Made by a program: the position numbers and the translations under genes | In this document: positions 1-64,000 of the stretch, one piece after another | Numbering within the stretch: position 1 is the stretch's first letter | Layout of the letters: each line of letters begins with the position of its first letter | Source: Candidatus Eiseniibacteriota bacterium | Lineage (GTDB): Bacteria > Orphanbacterota > Orphanbacteria > Orphanbacterales > Orphanbacteraceae | Length of the DNA: 64,000 nucleotides | Direction of reading: 5' to 3' | NCBI GenBank assembly: GCA_029262235.1 | Contig: JAJCZU010000008.1 | Location: 124,001 to 188,000, forward strand | Notes under the pieces: generated by a model | What the model was told of the DNA's origin: nothing | Database searches by the model: none | The model's input: the letters and a program-made list of their open reading frames with translations, nothing else

Positions 1-1
1 G

Positions 2-1135
2 CTCGTCGAAACGGCCCCGATCGAAACGAGCCTCGACAACCCCGATCTGCGCGAGGCGCACGAAGTCTGGGTGGAGATGATCGACGGCGCGCAGAATGCG
101 CTCGCCTTCGAACAGTTCTACGTCAGCAGCGAACCGGGCAGCCGGCTCGAGCCCGTGATCGCGGCGGTGGAGCGGGCGGCGGCGCGCGGCGTGGCGATCC
201 GCTTCCTGGTCGACAAGCGATTCGAAAAGACATACGCGGAAACCATCGCGCGACTCGACGCGTTCGACGGAGTCACGACACGCGTTCTCGACACGAGAAC
301 CTTGATGGGAGGCGTGCAGCACTCGAAGTACTTCGTTGTCGACGATAACGAGATCTTTGTGGGGAGCCAGAACTTCGACTGGCGCGCGCTCGAACACATT
401 CAGGAGCTCGGCGTGCGGGTCACGAGTCCGCAGCTCGCACACGAGTTTCTTGCGATCTTCGAAATCGACTGGGCCGCGGCGAAACCGAAAGAGGGCGAAG
501 CGCCCATCGCCGTCATGAAACGCGAAGCCACGACCTGGACCGACCTCACGCTTCCCATTGCGGGCGACTCGGTCGTCGTTCGTCCCGCGTTCAGCCCGAA
601 GGGGCATCTTCGCGACGAGTCGATGTGGGACCTGCCGCAGATGGTCGCGATGATCGACAGCGCCAAGACATCCGTGCGTGCGCAGATGCTGACGTACAAG
701 GCGAAGAACCGCGACGAGTACTGGGCCGTGCTCGACTCCGCGCTTATCAGTGCAGCCGCACGCGGCGTCCGTGTCGAACTGCTCGTCTCGCACTGGTGCG
801 AACGCAAGGGCACGATCGAGAGCCTCAAAGAACTGCAGGAAGTCCCGAACATCGAAGTGCGCATTCTGACGCCGCCCGAGTGGTCGGGCGGATTCATCCC
901 ATACGCGCGGGTCATTCATTCGAAGTACATGGTCGTGGACGGCGCGCGCAGCTGGGTCGGCACGAGCAACTGGGAACGCGGTTACTTTTATGACAGCCGC
1001 AACATGGGGCTCGTAATCGAGGGGGCGGCGATCGGCGGGCGCCTCGGCCGTTACTTCGAGAACGGCTGGACGAGCGAGTACACCGAGCCGGTCGATCCCG
1101 CGCGCGAATACGAAACGCCGCACATCGCCGATTAG
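2..1135 (+). CDS. Phospholipase D-like phosphodiesterase, 5' partial
   Basis: The reading frame is open from base 2, so the start lies outside the window; an internal GTG at 71 is not the likely start because residues before it (LVETAPIETSLDNP...) already read as protein. Two HxKx4D motifs are visible: HSKYFVVD followed by GSQNFDWRAL, and HSKYMVVD followed by GTSNWERG. The PLD superfamily needs two HKD motifs to form one active site and cleaves phosphodiester bonds (phospholipids, cardiolipin synthesis or nucleic acids). The spacing, with an N-terminal half ending in an FxVGSxN segment, resembles the eukaryotic PLD3/PLD4-like and bacterial PLD-like groups. Any signal peptide would be upstream and is not visible. 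The next gene starts 20 bases downstream, so co-transcription is possible. Substrate unknown. Confidence 0.85.
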   Translation, partial: LVETAPIETSLDNPDLREAHEVWVEMIDGAQNALAFEQFYVSSEPGSRLEPVIAAVERAAARGVAIRFLVDKRFEKTYAETIARLDAFDGVTTRVLDTRTLMGGVQHSKYFVVDDNEIFVGSQNFDWRALEHIQELGVRVTSPQLAHEFLAIFEIDWAAAKPKEGEAPIAVMKREATTWTDLTLPIAGDSVVVRPAFSPKGHLRDESMWDLPQMVAMIDSAKTSVRAQMLTYKAKNRDEYWAVLDSALISAAARGVRVELLVSHWCERKGTIESLKELQEVPNIEVRILTPPEWSGGFIPYARVIHSKYMVVDGARSWVGTSNWERGYFYDSRNMGLVIEGAAIGGRLGRYFENGWTSEYTEPVDPAREYETPHIAD

Positions 1136-1155
1136 CCGGGCGGAAGGAACGCATC

Positions 1156-2223
1156 ATGAATCTCGACAAGATCCGCGAGCAGATCGACTTCATCGACACG
1201 AAACTGATCCATCTGTTCAACGAGCGGCTCGAGCTCGCGCTCCGCACACGCAACTACAAGAAGACAACGAAAGACTCGTCGCGCGAAATCGAGGTCATCG
1301 AGCGCATTCGTCAGCACGCGAATCATCTGATCGAACCCGACTTCGCCGAAGCGATTTTCGCGCGCATCATCGACGAGTCAAAACGCGTGCAGGATCGCAA
1401 GCCGCGGCTGATCGGATTTCAGGGGGCGCACGGCGCATACAGTGAAGTGGCGGTCCGCAACTTCGACCCGGCCGCGATTCCGATTCCGTGCCGCCACTTC
1501 AAAGACGTATTCGAGTCGGTCGAGAGCGGCGAGATCGATCTCGGCATGGTGCCGGTCGAAAACAACCTCGCGGGACAGATTGCGGCGGCCAACGACCTGC
1601 TTGTCGAACGCGACGTCAAGATCGTGGCCGAAGCACGGGTCCCCGTGCATCACGCGCTGCTCTGCCGGCGCGAGGTCGATCCCGCGAGCCTGCGATTCGC
1701 GTACTCGCACCCTGTGGCGCTCGCGCAGTGCGAGGGAATGCTCGCGCGGCGCGGCCTCGAGCCGAAGTCCCACTACGACACGGCGGGCGCGGCGCACACG
1801 CTCATGAGCGACCCGCAGCTTCGCACGGTGGGCGTGATCGCGAGCAAGCTGTGCGCCGAGCTTTACGATCTGAAAGTGGTCGAAGAGAACGTGGAAGACG
1901 ATCATCGGAACTCCACGCGCTTCGTGATCGTTTCGAAAGACGGAATCGACAAGGGCAACAAGACGTCGATTCTTTTCAGCACGCCGAACACGGCGGGTTC
2001 ACTGACCGATATTCTGCGCATTTTTTCCGACCGCAATATCAATCTGACGCGCATCGAATCACGGCCGCTTCGCGGGCAGCCGGAGCAGTACGGGTTTCTC
2101 GCCGACCTCGAGGGGGGCGCGCAGACGAAGCCCGTAGCCGAGGCGCTTGCACTTCTCAAAGGGCAGTCGGAAGTGTTCAAACTGCTCGGCACGTACAATC
2201 GCTATGAGGAGCCGAAGTCATGA
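1156..2223 (+). CDS. pheA: Bifunctional chorismate mutase / prephenate dehydratase (P-protein)
   Basis: Converts chorismate to prephenate and prephenate to phenylpyruvate in phenylalanine synthesis, in the cytosol. Three domains are readable in 355 residues: an AroQ-type chorismate mutase (about 1-85, starting LDKIREQIDFIDTKLIHL), a prephenate dehydratase domain (about 92-270, with GFQGAHGAYSEVA, VPVENNLAG and the NSTRF catalytic segment), and a C-terminal ACT domain (about 278-350, with GSLTDIL and the ESRPL motif typical of phenylalanine feedback binding). Length and order match the family. The ATG at 1156 is preceded by a GGAAGGA ribosome site. The stop overlaps the next start (ATGA), so translation of the rhodanese gene is probably coupled. 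Confidence 0.95.
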   Translation: MNLDKIREQIDFIDTKLIHLFNERLELALRTRNYKKTTKDSSREIEVIERIRQHANHLIEPDFAEAIFARIIDESKRVQDRKPRLIGFQGAHGAYSEVAVRNFDPAAIPIPCRHFKDVFESVESGEIDLGMVPVENNLAGQIAAANDLLVERDVKIVAEARVPVHHALLCRREVDPASLRFAYSHPVALAQCEGMLARRGLEPKSHYDTAGAAHTLMSDPQLRTVGVIASKLCAELYDLKVVEENVEDDHRNSTRFVIVSKDGIDKGNKTSILFSTPNTAGSLTDILRIFSDRNINLTRIESRPLRGQPEQYGFLADLEGGAQTKPVAEALALLKGQSEVFKLLGTYNRYEEPKS

Positions 2224-3047
2224 GCGATGCGCGCACGACGATCGTATCCGCCGCGGAGCTCGCCGGGAACATCGGGCGGTGGCGCGTGCTCGACTGCCGC
2301 GTCGTGATGGGCGATCCCGGCGGGGGGCGCGCGAAGTTCGACGCCGGCCATATCCCGGGGGCGCAGCATGCTGATCTTGATCGCCATCTCGCCGCGGCGC
2401 CGGGAACGGGCGGGCGACATCCGCTGCCGATTCCGGAAGAGCTGCGCGACGCGTTTCAGGCGTGGGGCATCAGCGACGACGACCAGGTCGTGGTGTATGA
2501 CGACGCGGGCGGCGCGTATGCGGGGCGGGCGTGGTGGCTCGCGCGCTGGCTCGGCCACGAGAAAGTGGCCGTGCTCGACGGGGGCGTGAGCGCCTGGAAC
2601 GGCCCGTGGATGACGAACGCGGACACGCCCGCAATCGGCACGTTTTCGATTCGCGCCTCACTCGTGCACGCCGTAGACGCGGCCGCGATCGAGGCCGGCC
2701 TCGGAAGCGGCGACGCCGCGGCAACGCACACTCTGATCGACGCGCGGTCACAGGCACGCTTCGACGCGATCGAAGAACCGTTCGACGACATCGCCGGCCA
2801 CATCCCGGGTGCGCACTGCGTGCCGTTCAACGACAATCTCGACGCGAACGGGCTGTTCCGGTCGCCCGCCGAACTCCGCGCCCGGTTCGAATCGCTCGGA
2901 CCCAACCCCGTCTGCTACTGCGGATCCGGCGTCACCGCCGCGCACAACGTTCTCGCCATGCGGATTGCGGGCCTTCCCGAACCGGCGCTCTACCCGGGCT
3001 CGTGGAGCGAGTGGATCCGTGACCCCGCGCGGCCGCGCGTTCCGTGA
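2220..3047 (+). CDS. Thiosulfate/3-mercaptopyruvate sulfurtransferase (two rhodanese domains)
   Basis: 275 residues with tandem rhodanese folds. The N-terminal copy (about 10-125, ending in GRAWWLARWLGHEKVAVLDG) is the inactive structural half; the C-terminal copy (about 150-270) carries VPFNDNLDANGLF and the active loop CGSGVTA, whose Cys would hold the persulfide. CGSGVT is the loop of SseA-type mercaptopyruvate sulfurtransferases. It overlaps pheA upstream (ATGA) and mnmC downstream (GTGA), so it sits inside a tightly coupled three-gene unit. The neighbour MnmC finishes the mnm5s2U tRNA modification, so a role in delivering sulfur to tRNA thiolation is a reasonable guess, not shown by the sequence. 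Confidence 0.9.
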   Translation: MSDARTTIVSAAELAGNIGRWRVLDCRVVMGDPGGGRAKFDAGHIPGAQHADLDRHLAAAPGTGGRHPLPIPEELRDAFQAWGISDDDQVVVYDDAGGAYAGRAWWLARWLGHEKVAVLDGGVSAWNGPWMTNADTPAIGTFSIRASLVHAVDAAAIEAGLGSGDAAATHTLIDARSQARFDAIEEPFDDIAGHIPGAHCVPFNDNLDANGLFRSPAELRARFESLGPNPVCYCGSGVTAAHNVLAMRIAGLPEPALYPGSWSEWIRDPARPRVP

Positions 3048-4879
3048 TTCGCAAGCCGCGCTCGCTGATCACGCCTGCGCACATCGAATGGCGCAACGGG
3101 TGCCCCTGCTCTCCCGACTACGACGACATCTACCACGACACCGATCCCCCTGAGAGTGCGCGCCGTCGCTTTCTTGCACCTTCCCGTCTGATCGAAAGAG
3201 CGGGCGGCGCAGCGGCTGGCCGGGCGACGGCTGACCGGGCGACGGCTGACCGGGACGGGGCGGTGCTGCGCGTCGCCGAGACCGGCTTCGGGACGGGCAT
3301 GAACTTCGCCGCCACAGCGCACGCGCTCCGCAACGCTCCTATCGGGCGCCTTCATTATATTGGCTTCGAGGCGCACCCGATCGCGCGGCACGAGTTTCGG
3401 GCCATGGCGAAAGAACGCGCGGCGGCCATTCCGCTTTACGACGAGCTGGCGCGGCAGTATCCACCGCTCGTTCCGGGATGGCATCGACGCGAACTCGCAA
3501 ACGGGCGCGTTTCGCTTTCGCTCTACTGGGGAGACGCGGCCGAAGGACTTGCTGATCTCGCGGGACGGTTTCGGCTCGGGTTCGACGCGTGGTTTCTCGA
3601 CGGCTTCGCGCCGGACCGGAACCCGGCGATGTGGACGCCGGAACTTCTCGCCGCGATCGGCAACTTTTCGAAGAACGGAACGGCGGTCGCGACATCTTCA
3701 AACGTGGATACCGTGCATCGCGGGCTGGAACGCGCCGGCTTTTCGATGCGACGCGTCGACCAGGGTCCGCACAAACACCACGGCCTTGCAGGCGATTTCA
3801 CGCGCGAGGCGGTCGATGCGCCCCCCGGCTCGCCCGCCGTCGACGTTGCGGGCAGCGGAGTCGCGGGCGCGAGCGTGGCGCGCCATCTCGCCGAGCGCGG
3901 GTGCCGGGTCCGGGTGTTCGAAAGCGGCGAGATCACCTCGGGTGCATCGAGCATCCCCTCCGCCATCCTGCACGGCCGCCTGCTCGGCGACGGTTCTCCC
4001 GACGCGGCGTGGCGCGCGCACGCTTTTCTCTACAGCGCCGACTACTGCGCGGGGCGGCACGGCTTCACACGCACAAGCGCACTGCAACTCGAGGGGCCGA
4101 ACTGCGACGCAGCGAAGATCGGTCGCATTGCCGCGCAGTACGGGGGCGACGACTCCTTCGTACAGCTGCTCGATCCCGCGTCCGCCAGAACAATCGCCGC
4201 ATGGCCGATCGAAGGAAGCGCGCTCTATTTCCCGCGCGGCGGTGTCGTGAATCCGCCCGCTCTCTGCGCGGCGCTTCTCGACCATCCGTCGATCGAAGTG
4301 CTGCCCCATACGGCGTTCGAAACCGTCACACGCGTCACGGTGCTCGCGTGCGCGATGGAAACGATGCAGTTTCCCGCGGCGCGCTATCTGGAAGTCGCGG
4401 CGATCCCGGGGCAGATCGACATCGTTTCGATGGCCGCCCCGCCGGCGCTTCCGATTGTCGGGAACGGCTACCTTGCTCCCTCGGTTTCGTCGCACGGGGA
4501 AGGCCGCGTGGCGGCTGGTGCGACCTACGAGTATCGACACTGGAAAGAAGGACGTGCGAAGCGCGAGAATCTGGAGCAGCTTGCGGGTCATGAGTACGAG
4601 TGGATTGCGAGTGCGCGCGGCATTCGTGTGGTGGCGTCCGATCGCTGCCCGATCGCAGGGCCGCTCGACCCGAACGGCGAACCCGCGCGCATGATCTACG
4701 TTTCGACGGGACACGGTTCGATGGGGATGACGACGAGCCATTTCGCGGCGGCGATCATCGCGGCGCAGATCACGGGCGGGATGCCGCCGGCCACGCGCAC
4801 GGTCGAAGCGCAACTCACGCCTGCGCGCTTTCGCGAGCGCCAGGCAAAACGCGGCTATCGATACGGAGCAGAGGGCTAG
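3044..4879 (+). CDS. mnmC: tRNA mnm5s2U biosynthesis bifunctional protein MnmC
   Basis: FAD-dependent demodification of cmnm5s2U to nm5s2U followed by SAM-dependent methylation to mnm5s2U at tRNA wobble position 34. The N-terminal methyltransferase (about 1-255) has IEWRNG, the SAM loop ETGFGTGMNF and the family signature FLDGFAPDRNP; the C-terminal oxidase (about 265-611) begins with a dinucleotide fold VAGSGVAGASVA and ends with STGHGSMGMTTS, typical of DAO-type FAD enzymes. 611 residues is slightly shorter than the E. coli protein. The start is a GTG overlapping the rhodanese stop (GTGA). A 15-base unit is duplicated at 3221-3250, giving ATADRATADR in a surface-loop region near residue 60. 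Full fusion of the two activities is best known from Gammaproteobacteria. Confidence 0.93.
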   Translation: MIRKPRSLITPAHIEWRNGCPCSPDYDDIYHDTDPPESARRRFLAPSRLIERAGGAAAGRATADRATADRDGAVLRVAETGFGTGMNFAATAHALRNAPIGRLHYIGFEAHPIARHEFRAMAKERAAAIPLYDELARQYPPLVPGWHRRELANGRVSLSLYWGDAAEGLADLAGRFRLGFDAWFLDGFAPDRNPAMWTPELLAAIGNFSKNGTAVATSSNVDTVHRGLERAGFSMRRVDQGPHKHHGLAGDFTREAVDAPPGSPAVDVAGSGVAGASVARHLAERGCRVRVFESGEITSGASSIPSAILHGRLLGDGSPDAAWRAHAFLYSADYCAGRHGFTRTSALQLEGPNCDAAKIGRIAAQYGGDDSFVQLLDPASARTIAAWPIEGSALYFPRGGVVNPPALCAALLDHPSIEVLPHTAFETVTRVTVLACAMETMQFPAARYLEVAAIPGQIDIVSMAAPPALPIVGNGYLAPSVSSHGEGRVAAGATYEYRHWKEGRAKRENLEQLAGHEYEWIASARGIRVVASDRCPIAGPLDPNGEPARMIYVSTGHGSMGMTTSHFAAAIIAAQITGGMPPATRTVEAQLTPARFRERQAKRGYRYGAEG

Positions 4880-5433
4880 AAGAGAAGAGAAGAGAAGAGA
4901 AGAGAAGAGAAGGAAACGGAGCGTTGGGAGAAATCAATTCTCTCGACGGCTCGGCCTGGCCAAATGGCCAAGCGGAGGCCTCGCCGATCCGAGAACTGAT
5001 TTCTCCACCGCTTGTTTCATCTCTGCTCTGGGGGTGGGTTGGGAGAAGAGGCGGAAGGAAGAAGAGAAGAGAGGGAAACGGAGCGTTGGGAGAAATCAGT
5101 TCTCTCGACCGCTCGGCCTGGCCAAATGGCCAAGTACGGAGGCCTCGCGGATCCGAGAACTGATTTCTCCCCCGCTCGTTTCGTCTCTGCTCTGAGGGTG
5201 GCGTTGGGAGAAGAGGCGAAAGGAAGAAGAGAAGAGAAGAACGGAGCGTTTGGAGAAATCAATTCTCTCGACCGCTCGGCCTGGCCAAATGGCCAAGTAA
5301 AGAGGCCTCGCGGATCCGAGAACTGATTTCTCCCCCGCTTGTTTCATCTCTGCTCTGAGGGTGGGTTGGGAGAAGAGGCGGAAGGAAGAAGAGAAGAGAG
5401 GAAGGAAGAAGAGAAGAGAAGAGAAGAGAAGAA
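4880..5433. repeat. Purine-rich non-coding array with three ~162-bp palindrome-bearing units
   Basis: Between mnmC and the opposing kinase gene lie about 550 bases with no credible gene. GAAGA-type purine tracts (4880-4913, 5044-5075, 5217-5241, 5375-5433) separate three copies of a unit. Each unit has an outer inverted repeat, GGAGAAATCAGTTCTC and its complement GAGAACTGATTTCTCC: left arms at 4927, 5089 and 5252, right arms at 4991-5006, 5155-5170 and 5318-5333. Copies 1 and 3 differ by one base in the left arm. Inside each is TGGCCAAATGGCCA, a smaller hairpin. Unit spacing is 162-163 bases. The palindromes could fold as nested hairpins of about 80 bases. Reading frames crossing the array simply repeat the unit and are not taken as genes. 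Confidence 0.9.
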
Positions 5434-5464
5434 CGGAGCGCCCGGGCCTTCGGTCTGCGCTCCG
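5434..5464 (-). terminator. GC-rich hairpin after the kinase-TPR gene
   Basis: CGGAGCGC (5434-5441) pairs perfectly with GCGCTCCG (5457-5464), and the loop can close further through GGCC-TTC-GGTC. It starts 2 bases past the kinase stop on the minus strand. Beyond it the minus-strand transcript runs into a pyrimidine-rich stretch (TTCTCTTC repeats) rather than a pure T run, so it is a plausible but not textbook intrinsic terminator. Confidence 0.5.
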
Positions 5465-5466
5465 AA

Positions 5467-8199
5467 CTAAGGCCGCACACGCAGTTTCGCGAGGTCCTCG
5501 CGCAGATCCACGAAGTACGGGTGGTCGGGGTCGAGTTTCTCTTCGAATATTGCACGAGCCCGATTCATTTTCTCGAGCGCGGCCTCCTGCTTTCCTTCTT
5601 CCATGTCGATCTTCGCAAGAGCATGCAGCGTGGCACCCACACGCTCACTCTCCTTGCCGAATGCTTTCTCATAAACAGTGAGCGCCTGCCTGATGTTGAC
5701 GCGCGCGTCATCGTTCCGCCCCAATTCGTCGTAGGCGGTCCCGATATTGAAGACCACGTCTGCATAACTCGGATGGTCGGGCCCTAGCGTGACTTCGCGC
5801 ATCGCCCTCGCGCGTTCGTAGTAGCCAATCGCTGTGTCGTAATTCCCCTCGTCCTGGTGAGCCTGCGCGAGATTGTCGATGCTCATCGCCAGATGCGGAT
5901 GATTGCTGTCGAGCGCCTTCTCCTGAATCTCGATGGCCCGCTCGTACGCACGCCGCGCGGCGGGAAAGTCGTCCATTTTCTCATGGCAGTTCCCTACGCC
6001 GTTCCACCCGAGCGCCATGTTCGGGTGATCTTCGCCGAGCGTCTTCCTGAAGATGTCCATCGCTTTCTCATAGTAAACGCGCGCCTCGTTGTAATCGCCG
6101 CTCGAGTAGACGAGTCCCGCGAAATCTCCGTAGCCGCGCGCAAGCGCCGGGTGTTCCTCCCCGAGTTCGCTCTCGCGGATGCGCAGCGCCCGCTCCAGCA
6201 ACGGACGCGCCTTCTGATAGTCGCCGATGCGCCAGTACAGGTTGCCGAGATTGCCGAGCGTGAAACTGATGACCGGGTCGTTGGCTTCGAGCGCCTTCTC
6301 CTGAATCGCAAGCGTCCTCTCCCAGATCGCGCGGGCGGCTTCGTAATTGCCGGCGCGGTCGATCGCGAGCGCCAGACTGTTCAGCGCTCCCGCAACCGTG
6401 GGGTGGTCAGGGCCGAGCTCCCGCTCCATGATCGCAATGGCGCGTTCGTGGTTCACGCGCGACTCTTCATACTTGCCCTGCTCGTAAAGAAGCACCGCGT
6501 AGTTCCGCGTCATATCCGCGAAATCGAGATCTTCGGGCGCGTTCTGCCCTTCCCGAAGCGCGAGCGCCTGCGCCAGCAGCCCCTCGGCCTGATCGTAAAG
6601 GCCGAGATTCGAGTACACCTTGCCCATCGTGCTCGTGAGGCGCGCCTGTACGAGAGGCTGATCGTGCAGGCCTTCCGCGATCTCGAGCGCTCCCTTGTCG
6701 AGAATCTCGCGCGCCGTCACGGAGCTTCCGCTCCCCTCGTTCGGATCAGAAATGCGGAACAGGTCGACGAGAAACGAGGAGACGCCCTCGGCGATCCGGG
6801 CCTCCTGATTCGCGCGATCCCGTTCACGCTTCACGATGTTGTACTGCACGGTCATCAGAATCGAGTTCGCGAGAAGCGACAGCGCGACGAAAATGGTTAC
6901 GCCGAACGCCACGCGATGTCGGCGGACAAGCTTGCCGAGGCGATAGGACGTGCTCGGAGGCGCCGCCTGCACCGGCCGGTTCGAAAGATAACGTTCGACA
7001 TCGTCCGCGAACTCCGCGGCCGAAGAATAGCGCCGCGTGCGATCCTTCTCCATCGCCTTCATGACGATCCAGTCGAGCTCGCCACGCAGCTGGCCGCTCA
7101 GCACCGGAGGCAGCGAGTTGCGCAGGTGCGCGATAACGGACGCTTCGTCGCCGAGACTGTTCACGCGCGTGCTCGGCGGCAGCGGATGCACTTTGTGAAT
7201 GACGTCGCTGTACGTGCGCCAGTCGGGGCTCGTGAACTCCTTCGCGTCGATCGGCAGGCATCCGGTCATGAGTTCGTAGAGAACGACGCCGAGCGAGTAG
7301 ACGTCGGTCGACGTGTCGACGCCGAGCGGCGACATCTCAGCCTGCTCGGGGCTCATGTAGGCAGGCGTCCCGATCGGCCGCCCGAACGCCGTCATGATCG
7401 TGCGATCCGTGAGGTCGCGGTGAATCGCTTTCGCGATGCCGAAGTCGATGATCTTCGGCGACGGCGTTTTGTCGTCGGTCGCCACCAGAATATTCGAAGG
7501 CTTTATATCCCGATGGATGATCCCCTTCTGATGCGCGTGGTGAATCCCGCGGCAAACGCTCGCGAAGAGGGCAAGGCGATCCTTCATGCCGAGCCGGCGC
7601 TTGTCGCAGTACTCCGTGATCGGAATGCCCGGGATGAACTCCATGGCGAAGTACGGACGGCCGCGCTCGGTCGCGCCCGCGTCGTGCACTTTCGCGATCG
7701 TGGGATGGTTCATGACCGCAAGCGCCTGGCGCTCCGACTCGAAGCGCGCGATCACGTCCCTCGTGTCCATGCCGAGCTTGATGAGCTTGACCGCTACCTT
7801 GCGCCGAATCGGAACGACCTGTTCCGCCTCCCACACTTCTCCCATGCCGCCCGCGCCGATCTTGCGCATGAGCCTGTAGCCGGGCACGACCGGCGCGTCG
7901 TCATCACCTGCACGCGCGCCCGCTGCCGGCGCAGGGTCCCCGTGTGATCGCGCGTCGCCTGCCGCGCCTTCCGGCACGGTTCCGAGCGTCTCGGGAACGG
8001 CGCCCCCGGTCTGCAGAAAGAGTGTCGAGTTTTCGGCAATCGCGAGCAGCCGCTTCACACGGTCGCGCATGGCCGGATCGTCGCACTCCGAATCGATAAA
8101 CGCTTCACGCGAACCCGTCTCGTGTTCGAGCGCGGCGGCGAACAGATCGTCCACCCTCTGCCATTGTTCGAAATCAGTCATATGTCGATCGTACGACAT
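5467..8199 (-). CDS. Membrane Ser/Thr protein kinase with cytosolic kinase and C-terminal TPR array
   Basis: PknB-type kinase. Counting from the ATG at 8199, the catalytic domain spans about 107-400: glycine loop IGAGGMGEVWEA, VAVK lysine near 138, HRDIKPSN near 230, DFG near 252, and GTPAYMSPEQA activation segment. A single membrane span follows (about 429-451, VAFGVTIFVALSLLANSILM), then eleven or so 42-residue TPRs of the kinesin-light-chain type (repeated DHPxxA.....A....G.Y..A). The short N-terminal DFEQWQRVDDLFAAALE segment is common in this kinase group. ATG 8199 is chosen because GGGGGAG precedes it; a downstream ATG at 8181 has no ribosome site. Divergent from the gene at 8247. Target unknown; the TPRs suggest a protein partner outside the membrane. 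Confidence 0.9.
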   Translation of the reverse strand: MSYDRHMTDFEQWQRVDDLFAAALEHETGSREAFIDSECDDPAMRDRVKRLLAIAENSTLFLQTGGAVPETLGTVPEGAAGDARSHGDPAPAAGARAGDDDAPVVPGYRLMRKIGAGGMGEVWEAEQVVPIRRKVAVKLIKLGMDTRDVIARFESERQALAVMNHPTIAKVHDAGATERGRPYFAMEFIPGIPITEYCDKRRLGMKDRLALFASVCRGIHHAHQKGIIHRDIKPSNILVATDDKTPSPKIIDFGIAKAIHRDLTDRTIMTAFGRPIGTPAYMSPEQAEMSPLGVDTSTDVYSLGVVLYELMTGCLPIDAKEFTSPDWRTYSDVIHKVHPLPPSTRVNSLGDEASVIAHLRNSLPPVLSGQLRGELDWIVMKAMEKDRTRRYSSAAEFADDVERYLSNRPVQAAPPSTSYRLGKLVRRHRVAFGVTIFVALSLLANSILMTVQYNIVKRERDRANQEARIAEGVSSFLVDLFRISDPNEGSGSSVTAREILDKGALEIAEGLHDQPLVQARLTSTMGKVYSNLGLYDQAEGLLAQALALREGQNAPEDLDFADMTRNYAVLLYEQGKYEESRVNHERAIAIMERELGPDHPTVAGALNSLALAIDRAGNYEAARAIWERTLAIQEKALEANDPVISFTLGNLGNLYWRIGDYQKARPLLERALRIRESELGEEHPALARGYGDFAGLVYSSGDYNEARVYYEKAMDIFRKTLGEDHPNMALGWNGVGNCHEKMDDFPAARRAYERAIEIQEKALDSNHPHLAMSIDNLAQAHQDEGNYDTAIGYYERARAMREVTLGPDHPSYADVVFNIGTAYDELGRNDDARVNIRQALTVYEKAFGKESERVGATLHALAKIDMEEGKQEAALEKMNRARAIFEEKLDPDHPYFVDLREDLAKLRVRP

Positions 8200-8234
8200 C
8201 ACCGCGGCTCCCCCAAGAGGATCTCGAATCCTGC

Positions 8235-8240
8235 TATGAT
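8235..8240 (+). promoter_or_regulatory. -10 element placing the start codon at the transcript end
   Basis: TATGAT lies only 6 bases before the ATG at 8247 and there is no Shine-Dalgarno sequence. With the usual 6-8 base spacing, transcription would begin at or next to the ATG, giving a leaderless mRNA. No convincing -35 hexamer is seen. Confidence 0.45.
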
Positions 8241-8246
8241 AGCGGC

Positions 8247-9029
8247 ATGAATCCGCCATCCCCCGCCCTTTGCACATACTGCGGCGCCGCGCTCGACGCG
8301 CTCGAAATCCATTTCGGCGACGTCTGCTTCGGCGAAACCTGCATCAAGCGGCGCGCCGAGAAGGACTGGGGCGCCGTGCGCGACCGCGCGGCCGAAAACG
8401 ACGGCGTTTCCGACCCCGAAACCTACCCCGCCACCCCGATCCCGGCCCAGCAGCGCAAGATCGAGCCGCTGCCCGCGGAACGCGTCGCGCTCTTTCGCAC
8501 GCATCTCGAAACGACGATCGCGGCCGCGTTTGTGCTCGAGAGCGAAGGTGCCGAATTTCATGAAGCCGAGCCCGAAAGTTCATGGTACCCGCCGGCGCTC
8601 AGCGAATGGCTCGGCGCGATCTGCGCGTCGTGCGAGGGCTACTGCTGCGAGGCCGGAGGCGACACGGCGTTCCTGAGCACCGACACGATCCGCCGGATCA
8701 TGCGGCGCGAGCCCGGCATTTCGGCCGAATCGATTGCGGCACGCTATCTGGAACGACTTCCGGCGGAGTCTTATGCAGGCGCGTGCGTATTTCAGGGGCC
8801 GACCGGGTGTACGCTCCCGCGCGAAGACCGCGCGAACATCTGCAACGTGTATCTCTGCAAGGGACTCAAAACCGCAAAATGGAACTGGGAAGAGAAAGGC
8901 GTGCGGCGTGCATTTCTGGGGCGCATGTCGATGAACGGCCTCGAGTCGTACTCGTTTCTCGCGATGGACGACGAAGCGCGCAGGGACGAAGCGCGCAAGG
9001 ACGAAGCGCCCCCCGGCGGTGCCGAATGA
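8247..9029 (+). CDS. YkgJ-type cysteine-cluster protein
   Basis: 260 residues. The N-terminus (about 9-35, CTYCGA...CFGETC) looks like a small zinc ribbon. The centre carries a cysteine cluster of the YkgJ/UPF0153 kind: CASCEGYCCE near 127-136, then CVFQ, GCTLP and ICNVYLCKG up to about 208. Such clusters bind zinc or an iron-sulfur centre; the biochemical role of the family is not settled. The C-terminus holds a 12-base tandem repeat encoding DEARRDEARKDEA. The stop overlaps the response regulator start (ATGA), so the two are probably made together. The start at 8247 seems leaderless. Confidence 0.75.
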   Translation: MNPPSPALCTYCGAALDALEIHFGDVCFGETCIKRRAEKDWGAVRDRAAENDGVSDPETYPATPIPAQQRKIEPLPAERVALFRTHLETTIAAAFVLESEGAEFHEAEPESSWYPPALSEWLGAICASCEGYCCEAGGDTAFLSTDTIRRIMRREPGISAESIAARYLERLPAESYAGACVFQGPTGCTLPREDRANICNVYLCKGLKTAKWNWEEKGVRRAFLGRMSMNGLESYSFLAMDDEARRDEARKDEAPPGGAE

Positions 9030-9433
9030 AGGTCTGGTTCGTCGACGACCAGGCCTCGAACCGCGAGCACTGGCGCAAGAGTTTCTCGAAGGGAATCGCG
9101 GGCCTTTCGCTGCGCACATTCGCCGATGTCGACTCGATTCTGGCCGCACTCCGCACCGAGACGCCCGACATCGTATTTATCGATTTCTTTCTCGACGGAC
9201 GCACCGGCCTCGAAGTGGTGGCATTCTGCCGGCGCCGCGCGAACGCGAATCCGTGCCCGGTGCTGATCGCGCACTCGAGCCTCGATTCCGCCAGCGAACG
9301 CATGGTCGAGGGGGGCGCCGACTTCGCCGTCCCGAAGGAGAAAATCGGCGGCGTGATCCCCGCCATCCAGGCCGCGATTCGCAGGAAGGCCGATCTCGAG
9401 GCGATCGTGCGGACACGCCGCTGGCCGGGTTGA
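9026..9433 (+). CDS. Single-domain response regulator (receiver only)
   Basis: 135 residues forming just a CheY-like receiver: acidic pocket VDDQ at 7-9, phospho-acceptor Asp in IVFIDFFLDG near 53, the Thr/Ser position in IAHSS near 80, and the conserved Lys in VPKEK near 101. No output domain follows. ATG at 9026 overlaps the upstream stop (ATGA). No histidine kinase is visible in the window, so the phosphodonor lies elsewhere; pairing with the Cys-cluster protein suggests a common signalling function. Confidence 0.85.
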   Translation: MKVWFVDDQASNREHWRKSFSKGIAGLSLRTFADVDSILAALRTETPDIVFIDFFLDGRTGLEVVAFCRRRANANPCPVLIAHSSLDSASERMVEGGADFAVPKEKIGGVIPAIQAAIRRKADLEAIVRTRRWPG

Positions 9434-9558
9434 CGCCCTGCGCATAACGCGGTAACTTTTTAGGCAGCCGCAACTTCCCCCACGAAAACGAATGCACCCG
9501 GGGACCGGTACGCGCCCCCCGGTCTCAGCGCCCGAACAGGCTGCTCCGAAGGAGTCCG

Positions 9559-12500
9559 ATGAACAGCACGAACGCCCCGGTCCGCATCATTTCCATCCTC
9601 GCCGCGCTTCTGGCGGGGGCGGCTCTTTCGAGTACCGCACACGCCGACATCCTGCTGCAGCGCGCGAACCCGTTTTCGGTCAAGGCGATCAACGGCGCCC
9701 CGATTCCGTATCCGTTCATCGGCGGCTGGTTCAATATCAAGCCCCACTTTGCGGACATCGACAACGACGGCGACGAGGATCTGTTCATCGTCGGTCAGTT
9801 TCCCGATGACCGCGTGAGCTTCTACCGGAACACCGGAACACCCGAAGCGGCGCAATTTGAAATCGTCGAAGAGAGAATGCGCGGCGTCCAGGTTCGCTCG
9901 TTCCTGGAGATCGTGGATATCGACGGCGACGGCGACTTCGACTTCCTGTCGGACCTCGACACGGTGCTTGTCATTCACGAAAACATCGGAACGCCGGAGG
10001 CGCACAGCTTCGTCACGACGACTCCCTCCTACATCGACAGCCTGCCGGACGCGCGATCGGCCGGCCTCAGCAGCTATCCGCGACTGAAAGATCTCGACGG
10101 CGACGGCGATCCCGACTTCTTATATATGAAGGCAATCGGAGGAACCCCGATCTTTCACGAAAACGTGGGAACGCCGACCGAACCTCTGTTCGTGCGCGGC
10201 GAAGAAGGGTGGGGAGGATTCTCGACCAACGAGTTCGGCGGACGCGTAAGCGTGGAGGACAACAAGCACGGATTCGCTTCGCTTACGATCGGCGATATCT
10301 CGAACGACTCTCTGCCCGACATCATCATCGGCGACCTCGTGAACCCGAACCTCTGGTTCTTTCAAAACGTCTCGACCGACAGCATTGCGCAGTTCAACCA
10401 GGTCACACAGTCACTCATTCCCGAGAGCTTCGACAGCCGGCTTGCGAGCGAGATTGCCGATCTCGATTTCGATCAGCGCCTCGAACTCTATGTGTCTTCC
10501 GCCGGTACTTCGGAGCTCGCGGAAGACGGCGTGTTTCGCGTATACGAGCAGGACGCGCCCGGATCGTTCGCGTTCGACCTGCAGGATTCCGTGTTTCTCC
10601 CGTGCATCGACGTCGGCACCCATGGGCGGCCCAGCCTGACGGACTTCGACAACGACGGCGACCTCGATCTCATCGTGTCGGGCGGGAAGACCGAGACGTT
10701 CGGCCAGGACGCGTCCCTGCTGCAATTCTTCGAGAACGTCGGAACGGTGACATCACCGGAGTTCGTGCGGATCGAGCCCGGCACCACTCCGTTCAGCGTC
10801 ATCACCCCCAAACTGTTCAACGAAGGCTACATGACCTTCGCGTTCGGCGATCTTGACGGTGACGACGACCTCGACATGTTCCTCGGTACGTACTGGTCGC
10901 TGCTGCAATACGAAAATACCGGCACGCGGGAAGCGCCGCAGTACACGCTGGTCGGCGAGCCCGACCTGCCGAGCCTCGATTCGGACAACGCGCACACGCC
11001 CGCACTCGGAGACCTCGACAACGACGGCGACCTCGACCTCATCGTAGGGGAGCAGGGCAATTCCTTTACACCCAATCTTTTTCTCTATCGAAACGACGGG
11101 GACGCGCAGAACTTCATGCCCGTGTTCCTGTCCGACAATCGAATCGGAGGGGAATTTTTCCCGCACGGGCTCGACGGCGGACCGGTCTCGGGAACGACCC
11201 AGAACCGGCATTTCGTGCCTACCCTCGTCGACATGAACGGCGACTCGCTGCTCGACATCGTGCTCGGGTACGGGTTCGGCCGCGTCCTTACCGGGCTGAA
11301 CCAGGGCGCGGGATCGTTTCGGTTCGAAAGGGTCGAGAACCATGCGTCGCTCGAAGTGGGACTGGACGCGGCGCCGGCGCTGGGCGACATCGACGGCGAC
11401 GGCGATCTCGATCTCGTGATCGGAGAGCTCGACGGCGGGGTGAATTACTTCGAAACGATCGCGACCCGCTTCCGCGCCGAACGGACGAGCGACGACACGA
11501 CGGTCGTGAGCTGGTTCGCGGGCTTCGACGAAGACCTGGCATTCAGCGTTTACCGGAGCTCGGGCGGCAACAGCCCGTTCACGGAAGTGGCGAGCGGCCT
11601 CGGCGCCGCAGTCTCCGGCGAAAACACCTACTACGACACGGGGCTCGACCCCGCCATCGCCTACGCGTACAAGCTCGCGGCCACCGTAGGCGACACGACG
11701 ATCGTCGATCCCGACAGCGTGTCGACCGACCTCGCCACGTTCGAGTTTCTGGGACTCGAAGCCGGGGCCGCGGGAAGCGCGGTGGAAATCAGCTGGTCGC
11801 TCCTGAACCAGCGCCCCGACGTTTCGTTTCGTCTCGTGCGAAACACCCCGGCGCCGACGGAGTACGTCGTAACGGCGAGCGAGGATGGTTTCCTGTACGA
11901 AGTGCTCGATGAGACGGCGATCCCGGGCAACGATCATCAGTACGAACTCTTCGTGACGATCGGGTCGGTCGAGACACGGCTCGCGGCCGACACTCTCTTC
12001 CTCACGCTTCCGATTCTCGCGATCGGTGAACCCGCGATCACATGGCAGAACAGCGGGTATCGCGTTTTGTGGACCGCCGACCCCGTCTATCCCGGACTCA
12101 CGTTCGATCTCATTCGCATTCAGGGAAGCGACTCGACCGTCGTGAACGCCGAGCCGATCGAGGCTCAGGACGGAACGGCCACGGCTACGGACGCCGGTGT
12201 CGATCCGGGGCGCAGCGTTTCGTACTTTGCGAAGGCGTATTACATGAGTGGAGAAGCGCGCACGGCGGTGCAGAGTGACCTCACAACGGGGACATCTGTT
12301 ACCACCGCGGGCTCACGCTCGTTTTCGTTCGCGCGGATCGTGCCGCATCCCGTACAGCGCCAGGGACAGGAAGTGCGCATCGGTTTCCAGCTTCCGAGCG
12401 CGTCGGATGTGGAAGTCGAAATCTTCAGCATCACGGGTCGGCGCATTCGAACATTGCGCGGATCGTTTGCCGCGGGTCCCGCGCGCGAGCTCTTCTGGGA

Positions 12501-12609
12501 TCTCCGCAACGAAAGTGACGAGACCGTTTCGTCGGGGCGCTACTTTCTGAAAGCACGCGTTGACGGTGTCGCGATCGACCGCACACAATCGGTAACGGTG
12601 GTGCGCTAG
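9559..12609 (+). CDS. Secreted FG-GAP/VCBS repeat protein with C-terminal sorting-like module
   Basis: 1016 residues. A signal peptide (residues 1-29, ending STAHA) leads to a propeller of about seven calcium-binding FG-GAP repeats, each with a DxDxDGDxD loop (DIDNDGDEDLF, DLDGDGDPDF, DFDNDGDLDL, DLDNDGDLDL, DIDGDGDLDL). Residues about 640-920 form fibronectin-III-like beta domains. The last 85 residues (IVPHPVQRQG..., VEIFSITGRRIRTL, SGRYFLKA) match the FlgD-Ig/type-IX-like C-terminal module seen on five other proteins here. Start ATG 9559 follows GAAGGAG. Probably cell-surface or released; ligand unknown. Confidence 0.85.
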   Translation: MNSTNAPVRIISILAALLAGAALSSTAHADILLQRANPFSVKAINGAPIPYPFIGGWFNIKPHFADIDNDGDEDLFIVGQFPDDRVSFYRNTGTPEAAQFEIVEERMRGVQVRSFLEIVDIDGDGDFDFLSDLDTVLVIHENIGTPEAHSFVTTTPSYIDSLPDARSAGLSSYPRLKDLDGDGDPDFLYMKAIGGTPIFHENVGTPTEPLFVRGEEGWGGFSTNEFGGRVSVEDNKHGFASLTIGDISNDSLPDIIIGDLVNPNLWFFQNVSTDSIAQFNQVTQSLIPESFDSRLASEIADLDFDQRLELYVSSAGTSELAEDGVFRVYEQDAPGSFAFDLQDSVFLPCIDVGTHGRPSLTDFDNDGDLDLIVSGGKTETFGQDASLLQFFENVGTVTSPEFVRIEPGTTPFSVITPKLFNEGYMTFAFGDLDGDDDLDMFLGTYWSLLQYENTGTREAPQYTLVGEPDLPSLDSDNAHTPALGDLDNDGDLDLIVGEQGNSFTPNLFLYRNDGDAQNFMPVFLSDNRIGGEFFPHGLDGGPVSGTTQNRHFVPTLVDMNGDSLLDIVLGYGFGRVLTGLNQGAGSFRFERVENHASLEVGLDAAPALGDIDGDGDLDLVIGELDGGVNYFETIATRFRAERTSDDTTVVSWFAGFDEDLAFSVYRSSGGNSPFTEVASGLGAAVSGENTYYDTGLDPAIAYAYKLAATVGDTTIVDPDSVSTDLATFEFLGLEAGAAGSAVEISWSLLNQRPDVSFRLVRNTPAPTEYVVTASEDGFLYEVLDETAIPGNDHQYELFVTIGSVETRLAADTLFLTLPILAIGEPAITWQNSGYRVLWTADPVYPGLTFDLIRIQGSDSTVVNAEPIEAQDGTATATDAGVDPGRSVSYFAKAYYMSGEARTAVQSDLTTGTSVTTAGSRSFSFARIVPHPVQRQGQEVRIGFQLPSASDVEVEIFSITGRRIRTLRGSFAAGPARELFWDLRNESDETVSSGRYFLKARVDGVAIDRTQSVTVVR

Positions 12610-12627
12610 CTTTCCTCGCGCTTTCTC

Positions 12628-14475
12628 CTATCGCACGAGCAGCATTTTGCGGGTCACCGGACGGCCGTCCACCACAACACGCGAGAAGTAGGTTCCGGAG
12701 GCAACCGGCACCCCTGCTTCGTCGTTACCGTCCCAGATGACCCGCTGTTCTCCCTGCTCGAAAGCCGTCACTTCGAACGACCGCACGAGCCTTCCTGTTA
12801 CGTCATGAATCGAAAGCGCGGCGACCGAGCCGGGGCTCATTCGAAATCGAATCTCGGTCGTCGGATTGAAAGGATTGGGGCGATTCTCGAGCGCTCCGCG
12901 CCGATCGGGTATGGCGCTCGCGCCGCCCGCCCCGCCCACGCCGGTCGCGTTCGGTTCGACGATCGTCAGCAGCTGGTCGGCCGCCACATTCGTGAGCACC
13001 TGCACGGTACCCGATGTCCAGTGCACGATCACGCTGTCGACGGTCGTCGCCGCGCCGAGCCCGAAGTGCTGCACCAGATCGGGCTGCATCGCCGTTGCCG
13101 TGACGCCGCCGAATACATTGCGTACCTGCTTCGTCTCGCCGCCGCCCGGATCCGCAACCACGTCAATAATCGTCCCGATACCGGCGCGGTTCGAGGCGGT
13201 TCCCTCGAGCTTCACTTCGAGCCAGTGGTTCGCGTTCCCCTCGTTTCGATAGAGCAGGTTCGGCACGGGGTTGCCTGAAAACGTGCCGTCGTCCGTGAAC
13301 GTGAGCACGTAGATGTCGAGATCGCCGTCGCGGTCGTAGTCCCCCCACTCGCCCCCCTGCGGCGAGTCGATCGGGAGACCGAGATCGCCGAACGCGGCCG
13401 CGGGCAGGTCCGTGAACGTGCCACCGCCCTCGTTTCGATACAGGTTCGACCGCACGATGGGGTTCACCTGATGCGGCACGAAGAGATCGAGATCGCCGTC
13501 GTTGTCGTAGTCGCCCCACGACCCGGAGCTCGAATTGATCGCGATGTTTTCGAGCGGCGTGTCGAGCCGCTGATGAAACGTGCCGGCGTCGTTTCGAAAC
13601 AAGCGATCGGTCTGTGCGGCAACCGGCAGAAACACGTCGAAGTCGCCGTCGTTATCGTAATCGGCCCATGTCGCCGAGAAATCAGTCGCCGGCCCGTCGT
13701 CCGTCAGGCCGCTCCCGGTTTCGACGAAGAACGAATCGGCGACCCCCGTTTCGATCAGCATGTTCACGTAGAGTTCGTTCGTCGCACCGTGCTGCGCGAT
13801 ATAGAGATCCTGGTCGCCGTCGCGATCAAAATCGATCCACCCTTCGATCATCCCGGCGGACGTCTTGACGAACGGGAACTGGTCGAGCCGGTCGAAAGAG
13901 CCCGCATCGTTTCGATAGAAGTGCGAAAGCGTGTTGTTCGAGCCGCCTGCGAAGAGATCGAGGTCGCCGTCGTTGTCGTAGTCGGTCCACGTGCTGCTCG
14001 ACGTATACGCACTGTCGGCCGTGAGCTCGGTCTCGACCCACCCTCCGGTCGTCGCGAGATCGTTTCGATAATACTGATTCGGCAGCGGAAAGAGCGACGC
14101 GCCGCCCGCGATCACCCGCCCCCACCGGCTTCGAAAGAGGTCGAGGTCGCCGTCGTTGTCGAAGTCGCCCAGGGCCCCCACGGTCGTGATGCGATTGACG
14201 TTCGGGTTCACGGGCGCGCCCGCGAGCGAGGAAAACGTGCCGTCCCCTTCGTTTCGATAGAGATAGGCGCCGGCGCCTGACGAAAAGAGGTCCGGGTAGC
14301 CGTTGCCGGTCAGGTCTCCCCAGTTCGCGCCGACCCCCAGGTAGGCGTCCGTGACCGGCGGCCCCGCGTTCGTGATCTTCGAGAATGTGGCGAACGCGGG
14401 CACGGGCGCGGCCGTTTCCAGCACAGGTCCCAGCACAGTTCCGAGCGCAAACAGCGCGAAAAAATGACGGTACAT
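12628..14475 (-). CDS. Secreted VCBS/CRTAC1-like protein with ASPIC/UnbV domain and C-terminal sorting module
   Basis: 615 residues from the ATG at 14475, chosen because AGAGGAG precedes it and it opens a good signal peptide (MYRHFFALFALGTVLG, cleavage near AFA). About nine FG-GAP/VCBS repeats follow (DYDNDGDLDLFAGG, DFDRDGDQDLYI and similar). An ASPIC/UnbV domain sits near 445-530 (NHWLEVKLEGTASNRAGIG). The end has ENRPNPFNPTTEIRF and SGTYFSRV with final KMLLVR. It converges with the preceding FG-GAP gene across 18 bases. Extracellular adhesion or surface display is the family expectation; substrate unknown. Confidence 0.87.
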   Translation of the reverse strand: MYRHFFALFALGTVLGPVLETAAPVPAFATFSKITNAGPPVTDAYLGVGANWGDLTGNGYPDLFSSGAGAYLYRNEGDGTFSSLAGAPVNPNVNRITTVGALGDFDNDGDLDLFRSRWGRVIAGGASLFPLPNQYYRNDLATTGGWVETELTADSAYTSSSTWTDYDNDGDLDLFAGGSNNTLSHFYRNDAGSFDRLDQFPFVKTSAGMIEGWIDFDRDGDQDLYIAQHGATNELYVNMLIETGVADSFFVETGSGLTDDGPATDFSATWADYDNDGDFDVFLPVAAQTDRLFRNDAGTFHQRLDTPLENIAINSSSGSWGDYDNDGDLDLFVPHQVNPIVRSNLYRNEGGGTFTDLPAAAFGDLGLPIDSPQGGEWGDYDRDGDLDIYVLTFTDDGTFSGNPVPNLLYRNEGNANHWLEVKLEGTASNRAGIGTIIDVVADPGGGETKQVRNVFGGVTATAMQPDLVQHFGLGAATTVDSVIVHWTSGTVQVLTNVAADQLLTIVEPNATGVGGAGGASAIPDRRGALENRPNPFNPTTEIRFRMSPGSVAALSIHDVTGRLVRSFEVTAFEQGEQRVIWDGNDEAGVPVASGTYFSRVVVDGRPVTRKMLLVR

Positions 14476-14606
14476 CGAGTCTCCTCTTCCCGGACCGGCG
14501 GTCCCATCGGGCGGAAGTCTGTTTCGGTATGCGACTATCATCCCGCATGCGGAACGATCCGTCGTCTCATCGGGGGGGATGGGACTTGAAGCGTGGGAAA
14601 TGGGAC

Positions 14607-15770
14607 TTATTGAGAAGGGACGTGCTCCGCCATCCAGGCGGACGGCGTCTTGCCGGCGTGTTTTTTGAATATGCGGTTGAAGGACGATTTGCTCGTAAAA
14701 CCGGAATCGAGCGCAATGCCGAGAATCGTAAGTTCACCAGGCCCGCCCGCGAGGCGCCGCTTCACTTCTTCCACTCGATATTCGTTCACGAAATCGAAGA
14801 AGTTCAGGCCGTAATCCTGATTCAGCACCTGCGAAACATGATTGGGCGTCGACCCCACGGCCGCGGCCAGATCGCCGAGGCGCAGATCGGGGTTCAGATA
14901 AAGCCTGTCGTCGCGCATCGCAGCCCGGATCGTGCCCGCCAGCGCCTCTTTCTCCACCGCGCCGAGCCCGGAACGCGCGTAGGAAGCGCGGCTCCCATTG
15001 TCGGCGCGGCCTTCGGTCGGAAGGTCGACGCCGCTCTCCCCCCCGATCGATTGCTGCGGCAGCGGTTCCGACCAGACGGACCAGGCCGCCAGGATCGCAA
15101 TCACGTTCAACGTGGCCGCCATCACATACTCGAACGCGGTGATATGCGTGCCGCCGAACATCATGTGAAGCATGCCGCCGAGCGTCGCGATCAGAAACAG
15201 CAGCAGCCCGAGAGTCAGCTTCTTCAGAAGCCCGATCGAATCGATGCCCGCGTGCGCCGTTGTCTGGAGCAGCCGCCCCCGGAACGCGCCGATCACACGA
15301 TACGACACGAGCACGTAGATCGCCGTCTGCGCGAGATGCACGCCCATCACCCAGTACCCGCCGATCGGATAGACATAGTGCCGCGTGATTTCGCCGCCTG
15401 GAAGGCCCAGGTAGTGCGGCGCCATGTTGGCGGCGAACAGAATCGCGGGGAGCGCGTGCGCCAGCGCGGGAAGCGGCCTGATCCGCCGGCCGGCGAGGGA
15501 CCAGGCGAAACCGTAGTAGAGCGGCCCCATCAGAAAGAAGAGCGGAGTGGAGTGAAAAATGATCGGAAACTTCGCGTAGTAGCCGGATATCATCGCGATG
15601 AAGTCGAGGTTCATCCAGCAGGCGATGCCGATGAGACCCGCGAGACAAAGGCTCGGCGTGCGGGCCAGGCGCGGGCGAAGCACGAGAAGCGCGCACACGA
15701 AGACGCCCACGCCCACCGTCATCAGCATCAGGGCGCTCCAGAAATCGAGTGTGAGCCAGGGTGTGTTCAT
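14607..15770 (-). CDS. AraC-family regulator with multi-pass membrane N-terminus
   Basis: 387 residues. The first ~240 contain about seven hydrophobic spans (for example LMLMTVGVGVFVCALLVL, LTLGLLLFLIATLGGML). The C-terminal ~105 residues are an AraC/XylS double helix-turn-helix (LRLGDLAAAVGSTPNHVSQ, ILGIALDSGFTSKSSFNRIF). This resembles membrane-bound AraC regulators that sense an extracytoplasmic signal through a 7TM-like unit. ATG at 15770 gives the first span directly. It follows the VOC gene on the same strand by 129 bases and lies upstream of the VCBS gene, a possible target. Confidence 0.87.
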   Translation of the reverse strand: MNTPWLTLDFWSALMLMTVGVGVFVCALLVLRPRLARTPSLCLAGLIGIACWMNLDFIAMISGYYAKFPIIFHSTPLFFLMGPLYYGFAWSLAGRRIRPLPALAHALPAILFAANMAPHYLGLPGGEITRHYVYPIGGYWVMGVHLAQTAIYVLVSYRVIGAFRGRLLQTTAHAGIDSIGLLKKLTLGLLLFLIATLGGMLHMMFGGTHITAFEYVMAATLNVIAILAAWSVWSEPLPQQSIGGESGVDLPTEGRADNGSRASYARSGLGAVEKEALAGTIRAAMRDDRLYLNPDLRLGDLAAAVGSTPNHVSQVLNQDYGLNFFDFVNEYRVEEVKRRLAGGPGELTILGIALDSGFTSKSSFNRIFKKHAGKTPSAWMAEHVPSQ

Positions 15771-15796
15771 GGCGCCCGGGTGATTCGTACGTGCGG

Positions 15797-15830
15797 GTAG
15801 TCGTCGGATTCGGCTTGCGACTACTATACA
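15797..15830 (-). promoter_or_regulatory. Dyad next to a -10-like box upstream of the membrane AraC gene
   Basis: GTAGTCG (15797-15803) and CGACTAC (15818-15824) form a perfect 7-base inverted repeat with 14 bases between. On the minus strand the right arm overlaps TATAGT, a -10-like box 50 bases ahead of the ATG at 15770. It could be an operator for autoregulation. No clear -35 is present. Confidence 0.3.
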
Positions 15831-15899
15831 CAGAATCGCGCAAAACGAAACCCGGCCCTGGTCGTGAGAGAGACCGCCGTCTATCGACTGCTTCGGCTT

Positions 15900-16454
15900 T
15901 CAGTCGTGCGGACCGGCCAGTCGCAGCTTGTTGCCGTCCGGATCATGGAAGTCCGCCAGGCTGACTACACCCGGTATGTGAATGGTCGGCCCGTCGAACG
16001 TAACGCCGCGCGCTTCGAGTGTCGCGCGTGCGCGCTCGAGATTCCCCACGCCGAGATTGAGTGACACCGTGCCGCTCCCCTTCGGCTCGGGCTGCACGCC
16101 GAGGCCGATCGTAACGCCGGCGATTCCGAGCTTCATGCGCGCCCACTGAATCGCGTCGGTGCGCGACTCGAGTTCGAAGCCCAGCACATCCTGATAGAAC
16201 GCGATCGATCGATCGAGATCGGCTACCGCAAGCTGAACGAGCAGCACCGGCTGAAGACCGAGCTCGTCTCTCGCGTCGGTTGTGGTCGTGCCCGTTTCGG
16301 TTGTGGTCGTGCTCGCTTCGGCTGCTGTGGCGGTCGTTTCCGTCCCGCCCTGCTCCTCGGCGTTCACTTCAGCCGGCACTGCCGGCAACCCGGCAAACAT
16401 CGCGATCATCAGCATGCTCGACATCCAGTGATGCCCCACGGCGATTCGTCGCAT
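15900..16454 (-). CDS. Secreted VOC-superfamily (glyoxalase/bleomycin-resistance fold) protein
   Basis: 184 residues from the ATG at 16454, chosen for the GGAAGGAGA ribosome site just before it. The N-terminus is a signal peptide (MSSMLMIAMFAGLPAVPAEV region), then a Thr-rich linker (TTTTETGTTTT). The rest is one VOC domain: VQLAVADLDRSIAFYQDVLG, then SLNLGVGNLERARATLEARG and VVSLADFHDPDGNKLRLAG. VOC proteins bind a divalent metal and act on small molecules or bind drugs; most are cytosolic, so an exported copy is unusual. Reaction unknown. Sits between the GMC oxidoreductase and the AraC-type gene on the same strand. Confidence 0.8.
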   Translation of the reverse strand: MRRIAVGHHWMSSMLMIAMFAGLPAVPAEVNAEEQGGTETTATAAEASTTTTETGTTTTDARDELGLQPVLLVQLAVADLDRSIAFYQDVLGFELESRTDAIQWARMKLGIAGVTIGLGVQPEPKGSGTVSLNLGVGNLERARATLEARGVTFDGPTIHIPGVVSLADFHDPDGNKLRLAGPHD

Positions 16455-16615
16455 TCCAGCTCTCCTTCCGCCCTCCCGGGCTCCACGGATACACGGCGTC
16501 ATGAATAGAACGATCGAACCATGCCGGAATCGACAGAGCACGTAAAAAATACGCAATACCCGGTCGTACGTGGTCGGTACGGTCGCCGCGCCCACTTCGA
16601 CTCGGCCCGGAGGAC

Positions 16616-18121
16616 TCAATCGGTCCCGCGCAGCCGATCTCCGAGCCGGTGGGCAAGCGCCACGATCGTGAGGGTCGGGTTCGGAAGGGCCCCCGTTACG
16701 AAGACCGCACTGCCCGCCACATACAGGTTCTCCGTACCGTGAACACGCAGCCCCGGGTCAACGACGCTGTGCGCGGGATCGAGACCCGTGCGCGCGCCTC
16801 CGAGATGATGGTGCTGCCACCCCATATCCCCTTCAGGCAGAATCGTGCCGCTCCCGAGCCTGGCGAAGAGCGAGCGCACAATCCCCTCGCCCCGCTCCCA
16901 GAGTCGCGCGTCCTGGTCCGTGAAACGCAAATGGAGCGCGGCGCCGACATCGCCGAATCCGTCGGTGACGCGATCGGAAAGCGCGATCCGGTTGTCGGGA
17001 TCGGGACGCATTTCGATGCCGAGCTTGATTGTGATTTCCTCGGGCGCTTTCGGACGGCCATATAGAGCGAGCGCAATCCCGCCGCTCCCCTCGGCGCGAA
17101 GCGGCGCACAATACTCGTAGGTGCGTCCGACCTGCCAGCGCGAGAACGGAGGAATCCCCGGAACGGGGGCCTTGAACTGGCGATAGGGATGTTCCATGAA
17201 GAAGCGACCGAGCGCGCCGCTCCGGTTGCCGAGCCCGCGCGGAAACGCGGCGGTGCGGGCACGAAGCAGCAGGCGGGCCGATTCGACGGCACCGCACGCG
17301 ATCACGAACGAGCGGGCGCGCACTTCGTGCTGAATCCCGGAATACGTTTTGACATGCGCTGCCACTGCGCGCCCGAACGGCCCGATGTCGAACCCCACGA
17401 CTGTGGCGCCCGAAACGAGCGCGAGGTTCCGGTGCCGGCTGAGCGCCGGGATCACGTCGCGCGCGAAACGGACAGGCTCGCTGCGCGCGGGATCGGGAGC
17501 GTGTGCGAATGGGGGAAAATCCACGGTGAGGCCCGCGCGCTTCGCAAGGGCCCGCATCTCTGCGATATCGATCAGCGGCGTGCCGGGCAGCTCTTCCTCG
17601 CGCGGCGCACGCTCGCCGCGCGACGGGCCGCCCACAACATGCAGCGTCTGCTCGGCGCGGCGATAGTACGGCTTCAGTTCTTCGTAGCCGAACGGCCACG
17701 GATTCTCAGGCGGCGTGAGCGGGTGCGGTTCGAAATCGGCGGGGAGCATACGCGGTGCGCGGCCCGTCCAGACGGCCGTTGTCCCCCCGACTGCCCGCAC
17801 GCGCGTGTCGGCCAGCGGGTAGTCGAGCCCGATCGTTTCGTACGCGTCCAGTTTCTGCGCGCGCGCGGTCCCCACCGTGTCCAGGAAGGCGCTGCCCGAC
17901 TCGAGAATGACAACGCGCTTCCCCGCATTCAGCAGATCGATCGCCAGAGCCGACCCCGCCGGCCCCGACCCGATGATACAGACGTCGATGTCGCTCCGCC
18001 CGGCCACGTCTTCGAGCACCGCAAACCGCGTGTCCTCCGCGCTCCATTTACGGCGCGCGCATCCGGCAAGCGCGAGCAGGAGCGAACCGGCCGTGCCGAA
18101 CAGAAATTCACGTCGTTTCAT
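16616..18121 (-). CDS. Tat-exported lipoprotein GMC oxidoreductase
   Basis: 501 residues. The leader MKRREFLFGTAGSLLLALAGC has a twin arginine and a lipobox LAGC, so a folded, cofactor-loaded protein probably anchored to a membrane outside the cytoplasm. An FAD fold follows (VCIIGSGPAGSALAIDL), with GGTTAVWTGRAPR further on. The C-terminal GMC domain has QHHLGGARTG and LYVAGSAVFVTGALPNPTLT, with the catalytic His region intact. The family oxidises alcohols, sugars or related substrates; the electron acceptor here is unknown. No good ribosome site precedes the ATG. The next gene on this strand encodes the secreted VOC protein, so the two may act in the same compartment. Confidence 0.88.
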   Translation of the reverse strand: MKRREFLFGTAGSLLLALAGCARRKWSAEDTRFAVLEDVAGRSDIDVCIIGSGPAGSALAIDLLNAGKRVVILESGSAFLDTVGTARAQKLDAYETIGLDYPLADTRVRAVGGTTAVWTGRAPRMLPADFEPHPLTPPENPWPFGYEELKPYYRRAEQTLHVVGGPSRGERAPREEELPGTPLIDIAEMRALAKRAGLTVDFPPFAHAPDPARSEPVRFARDVIPALSRHRNLALVSGATVVGFDIGPFGRAVAAHVKTYSGIQHEVRARSFVIACGAVESARLLLRARTAAFPRGLGNRSGALGRFFMEHPYRQFKAPVPGIPPFSRWQVGRTYEYCAPLRAEGSGGIALALYGRPKAPEEITIKLGIEMRPDPDNRIALSDRVTDGFGDVGAALHLRFTDQDARLWERGEGIVRSLFARLGSGTILPEGDMGWQHHHLGGARTGLDPAHSVVDPGLRVHGTENLYVAGSAVFVTGALPNPTLTIVALAHRLGDRLRGTD

Positions 18122-18158
18122 GAGTGCACGGGCGCCATGACAATCTCTCCTGCATCAA

Positions 18159-18212
18159 GCGTACAGCTATCACGCGTACAGCCCGGATGAAGTCGCGCCG
18201 ATCAAGTCGCGC
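18159..18212. repeat. Two pairs of short direct repeats in the GMC upstream region
   Basis: GCGTACAGC occurs at 18159-18167 and 18174-18182 (15-base phase); AAGTCGCGC occurs at 18190-18198 and 18204-18212 (14-base phase). They lie in the 213-base gap between divergent genes (GMC oxidoreductase leftward, GNAT-like gene rightward), which otherwise shows no gene. Binding sites for a regulator are possible. Confidence 0.4.
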
Positions 18213-18334
18213 GGCTCACGGCTTGCGATGATCGCAATGATGGTCTCGGCGCATAGTACCATGTAGGCTCGCACCCTGGGCTCGCACCGATGAGCAGGCG
18301 CGCGTCAGGGGTGGGGAACCGAGGGTAAGCACGC

Positions 18335-19024
18335 ATGGGCTGGTTACGAAATGTTCGAAGCGACTGGCAGCGCTTTGGTGCGGCGAAGGCATTCGCGCGG
18401 ATGTCGTACAAGCTCGCGAACCGCGTCGGGCGCGTCGACCTCCTGCGCCTCATGGAACTGCGAGAGGCGGACATCAGCATTCCCGCGCCCTCCGGCTCGC
18501 CACTTGCAGCGCGGTTCGTTCCCCCCGAAGACATGCCCGCACTCTGCGATCAGTTCGGCGCGCTGCTTCCGCGCCGGTTCGTAGACCTTGCGATTGCGAA
18601 AGGGGACGACTGCTACGCCCTGTTCGACGGCGCGACCTGTGCGTCGTTCGGCTGGTATTCGCGGCGACCGACGATCATCCGCGGCAACCTCCTCCTGCGT
18701 TTCGACCCCGCATTCCTCTACATGTATCACGGCTACACACGACCCGCCTATCGGGGGCGGCGCCTTCACGCCATCGGGATTGGAGAACGGGCGCGCCTCG
18801 CGTTTCAAGACCCCGGCGTACGGAGCCTCATCAGTATTGCGGAGAAGATGAACTACGGTACGCAACGGTCTTCGTACCGCCTCGGCTTCCGGAGCTGCGG
18901 ATCGATCTGGCGCGTCGGCGCCGGGCCGTTCGTGAAAATGGGGACGTCCCGCGCATGCCGCCCGTACGGCGTCACGATCGAAGAGGTCGAGGATCCGTTC
19001 GTGATGCCGGAGGAAAAATCGTGA
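18335..19024 (+). CDS. GNAT-like acyltransferase, hypothetical
   Basis: 229 residues, cytosolic. A central segment (about 95-190: CYALFDGATCASFGWYS, then FLYMYHGYTRPAYRGRRLHAIGI) reads like the acyl-CoA-binding half of a GNAT fold, with R/Y-RGRRLHAIG in the place of the Q/RxxGxG/A loop. The first 40 residues resemble the start of proteins in polysaccharide or exosortase loci but I cannot name a family firmly. It overlaps the FemAB-like gene by GTGA, so both are probably translated together. A role in acylating or aminoacylating an envelope polymer is inferred from that partner only. Confidence 0.6.
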   Translation: MGWLRNVRSDWQRFGAAKAFARMSYKLANRVGRVDLLRLMELREADISIPAPSGSPLAARFVPPEDMPALCDQFGALLPRRFVDLAIAKGDDCYALFDGATCASFGWYSRRPTIIRGNLLLRFDPAFLYMYHGYTRPAYRGRRLHAIGIGERARLAFQDPGVRSLISIAEKMNYGTQRSSYRLGFRSCGSIWRVGAGPFVKMGTSRACRPYGVTIEEVEDPFVMPEEKS

Positions 19025-20211
19025 GCCGTGCGATTACGATCGAGACGCACGACTCGATTGCGGATATTGATCCGACCATCTGGAATGAGGTCGCCCCCCG
19101 GCATCCGATGGCTTCGCACGGGTGGCTGCTTACGCTCGAACAGACGTGCCGTGCGAACCTTCGTCCTGTTTATCTTCTGTCGATGGCAGAAGGTCGGCCG
19201 CGCGGCGCGACGCTTTGCACGTTTCCCGAAAGAACGAACGCGATTTACACTCCCGACCATCTTCTCTTCGGGCGATTGCGGCCGTGGGCGCAGGCATGCG
19301 GTTTGTCGCTTCTGCCAGCCACGATCTGTCATCCGTACGGCAGCCACGGTGCGCACATCGGAACACACGCATCGCTTGCCAAGGAAGAGGCGGGATCGCA
19401 CCGGGCCGCGCTCATTCATGCGCTCGAATCGATTGCGAAGGAACGGGGTTCGGGTCTCCTGTTCACGGCGCTCACGGACAAAGAAGAAGACATCAGACAC
19501 GAGCTCGACAAGCGCCAGTATACAGCCGGGCGCGACTTCGCAACCTGCGCGCTCGACGTTCGCTGGCCGACGTTCCAGGCCTACACTGCCGCACTCGCGA
19601 AGAAACATCCGCGCATGGCGCGCACGATTCGCAATGAACGCAATCGCGTTGCGAAATCGGGAGTGCGCATCGAGCGCCTCACGAACGCCGCCCCTCATGA
19701 GCAGGCGCTGTACGAGCTCGGCGCGCATAACATGGAAGCGCGCGCGGGCCGCCCGTTCCCTTTCGAGCCATCGTTCTTCCCGCGCCTGCTCGAGAACATA
19801 GGGGACAACGCATGCCTGTTCGGTGCGTTTCAGGGAACGAGTCTCGCGGGGTTTTCGCTCATGGTCGAGCGGGATGGCGTTGCTGTGGTTTACGTGATGG
19901 GCCTCGATACAAAACGCGCGCGAGGCGACCTGCTCTATTTCGTGCTCGGGTATGACGTGCCGATCGAACACGCGATCAGCAGCGGGTTTCGCACCGTGCA
20001 GTTCGGCGGCACGCATTACGAACTGAAGGCGAGGCGCGGCTGCTTCACGATCCCTGCGAGCTTTCGTTACCGCGCATTCTCACCGCTTCGCAGCGCGCTC
20101 GCTTCGGCATGGATCAAAGTGCACACTCTTGCCATGGATCGCAAGAACAGGACGGCTCACCGTTTTGAGAGGCCCGAACGCTCCCGAACGCCCGTCAATC
20201 CGAACGAATGA
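19021..20211 (+). CDS. FemAB-like / peptidoglycan-bridge-type GNAT protein
   Basis: 396 residues starting at a GTG that overlaps the previous stop. Two GNAT halves are suggested: an N-terminal one with PRHPMASHGWLLTLEQ and CHPYGSHGAHIG, and a C-terminal one with AGFSLMVERDGVAVVYVMG and FGGTHYELKARRGC, the latter close to the FemAB/peptidogalycan-biosynthesis type. The family transfers amino acids or acyl groups onto cell-wall or exopolysaccharide precursors using aminoacyl-tRNA or acyl-CoA. Substrate not determinable here. The 3' end overlaps the opposing methyltransferase gene by 17 bases. Confidence 0.75.
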   Translation: MSRAITIETHDSIADIDPTIWNEVAPRHPMASHGWLLTLEQTCRANLRPVYLLSMAEGRPRGATLCTFPERTNAIYTPDHLLFGRLRPWAQACGLSLLPATICHPYGSHGAHIGTHASLAKEEAGSHRAALIHALESIAKERGSGLLFTALTDKEEDIRHELDKRQYTAGRDFATCALDVRWPTFQAYTAALAKKHPRMARTIRNERNRVAKSGVRIERLTNAAPHEQALYELGAHNMEARAGRPFPFEPSFFPRLLENIGDNACLFGAFQGTSLAGFSLMVERDGVAVVYVMGLDTKRARGDLLYFVLGYDVPIEHAISSGFRTVQFGGTHYELKARRGCFTIPASFRYRAFSPLRSALASAWIKVHTLAMDRKNRTAHRFERPERSRTPVNPNE

Positions 20212-21076
20212 GGCGTGCACCGACCCCCTGCATGTAACCGGCCTGCAAGGGCTCGGCGAGGCGGTCGACCGCGCGCAGCACACGATACACGGCGCGATCC
20301 GCGCGCGACTCGGCCACGAGCGCGTTCGTGAGCGGAGGCACGAAGACGCCGCGCGTGTAACGCACGATCTCGTATGCGTCGCGATCGGGCATAGCGCCGA
20401 GTATGTCGCCGAAGCGCAGTAGATCGTGGGCGTGGTTGAAGCGGGCCGGCAAGGCGGGTGCGCGGGAGAGCGCTTCCCGATTCTTGATCTTGATCGCCCG
20501 GCGAAGTGGCGTCATGACCCATTGGATCAGCTTTGCCAGCGGCGAATCGATCCCCCACCCTCCGCGGTTGTACTCCATCAGAAAGAACCATCCGCCCGGT
20601 GCGAGATGGCGATCGGCGAAACGGAAAAATGCCGCCGGATCGCACATGTGATGCACGGTAAGGCATGACGTAATGACGTCGAACCGCTGTTCGCCGAAAT
20701 CATGGCGCTCGATCGAGTCGTGCACGAAGCGAGCTCCGGGCACATGGCGCTTCGACTCGGCGATCATCTTCTCGGCAATGTCGATTCCGGTCAGATTCGC
20801 GCACCCCGCGCCCGCCAGGGGTTCGAGAATTTCACCCGTGCCCGACCCCACGTCGAGAAACGCGAGCGTTTTCGGATCACGGCCCGCCGCGCGCACTGTC
20901 GCCAGAACCCAGTCCACGAAGTGGAGGCGTTCCTGCTGATAATAGTAGGAGTTGAAGAACTGACTGGCGCGGTACTGCGGGGCGTAGAAGTTCATGAGCT
21001 CGCGTTCTTCCGCAAGCACCGCATCGAGGTCGTGGCCCGCGCCGCCGGCCGATCCTGTTTCTGCGCGTTTCGTCAT
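20195..21076 (-). CDS. Class I SAM-dependent methyltransferase
   Basis: 293 residues from the ATG at 21076; the frame stays open upstream but the extra residues look non-coding. Motif I is FLDVGSGTGEILEPL, followed by an acidic TGIDIAEKM loop, VITSCLTVHHM and LAPGGWFFLMEY, the order of a UbiE/Methyltransf_11 fold. The substrate-binding C-terminus (RFNHAHDLLRFGDILG) is not recognised. The gene ends inside the tail of the convergent FemAB-like gene. Probably transcribed alone, since a terminator at 21143-21170 separates it from the upstream methyltransferase. Confidence 0.85.
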   Translation of the reverse strand: MTKRAETGSAGGAGHDLDAVLAEERELMNFYAPQYRASQFFNSYYYQQERLHFVDWVLATVRAAGRDPKTLAFLDVGSGTGEILEPLAGAGCANLTGIDIAEKMIAESKRHVPGARFVHDSIERHDFGEQRFDVITSCLTVHHMCDPAAFFRFADRHLAPGGWFFLMEYNRGGWGIDSPLAKLIQWVMTPLRRAIKIKNREALSRAPALPARFNHAHDLLRFGDILGAMPDRDAYEIVRYTRGVFVPPLTNALVAESRADRAVYRVLRAVDRLAEPLQAGYMQGVGARLIRSD

Positions 21077-21142
21077 CGCCGATCCCGGATTCGCGTTTCG
21101 TTCAATCAGTGGAACACATTCTACAGGACCGGGCAGGAGAAA

Positions 21143-21170
21143 GCCCCCGCATCCTTTCGAATGCGGGGGC
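21143..21170 (-). terminator. Rho-independent terminator between two methyltransferase genes
   Basis: GCCCCCGCAT and ATGCGGGGGC form a perfect 10-base stem with an 8-base loop. On the minus strand it is followed by TTTCTCCT. It lies about 60 bases past the stop of the gene at 21232-22083. Confidence 0.8.
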
Positions 21171-21231
21171 GGTGGTTGTCTGTCGCTAAGACATGTCGGC
21201 CTTTTACGTAGACGGGCCGCGCGCGGCAATC

Positions 21232-22083
21232 CTAGAGCTCGACAACGACTTCCAGGTACTCCGAAGGAATCGTGAGCGTGCCGTCGGTCGCTTCGTTCCA
21301 CGAGTCGAGCAGGTCGCGAAGCTCGGCCGTGAACTGCGCACGCTTTTCTTCGTCCAGAGCTTCCAGCACTTTCAACGTCGGCCCGTAGTAGGTGGAGAAG
21401 ATGTCGACGAAGTGATCGACCGATTTGTAACGGAAGTCATACATCTTTTTTTCGATGCGAATGTTCGTGGCGATGTCGCCGAAGAACTCCTGCAGGCGCT
21501 CTTCCGTGCCCCAGAGCGCGGGCGAGTTGAGACCGGCCGGCGGCGGAACGAAACGGCCGACGAGCTTGAACACTTCCCCGATGAAGCTGCCCGGGGTCCA
21601 GTTCGCGAGTCCGATCCTGCCGCCCTTGCGACAGACGCGCGCCATCTCGCTCGCGGCCTTCGCCTGGTTCGGGGTGAACATGACGCCGAACGAAGAGGCA
21701 ACGTAGTCGTAGCTGCCGTCTTCGAACGGAAGATCTTCCGCGTCTGCAACTTTGTACTCGATCGACATCCCGTTCGCTTCGGCGCGGCGGCGGCCGCTAT
21801 CGAGAAGCGCCGGCACGTAATCGGTCGAAGTCACATCGCACCACCGGCGGGCGGCGGCGAGCGTTACGTTGCCATTGCCGGCGGCGACGTCCAGAAACTT
21901 CGCGCCAGGTCTGGCGTCGAGTGCGGCGCAAAGCTGCTCACCCACGATCTGAAGCGTGCTCCCGACAATCGCGTAGTCGCCGGCGGACCACACGGCGTTC
22001 TGCTTCGCCTTGATCGCGTCGTAATCAGGCGTCGGGGCACTCGCTTCGTTCTTTTTCGGTTCGATGGTCGTCGCGTTCTGCAT
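21232..22083 (-). CDS. Class I SAM-dependent methyltransferase (UbiE/COQ5-like)
   Basis: 283 residues. The ATG at 22083 is chosen for its AAGGGAGA ribosome site, 18 codons inside the open frame. SAM-binding motif I is FLDVAAGNGNVTLAAA, then STDYVPALLD, the conserved ADAEDLPFEDGSYDYV acidic/aromatic segment, and CRKGGRIGLANWTP. This pattern is that of ubiquinone/menaquinone or small-molecule methyltransferases. It is flanked by terminators on both sides (22202-22234 and 21143-21170), so it is a single-gene unit; its leader holds a perfect 14-base palindrome, GGCGGGATCCCGCC, at 22179-22192. Confidence 0.87.
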   Translation of the reverse strand: MQNATTIEPKKNEASAPTPDYDAIKAKQNAVWSAGDYAIVGSTLQIVGEQLCAALDARPGAKFLDVAAGNGNVTLAAARRWCDVTSTDYVPALLDSGRRRAEANGMSIEYKVADAEDLPFEDGSYDYVASSFGVMFTPNQAKAASEMARVCRKGGRIGLANWTPGSFIGEVFKLVGRFVPPPAGLNSPALWGTEERLQEFFGDIATNIRIEKKMYDFRYKSVDHFVDIFSTYYGPTLKVLEALDEEKRAQFTAELRDLLDSWNEATDGTLTIPSEYLEVVVEL

Positions 22084-22201
22084 TTTTCTGTCTCCCTTTG
22101 TCGGTTGGTCGTGTGATTGAAACTGCGGGCCGGCCACACCGGCCGTTTCTTCCCTTCACACGGAGCTACGCAAAGGGCGGCGGGATCCCGCCACGCGATC
22201 G

Positions 22202-22234
22202 AAAAAAAAAGCGAGGCCCCGTAAAGGGCCCCGC
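22202..22234 (-). terminator. Rho-independent terminator of the double-cupredoxin gene
   Basis: On the minus strand GCGGGGCCC-TTTAC-GGGGCCTCGC folds with one G-U pair and is followed by nine T residues. It is 86 bases past the stop at 22321. Confidence 0.88.
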
Positions 22235-22320
22235 TGACTGAACTTGGAGAGAATCTGGAGATCGCGATGGGCTGCTGCGAGCAGGTGTGCCGAGCCGCTC
22301 CGGTGCCGCTTCCGCGATTT

Positions 22321-23043
22321 CTACCGGAAGAGCGCCTTCAAATCGCTCCAGGTTGACTCCCTCTCGATCGGATCCACGGGTCCGGACGGCCCGGCCACCC
22401 CCGTGAACGGATTCGCTTCCACGGTCACGGTCCCGGTCATGCCGTCGAGTTCGTGCGGAATACAATGGAACGGGTAGACGCCCAGAGTATCGCTGAACGT
22501 GTACAGAACCGTGGTGTTCGCGGAGTCCAGAGGCGCGCTGAAAAGGGCGCCCTGATTCGGGTCCGCAAATCCGGTACCGCTCGTAACCGTATGCGGTCCC
22601 GCGGTCCAGCTCCAACGAACCGTATCTCCCTGTTTGATGTTCACGTTCGCCGGGTTGAACGAGAGCCCGACCTGCGTGATGTCGGTCGTGTCGCCGACAA
22701 CCACGATGGTGCCCGTCATCCCGTCAAGCTGATGAGGAGTGCAATGATACGGGTACGCACCGACCGTGTCGAAAAACACGTAGGTGAAATTGTTCGCGGA
22801 ATCGAGGGGGGCATCGAACAGCGCGCCTACGTTCGGGTCGGCAAAACCGGTCCCGCTCGTCACGGTGTGAATTCCCGCCGACCAGTTCCACTCCACCGTG
22901 TCCCCCCGGGAGACGACGAGCGTTGCGGGGTCGAAGGAAAGCAACACCTGGTTCACCGTGTGCGTTGTGGCGAAGGCGGGACAGGACGAAAACACGGCGA
23001 GGCAAACGGATACGAATACGGCTGAAAGCAGAAAGCGTTTCAT
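22321..23043 (-). CDS. Secreted tandem cupredoxin (two plastocyanin-like domains)
   Basis: 240 residues. Signal peptide MKRFLLSAVFVSVCLAVFSS ends at AFA. Two near-identical cupredoxin domains follow, about 26-115 and 122-212. Each has a complete type 1 copper set: His in GIHTVTSG or GPHTVTSG, then YHCTPHQLDGM or FHCIPHELDGM (Cys, His, Met). The duplicated TSGTGFADPN segments show recent internal duplication. A ~28-residue tail follows. Type 1 copper proteins carry single electrons; two intact sites in one chain could hold two electrons. Two ATGs are adjacent; the second (23043) has better spacing from the AAGGAG site. Confidence 0.87.
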   Translation of the reverse strand: MKRFLLSAVFVSVCLAVFSSCPAFATTHTVNQVLLSFDPATLVVSRGDTVEWNWSAGIHTVTSGTGFADPNVGALFDAPLDSANNFTYVFFDTVGAYPYHCTPHQLDGMTGTIVVVGDTTDITQVGLSFNPANVNIKQGDTVRWSWTAGPHTVTSGTGFADPNQGALFSAPLDSANTTVLYTFSDTLGVYPFHCIPHELDGMTGTVTVEANPFTGVAGPSGPVDPIERESTWSDLKALFR

Positions 23044-23127
23044 CATCGGCTCCTTCGGCAGTGGGAGCGTAGGGAGCATGGCGGCCGGGGTGTGGACGTC
23101 AAGAAGAGCACGGAATTCACCGACCCG

Positions 23128-23673
23128 TCAAGAGGATCCGCGATCTGCGAGGCGATTCATGATGGCGAGATGATGATCGTCGTGTTCCGCCACGAAGAAG
23201 CAGTGATCGATGAGACGCATGGGCTGGTCGAGGCGCGGATGGCGCGAGGTGCGGGCGGCGGCGTCGTTCGTCATGGCGTCCGCGCGCGCCACGAAATCTT
23301 CGCGCATGCGGCGAAATCGCGACAGGAGATCCGCGATCGAGGCGTCGTTATGCGCGGCCTCGTGCGTGGCCGCGTTCGTGAGATCCGCCGGCCGCAGCAC
23401 GGCGGCCGCGTTCGCAAAATCGTCGAACCGCCCCGCCCAGAGCGGCTCGAGATCGCCGAGGTGACCGACGTGCTCCTGCACAGACCAGTCGCTGCCGTCG
23501 GGCTTGACGAGCTGCGCTTTCGTGAGCGGCGCGCACAGTTCCTCGAGCCGCGCCGGCGCCCCGCGCAGCCGTGCGACGATCGCGGGAAAGAGATCCACCG
23601 GCGGACGGTAGGGAAATTCACGTTCGAACCATCTGGCCAGCGTTGTTTCGCTTTCCGGTGTCCTTTCGCTCAT
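23128..23673 (-). CDS. DinB/YfiT-like four-helix metal-binding protein
   Basis: 181 residues. The DinB-2 type pattern is seen: W(S)VQEHVGHLGDLE near 63-76, and EHDDHHLAIMNRL near 162-174, supplying the histidines of the usual metal triad. The middle is helical. Family members include bacillithiol or mycothiol transferases and damage-inducible proteins of unknown function. Start ATG 23673 has GGAGGTGAT before it. It follows the large Asp-box gene by 51 bases on the same strand and precedes the cupredoxin gene, so co-transcription is possible. Confidence 0.8.
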   Translation of the reverse strand: MSERTPESETTLARWFEREFPYRPPVDLFPAIVARLRGAPARLEELCAPLTKAQLVKPDGSDWSVQEHVGHLGDLEPLWAGRFDDFANAAAVLRPADLTNAATHEAAHNDASIADLLSRFRRMREDFVARADAMTNDAAARTSRHPRLDQPMRLIDHCFFVAEHDDHHLAIMNRLADRGSS

Positions 23674-23724
23674 CCGATCACCTCCCGGTTTTCATCTCCT
23701 CCCTTTTCTATACACCGGGTTTGC

Positions 23725-26406
23725 CTAGCGGGCGAGCACCATTTTCACATTCCGCGAATAGCCGGCCGCGCGCACCTTCAGGAAGTAGACGCCGGATCGC
23801 ACCGCCCGGCCGTTCGCGTCAGTGCCGTCCCAGCGAACTGTGTGTTCCCCCGCGGACTGCTCCGCGTGGAAGAGCGGCTTGACGCGCTGCCCGGTCGGAT
23901 TCAGGACGCTGATCTCGACCTTGCCGGCCTCGCGCAGTTCGTAGCGAACCGTGGTGACCGGGTTGAACGGGTTCGGCGCGTTCGGATGAACCGTAAGCGC
24001 GGCGGTCGCAAGCGGTACGGAACCGTCGCTCACACTCGTCACGACCGGCGAGATGGCTTTCGACTTCCAGGCGCCGCGCCCGTGCGTCCCGACGCGTACC
24101 GTGCGATCGAGAGGATGGAAGTGGATGTCGCGGCAGTACACGACCGGCATCCCGTCCGTCCATTCGAACCAGGAGATGCCGCCGTCGACCGTCGCCCAGA
24201 CGCCGAGGTCCGTCGCGAGGTACAGATTGTCGGTTTCGGCGGGATCGATCGCGATCGCGAACGTCAGTATGTCCGGCAGGTCGCCCGTGATGTCGTTCCA
24301 TGTGACGCCGAAATCGTCCGACCGGAGCACGTGCGGGTTGCTCACGAACGCGCTGTTTCGCACGGCATAGAGTATGCCTTCCGTATTCGGGTCGGCTTCG
24401 AGATCTTCCACGCGCCACCCCGGAGAAGTCGCGCCGGCCCAGCTCGTGCCGCCGTCGTCCGAACGCCACATCGAATGCGTGCCGCCCGAGAAACTGTACG
24501 CGTGCCCGTAAACGACCATCGGATTCTGCTGATCGATCGCAAGCGAGAGTACATTCGGCACGGCCAGCACGTTCGTCCAGTTCGTCCCGCGGTTCGTGCT
24601 TCGGTAGATCGCGGCGGTGGATGCCGTAAACATGTTCTTGGGCGTCTGCGGGTCCAGAATCTGGGGGGCGATGAACGGCGGCGCTTCCGTGATTCCCGTG
24701 TTATGCGAAAAGGATGTCACGCCCCCGTCCGTCGATTTGACATGACCCGCGCCGAGAAGGATGCCGAAGATGCGGTCCGGGTTCGCCGGATGAATCAAGG
24801 TCCCGGAACCGTCACCTGGCCCCCACTGGGTCCAGTCGACGTTTCCCCCTGCAATGTCCGTGCGCTGGAGTCCGTGATCCTGCAATCCACCGATGACGAA
24901 GTTCGTGTCCGTGAGCGCGCTCGCGATCGTGTAGAACTGCCCGGTCTCCAGCCCGTCGTTCTTCTTGTCCCACGTCACTCCCGCGTTCGTCGACTTCACG
25001 ATGCCGCCGTCATTCGCCACATAGAACACGTTCGGGTTTGTCGGATCGGCGGCGAAGTCGTGCTGGTCCACGTAAGTCAGGCCGGTGAAGTTGTTACTCG
25101 GCCCCGACGTCGTGATGTCGTGCTGAAACCAGTTCGCGCCGCCGTCGTCGGTATGCCAGAGCGTCACGCCGCCCACGATCACGCGATCGGGATCAACCGG
25201 CGAAACGCCCACGAGATTGTTGTACCAGCCCTGGCAGCTCGGCGAGAAAGGCTGGCACATGTACGCCGGAACGCCGGCGAGCGCGGCCCACGTGTTGCCG
25301 CCATCCGTCGTTTTGTAGAGCCCCTGCACGCCGAAGTTGGCGGGGTTCGTGATGCTCGCATACACGATCTCGGGCGAAGCGTCGCAGATCGCGAGACGAA
25401 CACGGTGCACCTGCGCCGGTGCCGGCAGTCCACCGCCGAGCAGCGACCACGTGACGCCACGGTTCGTCGTCCGGTATACGCCCGCGCCGTTCACGCCGGC
25501 ATAGGCCGTGTCGGGATTCGCGGCGTTTACGGCAATGCTCGTCGCGTTCCCGGCCAGCTTGATCGTCCAGTTGCTTCCGGCGTCAGTCGAAAGCCAGAGT
25601 CCGTTCGTCGCGGCAAGATAGCAGCGCGAAGAATCCGCCGGGTCCCACTGCATGTCGAACGAATTCACAACCGAAGTCGTCGGGTAGCTGAATGAAGTCG
25701 GTCCCCATGTGAGCCCGCCGTCTTCGCTCTTCAGCACGCCGATGCCGGGGCGAAGCGACCAGTTCACCATGTTGTTCTCACCCGTTCCGATCAGCAGGAT
25801 GTCCGGGTTCAACGGATTCTGCGCGATCGAAGACACGCCGACGACGGGGATACCGTCTGTAACGGGCTCCCATTGATCCCCGCCGTCGAGCGATTTCCAG
25901 AGACCGCCCGTGGCCGAGCCGGCCCACACGGTCTGATTGTTCGCGAGATCGACGTGCACCGCAATCATGCGTCCGCTGAAGTTCGCGTCGATCGTGCCCG
26001 ACGCGGAATCGTCCTGCGTCAGGCGGTCCGGCCCGAACGACACCCAGTTCGCGGCAGGGAACGCGCCCGCTTTCGACAGACGTTCCGCGCGCACTTCTTC
26101 ATACAGTTCCCAGTAGCGGGAGTCGGGGACCGAACCGTTGGAATCGCTTCTCTTCTCCCAGTCGGTGCGGGCGCGCATGTACGGGTTGTAGCCCGTGCCC
26201 TTCATGTCCTGAATCGCGACGCCCTGCGAAAAATACGCGCGCTCGTAGTAGTCGTCCATATAGGCAACCACGGCGCGTGCGCGCTCGCCTTCGGTTTTGC
26301 CTGCTGCGAACTCCGGCGCGAATATGTTCTCGACCGCCTGCGCGAATGCGGGCGCGTTCAGCGCCCCGGCTGTGATCAATGTCATCAATAATAGAAACCG
26401 GACCAT
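23725..26406 (-). CDS. Secreted Asp-box (BNR/sortilin-like) beta-propeller protein with C-terminal sorting module
   Basis: 893 residues from the ATG at 26406, which has GGAGGG before it and opens a signal peptide (MVRFLLLMTLITAGALN, cleavage near AFA). Many Asp-box motifs lie through the body: SLDGGDQWEP, SEDGGLTWGP, STDAGSNWT, TTDGGNTWAA, STNAGVTWD, SDDGGTSW. Such repeats build sialidase/VPS10-like propellers of glycosidases or binding proteins; no sialidase catalytic set was recognised. The end carries PNAPNPFNPVTTVRYEL, WDGTDANG and SGVYFLKV, finishing KMVLAR. Extracellular; function unknown. Confidence 0.87.
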   Translation of the reverse strand: MVRFLLLMTLITAGALNAPAFAQAVENIFAPEFAAGKTEGERARAVVAYMDDYYERAYFSQGVAIQDMKGTGYNPYMRARTDWEKRSDSNGSVPDSRYWELYEEVRAERLSKAGAFPAANWVSFGPDRLTQDDSASGTIDANFSGRMIAVHVDLANNQTVWAGSATGGLWKSLDGGDQWEPVTDGIPVVGVSSIAQNPLNPDILLIGTGENNMVNWSLRPGIGVLKSEDGGLTWGPTSFSYPTTSVVNSFDMQWDPADSSRCYLAATNGLWLSTDAGSNWTIKLAGNATSIAVNAANPDTAYAGVNGAGVYRTTNRGVTWSLLGGGLPAPAQVHRVRLAICDASPEIVYASITNPANFGVQGLYKTTDGGNTWAALAGVPAYMCQPFSPSCQGWYNNLVGVSPVDPDRVIVGGVTLWHTDDGGANWFQHDITTSGPSNNFTGLTYVDQHDFAADPTNPNVFYVANDGGIVKSTNAGVTWDKKNDGLETGQFYTIASALTDTNFVIGGLQDHGLQRTDIAGGNVDWTQWGPGDGSGTLIHPANPDRIFGILLGAGHVKSTDGGVTSFSHNTGITEAPPFIAPQILDPQTPKNMFTASTAAIYRSTNRGTNWTNVLAVPNVLSLAIDQQNPMVVYGHAYSFSGGTHSMWRSDDGGTSWAGATSPGWRVEDLEADPNTEGILYAVRNSAFVSNPHVLRSDDFGVTWNDITGDLPDILTFAIAIDPAETDNLYLATDLGVWATVDGGISWFEWTDGMPVVYCRDIHFHPLDRTVRVGTHGRGAWKSKAISPVVTSVSDGSVPLATAALTVHPNAPNPFNPVTTVRYELREAGKVEISVLNPTGQRVKPLFHAEQSAGEHTVRWDGTDANGRAVRSGVYFLKVRAAGYSRNVKMVLAR

Positions 26407-26478
26407 CGTACCCTCCACGGTTCTGCCCACTATCCTCATCGTTCCGCATGGCGAACAGGCGCGAAACCCGTCTGCGAG

Positions 26479-26510
26479 TGGTCCATGTTCGAAAATTCGA
26501 CTGGTCCATG
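26479..26510. promoter_or_regulatory. Direct repeat plus dyad between divergent genes, possible AraC operator
   Basis: TGGTCCATG occurs at 26479-26487 and 26502-26510, 23 bases apart, with a small inverted repeat TCGAA-AA-TTCGA between them. AraC regulators commonly bind direct half-sites about two helical turns apart, and an AraC gene starts at 26721. The repeats are next to the poly-C tract. The 314-base gap (26407-26720) holds no gene. Confidence 0.4.
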
Positions 26511-26513
26511 ACG

Positions 26514-26529
26514 CCCCCCCCCCCCCCCC
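26514..26529. repeat. 16-base poly-C tract in a divergent promoter region
   Basis: An uninterrupted run of 16 C residues lies between the Asp-box secreted protein (start 26406, leftward) and the AraC-type regulator (start 26721, rightward). Homopolymers of this length are prone to slippage and in other bacteria change promoter spacing (phase variation). It may also be length-uncertain in the assembly. Confidence 0.9.
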
Positions 26530-26720
26530 GAGCGGTGGACGGGTCAAGGGCGTCTGACGCGAAATCGGCTGCGTTGCTGCTGCGTTCCCTGTGTAAGACG
26601 ATTGTACGAGAATTCCGCACGGCCGGCTTCCGGATCCTTGTCCTGCCGTGGCCGGCTTGCGGGGTTCGCCGGACTTCGGGTAAAGTAGATACACGCGCTT
26701 TCATTCAGGAGTAAAACACT

Positions 26721-27593
26721 GTGACAATGGAGCTCAGCCGGGACGTACTCTGGGAGAGCGACGAGTTTCTCGTCCTGGACAGCCGCTGGGATCCCGCAAC
26801 GCACCGGCACGACCGCAAGCTCGCTATTGTTTCTCCGTGTATCGTGCTGATGCGAAGAGGGACCTATAGCCGGACGTTCGGGAACGACGTTTCGATCGGT
26901 GACGCGAATACGGCGACCTTCTATTCTCCCGGCACATCCCCGGTCATTTCTCATCCGACCCGTATCCCGACACGCGGCACGACGATTCGTATTCAGGAAG
27001 ACCTGCTCGCTGAAATGCTGGCCGATTACGATGGCGCACGCGGGCCGTTTCCAGCGCACGACCGGCCGGTCACGTCGCGCACCGCCATGATGCACGCGAC
27101 GCTGTTCGCCGGGCTGACGAGTTCGTTTCCCGGGGACGAAATTGTGTTTGAAGAAGTGTTGATGGGGCTCGTGCGGGAAATTCTCGACGACCTCTTCGCC
27201 ATCGACCCGGTCGCCTCGCTCCCGGTTTCCGACGCGACGAAAAGGCGCGTCACTACGGCAAAGGAATATGTGGCCTCGCGCCAGGAAGAGAAGGTGACAC
27301 TGCAGGACGTCTCACGTGAGACGCAGTGTTCGAGCTGGTACTTGTCGCGTATCTTTGCGCGCGCGGAGGGAATCCCGGTCTATCGCTATCTCAACCGGCT
27401 CCGGCTCCGTACCGCCCTCGACCGTTTGCGCGGAGGGGACGGCGACATTACGCGCGTTGCGCTCGACTCCGGCTTCTCATCGCACAGCCACTTCACGACC
27501 GCGTTTCGTGACGAGTTCGGAATGGCCCCGCGTGATTTTCGCGGCGCCAATCCTGCCGCACTCGCCCGCCGCATCGCTCCCCTGAATTCATAA
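26721..27593 (+). CDS. AraC/XylS-family transcriptional regulator
   Basis: 290 residues. The N-terminus (about 1-110) is a cupin-like sensing domain; the C-terminal ~100 residues are the double helix-turn-helix (VTLQDVSRETQCSSWYLSRIF and DITRVALDSGFSSHSHFTTAF, then FGMAPRDFR). The start is a GTG with AGGAG 9 bases upstream; an ATG two codons later is too far from that site. Divergent from the large Asp-box gene, with a candidate operator between them; regulation of that gene or itself is inferred. Inducer unknown. Confidence 0.88.
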   Translation: MTMELSRDVLWESDEFLVLDSRWDPATHRHDRKLAIVSPCIVLMRRGTYSRTFGNDVSIGDANTATFYSPGTSPVISHPTRIPTRGTTIRIQEDLLAEMLADYDGARGPFPAHDRPVTSRTAMMHATLFAGLTSSFPGDEIVFEEVLMGLVREILDDLFAIDPVASLPVSDATKRRVTTAKEYVASRQEEKVTLQDVSRETQCSSWYLSRIFARAEGIPVYRYLNRLRLRTALDRLRGGDGDITRVALDSGFSSHSHFTTAFRDEFGMAPRDFRGANPAALARRIAPLNS

Positions 27594-27614
27594 ACCCGGC
27601 GGCTCCTCCAGGCG

Positions 27615-30002
27615 CTATCGGATGAGATTCATCCTGCGCGTTTCGACGCTTTCGCCTGTCGCAAGACGATAGAAGTAGACGCCGCTCCCGGCAGCCGCGC
27701 CCGCGTTGTCGTGTCCGTCCCATACGACGGAGTGCACGCCCTTCTCCGGCGCGCCGTGCACGAGAGTGCGCACGAGTCGCCCGGCCGGATCGTACACGGC
27801 AAGCTCGACCGCTCCGCCCGGCGCGACGAAGTCGATCGTGGTGCGCGGATTGAACGGGTTCGGCCGATTCGGGGCCAGGCGGAACAGGCGGGGCGGTGAA
27901 CCCGCGGCCGTCTCCACTCCCACAGTCACGGGATCGAGTGTGGTGAGATAGAGGCCGTTGCTTCGGTCGCTCGAGACGATCGTGCCCGACGGCAGGTACG
28001 GATACACGCCCCATGTGCCGCCGAACGGATCGCTCGTGTTCGGAACGGGCGTGATCCAGCCGAGCACGACGGGAGTCGACGGATTTGCAAAGTCGACGAC
28101 GTGCGTTCCGTTCAAATAGTACGAAATGTAAGCAACGGATCCCGCGACATGCACGTTGTGAATGATGTCCGCCGGAGCGCCCGCCTGATAGGTCGATACC
28201 TGTGTCACATTCAGCGGGTCGGATATGTCCCAGCAGCGCAGATGCCCGCCCGCGTTCTCGTCCGTCGTCAGGACAAAATCGAGATTCGACTCGAGAGGCC
28301 ACGCGTTGTGCGGCGCCGATCCCGCCCAGCTGAAGTTCAGTACTGTCGTCATGCTTGCCGGATTCGTGGCGTCGAGCTTTCGAAACTCACCCGCATTGAA
28401 ACAGGACGCGTACACCGTATCGTTTCGAACGTAGATATCGTGCACATATTCGTCGTTCCACGATCCGAGAAGCGTTGGATTTTCCGGGTCGGTCAGTATG
28501 TCGTAGATGTTCAGAGAACTCGTGCTCGAAGCGCAGACGTAAAGCTTCCCTGTTGCCTGCTCGATGAAAATGTTGTGAATGGAAATCGCGGCGAGTCCCC
28601 ATGTCGGAAGCTGCACCGGCAAATCCGGGTTCGTGACGTCGATGATCTGAATCCCCGCGCCCCCCTCGCCCGAAACGTAGAGGTAGTGATTTCCCGACGG
28701 GTGAACGTAGTCTTTCGCGTCATGCCACAACGTCCAGTATCCTGTCGTCGCCCCGACTTTGACGGGCGCGCCCGGGTCCGTTACCCGGTAGATATCCACG
28801 CCGTTCGGCTGTCCGATCACGGCGTACTCTTCGGCATTCGTCCCTACGAACCCCCAGCAGTCGCTGTAGTTCAGGTAGCGATAGTCCCCCACCCGCGCCT
28901 GCAGCGTCATGTTCGAGGCGGAGTACGTGAAAGGAAGCGCGTGCACTGCCTTGCCGGCCTGGTTCACGTAGGTGAGGCTCGGCACGCCCGCGCTGTTCAG
29001 ACCGAGTCCGCCGAAAAGCGACGCGGGTTCGATCACGCACACTTCCCATGATCCGGACCCGTTCGTCACATACGCCACGTCGTTGTCCCGCTTGTATGAA
29101 ACGTGGACCGCGCCTGTCGCGTCGATCTCCATCGAGGAATGCTCACCCGTGTTGTTTGAAAAGGTGTCGACCGCTTCCCTCATCCAGGTGCCTGACTTCA
29201 CGTAGTGATAGAGCCCCGCGGGAGAATGACCGACTGCCGCGATGTGGGGAGCGCCCGTGCTGTCGAACGCAATGGCAGTACCTTTGCGCGCATTGCTCGG
29301 CGTTGACGCGTATGTCGTATCGAGAACCTCAATCGACCACACGGTGTCGAGCAGGGCGCATTTCGTGTAGTAGGCGATGCCGTCGCGTGACTTGTACGCG
29401 ATTCCCGGCCTTCCCGAAGCGTCCAGCGCCATCGAAACGTCGCGCGCGTCGTTCGTATCTACGATCGAGTGCGCCCACTCGCCACCGGAGCGAACCGAGT
29501 AACCGAGTTCGCCGCCGTACCCCGTGTAGACCAGATGCACTTCATCGCTTCCATTCACGATCAGCGCGGCATCATCGACACCCAGGCTGACCCACAGGAT
29601 CTCGGGTAGCGTCCACGATCCGCCCGACCTCTCCGTGTAATCGAGTCCGCCGTTGGCGGCTACGATCACATGGGGATCGCCCTGATCGTCCAGATCCATC
29701 GCGATCGCATGAAGCGAATTGTAGACACCGGTGTTTTCGGTGAGCCAATAGTCACTTTCGCGGCGAGCGTAGAACCCTATGCCGTTTGTATAGAGGACGT
29801 GCACCCCGCCATTGGCGTCGAACAGAGGCGCGGTCAACGCATCAAGAGAGTCGCCGGGAATCAGCTCCTGGACGAAACCGGCCCCGGACGCAGCCGCGAT
29901 GGCGGGCAGCGCCAATACAATCAGCAGGGCCGCGAGACCCGGAACTGCCGTACGGGCCATGAACGGGTGTCGATCGGGACATGGTGATGAAATCTGACGC
30001 AT
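27615..30002 (-). CDS. Secreted choice-of-anchor-B (LVIVD-repeat) protein with C-terminal sorting module
   Basis: 795 residues. A signal peptide (hydrophobic core VPGLAALLIVLALPAIAA, residues ~20-37) is followed by a propeller-like region to about 370, then LVIVD-type repeats (GVDIYRVTDPGAPVKVG, IQIIDVTNPDLPVQL, LNIYDILTDPENPTLLG, CWDISDPLNVTQV). These mark choice-of-anchor-B proteins, which end in different surface anchors. Here the anchor is the local module: PNRPNPFNPRTTIDF, WDGHDNAG, SGVYFYRL, ending RMNLIR. Start 30002 is preferred because AAAGGAA lies upstream. Converges with the AraC gene over 21 bases. Function unknown. Confidence 0.85.
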   Translation of the reverse strand: MRQISSPCPDRHPFMARTAVPGLAALLIVLALPAIAAASGAGFVQELIPGDSLDALTAPLFDANGGVHVLYTNGIGFYARRESDYWLTENTGVYNSLHAIAMDLDDQGDPHVIVAANGGLDYTERSGGSWTLPEILWVSLGVDDAALIVNGSDEVHLVYTGYGGELGYSVRSGGEWAHSIVDTNDARDVSMALDASGRPGIAYKSRDGIAYYTKCALLDTVWSIEVLDTTYASTPSNARKGTAIAFDSTGAPHIAAVGHSPAGLYHYVKSGTWMREAVDTFSNNTGEHSSMEIDATGAVHVSYKRDNDVAYVTNGSGSWEVCVIEPASLFGGLGLNSAGVPSLTYVNQAGKAVHALPFTYSASNMTLQARVGDYRYLNYSDCWGFVGTNAEEYAVIGQPNGVDIYRVTDPGAPVKVGATTGYWTLWHDAKDYVHPSGNHYLYVSGEGGAGIQIIDVTNPDLPVQLPTWGLAAISIHNIFIEQATGKLYVCASSTSSLNIYDILTDPENPTLLGSWNDEYVHDIYVRNDTVYASCFNAGEFRKLDATNPASMTTVLNFSWAGSAPHNAWPLESNLDFVLTTDENAGGHLRCWDISDPLNVTQVSTYQAGAPADIIHNVHVAGSVAYISYYLNGTHVVDFANPSTPVVLGWITPVPNTSDPFGGTWGVYPYLPSGTIVSSDRSNGLYLTTLDPVTVGVETAAGSPPRLFRLAPNRPNPFNPRTTIDFVAPGGAVELAVYDPAGRLVRTLVHGAPEKGVHSVVWDGHDNAGAAAGSGVYFYRLATGESVETRRMNLIR

Positions 30003-30121
30003 GGCATGAGTTTCCTTTGCGCGGCTCGCATTCTCATGGATACAGCCGCGACCGACACACGAAACCCGACAGAAAATGATCGGCCTTGCATCCAGCCTCC
30101 CGTCAGCCGAATATGGGCGCC

Positions 30122-31825
30122 ATGACGCACCCGCCCTCCACGATCGATACGGCTGACGCCACCGACGCGCCGCTCCCGCCGGGGGCCGTGGCGCGCCCCC
30201 GCGCTCCGGGGCGCTGGTGGATCCCGGTGCTCGCGGCTCTGCTCGTGGCCGGGATACTGGGCTCGTACTTCAGCGGGCACTTTCTGCGCGAGGGGTGGGA
30301 CGGGTATTCGTATCTGGAGACGGTGCGCGCGCTCGGCGTTGTCGACAGCGACGTGGGGCGATACGCGAACCCGGCATACGTCGTGATCTCCGCGCTGCAT
30401 CACGGAACAGGGGCCGACCCGCTCCTTCTGCTCGCGCTTCTCGCGGTCGTCAACGGGCTGCTTTTCGTCGCGGCCACTTCGTTGTTCTTTCGCCAGTATT
30501 TTTCCGCGCCCACGGTTGCGTGCATTCTGTTCGCGGAGCTCTTTCTCTGGGGACGCCTCCAATGGTCGGGCGCCTACTCGCTCGTCGACGGATACGCTTT
30601 TTTCTATCCGCAGACGATGGGGTACGTACTTCTGCTGCTGTCCCTCTATCTTCTTCGGCGCGCGATGGACCGCCCGGTTTTCTTTCTCCCTCTCGGATTG
30701 CTTCAGGCGCTGCTCATGATCACGCACATGGGGACGTCGTTCTATTACTGGCTTCTCGTCTGCGTGCACCTTGCCGTATTTCGGGAGATCATCACGCCGA
30801 AGTTCGTATGGCGTCTCGGCGCGGCAAGTGTCGGGGCGTGTCTGCTCGGACTCACGTGGCCCTATTACGATTACATGTCGAACGTGGGCATTTTCATCGA
30901 GCGGCTGCGAAGCACTTTCGCGCCCGAACAGACGGCGGCGATCACCGTGTGGTTCGCGGCCGTTACCATGATCGCGGACAGATCGAAAAGACGTGCGCCG
31001 ATGCGGGCCATCGCGGCGTCACTCCTGATCGTGCTCCCGCTGCTCGGCCCGCAGGCACGCCTTCTCTTCGACATCTTCGGTTTCGGCTCGCTCGGAATTC
31101 TGGGCCTGCTCATTCTGGTGAAGGAGGAGCAGTATCTCTTTCCCGTCTGGTGGAGCGTCGGCGCCCTGCTCTTCACATTCGGCTTCGTCGACCCCACGCG
31201 CATCATTCTCGCGTCTTCGTTCGCGCTCTACGCGGGGGCCGGCGTGGCGATGGCGCGCTTCATCGCGCGGCCGCGCATGACATGGCAATGGGGAATCGCG
31301 CTTGCCGCGCTCCTGCTCGGGAATCTCTACTTCGCGTGGAAGTGGGAGTCGCCGCCCTGGTATCCGGTCGTTGTGGGAAGCATGGCGCTCGCCGCAGGCA
31401 TCGTCATCAGCGTGCGGCCGGCGCGACGCGCGCTTCCGTTCGTGGCGCTCTGCCTCCTGGCACTGCCGCTCACGATCAAATGGAACAAGATCACCAGTCT
31501 CGACACGATCGAACCCAGGGCGTTCATCGAAGAGCACGTGCCCGTGTGGGAAACCGTGCTCGTCGTCGAGCCGAGCAAGCGCGGCATGAATCTCGTGATC
31601 GGCGGCATGCAGGCGCGAAACGGACTGTGGGCGGGGCCCAATTCGGACTCGCTCCTGGTCTACACGAAAAAATGGGAAACTCCTTACATCATGTTCTATG
31701 AATTGCCTGTGGAAGACGTAGGAATGGAATACGATCTCCTTGCGCAGGATGAACACGCGGCCCTCATTCGCGTGCGGTTTCAGGAGATGCCCGACGACAA
31801 TCGAAGCGAGGACGGTGCGAATTGA
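30122..31825 (+). CDS. Polytopic membrane protein, unrecognised, possibly GT-C-like
   Basis: 567 residues from the ATG at 30122; no start has a strong ribosome site. About ten to twelve membrane spans occupy residues ~30-455 (WWIPVLAALLVAGILGSYF, LLLLALLAVVNGLLFVAA, ASLLIVLPLLGP and others), followed by a ~115-residue soluble tail. The first loop after span one is acidic and aromatic (HFLREGWDGYSYLETVRALG), as in GT-C glycosyltransferases that use lipid-linked sugars, but no diagnostic signature was found. The stop overlaps the TTG start of the PBP4-type gene, suggesting a joint envelope role. Confidence 0.65.
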   Translation: MTHPPSTIDTADATDAPLPPGAVARPRAPGRWWIPVLAALLVAGILGSYFSGHFLREGWDGYSYLETVRALGVVDSDVGRYANPAYVVISALHHGTGADPLLLLALLAVVNGLLFVAATSLFFRQYFSAPTVACILFAELFLWGRLQWSGAYSLVDGYAFFYPQTMGYVLLLLSLYLLRRAMDRPVFFLPLGLLQALLMITHMGTSFYYWLLVCVHLAVFREIITPKFVWRLGAASVGACLLGLTWPYYDYMSNVGIFIERLRSTFAPEQTAAITVWFAAVTMIADRSKRRAPMRAIAASLLIVLPLLGPQARLLFDIFGFGSLGILGLLILVKEEQYLFPVWWSVGALLFTFGFVDPTRIILASSFALYAGAGVAMARFIARPRMTWQWGIALAALLLGNLYFAWKWESPPWYPVVVGSMALAAGIVISVRPARRALPFVALCLLALPLTIKWNKITSLDTIEPRAFIEEHVPVWETVLVVEPSKRGMNLVIGGMQARNGLWAGPNSDSLLVYTKKWETPYIMFYELPVEDVGMEYDLLAQDEHAALIRVRFQEMPDDNRSEDGAN

Positions 31826-33318
31826 GTCAGCGAATACGATCGATCGGAAAGTGCATGCTCGTAATCGGCGCGCTGTGCGCGCTGGTGTCCTGCGCCCCCT
31901 CGACAAACGACAGCAGCGACGAAGGACTGGAATCCGTTCGACGCCTGATTCGCGAAGCGGAACTCGAAAGCGCGCATTGCGGCGTGCTCGTGCAGAACGT
32001 GGCGTCGGGCGAAACCGTAATCGCCCTGAACTCCGCACGTCTGTTCACGCCCGCTTCCACGATGAAACTCATGACAACCTACGCGGCGCTGCTGCAGTTC
32101 GGGCCTGACTACAGATTCGAGACGACGCTCTGGGTACCGAAGGCGAGCACGGCAGCGGGCACGGTGAGCCACGCGGTCTTGCGCGGCGGAGGCGACCCGT
32201 TTCTCGGAGATCGGGAGTGGGATCGGGACGCGCCGGCCGCGTTCGACTCGCTCGCGGCCCATCTGCGGGCGCGGGGAGTCACGAAGATTGAGGGTGACCT
32301 GATCGTCGACGCCTCGCTGTACGGGAACGAGATCATTCCGGCCAACTGGACGTGGGGCGATCTCGACAAATTCTACTCCGCACCCGTCAGCTCGATGAAT
32401 ATCGGGCACAACGTCGTGATCGTGGACATCCGTCCCGGCGCGGGCGCCGAGAGTCCGGCGCGCGTCCGCATCGAGCCGGACCTCGCGTCCCATATCGCGA
32501 TCGAAACGAGCGCGATCACGGCCGCGGGCAATCGCCGCGCCGTGCACGCGCGTCTGCGGCGCTCGACAGGCACGATGGAAGTCGCGGGCACGATCGGCCT
32601 CGCCCGCGAAAACGCGCGCCTCGCCGTTGCGGTAGCCGACCCCGCGCGGTACGCGGGCCTCTGGTTCCGGCGCGCTCTCGTGCGGGCCGGCATCGAGTGC
32701 GCGGGCGAAGTGCGGGTCACGTATGATCCGATCGATTTCACCGCGCACGAACGCGCGGCGATTCAGAAAAGCGATTCGCTGGCCGAGATCGCGAGGCGCA
32801 TTCTATACGAGAGCGACAACCTCGGCGCGGAATGCCTGGCGCGCCATCTCGCGGTCACGACGGCCGGCGAACCCGGCACGGGCCGGACCGCTCCGGGCGA
32901 AACCGGGGCGCTTGCCGTTCTGCGCGAACGCGGACTGAACCCGACCCCGCCCGTCCGGTTCGACGACGGGTCCGGACTTTCACGAACCAGCCTGCTCGCC
33001 CCCTCCCATCTGACATGGGCCCTGATCGAAGCGACGAAAGAGGACGATTTCGACTTCACCGGGATCGTGCCGCGCCCCGAGGGACACGACAAGCTCGGCG
33101 CGCATCCGATGGCGGATGAACACAAGGCCCGGGTCTCGGCCAAGACGGGCTCGTTTCAGGGAACGCGATGTCTGGCGGGCTACTACACGGACGACGCGGG
33201 CGAGCCGCAATATGCGTTCGCGATCATGGTGAACGGGCTGCCGGGCGATGACGACCCCGCGTTCGCATTCGAAGCGCTCGTCATCGACGCGATCGGCACG
33301 ATCAGCGCGGCACGATAA
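31822..33318 (+). CDS. dacB: D-alanyl-D-alanine carboxypeptidase/endopeptidase, PBP4 type (peptidase S13), lipoprotein
   Basis: 498 residues. All three penicillin-binding motifs are present: STMK (Ser79, Lys82), SDN near 331, KTG near 441. The inserted domain between the first two motifs, with APVSSMNIGHN, is typical of class C PBP4. It trims peptidoglycan stem peptides and cross-links. The start is TTG (TTGA overlap with the membrane gene): from there the leader reads MSQRIRSIGKCMLVIGALCA with lipobox LVSC and Cys24, while the later ATG would lose the basic n-region. Lipid-anchored, periplasmic. Its 3' end overlaps the opposing lysozyme gene by 17 bases. Confidence 0.92.
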   Translation: MSQRIRSIGKCMLVIGALCALVSCAPSTNDSSDEGLESVRRLIREAELESAHCGVLVQNVASGETVIALNSARLFTPASTMKLMTTYAALLQFGPDYRFETTLWVPKASTAAGTVSHAVLRGGGDPFLGDREWDRDAPAAFDSLAAHLRARGVTKIEGDLIVDASLYGNEIIPANWTWGDLDKFYSAPVSSMNIGHNVVIVDIRPGAGAESPARVRIEPDLASHIAIETSAITAAGNRRAVHARLRRSTGTMEVAGTIGLARENARLAVAVADPARYAGLWFRRALVRAGIECAGEVRVTYDPIDFTAHERAAIQKSDSLAEIARRILYESDNLGAECLARHLAVTTAGEPGTGRTAPGETGALAVLRERGLNPTPPVRFDDGSGLSRTSLLAPSHLTWALIEATKEDDFDFTGIVPRPEGHDKLGAHPMADEHKARVSAKTGSFQGTRCLAGYYTDDAGEPQYAFAIMVNGLPGDDDPAFAFEALVIDAIGTISAAR

Positions 33319-34090
33319 GCCCGGACAGATCGGGCCCCCCGCGATTCACACGCGTCAGGTCGGCACCCTTTTCGACGCCGGCAATCTCCGCGTCCCCCTT
33401 CCACTGCCAGAGATGCCAGTCCGCCCAGGTCGCGGGAAGAACGGGTTCTTCCACTTCGTACTCGGCGACCCAGAGCGGGTAAGCACCGAACACGCTCTCG
33501 CCGGAGGAGCCGGCGCCGGGAGAACTATCGCCGGAGGAACCGTCGCCCACCATGTGCGTATCCCAGAACTTTGCCGTGGTGTAGATGATCGGCTTGACGC
33601 CGTAGTGATGTTCCAGGATATCGAGACAGACTTTGAGTCTCTTCGCGAGGCCCGGCTTCGTACCGTGACCGATCAGCTCCACGTCCACGACCGGCGCGAG
33701 GTCGCCCGGTTCGAGCGAAACCGTCTCGATGAAAAAACGCGCCTGCGCCTCGGGATCGTCTTCGGTCACGTAGAAATGATACGCGCCGCGCACGAGTCCC
33801 GACTCTTTCAGCGCACGCCAGTTACGGGCGAACGCCGTGTCTGCGAAATCGACGCCTTCGGTCGCCTTCACGAACGCGAATGTATGACTGCCGTCGGCGA
33901 CGACCTTCCAGTCGACCGAGCCGCTGTGCCCGGACACGTCAACGCCATGGTGCAGCCGTTCGGCGATCTTCGCGTGAGAAGAATCGGTGAGCAGAGTGGG
34001 TGATGAATCGCGTGGCGCGACGGCGGGGTCCTGCACGGCGGCAAATGCAGCAATCCCGAGGCCGCCGAGCAGAACCAGCCAGGCGCGCAA
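33302..34090 (-). CDS. GH25-type lysozyme (muramidase), secreted
   Basis: 262 residues. A short hydrophobic leader (MRAWLVLLGGLGIAAFAAV) precedes a GH25 barrel: GVDVSGHSG with Asp51, FVKATEG, RGAYHFYV, and APVVDVEL with Asp136 and Glu138, the expected catalytic acids, then YPLWVAEY and WHLWQWKG. It hydrolyses the MurNAc-GlcNAc bond of peptidoglycan. A Gly/Ser-rich insertion (about 193-211) interrupts the barrel before YPLWVAEY. The start is a TTG one base after the stop of the small beta protein, which itself follows the caspase-kinase gene by one base, so the three form an operon. Possible lytic effector, or ordinary wall turnover. Confidence 0.87.
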   Translation of the reverse strand: MRAWLVLLGGLGIAAFAAVQDPAVAPRDSSPTLLTDSSHAKIAERLHHGVDVSGHSGSVDWKVVADGSHTFAFVKATEGVDFADTAFARNWRALKESGLVRGAYHFYVTEDDPEAQARFFIETVSLEPGDLAPVVDVELIGHGTKPGLAKRLKVCLDILEHHYGVKPIIYTTAKFWDTHMVGDGSSGDSSPGAGSSGESVFGAYPLWVAEYEVEEPVLPATWADWHLWQWKGDAEIAGVEKGADLTRVNRGGPDLSGLIVPR

Positions 34091-34091
34091 G

Positions 34092-34424
34092 CTACGGCCG
34101 CGCGACGTCGATCTCGCCCTGGGTCGTCGGCGGATCGTCGCGACGGTCTGAGAACGCGGTCACGGTGTACGGATCGTTCTCGGCCGCGGCCACGGTGTGC
34201 ACGGTATGCGGACCGCCGTTCGATCCGTTCGATACCGCAATCGGATTGCTGATCGTGAATGACTCGGAGAAGGGCCAGCTTGCCTGCCCGAAGCTGATCT
34301 GAAAACTGTACGTCGTGTCCGTGGTCGTCCAGGTGATCGTGTCGCCGGCTACCGCACTCTCTGCGGTGTTGCTGAGAACGATCGCACCGTTTGCTACGGA
34401 AATCGTGATTACGTGACTGGCCAT
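34092..34424 (-). CDS. Small beta-rich protein between the caspase-kinase and lysozyme genes, hypothetical
   Basis: 110 residues, no signal peptide, no Cys. Alternating polar/hydrophobic strands (HVITISVANGAIVLS, GDTITWTTTDTTYSFQIS, NDPYTVTAFSD) resemble a cupredoxin-like or Ig-like sandwich, but the copper ligand set is absent. ATG 34424 begins one base after the stop of the upstream giant gene, and AAGGAG lies 8 bases before it, inside that gene. No family recognised. Its place in the operon suggests a regulator, chaperone or substrate of the caspase protein; this is inference. Confidence 0.6.
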   Translation of the reverse strand: MASHVITISVANGAIVLSNTAESAVAGDTITWTTTDTTYSFQISFGQASWPFSESFTISNPIAVSNGSNGGPHTVHTVAAAENDPYTVTAFSDRRDDPPTTQGEIDVARP

Positions 34425-34425
34425 T

Positions 34426-37400
34426 TCAGTTCTCCTTCGGGTTGGGGGAAGCGGCGACCAGGAGTCGCCGGATCTGGTCGAGATCAGAAGCGTGCTTCAT
34501 GCGGAGATGCGGGCCCCGCTCGAGCGCGGCGGCGAGCGCGACGCGAGCATCTTCAGCGAGAGTTCCTTTTCGTGCATTCGTCGGTTCGACCTGCGCCTGA
34601 TGATACAGGACAACACCGCGATGTGCCATCGCCTCGGGCGACCTGTCGTTCAAACGCAGCGCCGTTTCGACCGCCGCACGCGCATCGTCCAGGTCGGGAC
34701 CGACATCGAATCCCTGCGCCATCCGCCACGTCGCGCGGGCGCAAAGCAGCTCCGATCGCACCAGAAATGCATCGGCTTCGAGCGAGTCGATTCGGATCGC
34801 ATTCGCCATGGCATCGAGTCCATCGCGTATCGGGACAATAGGATCGCCGGCGTTCTTCGCCTGCCAGGCGGCGTTCAGCATCGCAAGACGGCCGAGCGAA
34901 ATGAACGCGGAACTGGAGTTCGGATTCACGCTAAACAGGTGATCCAGTTCGTCTCGCGCCTGCCCCAGACTCGCGGAAGGATCATCGCCGCGTAACATCT
35001 CGTACTCCGCGCGCACGCGAAGCGCCGATGCCGCGTTCAGCTTCGCCCAGTAATGCTTCGGGCTGAGTTCGATCGTCTTGTCACTGTGCACGAGTGCCTG
35101 CTCCACCGCACGCTCGGGATCCCGGCCGAAATCCGCTTCGTACTCCGCGAGTACGGCCCACGCGTGCGCGACGTTGTTGTGCGAGTGCCAGTAGTTCGGA
35201 TTTGCTTCGAGCGCACTCTCGAAAGACGCGATCGCGGACTGAAGAAGATCCGTTGCCGGCTCCCCGTCTCCGATCGCCTCTTTCGCCTTCAATAATATTG
35301 CGTTTCCTCTTCCGTCGATGAGATGAGCGAGGTATGCCGTTTCGGGATTGTCCTCGATCGCGCGCGCATAGACCGCGACCGCGCTGTCGAGCGGGACCTT
35401 GCTCGCCTCGCCGTGGTTCTGGAGATAGTAAGCCTGGTCGTGATACGAGCGAGCCAGATAGTAGGACGCAATCGGCTGCTTCGGGTTCAAGGCGAGAGAT
35501 TGATGATAGGCGTCGGCCGCGTCTTCGAGGGTTGCCAGCGGTTCGACACCGGATCCCGTTTGATGGCGCGCGAGCGCGAGATACGTCGCGCCGAGATTCA
35601 GCAGCACTTCGGACCGGCTCGCATCCCGCTCGTGGGCGGCACGAAACGACGCGATCGCGCGCGCGAAATCTTCGGAAGGATCCTCGCCACGCTTCATGCG
35701 ATCCGACGCGATCGACTTGAACAGAAGACCGATCCGCGTGTCGAGCGCGGCGGAAGGCGCGAGGGCGCGGGCGCGCTCATAAGACGTAACGGCCTCTGCG
35801 TAACTCGCGGACGGGCTCTCGCCGACGCTCCCCTGATGCTGTGCCGCCAGCTTGTGCGCGGTGCCGAGCCGCTCCCACGTGTCGGCCTTCGTGGAGTCGA
35901 CGGCAAGCGCCCGCTTCGCGTCGTCCATTGTCAGAACGAGATGTTCGCCGGGATCGAGCCCGCGGCTGATTCTGTAATCCGCCACCCTCTCGTGAAGGCG
36001 GCACCCCAGCAGGTACGCCTCGGCATCGTCGGGGTTCAGCGTCAGCAGCGCGTCCCTCGCTTCGAGACCGAGACCGAGCGGCGCCTCCACGTTCCCGCCG
36101 CCGCCCGTCACTTCGAGGAACATCATCCAGTTCGCGAGTTCCCCGATCCCCTCGTAAATACGAGGATCGCTTCCGGCGACATCCGATGCCGCCTGGAACG
36201 CAGCGCCGGCCAGTCGAAACGACTCGAGCGCCTGCTCATACTCGCCGCGGTTCGCCTGCTCCTGCCCCCGCGCCGCGAAAACGCGCCCCTCGAGTTCACG
36301 CGCTTCGTAAAACCAGCTGAGCCGGTCGTACGCCTTGTGCGCGCTTCGGAGGGCCTCGTCGAAATCTCCTTCACAGAGAGCGAGGATCGCCGCGACGAAC
36401 TCCGGCGACTCCACCTTGAGCCCCGCCGTCTGTCGCAGGTAATCGAGAGCCGGGTCACGATACTCGATTTCGATCCGACGCCGTTCCGCCTCCCGCTCTT
36501 CCTCGCTCCGGAGCTGGTTCGCGGTTTCGAGCGCATCCTGATACAGATAGCTCATCACGACTCCGAGAGCGTAGGCGACCTCGGGTTCCCGATCACCCGC
36601 CGCCCACGCGGTCTCGAGGCGCGCGCGCGCTTCTTCGTACGAACGCAGCCCGAGAAAACCGCGCCCGAGAGCGTAGTTCCCGGGTCCGCGCGCGAGATCG
36701 CCCACTTCAGCCATGCGCTGTTCGAGCTCGGCCATGTTGCTCATGATCATCGCGCGCTCGGGTCGAATGTCGTGCAGCGGCGCCATCGCGCTGTAGCGCG
36801 CGATCGCCTCGATCCGTTCCACCTGCTGGCCGAACGACTGCGCGAGGCGCGATCGCTGCGCGGCCTCCCACTGGTTGCGCGCGCCCCAGCCGAGCGCGAT
36901 GAGAATGAACACGAGTCCAGCGACCGCGATCCCGACCACGGGTTTGTTGCGCGCGGCTTTGCGACGCAGCCTGTAGAGCAACGTGGTCGGGCGCGCCTCG
37001 ATCGGTTCTCCGTCGAGATACCGCCGGATGTCTTCGGCGAAAGCGCGGGCGGAAACGTAGCGATTCTCGCGGTTCTTGCGCAGGCACTTCTGCGCGATCG
37101 ACTCGAGATCCTGCGGAATCGCGATCGTTCCCTTCCGCATGCGCGGCGGCAGATCGTTCATGACCTGCACGAGAATTTCGAGCGGCGTGTTTCCCTGGAA
37201 CGGCGGGTGCCCGGTCAGAATCTCATAAAACGTGGCGCCGAGGCTGTAGACGTCCGTGCGGCGGTCGAGGTCGTGCACTTCGCCGCGCGCCTGCTCGGGC
37301 GACATGTAAAGCGGCGTGCCGAGAAGCGCGCCGGTCATCGTCATGCCGACCTGATCCGTCTCGCGCGCGAGACCGAAGTCCATGACGAACGGCTTCCATC

Positions 37401-40101
37401 CGGTCCGCGTTTTTTCCACCACGATATTCGACGGCTTCAGGTCGCGATGAATCAGCCCGGCGCGATGCGCTTCGTGCACGCCTTCGGCCACTTCCATCAT
37501 CATTACGAGCTTCTGTTCGAGCGTCATCTGCTCCGCGGCGCGGCTGAGCGGCAGTCCGTCCACGAACTGCATGGCGATGTACGGTTTCCCCTCGACCTCG
37601 GCGACTTCGTAGATCTTGCAGACGCGTTCATGTTCGACCCGAGCCTGCGCGCGCGCCTCCTGTTGAAAACGTTCGATGAGTTCGGGGTCGTCGCCATGAA
37701 TGAACTTGAGCGCGACCGGGCGGCCGAGTGTTCGATCGAATGCTTTGAAGACGCGGCCCATGCCACCGCCGCCGATAAAGGAGATGAACTCGTATCGATC
37801 CCAGTTCTCGACGGGAAACCGGCGCGAAGCCCCGGTGCTCGATCCGCGCGTCACGGTTCCCGGCGTGGTCACCGTCACGGCGCCCGAAAGTTCACTGTCG
37901 CGCAGCGTGCGGTCGTTCGAGCCGTCGGCGCCATCCTTGATTGTGCCTGCCGAGTCGTCAGGCCCGGGCGAAAGCTCAGGGGGCGAAGCGCCCCCTGGCA
38001 CCTTCGGCCCCGGCGCTTGAAACCCGCGCTGCACGCGAAGCTCCACCTGCGACATCGTCCATTCCGATACCGGGTTCGAACGGTAGCGAAGCCGCCGAGT
38101 CTGCGGCGCTTCCACAGCAACCGCGGCCAGCATCTCTTCCAGCGCGCCGGAGGGCGCGGCGCTTTCTTCCTCGCGCGCGGCGGATTCACTGAGCGCGGGG
38201 AACTCGAGCCATCGAAAACTCGTCGGCCCCGTCGTCGCGAATACTTTCAGCAGGTCCATGCCGAATCGGGCGCCGTCTGCAAGACTCGCCCGCAATGGGA
38301 GCGTGACTTCCTGGCCCGGATCGAACGGCATGTACGCCGAGTCGTCGCGCGCCGGGAAGATCTGCGTGATCGCCCGGGAAGCGTCGAGATCGAGAACCGT
38401 AACGTTCAGCGTTTCGGTCGAAGCGTTCCTGATGCGCAGGAACGTCCATTCCCCTTCGGTCATGACCGGAGTATTGCCCGGATCGTCGAAAGGAACGGGG
38501 CTCGGCTGCGTTCCCGGCTCGTAGTTCTCCTGCGTACCCGTAAGCTCCACTTCGAGAGCGCCGGCGAGCGGGGAGTCGGGTTCGTCGTTCGCGAGATCCC
38601 ACACGTTTCTGTAGCGCGCCAGATGATCGAGACGGTCGACGAGCCTGCGCACGGCGTCGCGTGAGCCGGCGGCGATGGGAGGCGGCATGAACGGAAGCGG
38701 TTCGCCCGCCGCGTCGCGAATCGCGAACGCACCCTGCCGGTCGAGAGCCACGTGATAGTCGCCTTCATCGCCTGATTCCTGCAGCGCGACGAACCGGCCC
38801 GCACCGTCGCGCAGCAGTGTGGCGACATCATCGAGCGTGCGCGACCCGGCCGCGTGATCGAGAACGACTTTTCGCAGCAGCGTGATTCTTCCCGGATCCG
38901 TGAGCACGGCGGGCGCACCCGCTTCGATCGGCTCGTCGCGCAGCGATTCGACGATTCCGGCAGTAGACGTCGCGCTGTCCACGCTTTCGATCGCCACGAT
39001 CGCCACGCGACGATCGAGATCGGCAACATCGGCGCCGGCGGAATAGACGACGAACAGCGCCCCTTCACCCAGCCCGTGCGCTCTCCCGGCGTTCAGGCGC
39101 ACGCGCTTCGACTCTTCGTCGAATGAAACGACGCTCACGGAAAAGTGCGACGCGACTCGCTCCGTGCCGAACGCGACACGGCTCCCTTCGCCCTGCAGCT
39201 GTGGGGTCTGGTCGGGGTACGTTCCGTGCACTTTCCCGATGATACGGTCGTGCAGCGTTTTGTAGCTGGCGCCCGTGCCGAGCCGGCCGAGCGCTTCGAG
39301 CCACCAGTACGTGAGCGCGCCATGCTTCTTCTCGCCGACCTGAATTTCGCGCGCGAGTTCCGATGCGCGACACGCGGAAAGCAGAACGTACCCGTCCGGC
39401 TCGGGCAGCCAGCCGCCGCCGACCGTGAGCGAGCGCGTTGCGGGTCCGCGGGCCGCGCGCCAGCTCGCGCGCAGGCTGTCGTCATCCGCAACGAGGCTCA
39501 CGTCAGGAAACGGCGTGCGGTCGGGCGCGCCGATGCCTCGTACCGCGCTGTATCCGTCGGACCGCGTCGCGCCGCCCGAATGGCAGCTGTCGAGCACGAT
39601 CGTCACAAGCAGTTCCGCCTCGACCATTTCACGCAGAAGATGGGCCAGTTCGATGTCGCGCAGGTGTTGCGCGCCGGGAAGGCGTACATCCGACGGAATC
39701 AGCGTCTCGTCGAGTCCGCTCGTTCCCTTCAGCTCCGGAAACCGCGTCGGCACCCGGCCGCCATGACCCGCGTAGTGAATGTAGATCTGATCGCCGCGAT
39801 TCATGCGCGCGCGCGTGCGCCGAAACGCCTTCACGATGTTTTCGTATGTCGGAATACGGTCGGGCGATTCGGGCGGCGGTTCGGGAGAGCGATTCGTTGC
39901 AGTCAAAACCTCGATGCGCTCATCGGGAACGCGCAGCTTCGTTCGCAGAAACTGCTCGACCATCGCGATGTCGTTCACACAGCCGCGCAGGCACGAGATC
40001 GGCCGGACATCAGGGTCCGTCGGAGGATAGTAATAATCGATGCCGATCAAAAGGGCGTGAAGCCGGGGGGTCAATAGGCGTCTCCTCGTTTCACTATCCA
40101 T
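34426..40101 (-). CDS. Caspase - DUF4384 - Ser/Thr kinase - TM - TPR giant protein
   Basis: About 1891 residues from the ATG at 40101. Caspase-fold peptidase (1-~340): LLIGIDYYYP, catalytic His113 in HYAGHGG and Cys173 in DSCHSGG. A barrel-like region and a DUF4384-like domain follow (EWTFLRIRNASTETLNVTV, ~540-640). Kinase ~770-1040: IGGGGMGRVF, VALKF, HRDLKPSN, DFGLA, GTPLYMSPEQA, all key residues intact. One membrane span ~1055-1075 (VVGIAVAGLVFILIALGW). About 800 residues of TPR-like helices end the protein. Caspases cut after acidic or basic residues; the kinase could gate the protease or vice versa. Alternative start: TTG at 40074 with GAGGAG six bases upstream, which would fit the TATAAT at 40105-40100. 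First gene of a three-gene operon. Confidence 0.9.
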   Translation of the reverse strand: MDSETRRRLLTPRLHALLIGIDYYYPPTDPDVRPISCLRGCVNDIAMVEQFLRTKLRVPDERIEVLTATNRSPEPPPESPDRIPTYENIVKAFRRTRARMNRGDQIYIHYAGHGGRVPTRFPELKGTSGLDETLIPSDVRLPGAQHLRDIELAHLLREMVEAELLVTIVLDSCHSGGATRSDGYSAVRGIGAPDRTPFPDVSLVADDDSLRASWRAARGPATRSLTVGGGWLPEPDGYVLLSACRASELAREIQVGEKKHGALTYWWLEALGRLGTGASYKTLHDRIIGKVHGTYPDQTPQLQGEGSRVAFGTERVASHFSVSVVSFDEESKRVRLNAGRAHGLGEGALFVVYSAGADVADLDRRVAIVAIESVDSATSTAGIVESLRDEPIEAGAPAVLTDPGRITLLRKVVLDHAAGSRTLDDVATLLRDGAGRFVALQESGDEGDYHVALDRQGAFAIRDAAGEPLPFMPPPIAAGSRDAVRRLVDRLDHLARYRNVWDLANDEPDSPLAGALEVELTGTQENYEPGTQPSPVPFDDPGNTPVMTEGEWTFLRIRNASTETLNVTVLDLDASRAITQIFPARDDSAYMPFDPGQEVTLPLRASLADGARFGMDLLKVFATTGPTSFRWLEFPALSESAAREEESAAPSGALEEMLAAVAVEAPQTRRLRYRSNPVSEWTMSQVELRVQRGFQAPGPKVPGGASPPELSPGPDDSAGTIKDGADGSNDRTLRDSELSGAVTVTTPGTVTRGSSTGASRRFPVENWDRYEFISFIGGGGMGRVFKAFDRTLGRPVALKFIHGDDPELIERFQQEARAQARVEHERVCKIYEVAEVEGKPYIAMQFVDGLPLSRAAEQMTLEQKLVMMMEVAEGVHEAHRAGLIHRDLKPSNIVVEKTRTGWKPFVMDFGLARETDQVGMTMTGALLGTPLYMSPEQARGEVHDLDRRTDVYSLGATFYEILTGHPPFQGNTPLEILVQVMNDLPPRMRKGTIAIPQDLESIAQKCLRKNRENRYVSARAFAEDIRRYLDGEPIEARPTTLLYRLRRKAARNKPVVGIAVAGLVFILIALGWGARNQWEAAQRSRLAQSFGQQVERIEAIARYSAMAPLHDIRPERAMIMSNMAELEQRMAEVGDLARGPGNYALGRGFLGLRSYEEARARLETAWAAGDREPEVAYALGVVMSYLYQDALETANQLRSEEEREAERRRIEIEYRDPALDYLRQTAGLKVESPEFVAAILALCEGDFDEALRSAHKAYDRLSWFYEARELEGRVFAARGQEQANRGEYEQALESFRLAGAAFQAASDVAGSDPRIYEGIGELANWMMFLEVTGGGGNVEAPLGLGLEARDALLTLNPDDAEAYLLGCRLHERVADYRISRGLDPGEHLVLTMDDAKRALAVDSTKADTWERLGTAHKLAAQHQGSVGESPSASYAEAVTSYERARALAPSAALDTRIGLLFKSIASDRMKRGEDPSEDFARAIASFRAAHERDASRSEVLLNLGATYLALARHQTGSGVEPLATLEDAADAYHQSLALNPKQPIASYYLARSYHDQAYYLQNHGEASKVPLDSAVAVYARAIEDNPETAYLAHLIDGRGNAILLKAKEAIGDGEPATDLLQSAIASFESALEANPNYWHSHNNVAHAWAVLAEYEADFGRDPERAVEQALVHSDKTIELSPKHYWAKLNAASALRVRAEYEMLRGDDPSASLGQARDELDHLFSVNPNSSSAFISLGRLAMLNAAWQAKNAGDPIVPIRDGLDAMANAIRIDSLEADAFLVRSELLCARATWRMAQGFDVGPDLDDARAAVETALRLNDRSPEAMAHRGVVLYHQAQVEPTNARKGTLAEDARVALAAALERGPHLRMKHASDLDQIRRLLVAASPNPKEN

Positions 40102-40129
40102 TATAGACACGGCTGCAACGGCAGGTCGA
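40100..40129 (-). promoter_or_regulatory. Promoter of the caspase-kinase operon
   Basis: On the minus strand TCGACC (40129-40124), an 18-base spacer, then a perfect TATAAT (40105-40100). Transcription would start near 40093, after the ATG at 40101 but before the GAGGAG site (40087-40082) and TTG at 40074. Confidence 0.5.
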
Positions 40130-40138
40130 TGCCCATCG

Positions 40139-40168
40139 TTGACAGCGCACTCGCGACAGCCGTACCAT
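40139..40168 (+). promoter_or_regulatory. Promoter of the SLOG-caspase/TIR/SLATT operon
   Basis: A perfect TTGACA (40139-40144), an 18-base spacer and TACCAT (40163-40168). Expected start near 40175, giving a leader of only about 8 bases before the ATG at 40183, which has no ribosome site. It is back to back with the caspase-kinase promoter. Confidence 0.5.
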
Positions 40169-40182
40169 GAGAATCAAGCATC

Positions 40183-42411
40183 ATGTCAAACTCTCCGCAC
40201 CCCACTGAGAAGGACGCCCCGGATCAGCTGGCGCAACAAGTTCGCGAAGCTGCAACAGCGGGGCCCGGCTCGCTCCACGCTCTCTGGTTCCAATGGTGCT
40301 CGAAAGAAACACCACCACCCGCCGCTTCGCTCCTCGTGGCGAAGGAGCTGCTCGAGCTCGCGTCGCCCGAATATGCGCTCGAAATTCTCACCGATGTCGA
40401 AGGAGTGCGCGCCGAACAGCTCCGCGCGTTTGCGTATGCGAAAACGGGCAAAGTCGACGAAGCGATCCGTCTGCTCGAAAGTCTGCGCGCGGCGGGACAT
40501 TTCGATTCCGAGACGGCGGGACTTCTCGGCGGACGATACAAGCAGAAATGGCGGAAGACGGGAAATCCGGCGCTTCTGCAGGCGGCGTATCAGGCGTATC
40601 GCGATTCGTACGATGCCGAACCGAACCATTACACGGGGATCAACGCCGCCTCCCTCGCTCTCTCGATCGAAGAACCGGCTGATTCCAAGCGCATTGCGGG
40701 CGAAGTGCTGGCTGCGATCGAGGCCGTCCCCGGGTCAGAAGTCGACTACTGGCAGGCCGCAACGAGAGCGCAGGCGCACATCCTTCTCGGTGATCTGGAC
40801 GCCGCGCGCCGGGAGTATCGCCGCGTCGTAGCCGCCGACTGGGGCGCCGTTCAAAACATCGCGATCATGAGGCGCGAAGCTCGAAGCGACCTCGCGAATC
40901 TGGGAATCGAACCGGGCACGCTCGACGATGTACTCGCGGTGCCGCGCATTGCGGCCTTCAGCGGGCACAGGATCGACGAGGCGAACCGCGCGAAGCCCCG
41001 CTTCCCGGAATCGAAGGTCGGCGAAGTTCGACTTGCCATTCGGGAACGGCTTCACGAACATGCCGTCGGGTTCGGATTCTCTTCCGCCGCCAACGGTGCG
41101 GACATTCTGTTTCTCGAAGAACTCCTGGAGCGCGGCGGGAGCGCGCACGTTGTTCTTCCCTTCCCCCGCGAAAACTTTGCGCGCCTCTCTGTCGGCCCCG
41201 ACTGGCAGCGGCGCTTCGATCGCGCCCTCGATGATCCGCGCGTCGAGGTCGAAACACTTCTCGAAGCCGTACCAGCCGAACCCGCGGCGATCGAAGAGTC
41301 CTTCCATCGATGCAATGAAGCCGTGCACGACAAGGCCGTCCGGTTCGCGGCGCGGCTGAACGAGGAACCGATCCTGCTCGCGGTATGGGACGGACAGCCG
41401 GGGGACGGAGCAGGGGGCACCGCCGACTGTGTCAAGCTGTGGCGCGACGAGGGCCGGGTGGTCGAAACCATTGCGATCGGTGCGGGCGAAAGCGAAAGTG
41501 AAGACGATGCCGCGGGCGGTGCAGACGGCAAAGCTGCCGGGGGCGAACAGCCGAAGCGCATGACCAGGCGCAAGCCCGGGCCGGGCGGCCCCGCGAAACA
41601 CGGAAAGCGCGCGATGGCGCTCGGCGGCGCCATCGTGACGCCGTCTGCGCCGTCACAGGGTCGCAGCGCGTATCGTGCCAGGCACTGTCTCTGCATCGGC
41701 ATCAACGACTACAAGAACTGGACGCCGCTCCAGAACGGCGAGAACGACGCGCGCGAGGTCGCGAACACGCTGCAGGAACGCTTCGCGTTCGAACCACTCG
41801 TGCTCACGAGCGAGAAAGCGACCCGCGACGGGATCTACCGCGCGATCGCCGAAGAACTGAGCCCCGGCGTGCAGGAAGACGACCTCTTCGTACTCTTTTT
41901 CGCGGGACACGGTCATACCGAACACACGCCCGACGGACAGAAGCGCGGGTACGTCGTTCCCGTCGATGCGCCGAAGGGACTTTCGCCGAACCTGATTCCG
42001 ATGTCGGATCTGAGCTTCTGGTGCGGCTATCTCCCGTGCCGCCACATTCTCTATGTCTTCGATTCGTGCTTTTCGGGCCTGCTCACGCTCCGGTCGGGAG
42101 CCGATCGCCGCACGCAGGATATGTTGAAGCGTAAAGCGCGTGTTGCCATTACGTCGGGCGCGGCCGACCAGGAAGTGCTCGACATAAGCGATACGAACCA
42201 CTCGGCGTTTACGAACCAGTTACTCGGCGCGCTGCGGGGCGATCTTTCGTCCGAGCGCGGCGACTTCACTGCAACGGAACTGTTCAGTTTCCTCGAGGAA
42301 AGAGTCGCGAACGTCGCCGCGCAGATCGGGGGCTACCAGACGCCCACGTTCGGCCAGCTCGCCGGACACGAAAGCGGTGACGTTCTCTTTCAGCTGCCAA
42401 AGGAGGAGTAG
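40183..42411 (+). CDS. TPR-like / SLOG-like / caspase fusion protein
   Basis: 742 residues. Residues 40-250 are helical repeats like the TPR-S or MAP3K TRAFs-binding domain (RYKQKWRKTGNPALLQAAY, then AEPNHYTGINAASLAL). Residues ~252-430 look like a Rossmann SLOG sensor: AAFSGHR at 258-263, GFGFSSAANGADILFLEELL, VVLPFPRENF. A linker (435-497) is acidic and Gly-rich, then basic (KRMTRRKPGPG). The C-terminus is a caspase: CLCIGINDYKNW, His576 in FAGHGH and Cys629 in VFDSCFSG. SLOG domains in conflict systems bind nucleotide-derived signals, so signal binding may release the protease. One base separates it from the TIR gene. Not membrane bound. Confidence 0.85.
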   Translation: MSNSPHPTEKDAPDQLAQQVREAATAGPGSLHALWFQWCSKETPPPAASLLVAKELLELASPEYALEILTDVEGVRAEQLRAFAYAKTGKVDEAIRLLESLRAAGHFDSETAGLLGGRYKQKWRKTGNPALLQAAYQAYRDSYDAEPNHYTGINAASLALSIEEPADSKRIAGEVLAAIEAVPGSEVDYWQAATRAQAHILLGDLDAARREYRRVVAADWGAVQNIAIMRREARSDLANLGIEPGTLDDVLAVPRIAAFSGHRIDEANRAKPRFPESKVGEVRLAIRERLHEHAVGFGFSSAANGADILFLEELLERGGSAHVVLPFPRENFARLSVGPDWQRRFDRALDDPRVEVETLLEAVPAEPAAIEESFHRCNEAVHDKAVRFAARLNEEPILLAVWDGQPGDGAGGTADCVKLWRDEGRVVETIAIGAGESESEDDAAGGADGKAAGGEQPKRMTRRKPGPGGPAKHGKRAMALGGAIVTPSAPSQGRSAYRARHCLCIGINDYKNWTPLQNGENDAREVANTLQERFAFEPLVLTSEKATRDGIYRAIAEELSPGVQEDDLFVLFFAGHGHTEHTPDGQKRGYVVPVDAPKGLSPNLIPMSDLSFWCGYLPCRHILYVFDSCFSGLLTLRSGADRRTQDMLKRKARVAITSGAADQEVLDISDTNHSAFTNQLLGALRGDLSSERGDFTATELFSFLEERVANVAAQIGGYQTPTFGQLAGHESGDVLFQLPKEE

Positions 42412-42412
42412 C

Positions 42413-43480
42413 GTGAATCCGCTCGAACCGGAAGGCAAAATCTTCATCAGCTATCGGCGGGCCGACTCACCCGGCGTCGCGGGCCGGCTTGCCGACAGCC
42501 TGAAAGCTTACTTCGGCGAGAATCGCGTGTTCCGCGATATCGGCGGGATTCGCGCGGGGGCGGCGTTCGACGAGGTCATCAACGATACATTGACAGGGAC
42601 CGACGCGCTGATCGTGCTCATCGGCAAAGACTGGCTCACCGCCAGCGACGACAACGGAGTGCGCAGGCTGGACGATCCGGATGACGTGCTTGCGCGCGAG
42701 ATCGAGTTCGCGCTCGAAAGGGACGTGCCCGTGTTCCCGATTCTGATCGAGGATACGCGCATGCCGACCGCGGCGGACCTTCCCGAAAAACTCGCGCCCC
42801 TTGCCAGGCGAAACGGAATCTCGATTACGGACGAACGATGGGACCAGGACGTAACGCGCCTCGCGAAGATCGTGGCGCTCGACATTCCCGGCTCCGTTGC
42901 CGAACTGAAACTCGCGCGCATGCGCGTGCTCGTTCTTTCGATTCTTCTCGGCGTCATGGCGTTCAGCGCCGTTCGATTCGCGTGGACGGCTTACGGGGCT
43001 CACTACTTTCTCCTTTCCAGCAATCCGAATCTCACCGAAATGCAGCGAGCGAATCTCGCGCGCGAGGGAGAGCCGCTCCAACAAACCCTGCCACTCAAAA
43101 TTCTCCCCGGCAGCGCGTCCTATACGAACGAGCCGGGCGGCTGGGGAGACAGCAGTGCCGTCCCCGCATGGCAGGACCGCTTCGCCAGGATCTACGATGC
43201 TCAGTTCCGGTTCTTCCCCCCACTCGCCGCTGTCGTGAACTACATCGGAATCGGGCTTGCCTGTTTCCTGCTCACGCTGCACCTTCCCCTGCTTGCGAAA
43301 GACGCGCACGCTTACGTCCTCGCCGCGATCTGGGCCGGTCTCCTGGGGATGATTCTCTTCCTTCTTCTCTATATGCTGTCGGGAGGACCATTCGATACGA
43401 TTGCTGTGTACGGCGGATCGAATATCATCATCACCGGCATGCTCGTTCTCATGGGCCTGTCCGGTTTCAAAGCGCGGTAA
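42413..43480 (+). CDS. TIR-domain protein with four predicted membrane spans
   Basis: 355 residues. A GTG start is chosen: it lies 6 bases after a perfect AGGAGG and 1 base after the caspase stop. TIR domain 8-~135: KIFISYRRADSPGVAGRL, VFRDIGGIRAGAAF, ALIVLIGKDWL and LAREIEFAL, where Glu96 sits where TIR NADases hold the catalytic Glu. One span at ~170-190 (VLVLSILLGVMAFSAV) and three more at ~270-350 (VNYIGIGLACFLLTL, YVLAAIWAGLLGMILFLLLY, NIIITGMLVLMGLSGF) flank an extracytoplasmic loop of ~75 residues. TIR domains in Thoeris-like systems cleave NAD or make cyclic ADP-ribose isomers; a direct role at the membrane is also possible. Confidence 0.87.
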   Translation: MNPLEPEGKIFISYRRADSPGVAGRLADSLKAYFGENRVFRDIGGIRAGAAFDEVINDTLTGTDALIVLIGKDWLTASDDNGVRRLDDPDDVLAREIEFALERDVPVFPILIEDTRMPTAADLPEKLAPLARRNGISITDERWDQDVTRLAKIVALDIPGSVAELKLARMRVLVLSILLGVMAFSAVRFAWTAYGAHYFLLSSNPNLTEMQRANLAREGEPLQQTLPLKILPGSASYTNEPGGWGDSSAVPAWQDRFARIYDAQFRFFPPLAAVVNYIGIGLACFLLTLHLPLLAKDAHAYVLAAIWAGLLGMILFLLLYMLSGGPFDTIAVYGGSNIIITGMLVLMGLSGFKAR

Positions 43481-43491
43481 AGGGACCGAAA

Positions 43492-43938
43492 ATGGATCAA
43501 GTCACCTATCTCAAAGAACGCGTCGACGATCAGATCGCGTGGTACGGCAGGAAGAGCAAGTCGAACAAGTACGCATTTCGCACGCTCCGCATCGTCGAAC
43601 TGATCGCCGCGACGTCGATTCCGCTCATCGCCGGGTTCTCCGATTCCATCGCCAGCTATCCGCTCGTGATCGGCCTGATCGGCTTCGCCGTTGCCGTGCT
43701 CGCCGGCATTCTCACGATCAATCAATATCAGGAGAACTGGGTGCAATATCGGGCCGCGTGCGAGTCCTTGAAGCGTGAAAAACTTTTATTCCAGACGGGC
43801 ACCGCGCCCTACGACGACACCGATTCCTTTTCGAAATTCGTCGAACGGATCGAGTCGATGCTGGCAAGCGAACACAACAGCTGGAGGTCCTACGCCGGAA
43901 ACAAAGGCGCCGCACCGCAGGGAACCAGCGACGCCTGA
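43492..43938 (+). CDS. DUF4231 / SLATT-like two-span membrane protein
   Basis: 148 residues. N-terminal amphipathic helix (YLKERVDDQIAWYGRKSKSN), two adjacent membrane spans (about 35-55, LIAATSIPLIAGF, and 60-80, LVIGLIGFAVAVLAGIL), then a helix with QYQENWVQYRAACESLKREK, a conserved pattern of DUF4231 and the related SLATT families. SLATT proteins are proposed pore-forming effectors or sensors coupled to nucleotide-signal or TIR systems. ATG 43492, 11 bases after the TIR gene, with AAAGGGA upstream. Last gene of the operon. Confidence 0.82.
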   Translation: MDQVTYLKERVDDQIAWYGRKSKSNKYAFRTLRIVELIAATSIPLIAGFSDSIASYPLVIGLIGFAVAVLAGILTINQYQENWVQYRAACESLKREKLLFQTGTAPYDDTDSFSKFVERIESMLASEHNSWRSYAGNKGAAPQGTSDA

Positions 43939-43983
43939 AGCCCGCCCCACGCAGGCCCGTCAGAATCGTCCGTAAATCCGTGC

Positions 43984-43989
43984 TATAAT
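43984..43989 (+). promoter_or_regulatory. -10 element ahead of the M6 metalloprotease gene
   Basis: A perfect TATAAT, preceded by TGC, about 65 bases before the ATG at 44054. No good -35 lies at the usual distance. It separates the protease gene from the SLATT operon. Confidence 0.5.
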
Positions 43990-44053
43990 AGGAAACGTTC
44001 TCCGCCCCCATTGTCCGTTTCGACAACCAGACACTCGATCCAGAAGGCATATT

Positions 44054-46129
44054 ATGCGCACCCGAACCGCTCAAACCGCTTCTCGTACCGCCCGTTTTCC
44101 ATTGCTCGCACTGCCCATGCTGATGAGCGTGATCGCCCTGATTGCCATTCTCGCTCTCCGGGCGGACTTTGCCTTCGGGGCGGACGTCGAACCGGACCGG
44201 GAGAACGGCGACCTCGGCCCGCACTTCGTGATCTACGATCTGCCGGCCGACCGGATCGAGAGCCGCCTCGGTATCCCGTACGAAGAGATGGTGCAGCGGC
44301 GCGCGGCCGACTCGAAAGCGGTGCCTTCGGATACGCTGAAGGCTCTCGTGTTTCTGGCACAGTGGGACGACGATCCGGCGGACACGCTGAACCACACGGC
44401 GGCGGATTACGAAACGCTGCTGTTTACGCAGGGCGTCGTGTCTACGGGAAGCATGCGCGAATACATGCTCGAAGCGTCGTACGGCAAGCTCTGGATCGAG
44501 GGCGACGTGCACGGCTGGTACTCGCAGCCGACCTACATTCCGAACGACTACTTCCGGAACTTCTTCGACGCAGCCGACGCCGACATCGATTACTCGGACT
44601 ACGACAGCGACGGCGACGGCTACACGGACGCGGTCTGGATCTTCCACGCGGGCCCGGGCGAAGAAGAGACGCACAACCCCGCGCATATCTGGTCGTTCGC
44701 CGTTTCAGGCCTGAACCACATGACCGACGACGGCGTGATCATCGACCGCTTCGCGTGCAATCCGGAGATGCACGCCGACGGATCGATCACGAGCATCCGC
44801 GTCGCGGCGCACGAAGCGTCTCACGTGCTCGGCCTCCCCGACCTTTACGATTACAACGCGAAGCTCGACACGGTCAGCTATTACACGCCGGGCGACGCCA
44901 ACGACCATCCGCTCATGGACTGGTGCCTGATGGGGTACTACGGCTACAACATCTTCTCGTACGGAACGCGCCAGGATCCCGCGCATCTCTGCGCGTGGTC
45001 GAAGCAGGAACTGGGCTGGGTGAATCCGACGCCGCTTACGACCTCGCAGAAGGATGTGCCGCTCCCGGAAGTGAACCTGAATCCGTTGATTTACAAAGTG
45101 ACGGGCGCCGGTTCGGGTAGCCAGGAATACTTCCTGATCGAAAATCGCAACTCCAACTCCGCCTCGATCTTCGATCACCTGGATTCCGATTTCTCCGCGT
45201 ACTGGCCCTGGTTCACGTTCGGACAGAACCAGAAAGACCCCGGCATGCTGATTCTGCATGTGGATGACGCGATGTCGGGCAACACGAGCGGCGCGCACTA
45301 CCGGGTCGCGGTCGAGGATGCGGGTTACGATCCGGCGACTCCGTGGGACGGCACAAGCGAGTTCAGCGAAGAGTGGTACCCGTACGAAACGAGGATCAGC
45401 GCGCCGTTTTCCGCCGACGATGCCGGGCAGACATCTTTTACGCCGAACACCGTGCCGAATTCGAACTGGTACGGCGCCGGAAGCGGCATCTGGATCACGA
45501 ATATCAGTGCTTCGGGAACCACGATGACCTTCGATATCGGCTTCGGGAACGCGTGGCCCGCCATCGTGAGCCACAGTCCTGTCGCGCTCGATACGATGCT
45601 CATGCCGTCCGAAGTCTTTCTTTTCACTGCGACCGCGATCGACGAAGACCTCGATCCGACGACGTACGAATGGTACGAGGACGGGCTGCTGCAGCAGACG
45701 GGCGCGTCGAACTCGTACTCGTTCACCGCCGGCACGAGCGGCAGCTCGGTCGACATCATGGTCGTCGCGACCGACGGCTCACTCGCAGACTCGCTGACCT
45801 GGTCGATCGACGTCGATCTTTCGACCGGCGTTGCGGACGCCGTGGTTCCACTTGCGGGCCCGGCCATCAGCGCGGCGCCGAATCCGTTCAACCCCACGGT
45901 CGGAATCCGCGTATCGGTGGCCGAAGCGGGTGATCTCACGGTGTCCGTCCACGACATCGCCGGTCGACACGTGGCCGAACTGGCCCGGAAATACGCCGAG
46001 CCGGGCGTTCACGAATTCACATGGCACGGGAAAGACGCGTCGGGCGAAAGCGCGTCCTCGGGAATCTACTTCGTACGCGCTCACACCGGCGCACAATCCG
46101 TGCTCAGCAAGATCGTTCTGCTTCGATAG
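44054..46129 (+). CDS. Secreted M6-type (immune inhibitor A-like) zinc metalloprotease with C-terminal sorting module
   Basis: 691 residues. A long signal peptide (core MLMSVIALIAILALRADFAFG) leads into the peptidase. The zinc site is HEASHVLGLPDLYD (about 254-267): HExxHxxGxxD, the metzincin-like motif of the M6 family. ALVFLAQWDDDPAD near 95 and GSMREYMLEASYGKL are also typical of M6. A beta domain precedes the end, which has AAPNPFNPTVGIRVSV, WHGKDASG, SGIYFVRA and KIVLLR. Degrades extracellular proteins; target unknown. AGAAGG precedes the ATG. It stands alone between the immune-type island and a kinase. Confidence 0.9.
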   Translation: MRTRTAQTASRTARFPLLALPMLMSVIALIAILALRADFAFGADVEPDRENGDLGPHFVIYDLPADRIESRLGIPYEEMVQRRAADSKAVPSDTLKALVFLAQWDDDPADTLNHTAADYETLLFTQGVVSTGSMREYMLEASYGKLWIEGDVHGWYSQPTYIPNDYFRNFFDAADADIDYSDYDSDGDGYTDAVWIFHAGPGEEETHNPAHIWSFAVSGLNHMTDDGVIIDRFACNPEMHADGSITSIRVAAHEASHVLGLPDLYDYNAKLDTVSYYTPGDANDHPLMDWCLMGYYGYNIFSYGTRQDPAHLCAWSKQELGWVNPTPLTTSQKDVPLPEVNLNPLIYKVTGAGSGSQEYFLIENRNSNSASIFDHLDSDFSAYWPWFTFGQNQKDPGMLILHVDDAMSGNTSGAHYRVAVEDAGYDPATPWDGTSEFSEEWYPYETRISAPFSADDAGQTSFTPNTVPNSNWYGAGSGIWITNISASGTTMTFDIGFGNAWPAIVSHSPVALDTMLMPSEVFLFTATAIDEDLDPTTYEWYEDGLLQQTGASNSYSFTAGTSGSSVDIMVVATDGSLADSLTWSIDVDLSTGVADAVVPLAGPAISAAPNPFNPTVGIRVSVAEAGDLTVSVHDIAGRHVAELARKYAEPGVHEFTWHGKDASGESASSGIYFVRAHTGAQSVLSKIVLLR

Positions 46130-46233
46130 CGCCGCGGAAAGGCCGGAATCTGACGGTCGAGCCCTGAATTGATTTCGAAATCACGGTTGGATCGGGTTAC
46201 TATGGCCGGTAATCACCGGGAGCGACTCGATTC

Positions 46234-49200
46234 ATGTTTGAAGACGACGGCAAAACCCAGCCCTCATTCCAGCCGGAAGTCGGGAGAACGGTCAACCAGT
46301 ACCGGATCCTGGCCAAGATCGGCGCCGGCGGCATGGGCGAAGTGTACCTTGCCGAAGATACGAAGCTCGACCGCAGCGTCGCGCTGAAGTTTCTGCCCCT
46401 GACGCTCGCTGTCGACCCCACTCTGCGCGCGCGCTTCACGCGTGAAGCGAAAGCCGTCGCCTCCCTTCACCATCCGAACATCGTTCACGTGTACGAAGTC
46501 GGCGAACACCAGAACCGGCCGTATATCGCAATGGAGCATGTCGACGGAGCGCCGCTCCAGGACATTCTTGCGAAGGGACCGCTCCCGCTGCCAACGGCAC
46601 TCTCGTATCTCGAAGCGCTCGCCGGGGCTGTCGAAGAGGCGCACCGTTCCGGCGTCGTGCATCGCGATATCAAGCCGGGCAACATCGTCGTCGACTCGAG
46701 CGACCGCCCGAAGCTGCTCGACTTCGGGCTTGCCGTGCTCCCGCGCGACGAGGCGATCACGAAAACGGGCACCACACTCGGCACCGTCGGTTACATGGCC
46801 CCCGAGCAGGCGCGCGGCGAAGCCGTCGACCAGCGCTCCGATCTCTTTTCGCTCGGCGTCGTGCTCTACGAAATGGTAACGGGGCATCAACCGTTCCGCG
46901 CGGACACCGAAGTGGCGACACTGGAACGCGTCCTGCACCGCGAGCAGGATCCGCTGGCCCGCTTTCGCGCGGAAGTTCCCGCCGGCATCGAGCAGATCGT
47001 CGCAAAGCTTCTGCAGAAGGATCCCGCACTCCGCTATCAGACCGCGGCCGATCTCGCCGCGGACATCAAGCGCGAGCGGCGGTCGAGCGAAGGATCGATG
47101 CACTCGGCGGCCATGAGCACTCCGGCGACGACAGCGACGACAGCGGCGACTGCCGCGCCAGCGCCCCCCGCAAAAAAGCGCGCCTCCTGGCTCGTTCCGG
47201 CCGCCATGCTCGGTGTGCTCGCGATTGCGGCATTCGTATTCAAGCCATGGGACCGCATCCCCGCCCCCCTCGTACCCGAAGCCGACGCAAGCCAGAGCCG
47301 CCTCGTCGTTCTCGACTTCCAGAACCTCGGCGGCGGCGAGGGAGGCGAAAACCTCGGCACCATCGTTTCGAGCCTGCTCGTGACCGATCTCTCGGAGTCG
47401 CGCTTTCTCCAGATCGTTTCCCGCCAGCGCCTTTTCGAGGTCGCCCGGTCACTCGGCCACTCTTCAGACGGTCCGATCGACCACGGACTCAGCGAGGAGA
47501 TCGCCCGAAAGGTCGGCAGCCAGTGGATGCTGTCGGGGACGATTCTGCAGACCGAGCCGAACATCGTGCTCACGAGCCAGATCGCGGACGTCGCGAACGG
47601 CAGCATTGCGTCATCACAGCGAGTGACGGGCGAGCCGGGCGAGGATGTCTTTGCCGTCGTCGACAAGCTGACGCGCGCCGTTAAAAGCGACCTCGCCCTT
47701 CCGAGCGGCGCCGAAAGCGAGCACGATCCCGAAGTCGCGCTCATTACGACGAACTCGCCCGAAGCGTACAAGCACTTCGTAAAAGGCCGTGATTACTTCA
47801 GCCGTTTCTTCAAGATCGAGGCACTGGAGGAATTTCAGCGTGCGATCGAAATCGACTCTACGTTCGCCTCGGCCTACCTCATGCTTTCCGTAGTCAAGAA
47901 ATCCGAAGTGAGGGATGACGAAGCCGCCGTGTATCTCAAGCACGCCGTGCGCCACATCGACAAGGCGAGCTGGCGCGAGCGTCTGCTGATCCAGTCGAGA
48001 CAGCTCGAAGAACGCGGGCAGCTGGATTCGGCGCTCACAAAACTTCTCGAGATCACGGACCGCACACCGCACGATCCCGAAGCCTGGCACATCCTCGCGG
48101 CCATGGCAGGCCGCTCGCATCCGAACTTCATCAAATGGACCAAGCGCGTGATCGAAGCAGACTCGTCGTTCGCGCCCGCCTATAACCAGCTCGCGTACGC
48201 CTACATGGAAGCGGATCGTTTCGAAGAAGCGAACGACATGATCCGCCGGTATGTCGCGCTTCTCCCCGATGATCCGAACCCGTATGACTCGCAGGGCGAT
48301 ATTTTCGCCCGCCAGGGCAAGCTCGAGGAGGCGCGGGCCGCATACAGGAAAGCGTACGAGATCAAACCCGACTTCCTGCACCAGTCGCGCTACAAGCTCG
48401 GCATCGTGAATCTGCTACTGGACGACGACAGCGAGGCACTGCGCCTGTTCCGGGAGCTTGCCGACGGCGACAGACCCGACGAGCGTTCGCTTGGACGGCG
48501 CGGCATCGTCGAGGCTTATCTGTATCGCGGGCAATACGATGCGGCAACGAAGCTTCTCACGACCGAAATCGCCGACGCGGACGCGAATGGCCGCTTTGAA
48601 GTCTCCATCCTTCGCTACCAGTATCTTGCTCACGTGTACTCGATTCTCGAGCAGCACGACAAGGCGATCGCGATGATCGAGAAGGCGGTGGCACTCTATG
48701 AAGAGCACGCCCCTGACGGCTACGTCTGGATTTACGAGTCGGCAACATGGGTCGCGTGCCGCGCCGACCGCGAAGATCTGGCTGAGCGAGCGATCGCGGC
48801 TCTCGAGTCTCTGCAAGGACTGAACAGCGGCGACGCGGAGTACCTCCCTGCGAACATGCATGGAGCGCGCGGCGTTCTCGCGATGAAGCGCGGCCGAAAC
48901 GAGGACGCGGTCCGATCGACGCGCGCGCTGCTCGACCGCTTCGTCGACTTCTACAATCTCTACTATCATGGCAGGGCTCTCCGCCTGGCCGGTCAAACGC
49001 GCGAGGCGATCGAAGTCCTGGAGCGCGCCGCCCGGCATGTGGACGAAAGCCGTCTCATGTCGTTCCCGCTCAATATTCTCGTCTCCTACGAGCTCGGGCT
49101 CGCGTACGAAGCCGAAGGCCACACGAGTGATGCGATCGCGGTGTACGAGAAGTTTCTGGGAATCTGGCGCGACACGGAATACACAACGCCCGAGATGAAG

Positions 49201-49242
49201 GACGCCGCGGCGCGGCTTGCGGTTCTGAAGCCGGGATCCTGA
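46234..49242 (+). CDS. Ser/Thr kinase - TM - FlgO/TolB-like - TPR protein
   Basis: 1002 residues. Kinase ~23-280: IGAGGMGEVYLA, Lys52 in VALKF, VHRDIKPGN near 143, DFGLA near 160, GTVGYMAPEQA. An Ala/Thr/Pro-rich linker (~290-315) leads to one membrane span (~320-338, LVPAAMLGVLAIAAFVF). Next comes a FlgO/TolB-N-like domain (~345-465, VVLDFQNLGGGEGGENLG, SQWMLSGTILQTEPNI), then about ten TPRs to the end. This architecture is common in large signalling genomes; the outer part would sense or bind partners. All catalytic residues intact. The start ATG follows CGGGAGCGACTCGATTC. Target unknown. Confidence 0.9.
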   Translation: MFEDDGKTQPSFQPEVGRTVNQYRILAKIGAGGMGEVYLAEDTKLDRSVALKFLPLTLAVDPTLRARFTREAKAVASLHHPNIVHVYEVGEHQNRPYIAMEHVDGAPLQDILAKGPLPLPTALSYLEALAGAVEEAHRSGVVHRDIKPGNIVVDSSDRPKLLDFGLAVLPRDEAITKTGTTLGTVGYMAPEQARGEAVDQRSDLFSLGVVLYEMVTGHQPFRADTEVATLERVLHREQDPLARFRAEVPAGIEQIVAKLLQKDPALRYQTAADLAADIKRERRSSEGSMHSAAMSTPATTATTAATAAPAPPAKKRASWLVPAAMLGVLAIAAFVFKPWDRIPAPLVPEADASQSRLVVLDFQNLGGGEGGENLGTIVSSLLVTDLSESRFLQIVSRQRLFEVARSLGHSSDGPIDHGLSEEIARKVGSQWMLSGTILQTEPNIVLTSQIADVANGSIASSQRVTGEPGEDVFAVVDKLTRAVKSDLALPSGAESEHDPEVALITTNSPEAYKHFVKGRDYFSRFFKIEALEEFQRAIEIDSTFASAYLMLSVVKKSEVRDDEAAVYLKHAVRHIDKASWRERLLIQSRQLEERGQLDSALTKLLEITDRTPHDPEAWHILAAMAGRSHPNFIKWTKRVIEADSSFAPAYNQLAYAYMEADRFEEANDMIRRYVALLPDDPNPYDSQGDIFARQGKLEEARAAYRKAYEIKPDFLHQSRYKLGIVNLLLDDDSEALRLFRELADGDRPDERSLGRRGIVEAYLYRGQYDAATKLLTTEIADADANGRFEVSILRYQYLAHVYSILEQHDKAIAMIEKAVALYEEHAPDGYVWIYESATWVACRADREDLAERAIAALESLQGLNSGDAEYLPANMHGARGVLAMKRGRNEDAVRSTRALLDRFVDFYNLYYHGRALRLAGQTREAIEVLERAARHVDESRLMSFPLNILVSYELGLAYEAEGHTSDAIAVYEKFLGIWRDTEYTTPEMKDAAARLAVLKPGS

Positions 49243-49262
49243 GAAGGCGTGCGAACGCTCCT

Positions 49263-49280
49263 CGGCGGCAAGCGCCGCCG
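49263..49280 (+). terminator. GC-rich hairpin after the kinase gene
   Basis: CGGCGGC-AAGC-GCCGCCG, a perfect 7-base stem, starts 20 bases past the kinase stop. There is no T run after it. A second pairing, CCGGGAG with CTCCCGG, spans about 49291-49341. The 277-base gap 49243-49519 holds no gene otherwise. Confidence 0.4.
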
Positions 49281-49403
49281 TGCGCGTCTGCCGGGAGGGG
49301 AAGACCGCAGGCGTCGCCCCAGCCATGACGCTTTCTCCCGGACGACCGCAAGGAAGAAGGAGAATTGACCCGATTCGTGCTATTTGTCCTAACGTCAACA
49401 AAA

Positions 49404-49440
49404 TGAATACTTTACATGGTATTCACTCCCCCTATACAAT
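49404..49440 (+). promoter_or_regulatory. Promoter with operator-like dyad for the carbamoyltransferase cluster
   Basis: TTTACA (49411-49416), an 18-base spacer and TACAAT (49435-49440) make a good sigma-70 promoter. The -35 lies inside the loop of a perfect inverted repeat, TGAATAC (49404-49410) and GTATTCA (49419-49425). The surroundings (49370-49470) are notably AT-rich for this genome. A repressor bound here would block the -35. The ATG at 49520 is about 75 bases from the predicted start. Confidence 0.6.
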
Positions 49441-49519
49441 AGATAAATACTCTCAGGAAATTTCGTGTGAGTGGAACGCTCGCTGGTGAGCGTCCCGGCT
49501 CGAACAGGTCCGGTGAAAA

Positions 49520-51262
49520 ATGCTCGTTCTCGGAATCAACTGTGCTTATCACGAATCGGCTGCCTGCCTGCTTCGCAACGGGGAGATCGTTGCCGCCGTC
49601 GAAGAGGAACGCTTCAATCGGCGCAAGCGCGCGAAAGCCTCTCTCGTTTCGAACGCGGACGAACTGCCGTCAGCGGCCATCGCCTGGTGCTTCGAGGTCG
49701 CGTCGAAGCAGCTCGGGAAGGAAATCGACTGGTCGTCGATCGATCATGTCGGTTTCTCGATGCTTCCGGAAGAGCGATTCCGTCGCAACACGGAGCACGC
49801 CCACCCCTACTCGCCGAATGCAGGTGATTTTGGAACTGTAGAGGGCGAAACCGATTTTCGCGACCGCTGTCTCGCCGTTCGGGAGAACGTCTCCGCGCTC
49901 GGTTTCGGCGGATCGTTCCATTATATAAGCCACCACCTGTGCCATGCGGCCAGCGCGTTTCATGCTTCTCCCTTCGAAGATGCCGCCGTACTCGTAGTCG
50001 ACGGAATCGCGGAGTTCGCATCGACAACGGCGTACCATGGACGCGGCGCGGCCCTCGAGCAGCTCTGGTCCGTGGACTACCCCCACTCCCTCGGATTCCT
50101 CTGGGAGAAAATGGCGAAGTTTCTCGGGTTCAGCGAGTACGACGCCTGCAAGGTCATGGGACTCGCCTCCTACGGCGACCCGGTGGCGTACGCCCCGCAT
50201 TTTGCCCGCTTCGTGCAGACGGAAAACGGCTTTCGGATCGACGACGGGGTCGTGCGATTTCGAAACGGGAGCTTTCGCGGTCTCGAGGAAATATTCGGCG
50301 TACGGAAGCGGAACGCGCCCGTAAGCTCCTACACGAAGGAGACGGAACCGTATGCCGACATCGCGGCCGCGCTGCAGCAGATGACCGAAGAGATTCTGCT
50401 CGATCTCGCGAAACGGCTGCGCGTGGAAACCGGGAGCAGGTGTCTCGGGCTCGCGGGAGGTGTCGCGCTCAACTGCGTCGCGAACGGACGGATCGCCGCG
50501 GAGAGCGGTTTCGATCGCGTGTTCGTGCAGCCGGCATCGCACGACGCGGGAACCTCGATCGGAGCGGCCCTGGCGATCTGGCATGATCGGCTCGCGAAGC
50601 CGCGCCGCCCCGTAAGCGCATCACCCTACACGGGTCCTGCTTTTACGAACGAAGAGATCCGAGACGCACTCGATGCCTGCGAGTTCTCGTTCGAGAAAAT
50701 CGAAGACATCACCTCTCACGTGGCCGACCTGCTCGCGGACGGAGCCATCGTCGCCTGGTTTCAGGGACACATGGAGTTCGGACCGCGCGCGCTCGGAAAC
50801 CGGAGCCTGCTTGCCGACCCGCGCCGGGAATCGGTGCGCGACATCCTGAACGATAAAGTGAAGCACCGCGAGCCGTTTCGACCCTTCTGCCCGAGCGTGC
50901 TCGTGGAGAAAGCCGGGGCCTGGTTCGACATCGAACCGCAATCCGGCGGTCCCGAGTACTACATGCTCCGCGCGGTCGATGCGAGGGAAGGTGTGCGCGA
51001 CAGAATTCCGGCGGTCGTGCATATCGACGGCACGTGCAGGATCCAGACCGTCGACCGCACGATGAACCCCCGCTATCACGAACTGATCTCGAAGTTCGAA
51101 GAGCGCACCGGTGTCCCCGTACTGCTGAATACGTCGTTCAATGACTCCGAACCGATCGTGTGCACGCCGCAAAACGCGATCGAAACGTTCCGCAAGACAC
51201 GGATCGACTGGCTCGTTCTCGGCGACTACTGTGTTTCCCGAAACGCGCGAGAGCCCGCATGA
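49520..51262 (+). CDS. NodU/CmcH-family carbamoyltransferase
   Basis: 580 residues, matching the family. The N-terminal ASKHA/Kae1-like domain (1-~370) starts LGINCAYHESAACLL and has the metal-binding HHLCHAASAFHASPF segment near 140-155, then VLVVDGIAE and LGLAGGVALNCVAN. The C-terminal domain (~400-575) has GHMEFGPRALGNRSLLADPR and VPVLLNTSFND. These enzymes make carbamoyl-adenylate from carbamoyl phosphate and ATP and carbamoylate a hydroxyl or amine in antibiotics, Nod factors or glycans. Stop and next start overlap (ATGA). First gene of a four-gene cluster; substrate unknown. Confidence 0.92.
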   Translation: MLVLGINCAYHESAACLLRNGEIVAAVEEERFNRRKRAKASLVSNADELPSAAIAWCFEVASKQLGKEIDWSSIDHVGFSMLPEERFRRNTEHAHPYSPNAGDFGTVEGETDFRDRCLAVRENVSALGFGGSFHYISHHLCHAASAFHASPFEDAAVLVVDGIAEFASTTAYHGRGAALEQLWSVDYPHSLGFLWEKMAKFLGFSEYDACKVMGLASYGDPVAYAPHFARFVQTENGFRIDDGVVRFRNGSFRGLEEIFGVRKRNAPVSSYTKETEPYADIAAALQQMTEEILLDLAKRLRVETGSRCLGLAGGVALNCVANGRIAAESGFDRVFVQPASHDAGTSIGAALAIWHDRLAKPRRPVSASPYTGPAFTNEEIRDALDACEFSFEKIEDITSHVADLLADGAIVAWFQGHMEFGPRALGNRSLLADPRRESVRDILNDKVKHREPFRPFCPSVLVEKAGAWFDIEPQSGGPEYYMLRAVDAREGVRDRIPAVVHIDGTCRIQTVDRTMNPRYHELISKFEERTGVPVLLNTSFNDSEPIVCTPQNAIETFRKTRIDWLVLGDYCVSRNAREPA

Positions 51263-52047
51263 TGGTGCGCGCGCATAGGATGCCGGCCGATGTGATCGGC
51301 AAAGTGCGTGAGCCCGTGCTTTTCAAGGGGCTTGCCGGTGCCTGGCCCGCTCTTACGAAATGGACACCCGATTTTCTGCAGCAGATCGCGGGCGACCGGA
51401 TCGTGACCGTCGTGCGCGGCGACCGAGAAGCGAACCACCCCGTATTCGAATCGATGCGGCTTGCGGACTTCTTCGCCCATTGCTTCCGCCCCGACGACGT
51501 AGAAAGCTCCACGCTCTATCTGAAGGAGTTCGACCTCCTTGATGAGCTCCCCGTATTGCTCCAGGACGTCGATTTCTCGCCGCTCGAGTTCCCCGACTCC
51601 CGCTCCTATCACGACGCGTGGATCGGACAGCGAGGAGCGCGAACAGGACTTCATTGCGACATCTTCAACAACTTCCTGACGCATATCGTCGGACGCAAGA
51701 AGGTCACGGTGATCCCGCCCGAAAACACGCCGGACGTCTATCCGAGCGGCAAGTTCGACTACTGCGCGCGCCTTGCGGGCGTGAACGGCTTCGAACCCGA
51801 CCTCGCACGTTTTCCCCGTTTCGCACGCGCTCTCGAGGCCGGCACCACGTACATACTCGAGCCCGGCGACACACTCTATATTCCGAAACTGTGGTGGCAT
51901 CAGGTATCATCCGAAACGCCGACGATCAGTCTTGCCGGTTTCACGGTCGCCCGGAGCGACAGGATCACGCTGCTGGCTGAAAAAGTAAGAAGGATGACTC
52001 ACAACCTCGGCCTCTACAGAAAGGGCAACTGCACCTGCCATGACTGA
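51259..52047 (+). CDS. JmjC/cupin-8 Fe(II)/2-oxoglutarate oxygenase-like protein
   Basis: 262 residues, starting with two ATGs that overlap the carbamoyltransferase stop. PVLFKGLAGAWPALTKWTP at 19-37 is the usual cupin-8 opening. The iron triad is visible: His132 and Asp134 in GLHCDIFNN and His214 in LWWHQVSSE; the YIPKLWWH segment is typical. Family members hydroxylate proteins, amino acids or small molecules. The C-terminus has two close cysteines (NCTCHD). It overlaps the amidase gene by 8 bases. In this context, tailoring hydroxylation of the cluster product is likely, inferred. Confidence 0.85.
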   Translation: MMVRAHRMPADVIGKVREPVLFKGLAGAWPALTKWTPDFLQQIAGDRIVTVVRGDREANHPVFESMRLADFFAHCFRPDDVESSTLYLKEFDLLDELPVLLQDVDFSPLEFPDSRSYHDAWIGQRGARTGLHCDIFNNFLTHIVGRKKVTVIPPENTPDVYPSGKFDYCARLAGVNGFEPDLARFPRFARALEAGTTYILEPGDTLYIPKLWWHQVSSETPTISLAGFTVARSDRITLLAEKVRRMTHNLGLYRKGNCTCHD

Positions 52048-53440
52048 CGATCACGCCGGCATCACTATTTCCGAAGCACTCGCGCTCTTTCGTTCCCGCA
52101 AACTCTCTCCCGTAGAACTGATGCAATCGCTGATCGATCGCGCCGCGAAAGTGGAGCCCGTCGTAAACGCGCTCTCCGAGCAGCATAACGAGCAGGCGCT
52201 TCAGGCGGCCCGCGCGGCCGAAGAGGCGTATGGAAAGCGAAGCTGTGAACCGCGTGCGCTGGAGGGCATCCCCTACTCCGTCAAGGCGAGCGTGGCCGTG
52301 AAAGATTACAAACTCACGTCGGGTTCGCTCATCTACAAAGATCGTATTGCCACGGAGTCCGAGCCCACGGTTGATCGCGTGCGGGAAGCGGGCGGCATCT
52401 TTCACGCGCAGAACGCGTCGCCTGAATTCTCCTGGGCGTGGGTCACCTACTCACGGCTATACGGCACGACGCGCAATCCGTGGAACAGCGAGATCACACC
52501 GGGCGGCTCGTGCGGCGGAAGCGCGGCGGCGGTGGCATCCGGCACCACGCTTCTTTCGATCGGGGCCGACAGCGCGGGGTCGATTCGGATGCCGTCCGCC
52601 ATGTGCGGCGTCGTCGGTTACAAGCCGCCGAGCGGGCGCAACCCGGAAGGCACGATCTACTGCGACGACCTCTATAATGACTACGGGCCGATCACGCGCT
52701 CTGTGGAAGATGCCGCGATCGTGCAGAACGTAATCTCCGGGCCGCACCCGGCCGACAACAACACACTGGAGACGAAGATCACGCTTGCGTGGCCCCCGCG
52801 CGACATCCGCGGGTTGCGCCTCGCGTACTCGTTCGACCTCGGGTTCATGCAGGTGGCGCCGGACGTCCGCGCCAATACGGAGGCCGTTCTGGACCGCCTG
52901 CGCGCGCTTGGCGCAACGGTGGAAGAAGTGGAGATCGACTGGGCGGAACACGCCATGAACGCGGCGGATCTTTACGGCGATTTCATGGCGGGCGATCTCT
53001 ACGCCGAGGCAATGGAGCGGCACGCAGATCTCGTAACCGATTACACGCCCCACTTCGCCGCGATCTGCGCGAAGGCAACGCGCGCAGGCTTCATCGAGTC
53101 GTTCCTCGAAACGAGCCGGGCATGGGCGAAGTTCAGTCCGGTTCTCGAGAAGTACGACACCTTCCTCTGTCCGACCGTGGCCACAACCGAAGTGCCGGCG
53201 ACGATGAAGCCGTGGGACGACATGCAGATCAACGGAAAATCCGTCGACCGCTGGGTCTTCACGCTGCTCTTCAGCATGTTCCGAACGTGTCCGGTGCTTG
53301 CCGTGCCGTCCGGCCTCGGCAATAACGGCGTCCCGACGGGGGTGCAGGTCGTCGGTCGTAAGTTCGACGACGTGACAGCGTTTCGTGTCGCGGCGGCGGC
53401 GGAGACGAAACTGTCGCTCTTCGATCACGAAGCGCGCTAG
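52040..53440 (+). CDS. Amidase-signature family hydrolase
   Basis: 466 residues. The Ser-cisSer-Lys triad is complete: Lys82 in YSVKAS, Ser157 in PGGSCGGSAAAVASG and Ser181 in DSAGSIRMPS. A Cys stands where the second Ser of GGSSGG is usual. Such enzymes cleave or transfer amides; relatives include GatA and small-molecule amidases. No GatB or GatC is nearby, so a tRNA role is unlikely. Overlap of 8 bases with the oxygenase gene and a 34-base gap to the ligase gene place it in the same operon. Could release ammonia or cut an amide in the product. Confidence 0.88.
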   Translation: MTDDHAGITISEALALFRSRKLSPVELMQSLIDRAAKVEPVVNALSEQHNEQALQAARAAEEAYGKRSCEPRALEGIPYSVKASVAVKDYKLTSGSLIYKDRIATESEPTVDRVREAGGIFHAQNASPEFSWAWVTYSRLYGTTRNPWNSEITPGGSCGGSAAAVASGTTLLSIGADSAGSIRMPSAMCGVVGYKPPSGRNPEGTIYCDDLYNDYGPITRSVEDAAIVQNVISGPHPADNNTLETKITLAWPPRDIRGLRLAYSFDLGFMQVAPDVRANTEAVLDRLRALGATVEEVEIDWAEHAMNAADLYGDFMAGDLYAEAMERHADLVTDYTPHFAAICAKATRAGFIESFLETSRAWAKFSPVLEKYDTFLCPTVATTEVPATMKPWDDMQINGKSVDRWVFTLLFSMFRTCPVLAVPSGLGNNGVPTGVQVVGRKFDDVTAFRVAAAAETKLSLFDHEAR

Positions 53441-53474
53441 CCCCTCTTTCATTAGAGCGAGCCGCGGAGGAAGC

Positions 53475-55376
53475 ATGGCGGGTGTATTCGGGTTTGCGGG
53501 ACTGCGCACGGCTTCGATCGATGCCGTTCGCACGCGCCTCGAGCGCCTGCTCATTCGAAGCGAGAGACAGCGAGCCACGCACTGGACCGGCACCGATTGC
53601 GTTCTCGGCGTCGTACATCACGCCTTTGCAGCGGGCCCCCTGATCGCGTTCGACCCCGATTCGGGCGCGCGCCTCGCATTCGACGGAGAAATCTTCGATC
53701 GTGGCGGGTCAGAAGAGCGGCTGACATCATCGGCCGGGCCTGGTTCGGGCGAACTGTCCGACGCGGAAGTCGTACTGCAGCTCTATCTTCGCGGCGAAAC
53801 CGAGGCGCTCGGCAAGCTGAACGGCGGCTGGTCGGCCGCCATCGTATTCGAAAACCGCAATGAAGTCGTGCTGATCACGGACCGCTTCGGAAGCCGGCCG
53901 CTCGTCTATGCGCTCACGCCCTGGGGGTTGGCGTTCTTCCCCGAGGTCAAAGGCGTGCTTGCTTTCGATGACGTACCGAAGCGCCTTGATCCGGCCGGCG
54001 TGGCGCAGCGTTTCATCTTCGATCACCCCGTTGGTGAGGACACGCTGGTCGAGGGCGTGAAGCTCGTTCCCGCGGGAGGGATCGTGCGCTTTGCGAACGG
54101 TGGCGTGGAAACGAGTCGCTACTGGACGATTCAGTGGCCGGAGCGCTACGACCTGATGAAGGAGGAGGAATGGGGCGACATCTACATGCGTCATCTGGAG
54201 CGCGCCGTCGCGATGCGCGTCCAGAAGACCCCGCGCGCGGGCACGACGCTCAGCGCAGGAAACGACACGCGCCTTATTGTCGCCGGGTTACCGAAAGACG
54301 GCGAACCCGTTCACTCGTTCACATTCGGACATCCGATGTCACGGGATCGCCGGTACGGGAGGCGCGTCGCGAAAGCGGCGGGGACGATTCATCACGAGGC
54401 GACGATCGACCCGGATACATACCTCGGCGCGGTCGACTACTACAACTGGGTCTGCGACGGAATGGCGCCCCCGCGTCACAGCCAGATCGCGGTGCTCGAC
54501 CCGATCATGCGCCCCCACGTGCAGGCCGTGCTCGAAGGAGTGCCGGCGGCATCGCAGGCGTTTTACCGGTACGACGGCTTCCCCGGATTCGAATTTCTCG
54601 AACCGATCGACGAAGATGTCTATCGAAAGAACCACTTCGGCGCGCGCGCGGAGTTCCACCCGGACGGCTTCCGGGCACTCATGCGCTCCCCCTGGTCGGC
54701 GGCGGCCGATGCGCCCGCAGACACGCATCGCGCCCTCCTCGGGCACGGTTTTCCGACGCTCGTGATGAACCGTTCTCTCGAATGGTCGATCTCCCAGCGG
54801 CTGCGCCGTTTCAGTAATACCGGCGCCCTGTTTCTTCGCGAATTCGTCGAGGTGAGACAGCCGTTTTACGACTACGCTCTCTTCGACCACGCGAAAACGA
54901 TCCCCGGCTCGATCTACGTCGACATGAAGTTCATGCATCGCATGATCGCGCGCTCAGCGCCGCATCTGGCCGGAATCCCGCTGCACAAGACGGGGCTGCC
55001 GGCCGACCCCACGCTGCTCCAGCAGTTCCTTTCCTGGCGTCTGGTTGCCGCGCGACAGAAGATTACGCGGATTACGGGCGGCCGAATCGAGCTGAACCGA
55101 CCGACACGGACGTTCGACTGGCGCCCGTGGCTCGACGGTCCGTTTCGCGCGCGCGTGGAATCCGTACTCCGTGATGAACGCGTGAGCGACCGCGGGCTCT
55201 TTCGCCCCGAGGTGGTCGCCACAATTCTCGACGACCACTTCAGCGGGCGGAAAAAACAGGGCAAGCTCGTCTGGTCGCTCTACGGCTTCGAACTCTGGTG
55301 CAGACAGTTCTTCGACGGCGAATGGGAGAGAACGATGCCGGGCAGCAAGCCGGCCGCAGGGGACACGATCGACTGA
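53475..55376 (+). CDS. Asparagine-synthetase-like ligase with degenerate glutaminase domain
   Basis: 633 residues, GGAGG ribosome site 4 bases before the ATG. The N-terminal half has the class II glutamine amidotransferase fold (AFDGEIFDR, LNGGWSAAIVFENRNEVVLITDRFGSRPL segments) but residue 2 is Ala (MAGVFG) in place of the obligatory Cys, so it cannot hydrolyse glutamine in the normal way. The C-terminal ATP-binding part keeps a PP-loop, SAGNDT at 260-265, in place of SGGxDS. Beta-lactam synthetase has the same loss and uses an internal amine. The gene would form an amide or similar bond with ATP in the cluster product. Converges with the sulfatase-like gene, 7 bases apart. Confidence 0.82.
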   Translation: MAGVFGFAGLRTASIDAVRTRLERLLIRSERQRATHWTGTDCVLGVVHHAFAAGPLIAFDPDSGARLAFDGEIFDRGGSEERLTSSAGPGSGELSDAEVVLQLYLRGETEALGKLNGGWSAAIVFENRNEVVLITDRFGSRPLVYALTPWGLAFFPEVKGVLAFDDVPKRLDPAGVAQRFIFDHPVGEDTLVEGVKLVPAGGIVRFANGGVETSRYWTIQWPERYDLMKEEEWGDIYMRHLERAVAMRVQKTPRAGTTLSAGNDTRLIVAGLPKDGEPVHSFTFGHPMSRDRRYGRRVAKAAGTIHHEATIDPDTYLGAVDYYNWVCDGMAPPRHSQIAVLDPIMRPHVQAVLEGVPAASQAFYRYDGFPGFEFLEPIDEDVYRKNHFGARAEFHPDGFRALMRSPWSAAADAPADTHRALLGHGFPTLVMNRSLEWSISQRLRRFSNTGALFLREFVEVRQPFYDYALFDHAKTIPGSIYVDMKFMHRMIARSAPHLAGIPLHKTGLPADPTLLQQFLSWRLVAARQKITRITGGRIELNRPTRTFDWRPWLDGPFRARVESVLRDERVSDRGLFRPEVVATILDDHFSGRKKQGKLVWSLYGFELWCRQFFDGEWERTMPGSKPAAGDTID

Positions 55377-55383
55377 TCGCGGT

Positions 55384-57339
55384 TCATTCGATATAGCCGA
55401 GGGACTTGAGACGTCTTCGCGTTTCCGCGTCCAGATCCGCATCGGAACGAACGCCGTTCGCACCCGCCTCTATCGCAATCCGGTCGAGCTGTTCCAGAAG
55501 AGACGCCGCTTCCGCCGCGTGCTCCGGCGCGCGATCAACGCTCTCGCTTTCGTCCGCAAACAGGTCGAACAGGTAGATCTGCTCGCTGCCGCCGTCGCGC
55601 GCGCGGATGATCTTGCGCCCGCCGCTCGTAACAAGCGCGTCCGCCCTGCGGACCGGATTCTTCCATAGCTCCGCGTAAGCTTCGCGCACTCCCGTGGAAT
55701 CCGCGTTCCCGAGAACGACCGGAAGCAGGTCGGTGCCCGCGAACTCGGCCGGAACGTCGTGCCCCGCGATCGCGAGGACAGTCGGCGCGATATCGATCAG
55801 GCGCGCCAGCGCGGAGATTCGCCGGGGCAATGTACCTCCTCCATGAATCAGCAGCGGCACACGGATCACTTCGTCGAACAGCGTGCGCGCGTGTCCCCAC
55901 CCGTCGTGATCCCAGAACTCCTCGCCGTGGTCCGCGGTCACGACGATCCATGTGTCGTCTTGAAGCCCGCGCGCTTCGAAACCGCGCACGATATCACCGA
56001 GAACGCGATCGGCCTCCAGAACGTCGTCGTCGTATCGATCGACCATGATCCGCTGCTCGTCAGCAGAGACCCGTTGCCGCCCGTCGAACGGATGCAGCCC
56101 GGCGCCGACCGAGTACGGTTTCTCGCTCACGCCGACCGGGCCGAATCGCCCGGTTCCCTCGTACGGATCGTGCGGTTCCATGATCTGCACGTGCGCGAAG
56201 AAAGGTGTCGAAGCATTTTCGTCGATCCAGTCGAACAGCTCGGCCTCGAGACGCCCCCCTCGAATCCATTCCTGCTTCACGTGCGGTCGCCACATCGATT
56301 CGTAGCGCACCGTGAGTTCGTCGTGCGGCGGCATCCCGGGCAAACGTCCGAACGTACGCTTCCAGTAGCGGGGAAGATAGAACAGGCCGAGCATGAGAGG
56401 CTTCGAGGGCGTGAATACATGACTGAAGCCGTTCCCGAAGCCGAAGTTCGGTTCGACGAGCGGATTGCCCGAGAAGAGACCGGTTCGGTAGCCGGCATCA
56501 CGCAGAAGCGCCGGGAGTGTCGTGATTTCATCGGAGAGCGCGGACGCCGGAGATGTTACGCCGTGGCTCGACGGATAGCGCGAGGTCAGGATCGAAGCGG
56601 TCGACGGAAGAGTCCACGACGACGGCGCATAGGCGCGCTCGAAGACCGCTCCCTCCGCGGCCAGCCGGTCAATCACGGGAGTGGTGGGCCGCGCGTAGCC
56701 GGCCGATCCGATGTGGTCGTAACGCATCGTGTCGAAGACGACGAGGAGCACGCTCGGCCCCCGATTCGACTCCCGGTTTTCGGTTGAGCCGCCCGACGGT
56801 GCACCCGGCTGCCCACCTCGCGCCGCGCCGGTCGCCGCGCCCCGCTCGGGGATCAATGCCAGCGGAAGGGAAAGCGCGATGAGCGTGGTCACGATCGCGA
56901 ACTGCAGGCGTGGCCGTAGCCCGCGCCCCCGGCGCAGGCGATGGAGCCCGAGTGCGAAAAGCGGCGCGCACGCAAGCGCCGCGCCAAACAGCAGCGACGA
57001 CCAGGGGCGCGGAAGCGCGCCCAGCACATGCGTCATGAGCGCCGTGTGCACCGTGAGCGCAATGGCGAGTCCGGCGATCAGCGCAGGCGCGAACCTTTCT
57101 CCCATGAATTTCCTGATGCCCGCCCGCCGAAAAGCGCGCCACACAATCGCCACAAGCAGGCCGACAACGCCCCAGTAAACAATGGAGAGAACAAGCATCG
57201 GCGGAAGCAGGGACGGCAGTAACGTCGGTGCGTGGCGAAGTGCGTGAAACGCGAACTCGGCCAGCGCAGCGAGCGCCCCGACAAGGCAGCCCGCAAGCGC
57301 GCCTTCAGTCAATATGCTCTCAGGGTTGTCACGCTTCAT
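55384..57339 (-). CDS. Membrane sulfatase/phosphotransferase-like hydrolase
   Basis: 651 residues from the ATG at 57339 (GGGAGA site, ATGA overlap with the upstream gene). About five membrane spans fill residues ~12-180. The alkaline-phosphatase-fold domain (~195-650) has VLLVVFDTMRYDHIG (metal Asp pair), SSWTLPSTASILTSRYPSSHG, and VVTADHGEEFWDHDGWGH. The position where true sulfatases hold C/S-x-P-S-R reads WTLPS, so no formylglycine; a Thr nucleophile as in phosphoethanolamine or phosphoglycerol transferases is likely. Acts outside the membrane on a glycan or lipid. Substrate unknown. Confidence 0.87.
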   Translation of the reverse strand: MKRDNPESILTEGALAGCLVGALAALAEFAFHALRHAPTLLPSLLPPMLVLSIVYWGVVGLLVAIVWRAFRRAGIRKFMGERFAPALIAGLAIALTVHTALMTHVLGALPRPWSSLLFGAALACAPLFALGLHRLRRGRGLRPRLQFAIVTTLIALSLPLALIPERGAATGAARGGQPGAPSGGSTENRESNRGPSVLLVVFDTMRYDHIGSAGYARPTTPVIDRLAAEGAVFERAYAPSSWTLPSTASILTSRYPSSHGVTSPASALSDEITTLPALLRDAGYRTGLFSGNPLVEPNFGFGNGFSHVFTPSKPLMLGLFYLPRYWKRTFGRLPGMPPHDELTVRYESMWRPHVKQEWIRGGRLEAELFDWIDENASTPFFAHVQIMEPHDPYEGTGRFGPVGVSEKPYSVGAGLHPFDGRQRVSADEQRIMVDRYDDDVLEADRVLGDIVRGFEARGLQDDTWIVVTADHGEEFWDHDGWGHARTLFDEVIRVPLLIHGGGTLPRRISALARLIDIAPTVLAIAGHDVPAEFAGTDLLPVVLGNADSTGVREAYAELWKNPVRRADALVTSGGRKIIRARDGGSEQIYLFDLFADESESVDRAPEHAAEAASLLEQLDRIAIEAGANGVRSDADLDAETRRRLKSLGYIE

Positions 57340-59102
57340 CGAGTCTCCCGGACCCAGACTTCGTAGTGTGAGTTTTCTAGTTTCTGCGTCCAGCCGCTTC
57401 GTGTCAAAATCGTGTGTGCCCGCGCCAGCTCGTCTCCGTAGAACTCGCCCCCCCATCGATCGACTTCACGAAAGTCCGGGCGGTCGATTACGACATGGGA
57501 ACACGCCCGGGCAGCCGGGCCGGCGGTCCAGGACTCGAGGTCCGAAGGCTGCACGAGTTCGAAACGTTCGCGCTGCACGGACCCCTTCGGAACGCCCGTG
57601 TAATAAATGAGCGGCGGATCCATCCACGCGCTCACGACGCCGGCGCGTGCGAATCCTGACTCCTCGAGATAGCGCGTTGTCGCAACCGCGCCCGTTTCAA
57701 AGCGGGCTGGTTCGAAGACGAAGGCGCGGTAGAGCGCGAACAGGAGCGCAAGCCCGCCGATGCCGGTCAGGAAATGACGCGGAGAGAGACCGGGCTGGCG
57801 CGCGGACGCGACTTCCCGCGCGGAAGCAAATCTCCGCGCTGCCCAAAAGAGCGCGAGCGTGGCGACGGCCACCGCGCAAGTGAAGCCGGCGACCACGAGA
57901 GCATCGTTCACCTCCGGCATGCGCGCCCGGAGAACGGCCCCTGCCACCCGCTTGACCGCGAGCCGTGCGGGCGTCACCGCAGCCCAGCCGAGAATGAACG
58001 GCGCGGCCGTAGCGAGCCAGGCGAAACCGCGCCACCGGTTCCCGCGCCAGAGATCCCCGGCGAAGAGCCCGGCCAGCACGAGCGCGGGCAGCACGATCGG
58101 AGGCGTGTACTGCACCTGCTTGCTTTCGGCAAACGAGAACAGCGCCAGCGCAACTGCGAACCACGAAAGAAAGAGAAGCCCTGCCATGCGGCGCGGGGCG
58201 GATTCATCGCTCTCCCCCCCCGGGGGCCGAAGCGACAACAGGGCGGTCGCGACGGAGGCCGCAAAAAGCGTAAACGCGAACGGGATCCGGATCGGCAGCT
58301 GATTCAAATAGTAGAAGGGACCGAGCGACTTCTGCTGGTTCTCCACCCCCGCCATGACCCGCTCGACCACGTTCAGCAAAAACGCTTCTTGAATGAAGTT
58401 CATTCCGTGCAGCGCATACATGGCCCCATGCCACGGCGCGGCGATACCGAGGCCGAGCAGGGTCGAGAGAATGAGCGCCACGGAGACCGTGCGCCCGGAG
58501 GCCCGATCGCGCAGAAACAGAGACACGGCAAAGAGCGCTCCCGCGGCGGGATAGATCAGCGCCACGACTCCCTTCGTCATCAAGGCGCCTCCGAATGCGA
58601 GGCCCGCCAGGACAGTGGCCCATCGATCAAGCGCCACCGCACGGCGCCACAAATACGCGAAAGCCGCAAACAGAAACAGCAGGTATACGATCTCCGTCAT
58701 CGCATAGCGCGAGAAATGAACGAGCAGATAATTGCATCCGACAAAAACGGCGATCAGGACTCCGGTACTCGTCCCCGCGACCCGACGGCCGAATGAGAAT
58801 GCAAGCCAGACGAGCAGCGCTCCGGCGATCGCCGAGGGAAGACGCGCGGCCGTTTCGTGGACGCCGAGCACCCGAAACGAAAGCGCCATCGACCAGACGT
58901 AAAGCGGCGGATAGCGAAACGACTGATAATCCCAGACCGGGTACTCGGATAGATCGAGCCAGATGTTTTTCTCTGCGATCACGCGTCCCCAGCTCGCGTG
59001 AATCGTTTCGTCCCAGCTCTGCAGCTCGGCGAAACTCAGGTCAACGAGTCGGAATGCGGCAATGAAGATCAGCAGCCAGGCGTATGCGGGCATTTTTTTC
59101 AT
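57336..59102 (-). CDS. ArnT/PMT-like glycosyltransferase (GT39 family)
   Basis: 588 residues from ATG at 59102. The N-terminal ~330 residues hold about nine spans. The first extracytoplasmic loop has ELQSWDETIHASWGRVIAEK, carrying the conserved acidic site of GT-C enzymes; FRYPPLYVWSMAL and ETAARLPSAIAGAL are usual for the ArnT/PMT_2 group. A soluble tail of ~120 residues ends the protein. The enzyme moves a sugar from a polyprenyl phosphate to lipid A, protein or another acceptor outside the membrane. Stop overlaps the sulfatase-like start, so the two are coupled and may modify the same glycan. Confidence 0.87.
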   Translation of the reverse strand: MKKMPAYAWLLIFIAAFRLVDLSFAELQSWDETIHASWGRVIAEKNIWLDLSEYPVWDYQSFRYPPLYVWSMALSFRVLGVHETAARLPSAIAGALLVWLAFSFGRRVAGTSTGVLIAVFVGCNYLLVHFSRYAMTEIVYLLFLFAAFAYLWRRAVALDRWATVLAGLAFGGALMTKGVVALIYPAAGALFAVSLFLRDRASGRTVSVALILSTLLGLGIAAPWHGAMYALHGMNFIQEAFLLNVVERVMAGVENQQKSLGPFYYLNQLPIRIPFAFTLFAASVATALLSLRPPGGESDESAPRRMAGLLFLSWFAVALALFSFAESKQVQYTPPIVLPALVLAGLFAGDLWRGNRWRGFAWLATAAPFILGWAAVTPARLAVKRVAGAVLRARMPEVNDALVVAGFTCAVAVATLALFWAARRFASAREVASARQPGLSPRHFLTGIGGLALLFALYRAFVFEPARFETGAVATTRYLEESGFARAGVVSAWMDPPLIYYTGVPKGSVQRERFELVQPSDLESWTAGPAARACSHVVIDRPDFREVDRWGGEFYGDELARAHTILTRSGWTQKLENSHYEVWVRETR

Positions 59103-59242
59103 GATGATCGCGATCCCCCGGAAGCCGTGCGGATCACGTCCGCTTCTGCATAGATAATACGATTGCGAAGGCATTGTCAAAGAGTGGTGTGATCGACGTC
59201 GCGGGAGAACGCAGACGCGGGGCGAAACCGGGCCGAATCCCG

Positions 59243-61675
59243 CTATCGCAACAGGGTCAGTTTTATCTCGGTCGTGCGGCCGTCGGCCGTTTGCAGCTTC
59301 GCGAAATAGACGCCGCTCGGCACCGTGCGCGCACGATCGTCGCGACCGTCCCAAGCCGCATCGAACGCTCCGCGATCGAGCTCTTTCGCGATCAGGCGCC
59401 GGATCTCCCTTCCCTGCGGACTATATATAGAGAGTGCAACGTGTCCCCGTGCGGGATTCGAGAAGCGAATCTTCGTCTGCGGGTTGAACGGATTCGGGAG
59501 CGCATCGAGTGCGAGGGGCGCCGTTTCGGGTATCGGCCGGTCGCCTTCGGAGGACCCGTCGCCGCCGGATGATTCGTCATCACCGGACGACTGCACTCCT
59601 GTCGGCACGGCAAAGTTCACAATCGCGAGATGCGTGTTGTCGCTTTCGTCGAGTTCGCCGACTTCATCGAGAAAGTCGAGTTCGTAACCCAGAATGTGCA
59701 GCCCCCCCGTCGCCACCGTGATCGGATAGTCTTCGAGCGTCACGTAGGAGCTCACAGGAACGCCCCCCTCGACAAGCCACCATGCGTACTGCGATCCGTC
59801 GAGCGTGAGACGCACCCGAAAATCGCCCGGAATGTCATAGAGCCCGTCGTTCAGGAACGCGAAACTGACATACGCCGTTTCCCCCGCCATCAGCGAGTCG
59901 ATCGTACGCTCGCCCGGCATGTCCGCTGCCGTAAGAGTCGCACTCCAGCCGAGCGGCACGTAGGGCGTGAGATCAGGCGCGGCCAGGCGATCGGTCGTGT
60001 AGATATTGAGCCCCTGGGTCGGGAAATCGCGGCGATCGCTCCATGCCGCGTGAATCGTGCTCCCGCTGATGCAGCCCGCCACGGAGTGTAGCGTCGGATT
60101 CACGTACGGCAGATCCGAAGCGACTTCCACCTCGCCCCAGAGATCGGGATGCCCGTCGAGCGCGGCCACACGCGTCGCGAGATAGAACTCGTCGCCACCG
60201 GGCGGCGCGTCGAGCCAGTAGCAGCCGACGATCCCGTCCTTCGCGAAAATCGTGGGGCCGATGCTCTCGAACGGATCGCTCACCATCGCGTACGGTCCGA
60301 ACACCTGGTCAAGACCGTCCCACGAGTACGCGTAGACGATGTCGCCGTCGATGTTGCCGAGGCCGTCGTCATTGTCGAGCTGAAACACCATGTAGACTTT
60401 TTCGCCCTCGCTCGCGATCGCGGGAAACCCGCAGGTCATGTTCGTCCAGTCGCTCAGGTTCGTCGGGCTCACGAACGCGCCGGCCATGCTGTCCGCAACG
60501 GCGAGGATATCGATCACGCCCGTGTTCGGATCCTGCTCCGCGTTCATGAAGTAGCAGGTCGACCCCTTGAGCGCGACGTCGGGCCAGTAGTCGGGATAGC
60601 CGTCCGGTACGAAGTAGTCGAACTGGATCGTCTCGCCGCCGTCCGTGCTCCACATCCAGAGCAGCGTCCACTCGTATTGGAGCAGGTCCCAGTTGATCGT
60701 GTACCACGACGCCGCGATGAAGACCTTGCCGTTGGTCCCCTGGCGCTTCGCGGCGATCGCCGGGGCCATACAAGGCTCGCCTACGCTGAGCCCGTGCACC
60801 CAGTCCCACACGGTCGGGTCGTCCGGGCCGGCCGTCTTCGCGCGCAGCACGTAACCGTCGTCGCGAATCCACGTGACGAGCAGATAGCCGCCCGCGTCGA
60901 TCGCGATATCGGGGTGATACTCGTCGAGACTGAAGGACGGCATCTCCCACACTTCCCACGTCGCCCCGTCGTCCATGCTCCGCGCGATATGAATGTCGCG
61001 GTCCGTACCGCCGAGGTCTGTCGCTTCGAAGACTGTATACAGATTGTTGCTGCCGGGGCATACGGCAATCGATACGTACTCGTCGTTCATGCTCGTCGCG
61101 TTCGCCAGCAGATGATCGGCCGACCATGCGGCGGCGGTCTTGTGCGTGGCCACCCGGTCTCGCGAAGTTCTGCCCGCGTTCCCGTTCGGCTGACCGGTTC
61201 TACTCCCTGGTGCCTGCTCCGCAACGCGCCCTCGCAGCAGGTTCGTCGCCTCGCGAATGGGCGCCGCTATGCGCTCGTCGCTCGACGAAACCATCCCGCC
61301 TGTCAGCGTGCGCGCCTCGTGCGTCAGGTCGACGTCCCGGAACGAAACCGGCGGGCGCTTTGCCGGGCGAATGCTCGTTGCAGCCTGCGTTCTCCCCGTC
61401 GTTCGACGCGTAGTGTGCGTGTTCAAGACGCCCGGCGCTGGGAACGGCCGTGAGCCTCGCATGGCGTCCGAGCCGCCGGATATCGCACGACCCGCAGAAA
61501 TTCCGGGCGCGCGCGAAGCCTCGATGGGCCGAACCGTGGGCCTCCCGTCAGCCTGCGCGTCCGGGGCGTCCGCGAATGCGACACGGGAAGCGAGAACGAG
61601 AACTCCGCATGCTGCGAGACAGCAGATCAATACGAGTTCTACCGGCCGTATGGACGAAGGCGACATTGCTTGCAT
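59243..61675 (-). CDS. Secreted Asp-box propeller protein with CARDB-like domain and C-terminal sorting module
   Basis: 810 residues. Hydrophobic leader (about 12-32, VELVLICCLAACGVLVLA) ends near AFADA. A basic, low-complexity stretch (40-170) precedes a propeller with an Asp-box SMDDGATWEVW and STDGGETIQF, about 185-560. A beta domain (~590-700, TAYVSFAFLNDGLYDIPG, LDEVGELDESDNTHLAIV) looks like CARDB. An acidic Ser/Gly/Asp linker then leads to the end: DALPNPFNPQTKIRFS, WDGRDDRA, SGVYFAKL, IKLTLLR. Function unknown. Confidence 0.83.
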   Translation of the reverse strand: MQAMSPSSIRPVELVLICCLAACGVLVLASRVAFADAPDAQADGRPTVRPIEASRAPGISAGRAISGGSDAMRGSRPFPAPGVLNTHTTRRTTGRTQAATSIRPAKRPPVSFRDVDLTHEARTLTGGMVSSSDERIAAPIREATNLLRGRVAEQAPGSRTGQPNGNAGRTSRDRVATHKTAAAWSADHLLANATSMNDEYVSIAVCPGSNNLYTVFEATDLGGTDRDIHIARSMDDGATWEVWEMPSFSLDEYHPDIAIDAGGYLLVTWIRDDGYVLRAKTAGPDDPTVWDWVHGLSVGEPCMAPAIAAKRQGTNGKVFIAASWYTINWDLLQYEWTLLWMWSTDGGETIQFDYFVPDGYPDYWPDVALKGSTCYFMNAEQDPNTGVIDILAVADSMAGAFVSPTNLSDWTNMTCGFPAIASEGEKVYMVFQLDNDDGLGNIDGDIVYAYSWDGLDQVFGPYAMVSDPFESIGPTIFAKDGIVGCYWLDAPPGGDEFYLATRVAALDGHPDLWGEVEVASDLPYVNPTLHSVAGCISGSTIHAAWSDRRDFPTQGLNIYTTDRLAAPDLTPYVPLGWSATLTAADMPGERTIDSLMAGETAYVSFAFLNDGLYDIPGDFRVRLTLDGSQYAWWLVEGGVPVSSYVTLEDYPITVATGGLHILGYELDFLDEVGELDESDNTHLAIVNFAVPTGVQSSGDDESSGGDGSSEGDRPIPETAPLALDALPNPFNPQTKIRFSNPARGHVALSIYSPQGREIRRLIAKELDRGAFDAAWDGRDDRARTVPSGVYFAKLQTADGRTTEIKLTLLR

Positions 61676-62173
61676 CGTGCTTTCCAGGGAGACGAACGAG
61701 GCGGGAGATCTGCTGTGCTCGACTCCCGTAATTTTACCATTCCCGGCCCGTCGGGAGCAGGTTCCGATGCGTATTCCGGTTCAGAAGAGGAAGAACGCGT
61801 CAATTCCTGCTGTTTCCGGCCAGATTGCCGAGACTCCGATGAATCAACGGCAACGCCCCGAGCACCCGCTCGACTCATGCGCCCGGCAACTGCTTCGAAC
61901 GTGACGCCGCGGGCCTCGCCCGGCTTCATGATTTCTCACAATCCACGCGAAGATGCAGTCAAACCACACTCTTTCATCTCACTCTTCAGTCTTCCCATCG
62001 AATAGTCCACCAGGACGCACGAAGGCCCTCACAGGGCATGGAAAAGGCAACATAGGGATTGTACGAATATCATTCATTTGCCCCGCATGGCCGAAAATTG
62101 CATAGAAGGGCGGTTCCGCATGACAGATCCGCGGACCTTAAAAAGTCGTCACATGAAAGCAATTTGTCCATTT
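61676..62173. other. Divergent intergenic region without a gene
   Basis: About 500 bases between the Asp-box gene (leftward) and the repeat adhesin (rightward). Base composition becomes more AT-rich from about 61960 on. A reading frame at 61257-61904 is mostly antisense to the Asp-box gene and is not credible. A TAAAAT box (61731-61736, minus strand) could serve the leftward gene. No terminator or RNA gene was recognised. Confidence 0.5.
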
Positions 62174-64000
62174 ATGTATGAATTAAGAACAGAGCGAATT
62201 CACGTGCCCGGCCGAATGGCAATCATATGCGTTGCCATAGCTCTCCTTTTCGCGGTTGCGCCGGGAGGGGCGGAAGCCACCTGGGTTTCCCCGACCGGAA
62301 ACGTGAACGGAACGGGCTGGTCGAACGGTAATCTTGCGCGTGATGGAAATACGTCGACTTACGCAAGCCATGCGCCGGCGCTGAACTGGGGAGGCTGGCA
62401 GACGTTTTCGTACACGGATTCCGTCTACAGTGATCGCTTCCGTGTTCATACCGACTTCGGTTACGGCGAAGTCGACTCGGTGCAGATCGAGATCTCGCTG
62501 GACAACGTTGCGTGGACGACAGTGCACCGGGGCACCGTGCTGGATGCCACGTGGGATACGAAGACCTTTGCCGCGCAGTACGCCAGGTACGCCAGGTTCC
62601 GCTATCATCGTGTATCGACAAGCTACACTTTCTGGCTCTACGAGTTTCAGCTTTTCGAAACCCCGACTTTGATCGACACGCCTGCGGTTTCGACGACCGC
62701 TCCGACTTCGATTGACGAGAACTCCGCCGTCATGCACGGCCGGCTCGACAACGATGGCGGCGAACCGTCCGAGCTGCGTTTCCAGTACGGCCTGACGACG
62801 AGCTATGAGATCGACTCCACGGCATGGGTACCGGACCTGGTCAGCGGGAATACCAGCGGCATCATGCTTACGGGACTCGCTCCCGCCACCACGTATCACT
62901 ATCGCGTTCAGGGCAGGAACAGCACGGCGGTTGTCAGCGGCGCGGACGGCACGTTCACGACCGCCCCGCTCGTTTCGCCGGGATGGGTTTCTCCCACGAG
63001 TACGAGTGACGCGACGGGACGATGGACCGAGACCCCCCAGGTCCACGACGATGAAACGGGCTCTTTCGCGAAATGCTTTCACACAAGCGGGGATCCGAGC
63101 GGCGTGTGGTCTCCCTACATCTATCTGGAGCATGACTCGATCGGCGTCGACTCCGTCCGCTTCTTCGCCAAGGACGATGCGAATATCGACTGGGTTCACA
63201 TCGCGGTCTCCTCGGACGGCGTCAGCTGGCAGACCGTCTACGACGCTTCGTTCGCAAACCAGACATGGATCAAGGCTCCGGTCCCCTCGCAGTGGGTAAC
63301 GCAGGCGCGCGCGCGCTTCCGCGTCAACAACAACGGCGTCGGGCTTTACTGGGAGTTTCATGAATTCGACATGCATCAGACCGGAACGCCGGCGGTGGCC
63401 TTCATCGATTCGCAATGGGTGGCGGAGGGCGACACGCTGACGTTCGATGCGGGCGCGACCGATTTCGACGGGGACAGCCTCGTACTGACGGCCATGAACC
63501 TGCCGGCGAACGCGACATTCACCGATAGCACGAACGGCGCGGGCAGCACGACCTTCTCGCCCGACTTCACGCAGGCGGGCGCCTACGGGGTGACCATCAT
63601 CGCCTCGGACGGCGCGCTTGCCGACAGCCAGGTCGTTTGGATCACGGTAGCCGATGTGAACCGGACGCCGGCGCTCGCCGCGATTGATTCACAGTGGGTC
63701 GACGAAGGCGATACGCTCGCATTCGACGTGAACGCGACTGACCCGGACGGCGACAGCCTCGTGCTCTCGGCAATGAGCGTGCCCGCAAACGCAACGTTCA
63801 CCGACAGCACCAACGGCGCGGGCAGCATGATCTTCACGCCCGACTTCACGCAGACGGGAGTCTACGGCGTAACGGTCATCGCCGCGGATACGTCGCTCGC
63901 CGACAGCCAGGTCGTGTGGATCACGGTAGCCGATGTGAACCGGACGCCGGCGCTTGCCGTCATCGACTCGCAGTGGGTCGACGAAGGAGACACACTCACG
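62174..64000 (+). CDS. Large secreted repeat protein (adhesin-like), 3' partial
   Basis: The frame is open to the window end. Three in-frame ATGs are possible (62153, 62174, 62216). None has a good ribosome site; 62174 gives a signal peptide with a basic n-region (MYELRTERIHVPGRMAIICV, then ALLFAVAPGGAEA). Residues ~37-155 look like a discoidin-type domain (ATWVSPTGNVNGTGWSNG), residues ~165-260 like a fibronectin-III domain (PATTYHYRVQGRNSTA), then a second discoidin-like domain. From 63410 on, 93-residue Ig/cadherin-like repeats begin (SQWVDEGDTLAFDVNATDPD, ATFTDSTNGAGS, TVADVNRTPA). Such proteins usually reach several thousand residues and mediate adhesion. Confidence 0.82.
   Translation, partial: MYELRTERIHVPGRMAIICVAIALLFAVAPGGAEATWVSPTGNVNGTGWSNGNLARDGNTSTYASHAPALNWGGWQTFSYTDSVYSDRFRVHTDFGYGEVDSVQIEISLDNVAWTTVHRGTVLDATWDTKTFAAQYARYARFRYHRVSTSYTFWLYEFQLFETPTLIDTPAVSTTAPTSIDENSAVMHGRLDNDGGEPSELRFQYGLTTSYEIDSTAWVPDLVSGNTSGIMLTGLAPATTYHYRVQGRNSTAVVSGADGTFTTAPLVSPGWVSPTSTSDATGRWTETPQVHDDETGSFAKCFHTSGDPSGVWSPYIYLEHDSIGVDSVRFFAKDDANIDWVHIAVSSDGVSWQTVYDASFANQTWIKAPVPSQWVTQARARFRVNNNGVGLYWEFHEFDMHQTGTPAVAFIDSQWVAEGDTLTFDAGATDFDGDSLVLTAMNLPANATFTDSTNGAGSTTFSPDFTQAGAYGVTIIASDGALADSQVVWITVADVNRTPALAAIDSQWVDEGDTLAFDVNATDPDGDSLVLSAMSVPANATFTDSTNGAGSMIFTPDFTQTGVYGVTVIAADTSLADSQVVWITVADVNRTPALAVIDSQWVDEGDTLT
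63410..64000 (+). repeat. Tandem 279-base coding repeats
   Basis: Units start at 63410, 63689 and 63968, each exactly 279 bases (93 codons); the third is cut by the window end. Copies one and two are highly similar, with the same sequence for GVTADVNRTPAL-type ends (VWITVADVNRTPAL) and ATFTDSTNGAGS. Confidence 0.9.

Follow-up and report, generated by a model that had tools for sequence, protein, structure and literature searches.

The right-hand of two divergent operons in the stretch of DNA analysed here (64,000 nucleotides; the window) probably encodes a nucleotide-signalled abortive-infection module, in which a signal made by a TIR protein would be read by a TPR-S/SLOG protein and passed on to the caspase fused to it. 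This caspase most likely stands where relatives of the protein carry a cyclase, and the locus would represent one conserved nucleotide-sensing core with exchangeable output (cyclase, patatin or caspase) and with TIR as a frequent partner. The features of the locus are as follows.

33302..34090, minus strand: GH25 lysozyme with signal-peptide-like start (Pfam; hydrophobic N-terminus)
34092..34424, minus strand: 110-aa protein, family not assigned (86% identical in sister genome)
34426..40110, minus strand: giant with caspase, DUF4384-like region, Ser/Thr kinase, one span and TPRs (Pfam; 84% identical in sister)
about 37045-37794, minus strand: Ser/Thr kinase of the giant (Pfam; K802/D890/D911 by inspection)
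about 39190-40059, minus strand: caspase of the giant (Pfam; H116/C176 by inspection)
40100..40129, minus strand: left-operon promoter-like site, TCGACC-18-TATAAT (both hexamers unchanged in sister)
40139..40168, plus strand: right-operon promoter-like site, TTGACA-18-TACCAT (both hexamers unchanged in sister)
40183..42411, plus strand: TPR-S/SLOG/caspase protein, 742 aa (Pfam, structure model, motifs; 87% identical in sister)
about 40216-40938, plus strand: TPR-S domain (Pfam, structure model)
about 40939-41493, plus strand: SLOG domain (structure model)
about 41680-42351, plus strand: right caspase (Pfam; H576, C629)
42413..43480, plus strand: TIR protein with about four hydrophobic spans, 355 aa, start GTG (Pfam TIR_2, domain alignment, hydropathy)
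about 42440-42862, plus strand: TIR domain (TIR_2; E96 in the usual Glu column)
43492..43938, plus strand: DUF4231/SLATT_1 small membrane protein, 148 aa (Pfam)

Layout of the locus and proteins of the right operon

All six reading frames were confirmed at these positions (33302-43938), and together with Pfam they bear out the two back-to-back operons and the gene order proposed in an earlier note on this DNA. Its spacings of 1 to 11 bases also stand, the intergenic gaps being 1, 1, 1 and 11 bases, with the TIR gene starting one base 3' of the TPR-S/SLOG/caspase gene. Two promoter-like sites fall in 40000-40260, against a mean of 0.1 in shuffled sequence, and their first hexamers lie 9 bases apart. 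Judged from sequence comparison, the arrangement is more than chance, because the order giant // TPR-S-SLOG-caspase - TIR is conserved in the sister genome (G001, 82% complete, the sole other member of the genus compared). The sister contig breaks off within the TIR gene, short of the SLATT position, so SLATT is unconfirmed there. The earlier note had tied its proposal to the two operons recurring together and to SLOG and TIR folds in the right operon. Both domains were found, SLOG by structure model and TIR by Pfam, and the operons do co-occur in the sister, which makes two genomes within a single genus; no case of the two halves together turned up elsewhere, the 742-aa protein and the full-length giant being absent from the five further genomes of the phylum and no caspase being listed around the core at 29 core loci from elsewhere (0/29, with models of limited reach).

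Pfam detects TPR-S (PF20308) in the 742-aa protein with E 1.2e-20 and 74.5 bits against a cut-off of 27.6, which is far above the weak matches that are common for this model (5 of 14 control genomes, one of them above the cut-off). The helical half superposes on the central region of ASK1 (5ulm; Z 19.4, rmsd 3.7, 233 aligned), the best among the matches listed, and a profile search also matched ASK1 (E 2.3e-5), with better E-values for three MamA entries and one designed TPR over only about 60 positions. The Foldseek matches listed were TPR proteins, and the SLOG assignment came from structural realignment, in which residues 253-437 matched the SLOG protein YpsA (2nx2; Z 17.7, rmsd 2.8, 157 aligned), the closest solved structure to the Rossmann half among the matches listed; no Pfam model matches SLOG in this protein. 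According to the structure model both the TPR-S and the SLOG fold are present, so that the earlier SLOG-like call was right, and the region called TPR-like is corrected to TPR-S. A PDB sequence search with the full 742-aa protein gave no match.

The caspase part of the model has pLDDT <50 for nearly all residues because 24 of the 26 alignment rows lack a caspase, and the right caspase therefore rests on Pfam (Peptidase_C14, E 2.1e-20), the generic caspase model of PADLOC-DB 2023 (E 4.6e-18) and the H576/C629 motif. When compared alone with the PDB it weakly matched GSU0716 (3bij, E 0.003). The TIR protein matched TIR_2 (E 7e-10) and, weakly, the PADLOC-DB 2023 models SAVED_TIR (1.1e-8) and ThsB (5.2e-8), and had no match in a PDB sequence search. 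Five overlapping peaks in a simple hydropathy scan correspond to about four spans, as had been noted, and the expected active-site motifs of both the caspase and the TIR were seen by inspection. The last protein, with DUF4231 at E 7e-24, SLATT_1 at E 4e-14 and a single peak in the same kind of scan, is DUF4231/SLATT-like as suggested.

A recurrent core with different outputs

The TPR-S+SLOG core recurs in other phyla. We counted neighbours at 47 loci found by resemblance to the 742-aa protein (L036-L083 without L040, the sister), of which 29 were kept because a single gene or two neighbouring genes encode TPR-S and SLOG; the 18 dropped include L036, L055, L066, L071 and L072, where TPR-S and SLOG are separated and a TIR gene is likewise nearby. 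Of the 29 core loci, 16 have a TIR gene no more than 2.5 kb away and 13 do not. Among the genes near the core 17/127 encode TIR, compared to 2/78 farther than 4 kb, and the Fisher p of 0.006 overstates independence, because the loci were picked by resemblance and several (L042/L043/L050, L052/L053, L046/L051) nearly duplicate one another; unequal contig ends also affect these counts. The models used to annotate the neighbourhoods derive from proteins of this window and detect distant caspases and SLATT poorly, so absences elsewhere are not firm. Of 386 genomes, with at most four candidates scored in each, three have both halves of the core, and these three include the own genome and the sister; four genomes matched in all, one (G200) by its SLOG half only.

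The closest relatives are the TPR-S/SLOG/class III cyclase loci (L041, L042, L044, L046, L048, L049, L052, L054 and near copies), which have the same core and in many cases TIR next door, as here, but carry a C-terminal cyclase instead of the caspase. Neither SLATT nor a kinase-caspase giant was detected alongside them, and L049 has an adjoining kinase gene. A cyclase is fused in eight of the nine core proteins tested, one of the eight falling below the cut-off; for L043, L050, L051 and L053 the label was taken from alignment A5 without Pfam, and L045 aligns with the cyclase group yet has no Pfam cyclase match. In the tree, which leaves out the format 3 loci, L047 and L064, the caspase form joins the cyclase-fused group with 100/100 support. 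Among the loci compared, only those of the own genus showed a fused caspase.

Also related are three Flavobacteriaceae loci (L061, L070, L074), a separate clade in the tree, with TPR-S+SLOG, SLATT, a separate patatin-like gene (by motif) and an extra N-terminal domain, and without a caspase. L070 and L074 also have TIR genes, and in both SLATT directly adjoins the TPR-S-SLOG gene. Patatin adjoins the core at L063 by Pfam and at other loci by motif only, and is fused to it in some proteins, again by motif only. The TIR partners have many architectures, TIR-WD40 included, and in two near-identical Bdellovibrionales the TIR gene lies directly downstream of the TPR-S-SLOG-cyclase gene. Taken together, the sequences suggest a core that stays constant while its output varies between cyclase, patatin and caspase. 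Two of the nine tested core proteins, both cyanobacterial, have an N-terminal RyR domain; the accessible part of a preprint (PMC13232231) describes RyR-family phage members that bind or cut cADPR signals.

The left operon and its possible link to the right

In the giant, Pfam finds Peptidase_C14 at aa 18-307 (E 1.5e-14), Pkinase at aa 773-1022 (E 2e-40) and TPRs, and a hydrophobic span lies at aa 1058-1076. The proposed order of caspase, DUF4384, kinase, TM and TPR holds except for DUF4384, which stays below the cut-off (E 0.005, 17.3 against 27 bits). In the PDB the left caspase matches metacaspases (6w8s, E 3.5e-14). The best PADLOC matches of the giant, among the best 25 of 34 families, are PD-T4-6 kinase models (E 1.8e-77), taken as generic kinase matches. 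The giant frame opens at GTG 40110, and TTG 40074 is preceded by AGGAG. The start is probably TTG 40074, since the sister has an altered ATG at 40101 and lacks one base immediately behind it. For the 110-aa protein there was no Pfam match, and its structure model reached pLDDT 39 from two rows. The lysozyme is well assigned (GH25, E 1e-39; D136/E138 by inspection), and is ruled out as a core part since it is missing at the sister locus and was found in one of the seven genomes of the phylum, its own; the suggestion that it does the killing found no support. The genome shows a large kinase-TPR expansion, which suggests complex signalling.

The left operon is probably co-expressed from the back-to-back promoter-like sites, and the giant probably provides a second protease arm, which phosphorylation would gate. 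That the operons are instead two unrelated neighbours, the left one a household kinase-caspase signalling unit placed divergently by chance, is a possibility that we find somewhat doubtful. The giant matches 45 places in its own genome, itself included, nearly all through its kinase half, and a caspase-DUF4384 relative without the kinase (G328; 42% identical over 681 aa) has no TPR-S/SLOG match in the 14 kb around it, both of which fit such a unit. However, the arrangement and both promoter-like sites are conserved in the sister, and caspases were detected in only 2/7 phylum genomes, yet here two lie back to back; in the sister both detected caspases are at this locus (2/2). A PF00656 search of the own genome gave three places, the caspase of the giant not among them, though hmmscan finds it.

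A far closer link, in which both operons form one signalosome with TPR-S reading the TIR signal, coupled in trans to the Ser/Thr kinase so that death needs both inputs, is very doubtful; one caspase would be under nucleotide control and the second under kinase control. TPR-S / ASK signalosome systems were reportedly described by Burroughs and Aravind in 2020, with TPR-S said to be predicted to bind NAD+-derived signals. As in those systems, the TPR-S here is related to the central region of ASK1; Pfam finds no kinase in the same chain, the kinase sitting in the divergent giant. An ASK1-like sensor, a kinase and two caspases thus meet at one locus, through which the supposed bacterial root of ASK signalling would become directly testable, and if the signalosome were real it would be a bacterial circuit in which sensor, kinase and caspase are linked as in animal stress-induced cell death.

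Proposed signalling and its relation to known defence systems

In the module that we favour, infection would activate the membrane-bound TIR protein, which would turn NAD+ into an ADP-ribose-type signal. This signal would be bound by the TPR-S/SLOG half of the 742-aa protein, and the fused caspase, once triggered, would cleave cell proteins, while damage to the membrane by the SLATT protein would be a further output. The genes, both folds of the 742-aa protein, the motifs, the promoter-like sites kept in the sister and the recurrent pairing of the core with TIR are results of computation; what we infer is every step of the mechanism, from trigger, substrate and ligand to target, together with any connection of the two operons. 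No support was found for a caspase that cuts an inhibitor or for the kinase as a threshold setter, both of which had been proposed. As far as the accessible part of PMC12847820 goes, in described Thoeris operons the product of TIR serves as signal to a nucleotide-binding effector encoded alongside it in the operon, and in type IV Thoeris (Rousset et al. 2025, 10.1126/science.adu2262) this signal activates a caspase-like protease. Type IV is defined by a caspase effector that responds to N7-cADPR. Type I Thoeris pairs TIR with ThsA, which has a SLOG receiver, according to the accessible part of PMC9503650. The locus shares with type IV a TIR gene and a caspase-like effector in one operon, and differs from what those pages describe in that TPR-S+SLOG carries the caspase and SLATT is added. 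With type I as described there it shares a TIR gene beside a SLOG-bearing effector, but the output is a caspase rather than a sirtuin NADase (Pfam finds no sirtuin in the SLOG protein) and TPR-S is added. One operon would combine the SLOG receiver of type I with the caspase output of type IV, and by analogy its logic resembles both, which would make it at most a candidate member of Thoeris. Seen against these partly accessible sources, the earlier statement that no described system has this set was too strong. No paper in the open-licence literature searched combined TPR-S, caspase, SLOG and TIR, and on those searches the caspase-bearing form appears undescribed. A cGAS/DncV-like nucleotidyltransferase, the criterion for CBASS, was matched by none of the six proteins in Pfam, and PADLOC agrees (for the giant, within the best 25 of 34 families).

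That the locus serves development or suicide under stress instead of phage defence is unlikely. Such a role would fit the kinase-TPR expansion and the lack of a defence-island marker among the other window proteins tested: of ten, nine belong to ordinary Pfam families and one had no match, and PADLOC gave one doubtful mads_2 match (21235-22137) in a set of ten that left out other window genes, the kinase at 46234 included. A neighbouring defence island, for which the earlier note suggested a search, is rejected for now. No relative was found in viral contigs, the TPR-S/SLOG part had no match in phage records, and neither source gave a sign of a phage origin of the locus. In contrast, the patchy spread of the core (3/386) and its swapped outputs are typical of conflict systems.

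It is distinctly unlikely that TIR is the effector, with the TPR-S/SLOG/caspase protein sensing a cue, its caspase activating TIR, NAD+ being emptied and SLATT perforating the membrane. The fusion of TIR to about four spans and the many TIR architectures paired with the core would suit effectors, and NAD+ depletion by TIR is known in bacteria (PMC12847820, accessible part), but the Thoeris operons described there use TIR as signal maker for a partner effector, and a receiver role fits a partner with a SLOG domain (PMC9503650, accessible part).

Very unlikely is a SLOG domain that is itself an NAD+/nucleotide-cleaving enzyme, with TPR-S as the receiver in the same chain and TIR as an accessory. 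The reported prediction for TPR-S would agree with it, and H262, D265, R273 and D307 are invariant across 26 rows, but these residues suit binding equally well. Some SLOG members are N-glycosidases, but YpsA is the closest structure among the matches listed, and some SLOG domains of the YpsA-like kind act as receivers for cADPR variants (PMC9503650, accessible part).

TIR as maker and SLOG as receiver of the signal, as proposed earlier, is the best reading, because both domains are real, the active-site motifs are in place and TIR genes turn up repeatedly near the core. TPR-S conflict proteins couple TPR-S to a Rossmann nucleotide domain and an effector, with TIR nearby, and the right operon has this layout with its SLOG fold, caspase and immediately downstream TIR gene.

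Composition of the divergent operons

Window positions 33302-43938 hold a pair of divergent operons, with genes spaced by 1, 1, 1 and 11 bases. Their domains are those named in the earlier note, confirmed by reading frames and Pfam and, for SLOG, via a structure model:

33302-34090, minus strand, left operon: GH25 lysozyme
34092-34424, minus strand, left operon: 110-aa protein
34426-40110, minus strand, left operon: giant protein (caspase, DUF4384-like region, kinase, single membrane span, TPRs)
40183-42411, plus strand, right operon: TPR-S/SLOG/caspase protein (right protein)
42413-43480, plus strand, right operon: TIR protein with about four spans
43492-43938, plus strand, right operon: DUF4231/SLATT protein

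The DUF4384 match of the giant scores under the Pfam cut-off. All enzyme motifs sought in the operon proteins were found, and in a domain alignment the TIR glutamate falls in a column shared with most other TIR domains near relatives. Between the operons lie two promoter-like sites (2 found versus 0.1 expected) with their first hexamers 9 bases apart, and all four hexamers are retained in the sister, the one other genome of the genus examined.

Sensor core and its relatives

Residues 253-437 of the right protein matched no model in the Pfam search. A structure model built from 26 rows was confident over about residues 5-434 (ten-residue blocks mostly 80-97, one 71) and poor in the caspase part. 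When Foldseek matches were realigned with VIA, residues 253-437 matched YpsA (2nx2, Z 17.7, rmsd 2.8, 157 aligned), and thus the modelled SLOG domain is genuine and of the YpsA sort, which bears out its earlier assignment. The top row was the ASK1 central regulatory region (5ulm, Z 19.4, rmsd 3.7, 233 aligned); many other TPR proteins matched the same helices at Z 14-17 (RapI highest, 17.1), so that judged by fold alone the lead of ASK1 is modest. A sequence profile reached ASK1 as well (over 179 positions, E 2.3e-5 and 1.1e-4), ranked below MamA and a designed TPR protein, whose matches are shorter, and the ASK1-type Pfam model MAP3K_TRAF_bd matches the right protein (E 2.7e-8).

Scanning genome contigs once with the TPR-S and SLOG part yielded 44 loci, including the sister, and the core relatives (TPR-S and SLOG in one gene or in adjacent genes) fall into three formats. 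In the first, a class III cyclase is joined to TPR-S-SLOG in one chain; this format comes from cyanobacteria, planctomycetes, Verrucomicrobia, Bdellovibrionales, Desulfobulbaceae and proteobacteria; Pfam recognized the cyclase in 8 of the 9 proteins tested (1 of the 8 below cut-off), with RyR (2/9) or HD (1/9) ahead of TPR-S. The second carries one more domain at the N-terminus and none at the C-terminus; several of its loci adjoin a patatin-like gene, and three from Flavobacteriaceae have SLATT. The third is actinobacterial, a TPR-S gene adjoining a gene for a SLOG-patatin protein (patatin by motif):

L037, 3560-6668: such a pair, preceded by a large WD-repeat-like protein (by eye)
L060, 7164-10291: such a pair, followed by a TIR gene
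L068, 6356-9680: such a pair

Two cyanobacterial RyR-TPR-S-SLOG-cyclase proteins (L041 7536-9770, adjoined by a TIR-WD40 gene, and L042 7392-9704) carry four nucleotide-linked domains per chain and would suit signal discovery. In a Desulfobulbaceae locus (L049 1968-6782), TIR, HD-TPR-S-SLOG-cyclase and kinase genes share a strand, an independent instance of a kinase next to the core.

Among the relatives found, the caspase fusion occurs only in the window and the sister (locus L031, same contig as L040, listed as Gemmatimonadetes bacterium SS_bin_27). This pair grouped with the cyclase rows versus the second format (100/100) in a 24-row tree. Among 200 bootstrap trees, only 6% placed the cyclase rows by themselves on one side of a branch; this would fit a caspase having replaced a cyclase on the core, with branch order inside the group unsettled.

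Of 29 core loci, 16 have a TIR gene no more than 2.5 kb from the core; in one further genome (G245) a single gene separates TIR from TPR-S-SLOG. TIR genes made up 17 of 127 near genes versus 2 of 78 distant ones (p 0.006, which overstates independence, as the loci were found by resemblance to the right protein and include several near copies, and as contig ends are unequal). SLATT accompanies the core in 3/29 loci: it is the immediate neighbour in L074 and L070 and lies 3.2 kb off in L061. These counts indicate that both partners recur with the core, across distant phyla and with other outputs too.

Proposed signalling and likeness to Thoeris

The best reading of the right operon, by analogy, is a chain in which TIR would convert NAD+ to an ADP-ribose-type signal, SLOG and TPR-S would bind it, the fused caspase would then cleave proteins of the cell and SLATT would open the membrane. 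There are precedents: in type IV Thoeris, N7-cADPR activates a caspase-like protease from the same operon (PMC12847820); in type I, the receiver of a cADPR variant is a SLOG domain (PMC9503650); and SLATT is a predicted nucleotide-responsive pore (PMC7159879). A preprint describes binding or cleavage of cADPR by RyR-domain proteins of phages (PMC13232231), and RyR on the cyanobacterial relatives would therefore fit this chain. The operon probably works in the Thoeris manner. We stop short of assigning it to Thoeris because it lacks the sirtuin of type I, with which it shares SLOG, and because homology of its effector to that of type IV, with which it shares TIR and caspase in one operon, is a possibility only. 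The TIR, SLOG and caspase logic proposed earlier stands, whereas inhibitor cleavage, a threshold-setting kinase and the lysozyme as killer found no support.

The left operon and its neighbours

The lysozyme gene is absent at the sister locus and present in 1 of the 7 phylum genomes; it looks like a recent arrival. It overlaps the penicillin-binding-protein gene (Peptidase_S13) end to end. In the sister the order of penicillin-binding-protein gene, 110-aa gene, giant, right protein and TIR is kept, the contig ending inside the TIR gene. The two operons co-occur there as far as the contig reaches; the halves were not seen together outside the genus. In the five other genomes of the small phylum, neither the right protein, the full giant nor a caspase at threshold was found. 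The nearest left-hand relative (genome G328, 42% identical over 681 aa) is without the kinase, and TPR-S/SLOG sought in 14 kb around it gave no match.

The giant matches 45 places in its own genome, itself counted, nearly all through the kinase half, and from these sequence matches it looks like a caspase-DUF4384 unit joined to the kinase-TPR type of its own genome. A second kinase-TPR protein among these places lies downstream of the right operon (46234-49242). Elsewhere in the same genome, at L097 (G000:C10:97000-110000), a kinase gene has another caspase (582-aa frame, C10:103930-104601) 1-2 kb away, which makes one more caspase-kinase neighbourhood. Outside the phylum, L111 (1750-3828) encodes a relative of the caspase-DUF4384 part without the kinase; by eye, its neighbours are a CHAT protease-like frame and frames with peptidoglycan-binding-like repeats at the end. 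Elsewhere in the window, the protein at 21235-22137 has a doubtful mads_2 match (PADLOC, E 2.4e-18) covering part of the model.

Follow-up and report, generated by a model that had tools for sequence, protein, structure and literature searches.

Described relatives of the four enzymes

O-Carbamoyltransferases of the TobZ, NovN and GdmN kind combine an N-terminal Kae1-like domain with a C-terminal YrdC-like domain and carry a metal site made of histidine and aspartate residues. Among the JmjC oxygenases, the eukaryotic protein JMJD5 holds its iron in an HxD...H site within a double-stranded beta-helix fold, while amidases such as GatA, AtzE and the PRK06169-type enzyme of NCBIfam are recognized by the amidase signature sequence and a Ser-cisSer-Lys triad. 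AsnB, TsnB9, beta-lactam synthetase and CarA share an Ntn-like N-terminal domain followed by a PP-loop ATP domain. Beta-lactam synthetase and carbapenam synthetase employ a catalytic Tyr-Glu dyad together with a lysine. The same fold occurs in the XrtA/PEP-CTERM amidotransferase family, which includes WbpS (PMC7468200). With regard to combinations of these enzymes, the pathway of the ribosomal peptide (RiPP) crocagin joins a carbamoyltransferase with a hydroxyl-introducing dioxygenase, and requires a precursor peptide, peptide-binding proteins and a methyltransferase (PMC10070186). A literature search found no paper on a gene cluster that mentions a carbamoyltransferase, a cupin and an asparagine synthase together. 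To our knowledge, moreover, no AsnB-fold or amidase-signature gene belongs to the crocagin pathway.

A conserved operon of four genes

The locus described here lies in a window of 64,000 nucleotides, the whole stretch of DNA that was analysed, from a phylum, probably JABDJQ01 of GTDB, of which we know of no cultured member. Four genes, A to D, occupy positions 49520-55376 of the plus strand and encode the four enzyme classes named in the initial annotation, with Pfam matches that all exceed the curated cut-offs. Specifically, A (49520-51262; 580 aa) encodes a TobZ/NovN-type O-carbamoyltransferase, B (51259-52047; 262 aa) a Cupin_8/JmjC oxygenase of the Fe(II)/2-oxoglutarate type, C (52040-53440; 466 aa) an amidase-signature hydrolase and D (53475-55376; 633 aa) an ATP-dependent ligase of asparagine-synthetase fold. 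As had been remarked, the genes overlap or nearly touch: A and B share 4 bp, B and C share 8 bp, and the gap of 34 bp between C and D, with a ribosome-binding site, GGAGGA, ahead of D, sets the upper limit of the intergenic distances inside the operon. The reported lack of an NRPS or PKS gene was also borne out, and the operon holds no transporter, resistance or core-scaffold gene, which counts against a small-molecule pathway. None of the four proteins matches a PADLOC anti-phage defence model, and a defence system was accordingly dropped from consideration. A PMT_2 glycosyltransferase gene is found two genes downstream of the operon, on the opposite strand.

The genus includes a sister species in which A to D are present in the same order and with the same overlaps, at 81-87% identity. 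The operon retains about 80% nucleotide identity between the two species, but their downstream flanks are different. Purifying selection acts on each of the four genes, with dN/dS values against the sister species of 0.16 (A), 0.08 (B), 0.11 (C) and 0.19 (D). In other words, given the shared order and overlaps and the low dN/dS, the four-gene set is no annotation accident.

Neighbour analysis, which the initial annotation had put forward as the test that could refute it, gives a divided picture: the sister species has all four genes side by side, whereas the other five of the seven species of the phylum examined lack B and C. The suggested search for co-occurrence of the four families gave no complete set beyond the genus, whether in other genomes of the phylum, in Acidobacteriota, Pseudomonadota or Gammaproteobacteria, or on plasmids searched with A, B, C and D. 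Confinement of the full set to one genus would suit a loose neighbourhood, in which A, B and C genes were acquired next to a native D-type gene, catalyse unrelated reactions and merely use a common promoter. D belongs to a subfamily native to the phylum. Also in favour of this reading, one species (G004) carries a D orthologue, 65% identical, with no A, B or C adjoining, and the ancestry of A differs from that of the phylum's own carbamoyltransferases. However, overlaps and gene order have been kept at about 80% nucleotide identity, under purifying selection on all four genes, while the downstream flank changed, and we regard a loose neighbourhood of this kind as very doubtful. A StrB-like amidinotransferase gene beside the G004 orthologue was also considered as a further component; it is convergent with that gene and does not occur in the remaining six genomes, which gives it no place in the system.

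The carbamoyltransferase and the oxygenase

Protein A has both TobZ-type domains, Carbam_trans_N (PF02543; 165 bits, cut-off 24) and Carbam_trans_C (PF16861; 233 bits, cut-off 27), and aligns over its full length with NovN (9s2t; E=6e-92), GdmN and TobZ being matched as well. The metal site, composed of an HxxxH motif (H138/H142) plus D161 and D342, aligns with that of NovN and is invariant across the clade of A, and the motifs KHRExFRP and NTSFN are present. On these grounds A is a predicted TobZ-type O-carbamoyltransferase, transferring a carbamoyl group to a hydroxyl. In the tree, A lies outside the NovN and GdmN branch, in a separate and rare clade of natural-product type (SH-aLRT 99) that is distinct from the two vertically inherited carbamoyltransferases of the phylum. 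Macrolide, aminoglycoside or aminocoumarin genes are not found near A.

A profile of the A clade matched 0 of 396 Acidobacteriota genomes, 3 of 398 Pseudomonadota and 1 of 369 Gammaproteobacteria, in samples that overlap, and none of these matches has B or D beside it. Other members of the clade stand alone, beside an NRPS (Mycetohabitans) or, in G593, beside a TOMM/YcaO cluster, where the homologue adjoins a TOMM precursor-like gene, YcaO, SagB and an amidase. The last context would fit a role of A to D in modifying a ribosomal peptide whose gene lies elsewhere, D then closing a macrolactam ring as a lasso-type or other cyclase; crocagin, too, is a RiPP made with a carbamoyltransferase and a dioxygenase (PMC10070186), and the lasso cyclase model gives a weak match to D (52 bits against a cut-off of 525). 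On the other hand, the operon has none of the precursor peptide, peptide-binding protein and methyltransferase genes of crocagin, nor a recognition element, leader peptidase or transporter gene, and no conserved precursor-like ORF was found within it or in the upstream gap, where the three plus-strand frames of the two species were compared for small ORFs. Peptide tailoring of this type is therefore highly improbable.

Protein B matches Cupin_8 (130 bits) and aligns with JMJD5 across the catalytic domain (E=5e-29, 30% identity). Its iron triad, HxD...H (H132, D134 and H214), is invariant in 11-12 homologues, and the structural model, of moderate quality (pLDDT 71), contains a double-stranded beta-helix matching JMJD5, TYW5 and FIH, with a Foldseek TM of about 0.7 to JMJD5. 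B is thus predicted to be an Fe(II)/2-oxoglutarate oxygenase closest to JMJD5, from which it differs in being bacterial, only 262 aa long and placed in a metabolic operon. In Streptomyces sp. NBC_01420 a homologue of B has amidinotransferase, ATP-grasp, SDR and MFS genes as neighbours, and in M. endofungorum a homologue lies next to an NRPS.

The amidase and the asparagine-synthetase-fold ligase

D matches Pfam Asn_synthase (83 bits) and GATase_7 (49 bits), and its model (pLDDT 84) is nearest in fold to TsnB9, followed by beta-lactam synthetase and AsnB. The N-terminus reads Met-Ala, and Met-Pro in the sister species, in place of the glutaminase nucleophile Cys2 of AsnB; in addition, where AsnB has VLSGEGSDE, with the acceptor-site motif GEGxDE, D has VLEGVPAAS, whose GVPAAS segment aligns with AsnB and TsnB9. 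D, lacking both features, should not be taken for an enzyme that amidates with glutamine and is no ordinary asparagine synthetase, and with both AsnB-type acceptor features gone the second half-reaction cannot be predicted. Use of ATP is apparently kept, as judged from a PP-loop (LSAGNDTR) with the variant SAGNDT of SGGxDS, in which S260, G262 and D264 are invariant. The C-terminal region is about 100 aa longer than in the AsnB-fold group and is unmatched, and the protein scores below all named NCBIfam cut-offs, including those of AsnB (TIGR01536; 117.5 bits against 267.1) and N-acetylglutaminylglutamine amidotransferase (TIGR03104; 113 against 570). An AsnB fold devoid of the glutaminase Cys is a feature shared with beta-lactam and carbapenam synthetases; the residue after the conserved Gly is Val356, and the alignment with beta-lactam synthetase ends at residue 331.

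In protein C, the Amidase domain (PF01425) scores 260 bits, K82, S157 and S181 align with the Ser-cisSer-Lys triad of GatA, and GatA provides the best PDB sequence alignment. These features, the adjacency and joint conservation of C and D, and the missing Cys2 would be consistent with a split amidotransferase, in which C frees ammonia in the manner of GatA for the glutaminase-less D to form a primary amide on a molecule that A and B would also modify. Such a division of labour is nonetheless distinctly unlikely: the paralogues of D lack the Cys as well, yet no amidase gene adjoins them in the stretches examined, which means that the loss of Cys in D is not tied to C. Moreover, C reaches 186 bits on the GatA model against a cut-off of 481, is no nearer to GatA than to ordinary amidases, and has neither a GatB/C-like partner nor a known tunnel. 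C does not reach the threshold of any named NCBIfam model. Its nearest plasmid homologues are 43-45% identical, and its nearest homologues look catabolic, a point against a small-molecule pathway.

One homologue of D resides in a ddaG-containing, dapdiamide-type locus of Pantoea. A D-profile search of 396 Acidobacteriota genomes yielded nothing nearer than distant relatives (24-29% identity). The closest of these are in glycosyltransferase loci, surrounded by GT2 glycosyltransferases and an ABC-2 exporter, and one is 7 kb from another carbamoyltransferase. These neighbourhoods, the PMT_2 gene downstream and a score of 117 bits on the XrtA/PEP-CTERM amidotransferase model (TIGR03108), whose family contains WbpS and shares its fold with D and WbqG, would agree with glycan tailoring. 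Specifically, A would carbamoylate a sugar hydroxyl as NodU does, D would amidate a uronic acid as WbpS does, and B and C would adjust the amino-acyl substituent of the sugar, in a surface polysaccharide or in a sugar linking secreted proteins to the surface. We consider this unlikely, as A falls outside the NodU/polysaccharide-type clade, which does include its same-genome paralogue (L063), and D is far under the TIGR03108 cut-off of 816.9, has no Cys for amidation from glutamine and sits outside a glycan locus, in an operon with no glycosyltransferase or sugar-nucleotide gene and with a downstream flank that is not conserved.

A tentative tailoring pathway

The best-supported reading is that of a small-molecule tailoring cluster, whose four enzymes probably build or finish one small molecule. 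In this scheme, B would hydroxylate a substrate C-H bond with Fe(II), O2 and 2-oxoglutarate; A would form carbamoyl-AMP from carbamoyl phosphate and ATP and then carbamoylate a hydroxyl, plausibly the group that B introduces. D, its own glutaminase domain being unusable, would activate a carboxylate as acyl-AMP and couple the acyl group to an amine, and C may hydrolyse or transacylate an amide so as to trim, unmask or supply the amine partner. The more precise proposal, a minimal NRPS/PKS-free pathway for one amino-acid-like or peptide-like metabolite, is put forward tentatively, at somewhat less than an even chance.

The operon brings known kinds of enzyme together in a combination that is new. 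Gene content, layout, the catalytic residues of A, B and C, the losses in D, purifying selection and joint conservation in the genus are observed directly, and from them we infer a product and function, a single substrate molecule, its class and the order of the steps. In favour of the pathway are the overlaps, the order shared with the sister species, dN/dS values of 0.08-0.19 beside a changed downstream flank, the intact active-site residues of A, B and C, the natural-product-type clade of A, the biosynthetic loci of B and D homologues and the closeness of D in fold to TsnB9 and beta-lactam synthetase; against it stand the restriction of the full set to one genus, the glycosyltransferase loci of the Acidobacteriota relatives of D and the unpredictable second half-reaction of D. 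If true, the operon would be among the smallest self-contained natural-product-type operons, with enzyme classes that escape scaffold-based (NRPS/PKS) mining.

D offers a testable case in which an asparagine-synthetase fold has given up both the use of glutamine and the usual acceptor motif, with ATP use apparently retained. A bolder and rather improbable proposal is that D represents a new glutaminase-less AsnB-fold ligase subfamily of the phylum, whose acceptor chemistry would be without precedent (it might cyclize a beta-amino acid, for instance, or couple two amino acids), and that with B and A it would yield an undescribed class of carbamoylated compounds by a four-enzyme route free of NRPS and PKS.

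The upstream region

The operon had been described as sharing one regulated promoter. A perfect palindrome, GAATAC-N8-GTATTC (49405-49424), overlies the -35 box as a candidate operator and is the likely reason for that description; it occurs once in the window against 0.01 expected, and once in the whole genome. It is missing from the sister species when the upstream regions are compared, and the promoter is therefore unsupported as a regulated one. The palindrome, dropped as proof of regulation on account of this loss and its single genomic site, is probably non-functional or species-specific. The promoter itself fares better: a sigma-70-like element, TTTACA-N18-TACAAT (49411-49440, plus strand), lies upstream of A and agrees with the consensus at 10 of 12 positions, and its core, TTTACA...TAnAAT, is kept in the sister species together with an upstream AACAAAA, despite diverged surroundings.

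Operon Organization and Promoter

The four genes of the operon (49520-55376, + strand) code for a TobZ/NovN-type carbamoyltransferase (A), a JMJD5-like Cupin_8/JmjC oxygenase (B), an amidase-signature hydrolase (C) and an asparagine-synthetase-fold ligase (D). They all lie on one strand almost without gaps, confirming the cluster of four overlapping or nearly touching genes proposed by the initial annotation. Specifically, the stop codon of A and the start codon of B share an ATGA, B and C have 8 bp in common, and a gap of 34 bp separates C from D, which is preceded by a GGAGGA ribosome-binding site. The GC content of A-D (0.60-0.64) is the same as that of the surroundings (window, 0.632), in a genome of 4.47 Mb and 11 contigs. 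The shared promoter had also been described as regulated, a claim that finds no support: the core of the sigma-70-like promoter (TTTACA-18-TACAAT) is kept in the sister species, but the palindrome over its -35 box (GAATAC-N8-GTATTC) is not.

Conservation of the Operon

Besides the window genome, only one sister species, the metagenome-assembled G001, carries the operon, and every adjacency is present there on some single contig. In particular, C180 joins the start of A to an upstream kinase gene common to both genomes, C443 carries A-B-C, and C212 the end of B followed by C and D. Since the overlaps between contig ends are imperfect (98% identity over 364 nt; 94% over 731 nt, L038:1-731 versus L011:2512-3242), these contigs may stem from more than one strain of the population or, in the 94%/731-bp case, represent two copies. 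Purifying selection acts on each of the four genes, and protein identities are 82% (A), 87% (B), 85% (C) and 81% (D). Downstream, the window has a sulfatase gene on the opposite strand and G001 a PhoB/PhoR-type pair. That A-D are no more than a loose neighbourhood is considered improbable.

The phylum comparison set consists of seven genomes of a single family, probably within GTDB phylum JABDJQ01, an uncultured lineage sharing a common root with Latescibacteria and Eisenbacteria (PMC11323493). B and C are missing from the remaining five species, apart from a distant amidase (30-31% identity); A-like proteins there are paralogues from other clades, and D is represented by a 65% orthologue in G004 and by paralogues of about 40%. 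Scanning a genome collection with B, by a method that reaches close relatives only, gave no match above 39% identity outside MAG SS_bin_27 (apparently G001). A wider search for co-occurrence, in plasmids and in genomes sampled from two further phyla, gave no complete set. In G004, a StrB-type inosamine-phosphate amidinotransferase gene (L039:8413-9456; 1bwd, E=5e-135), with no counterpart in the six remaining phylum genomes, is convergent with the D orthologue.

Origin of the Carbamoyltransferase

A retains both domains and its metal-site residues. In a 40-row tree, A and its sister protein belong to a clade of eight rows (SH-aLRT 99) whose other members come from Gammaproteobacteria, Mycetohabitans, Streptomyces clavuligerus and the Pseudomonadota genome G593, separate from the two vertically inherited carbamoyltransferases of the phylum. 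Among the genomes sampled, the clade occurs in 3 of 398 from Pseudomonadota, 1 of 369 from Gammaproteobacteria (overlapping samples) and none of 396 from Acidobacteriota. Its genes stand beside an NRPS, beside a YcaO/SagB TOMM cluster that includes an amidase, between genes for a P-type ATPase and a radical SAM protein, or alone. Given this phylogenetic separation and the varied contexts, A was probably acquired horizontally. For the operon itself, tailoring of a RiPP appears very unlikely.

In G593 (L128:8808-17970), the carbamoyltransferase adjoins a precursor-like 120-aa ORF, a YcaO/SagCD fusion, a SagB/ThcOx dehydrogenase, an amidase and a fatty-acid desaturase, apparently a TOMM cluster with O-carbamoylation. 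In two small genomes (L129:4472-9152; L130:294-3897), a heavy-metal-type P-type ATPase gene overlaps the carbamoyltransferase gene, which in L129 lies between the ATPase and a radical SAM gene of weak RaSEA similarity that also overlaps it.

Predicted Functions

B has an intact HxD...H motif (H132, D134, H214). Its nearest solved structure by sequence is JMJD5 (E=5e-29), and its nearest folds, from a model of only moderate quality (pLDDT 71), are JMJD5, TYW5 and FIH; from its family, we infer hydroxylation rather than demethylation. Alignment of C with GatA identifies the Ser-cisSer-Lys triad (K82, S157, S181). As its closest plasmid homologues (43-45% identity) occur in apparently catabolic or uptake contexts, C may be either an amide-cleaving enzyme or a transacylase.

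The model of D is good (pLDDT 84) and matches TsnB9, AsnB and beta-lactam synthetase, the last resembling D at fold level only. D lacks the N-terminal Cys, keeps the PP-loop as a conservative variant (SAGNDT), and has VLEGVPAAS in place of VLSGEGSDE in AsnB and ALSGEAADE in TsnB9. On the basis of these three features, D should form acyl-AMP and be unable to use glutamine. LEG[VIA][PS] is common to all aligned D paralogues of the phylum; three of the Acidobacteriota homologues keep Cys2 and a D/E-G-G-D-E motif. That C supplies ammonia to D is regarded as distinctly unlikely.

The presence of a hydroxylase beside an O-carbamoyltransferase, together with one amide-making and one amide-breaking enzyme, tentatively favours the tailoring of one amino-acid-like small molecule; glycan tailoring is an unlikely, though not negligible, alternative. 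This enzyme combination was not found in the literature searched, most subscription journals being outside its reach.

Genes Surrounding the Operon

Two large predicted secreted proteins (44054-46129 and 59243-61675) flank the operon region, with FlgD-Ig/T9SS-like C-terminal sorting domains (SGIYFVRA...LSKIVLL), the T9SS-type reading being by eye. At 34426-43480, two caspase-domain genes are followed by a TIR-domain gene; one (- strand) encodes a 1894-aa caspase-kinase-TPR fusion and the other (+ strand) carries a TPR-S domain. PADLOC models match the caspase, kinase and TIR components, and the region is a possible defence or cell-death island.
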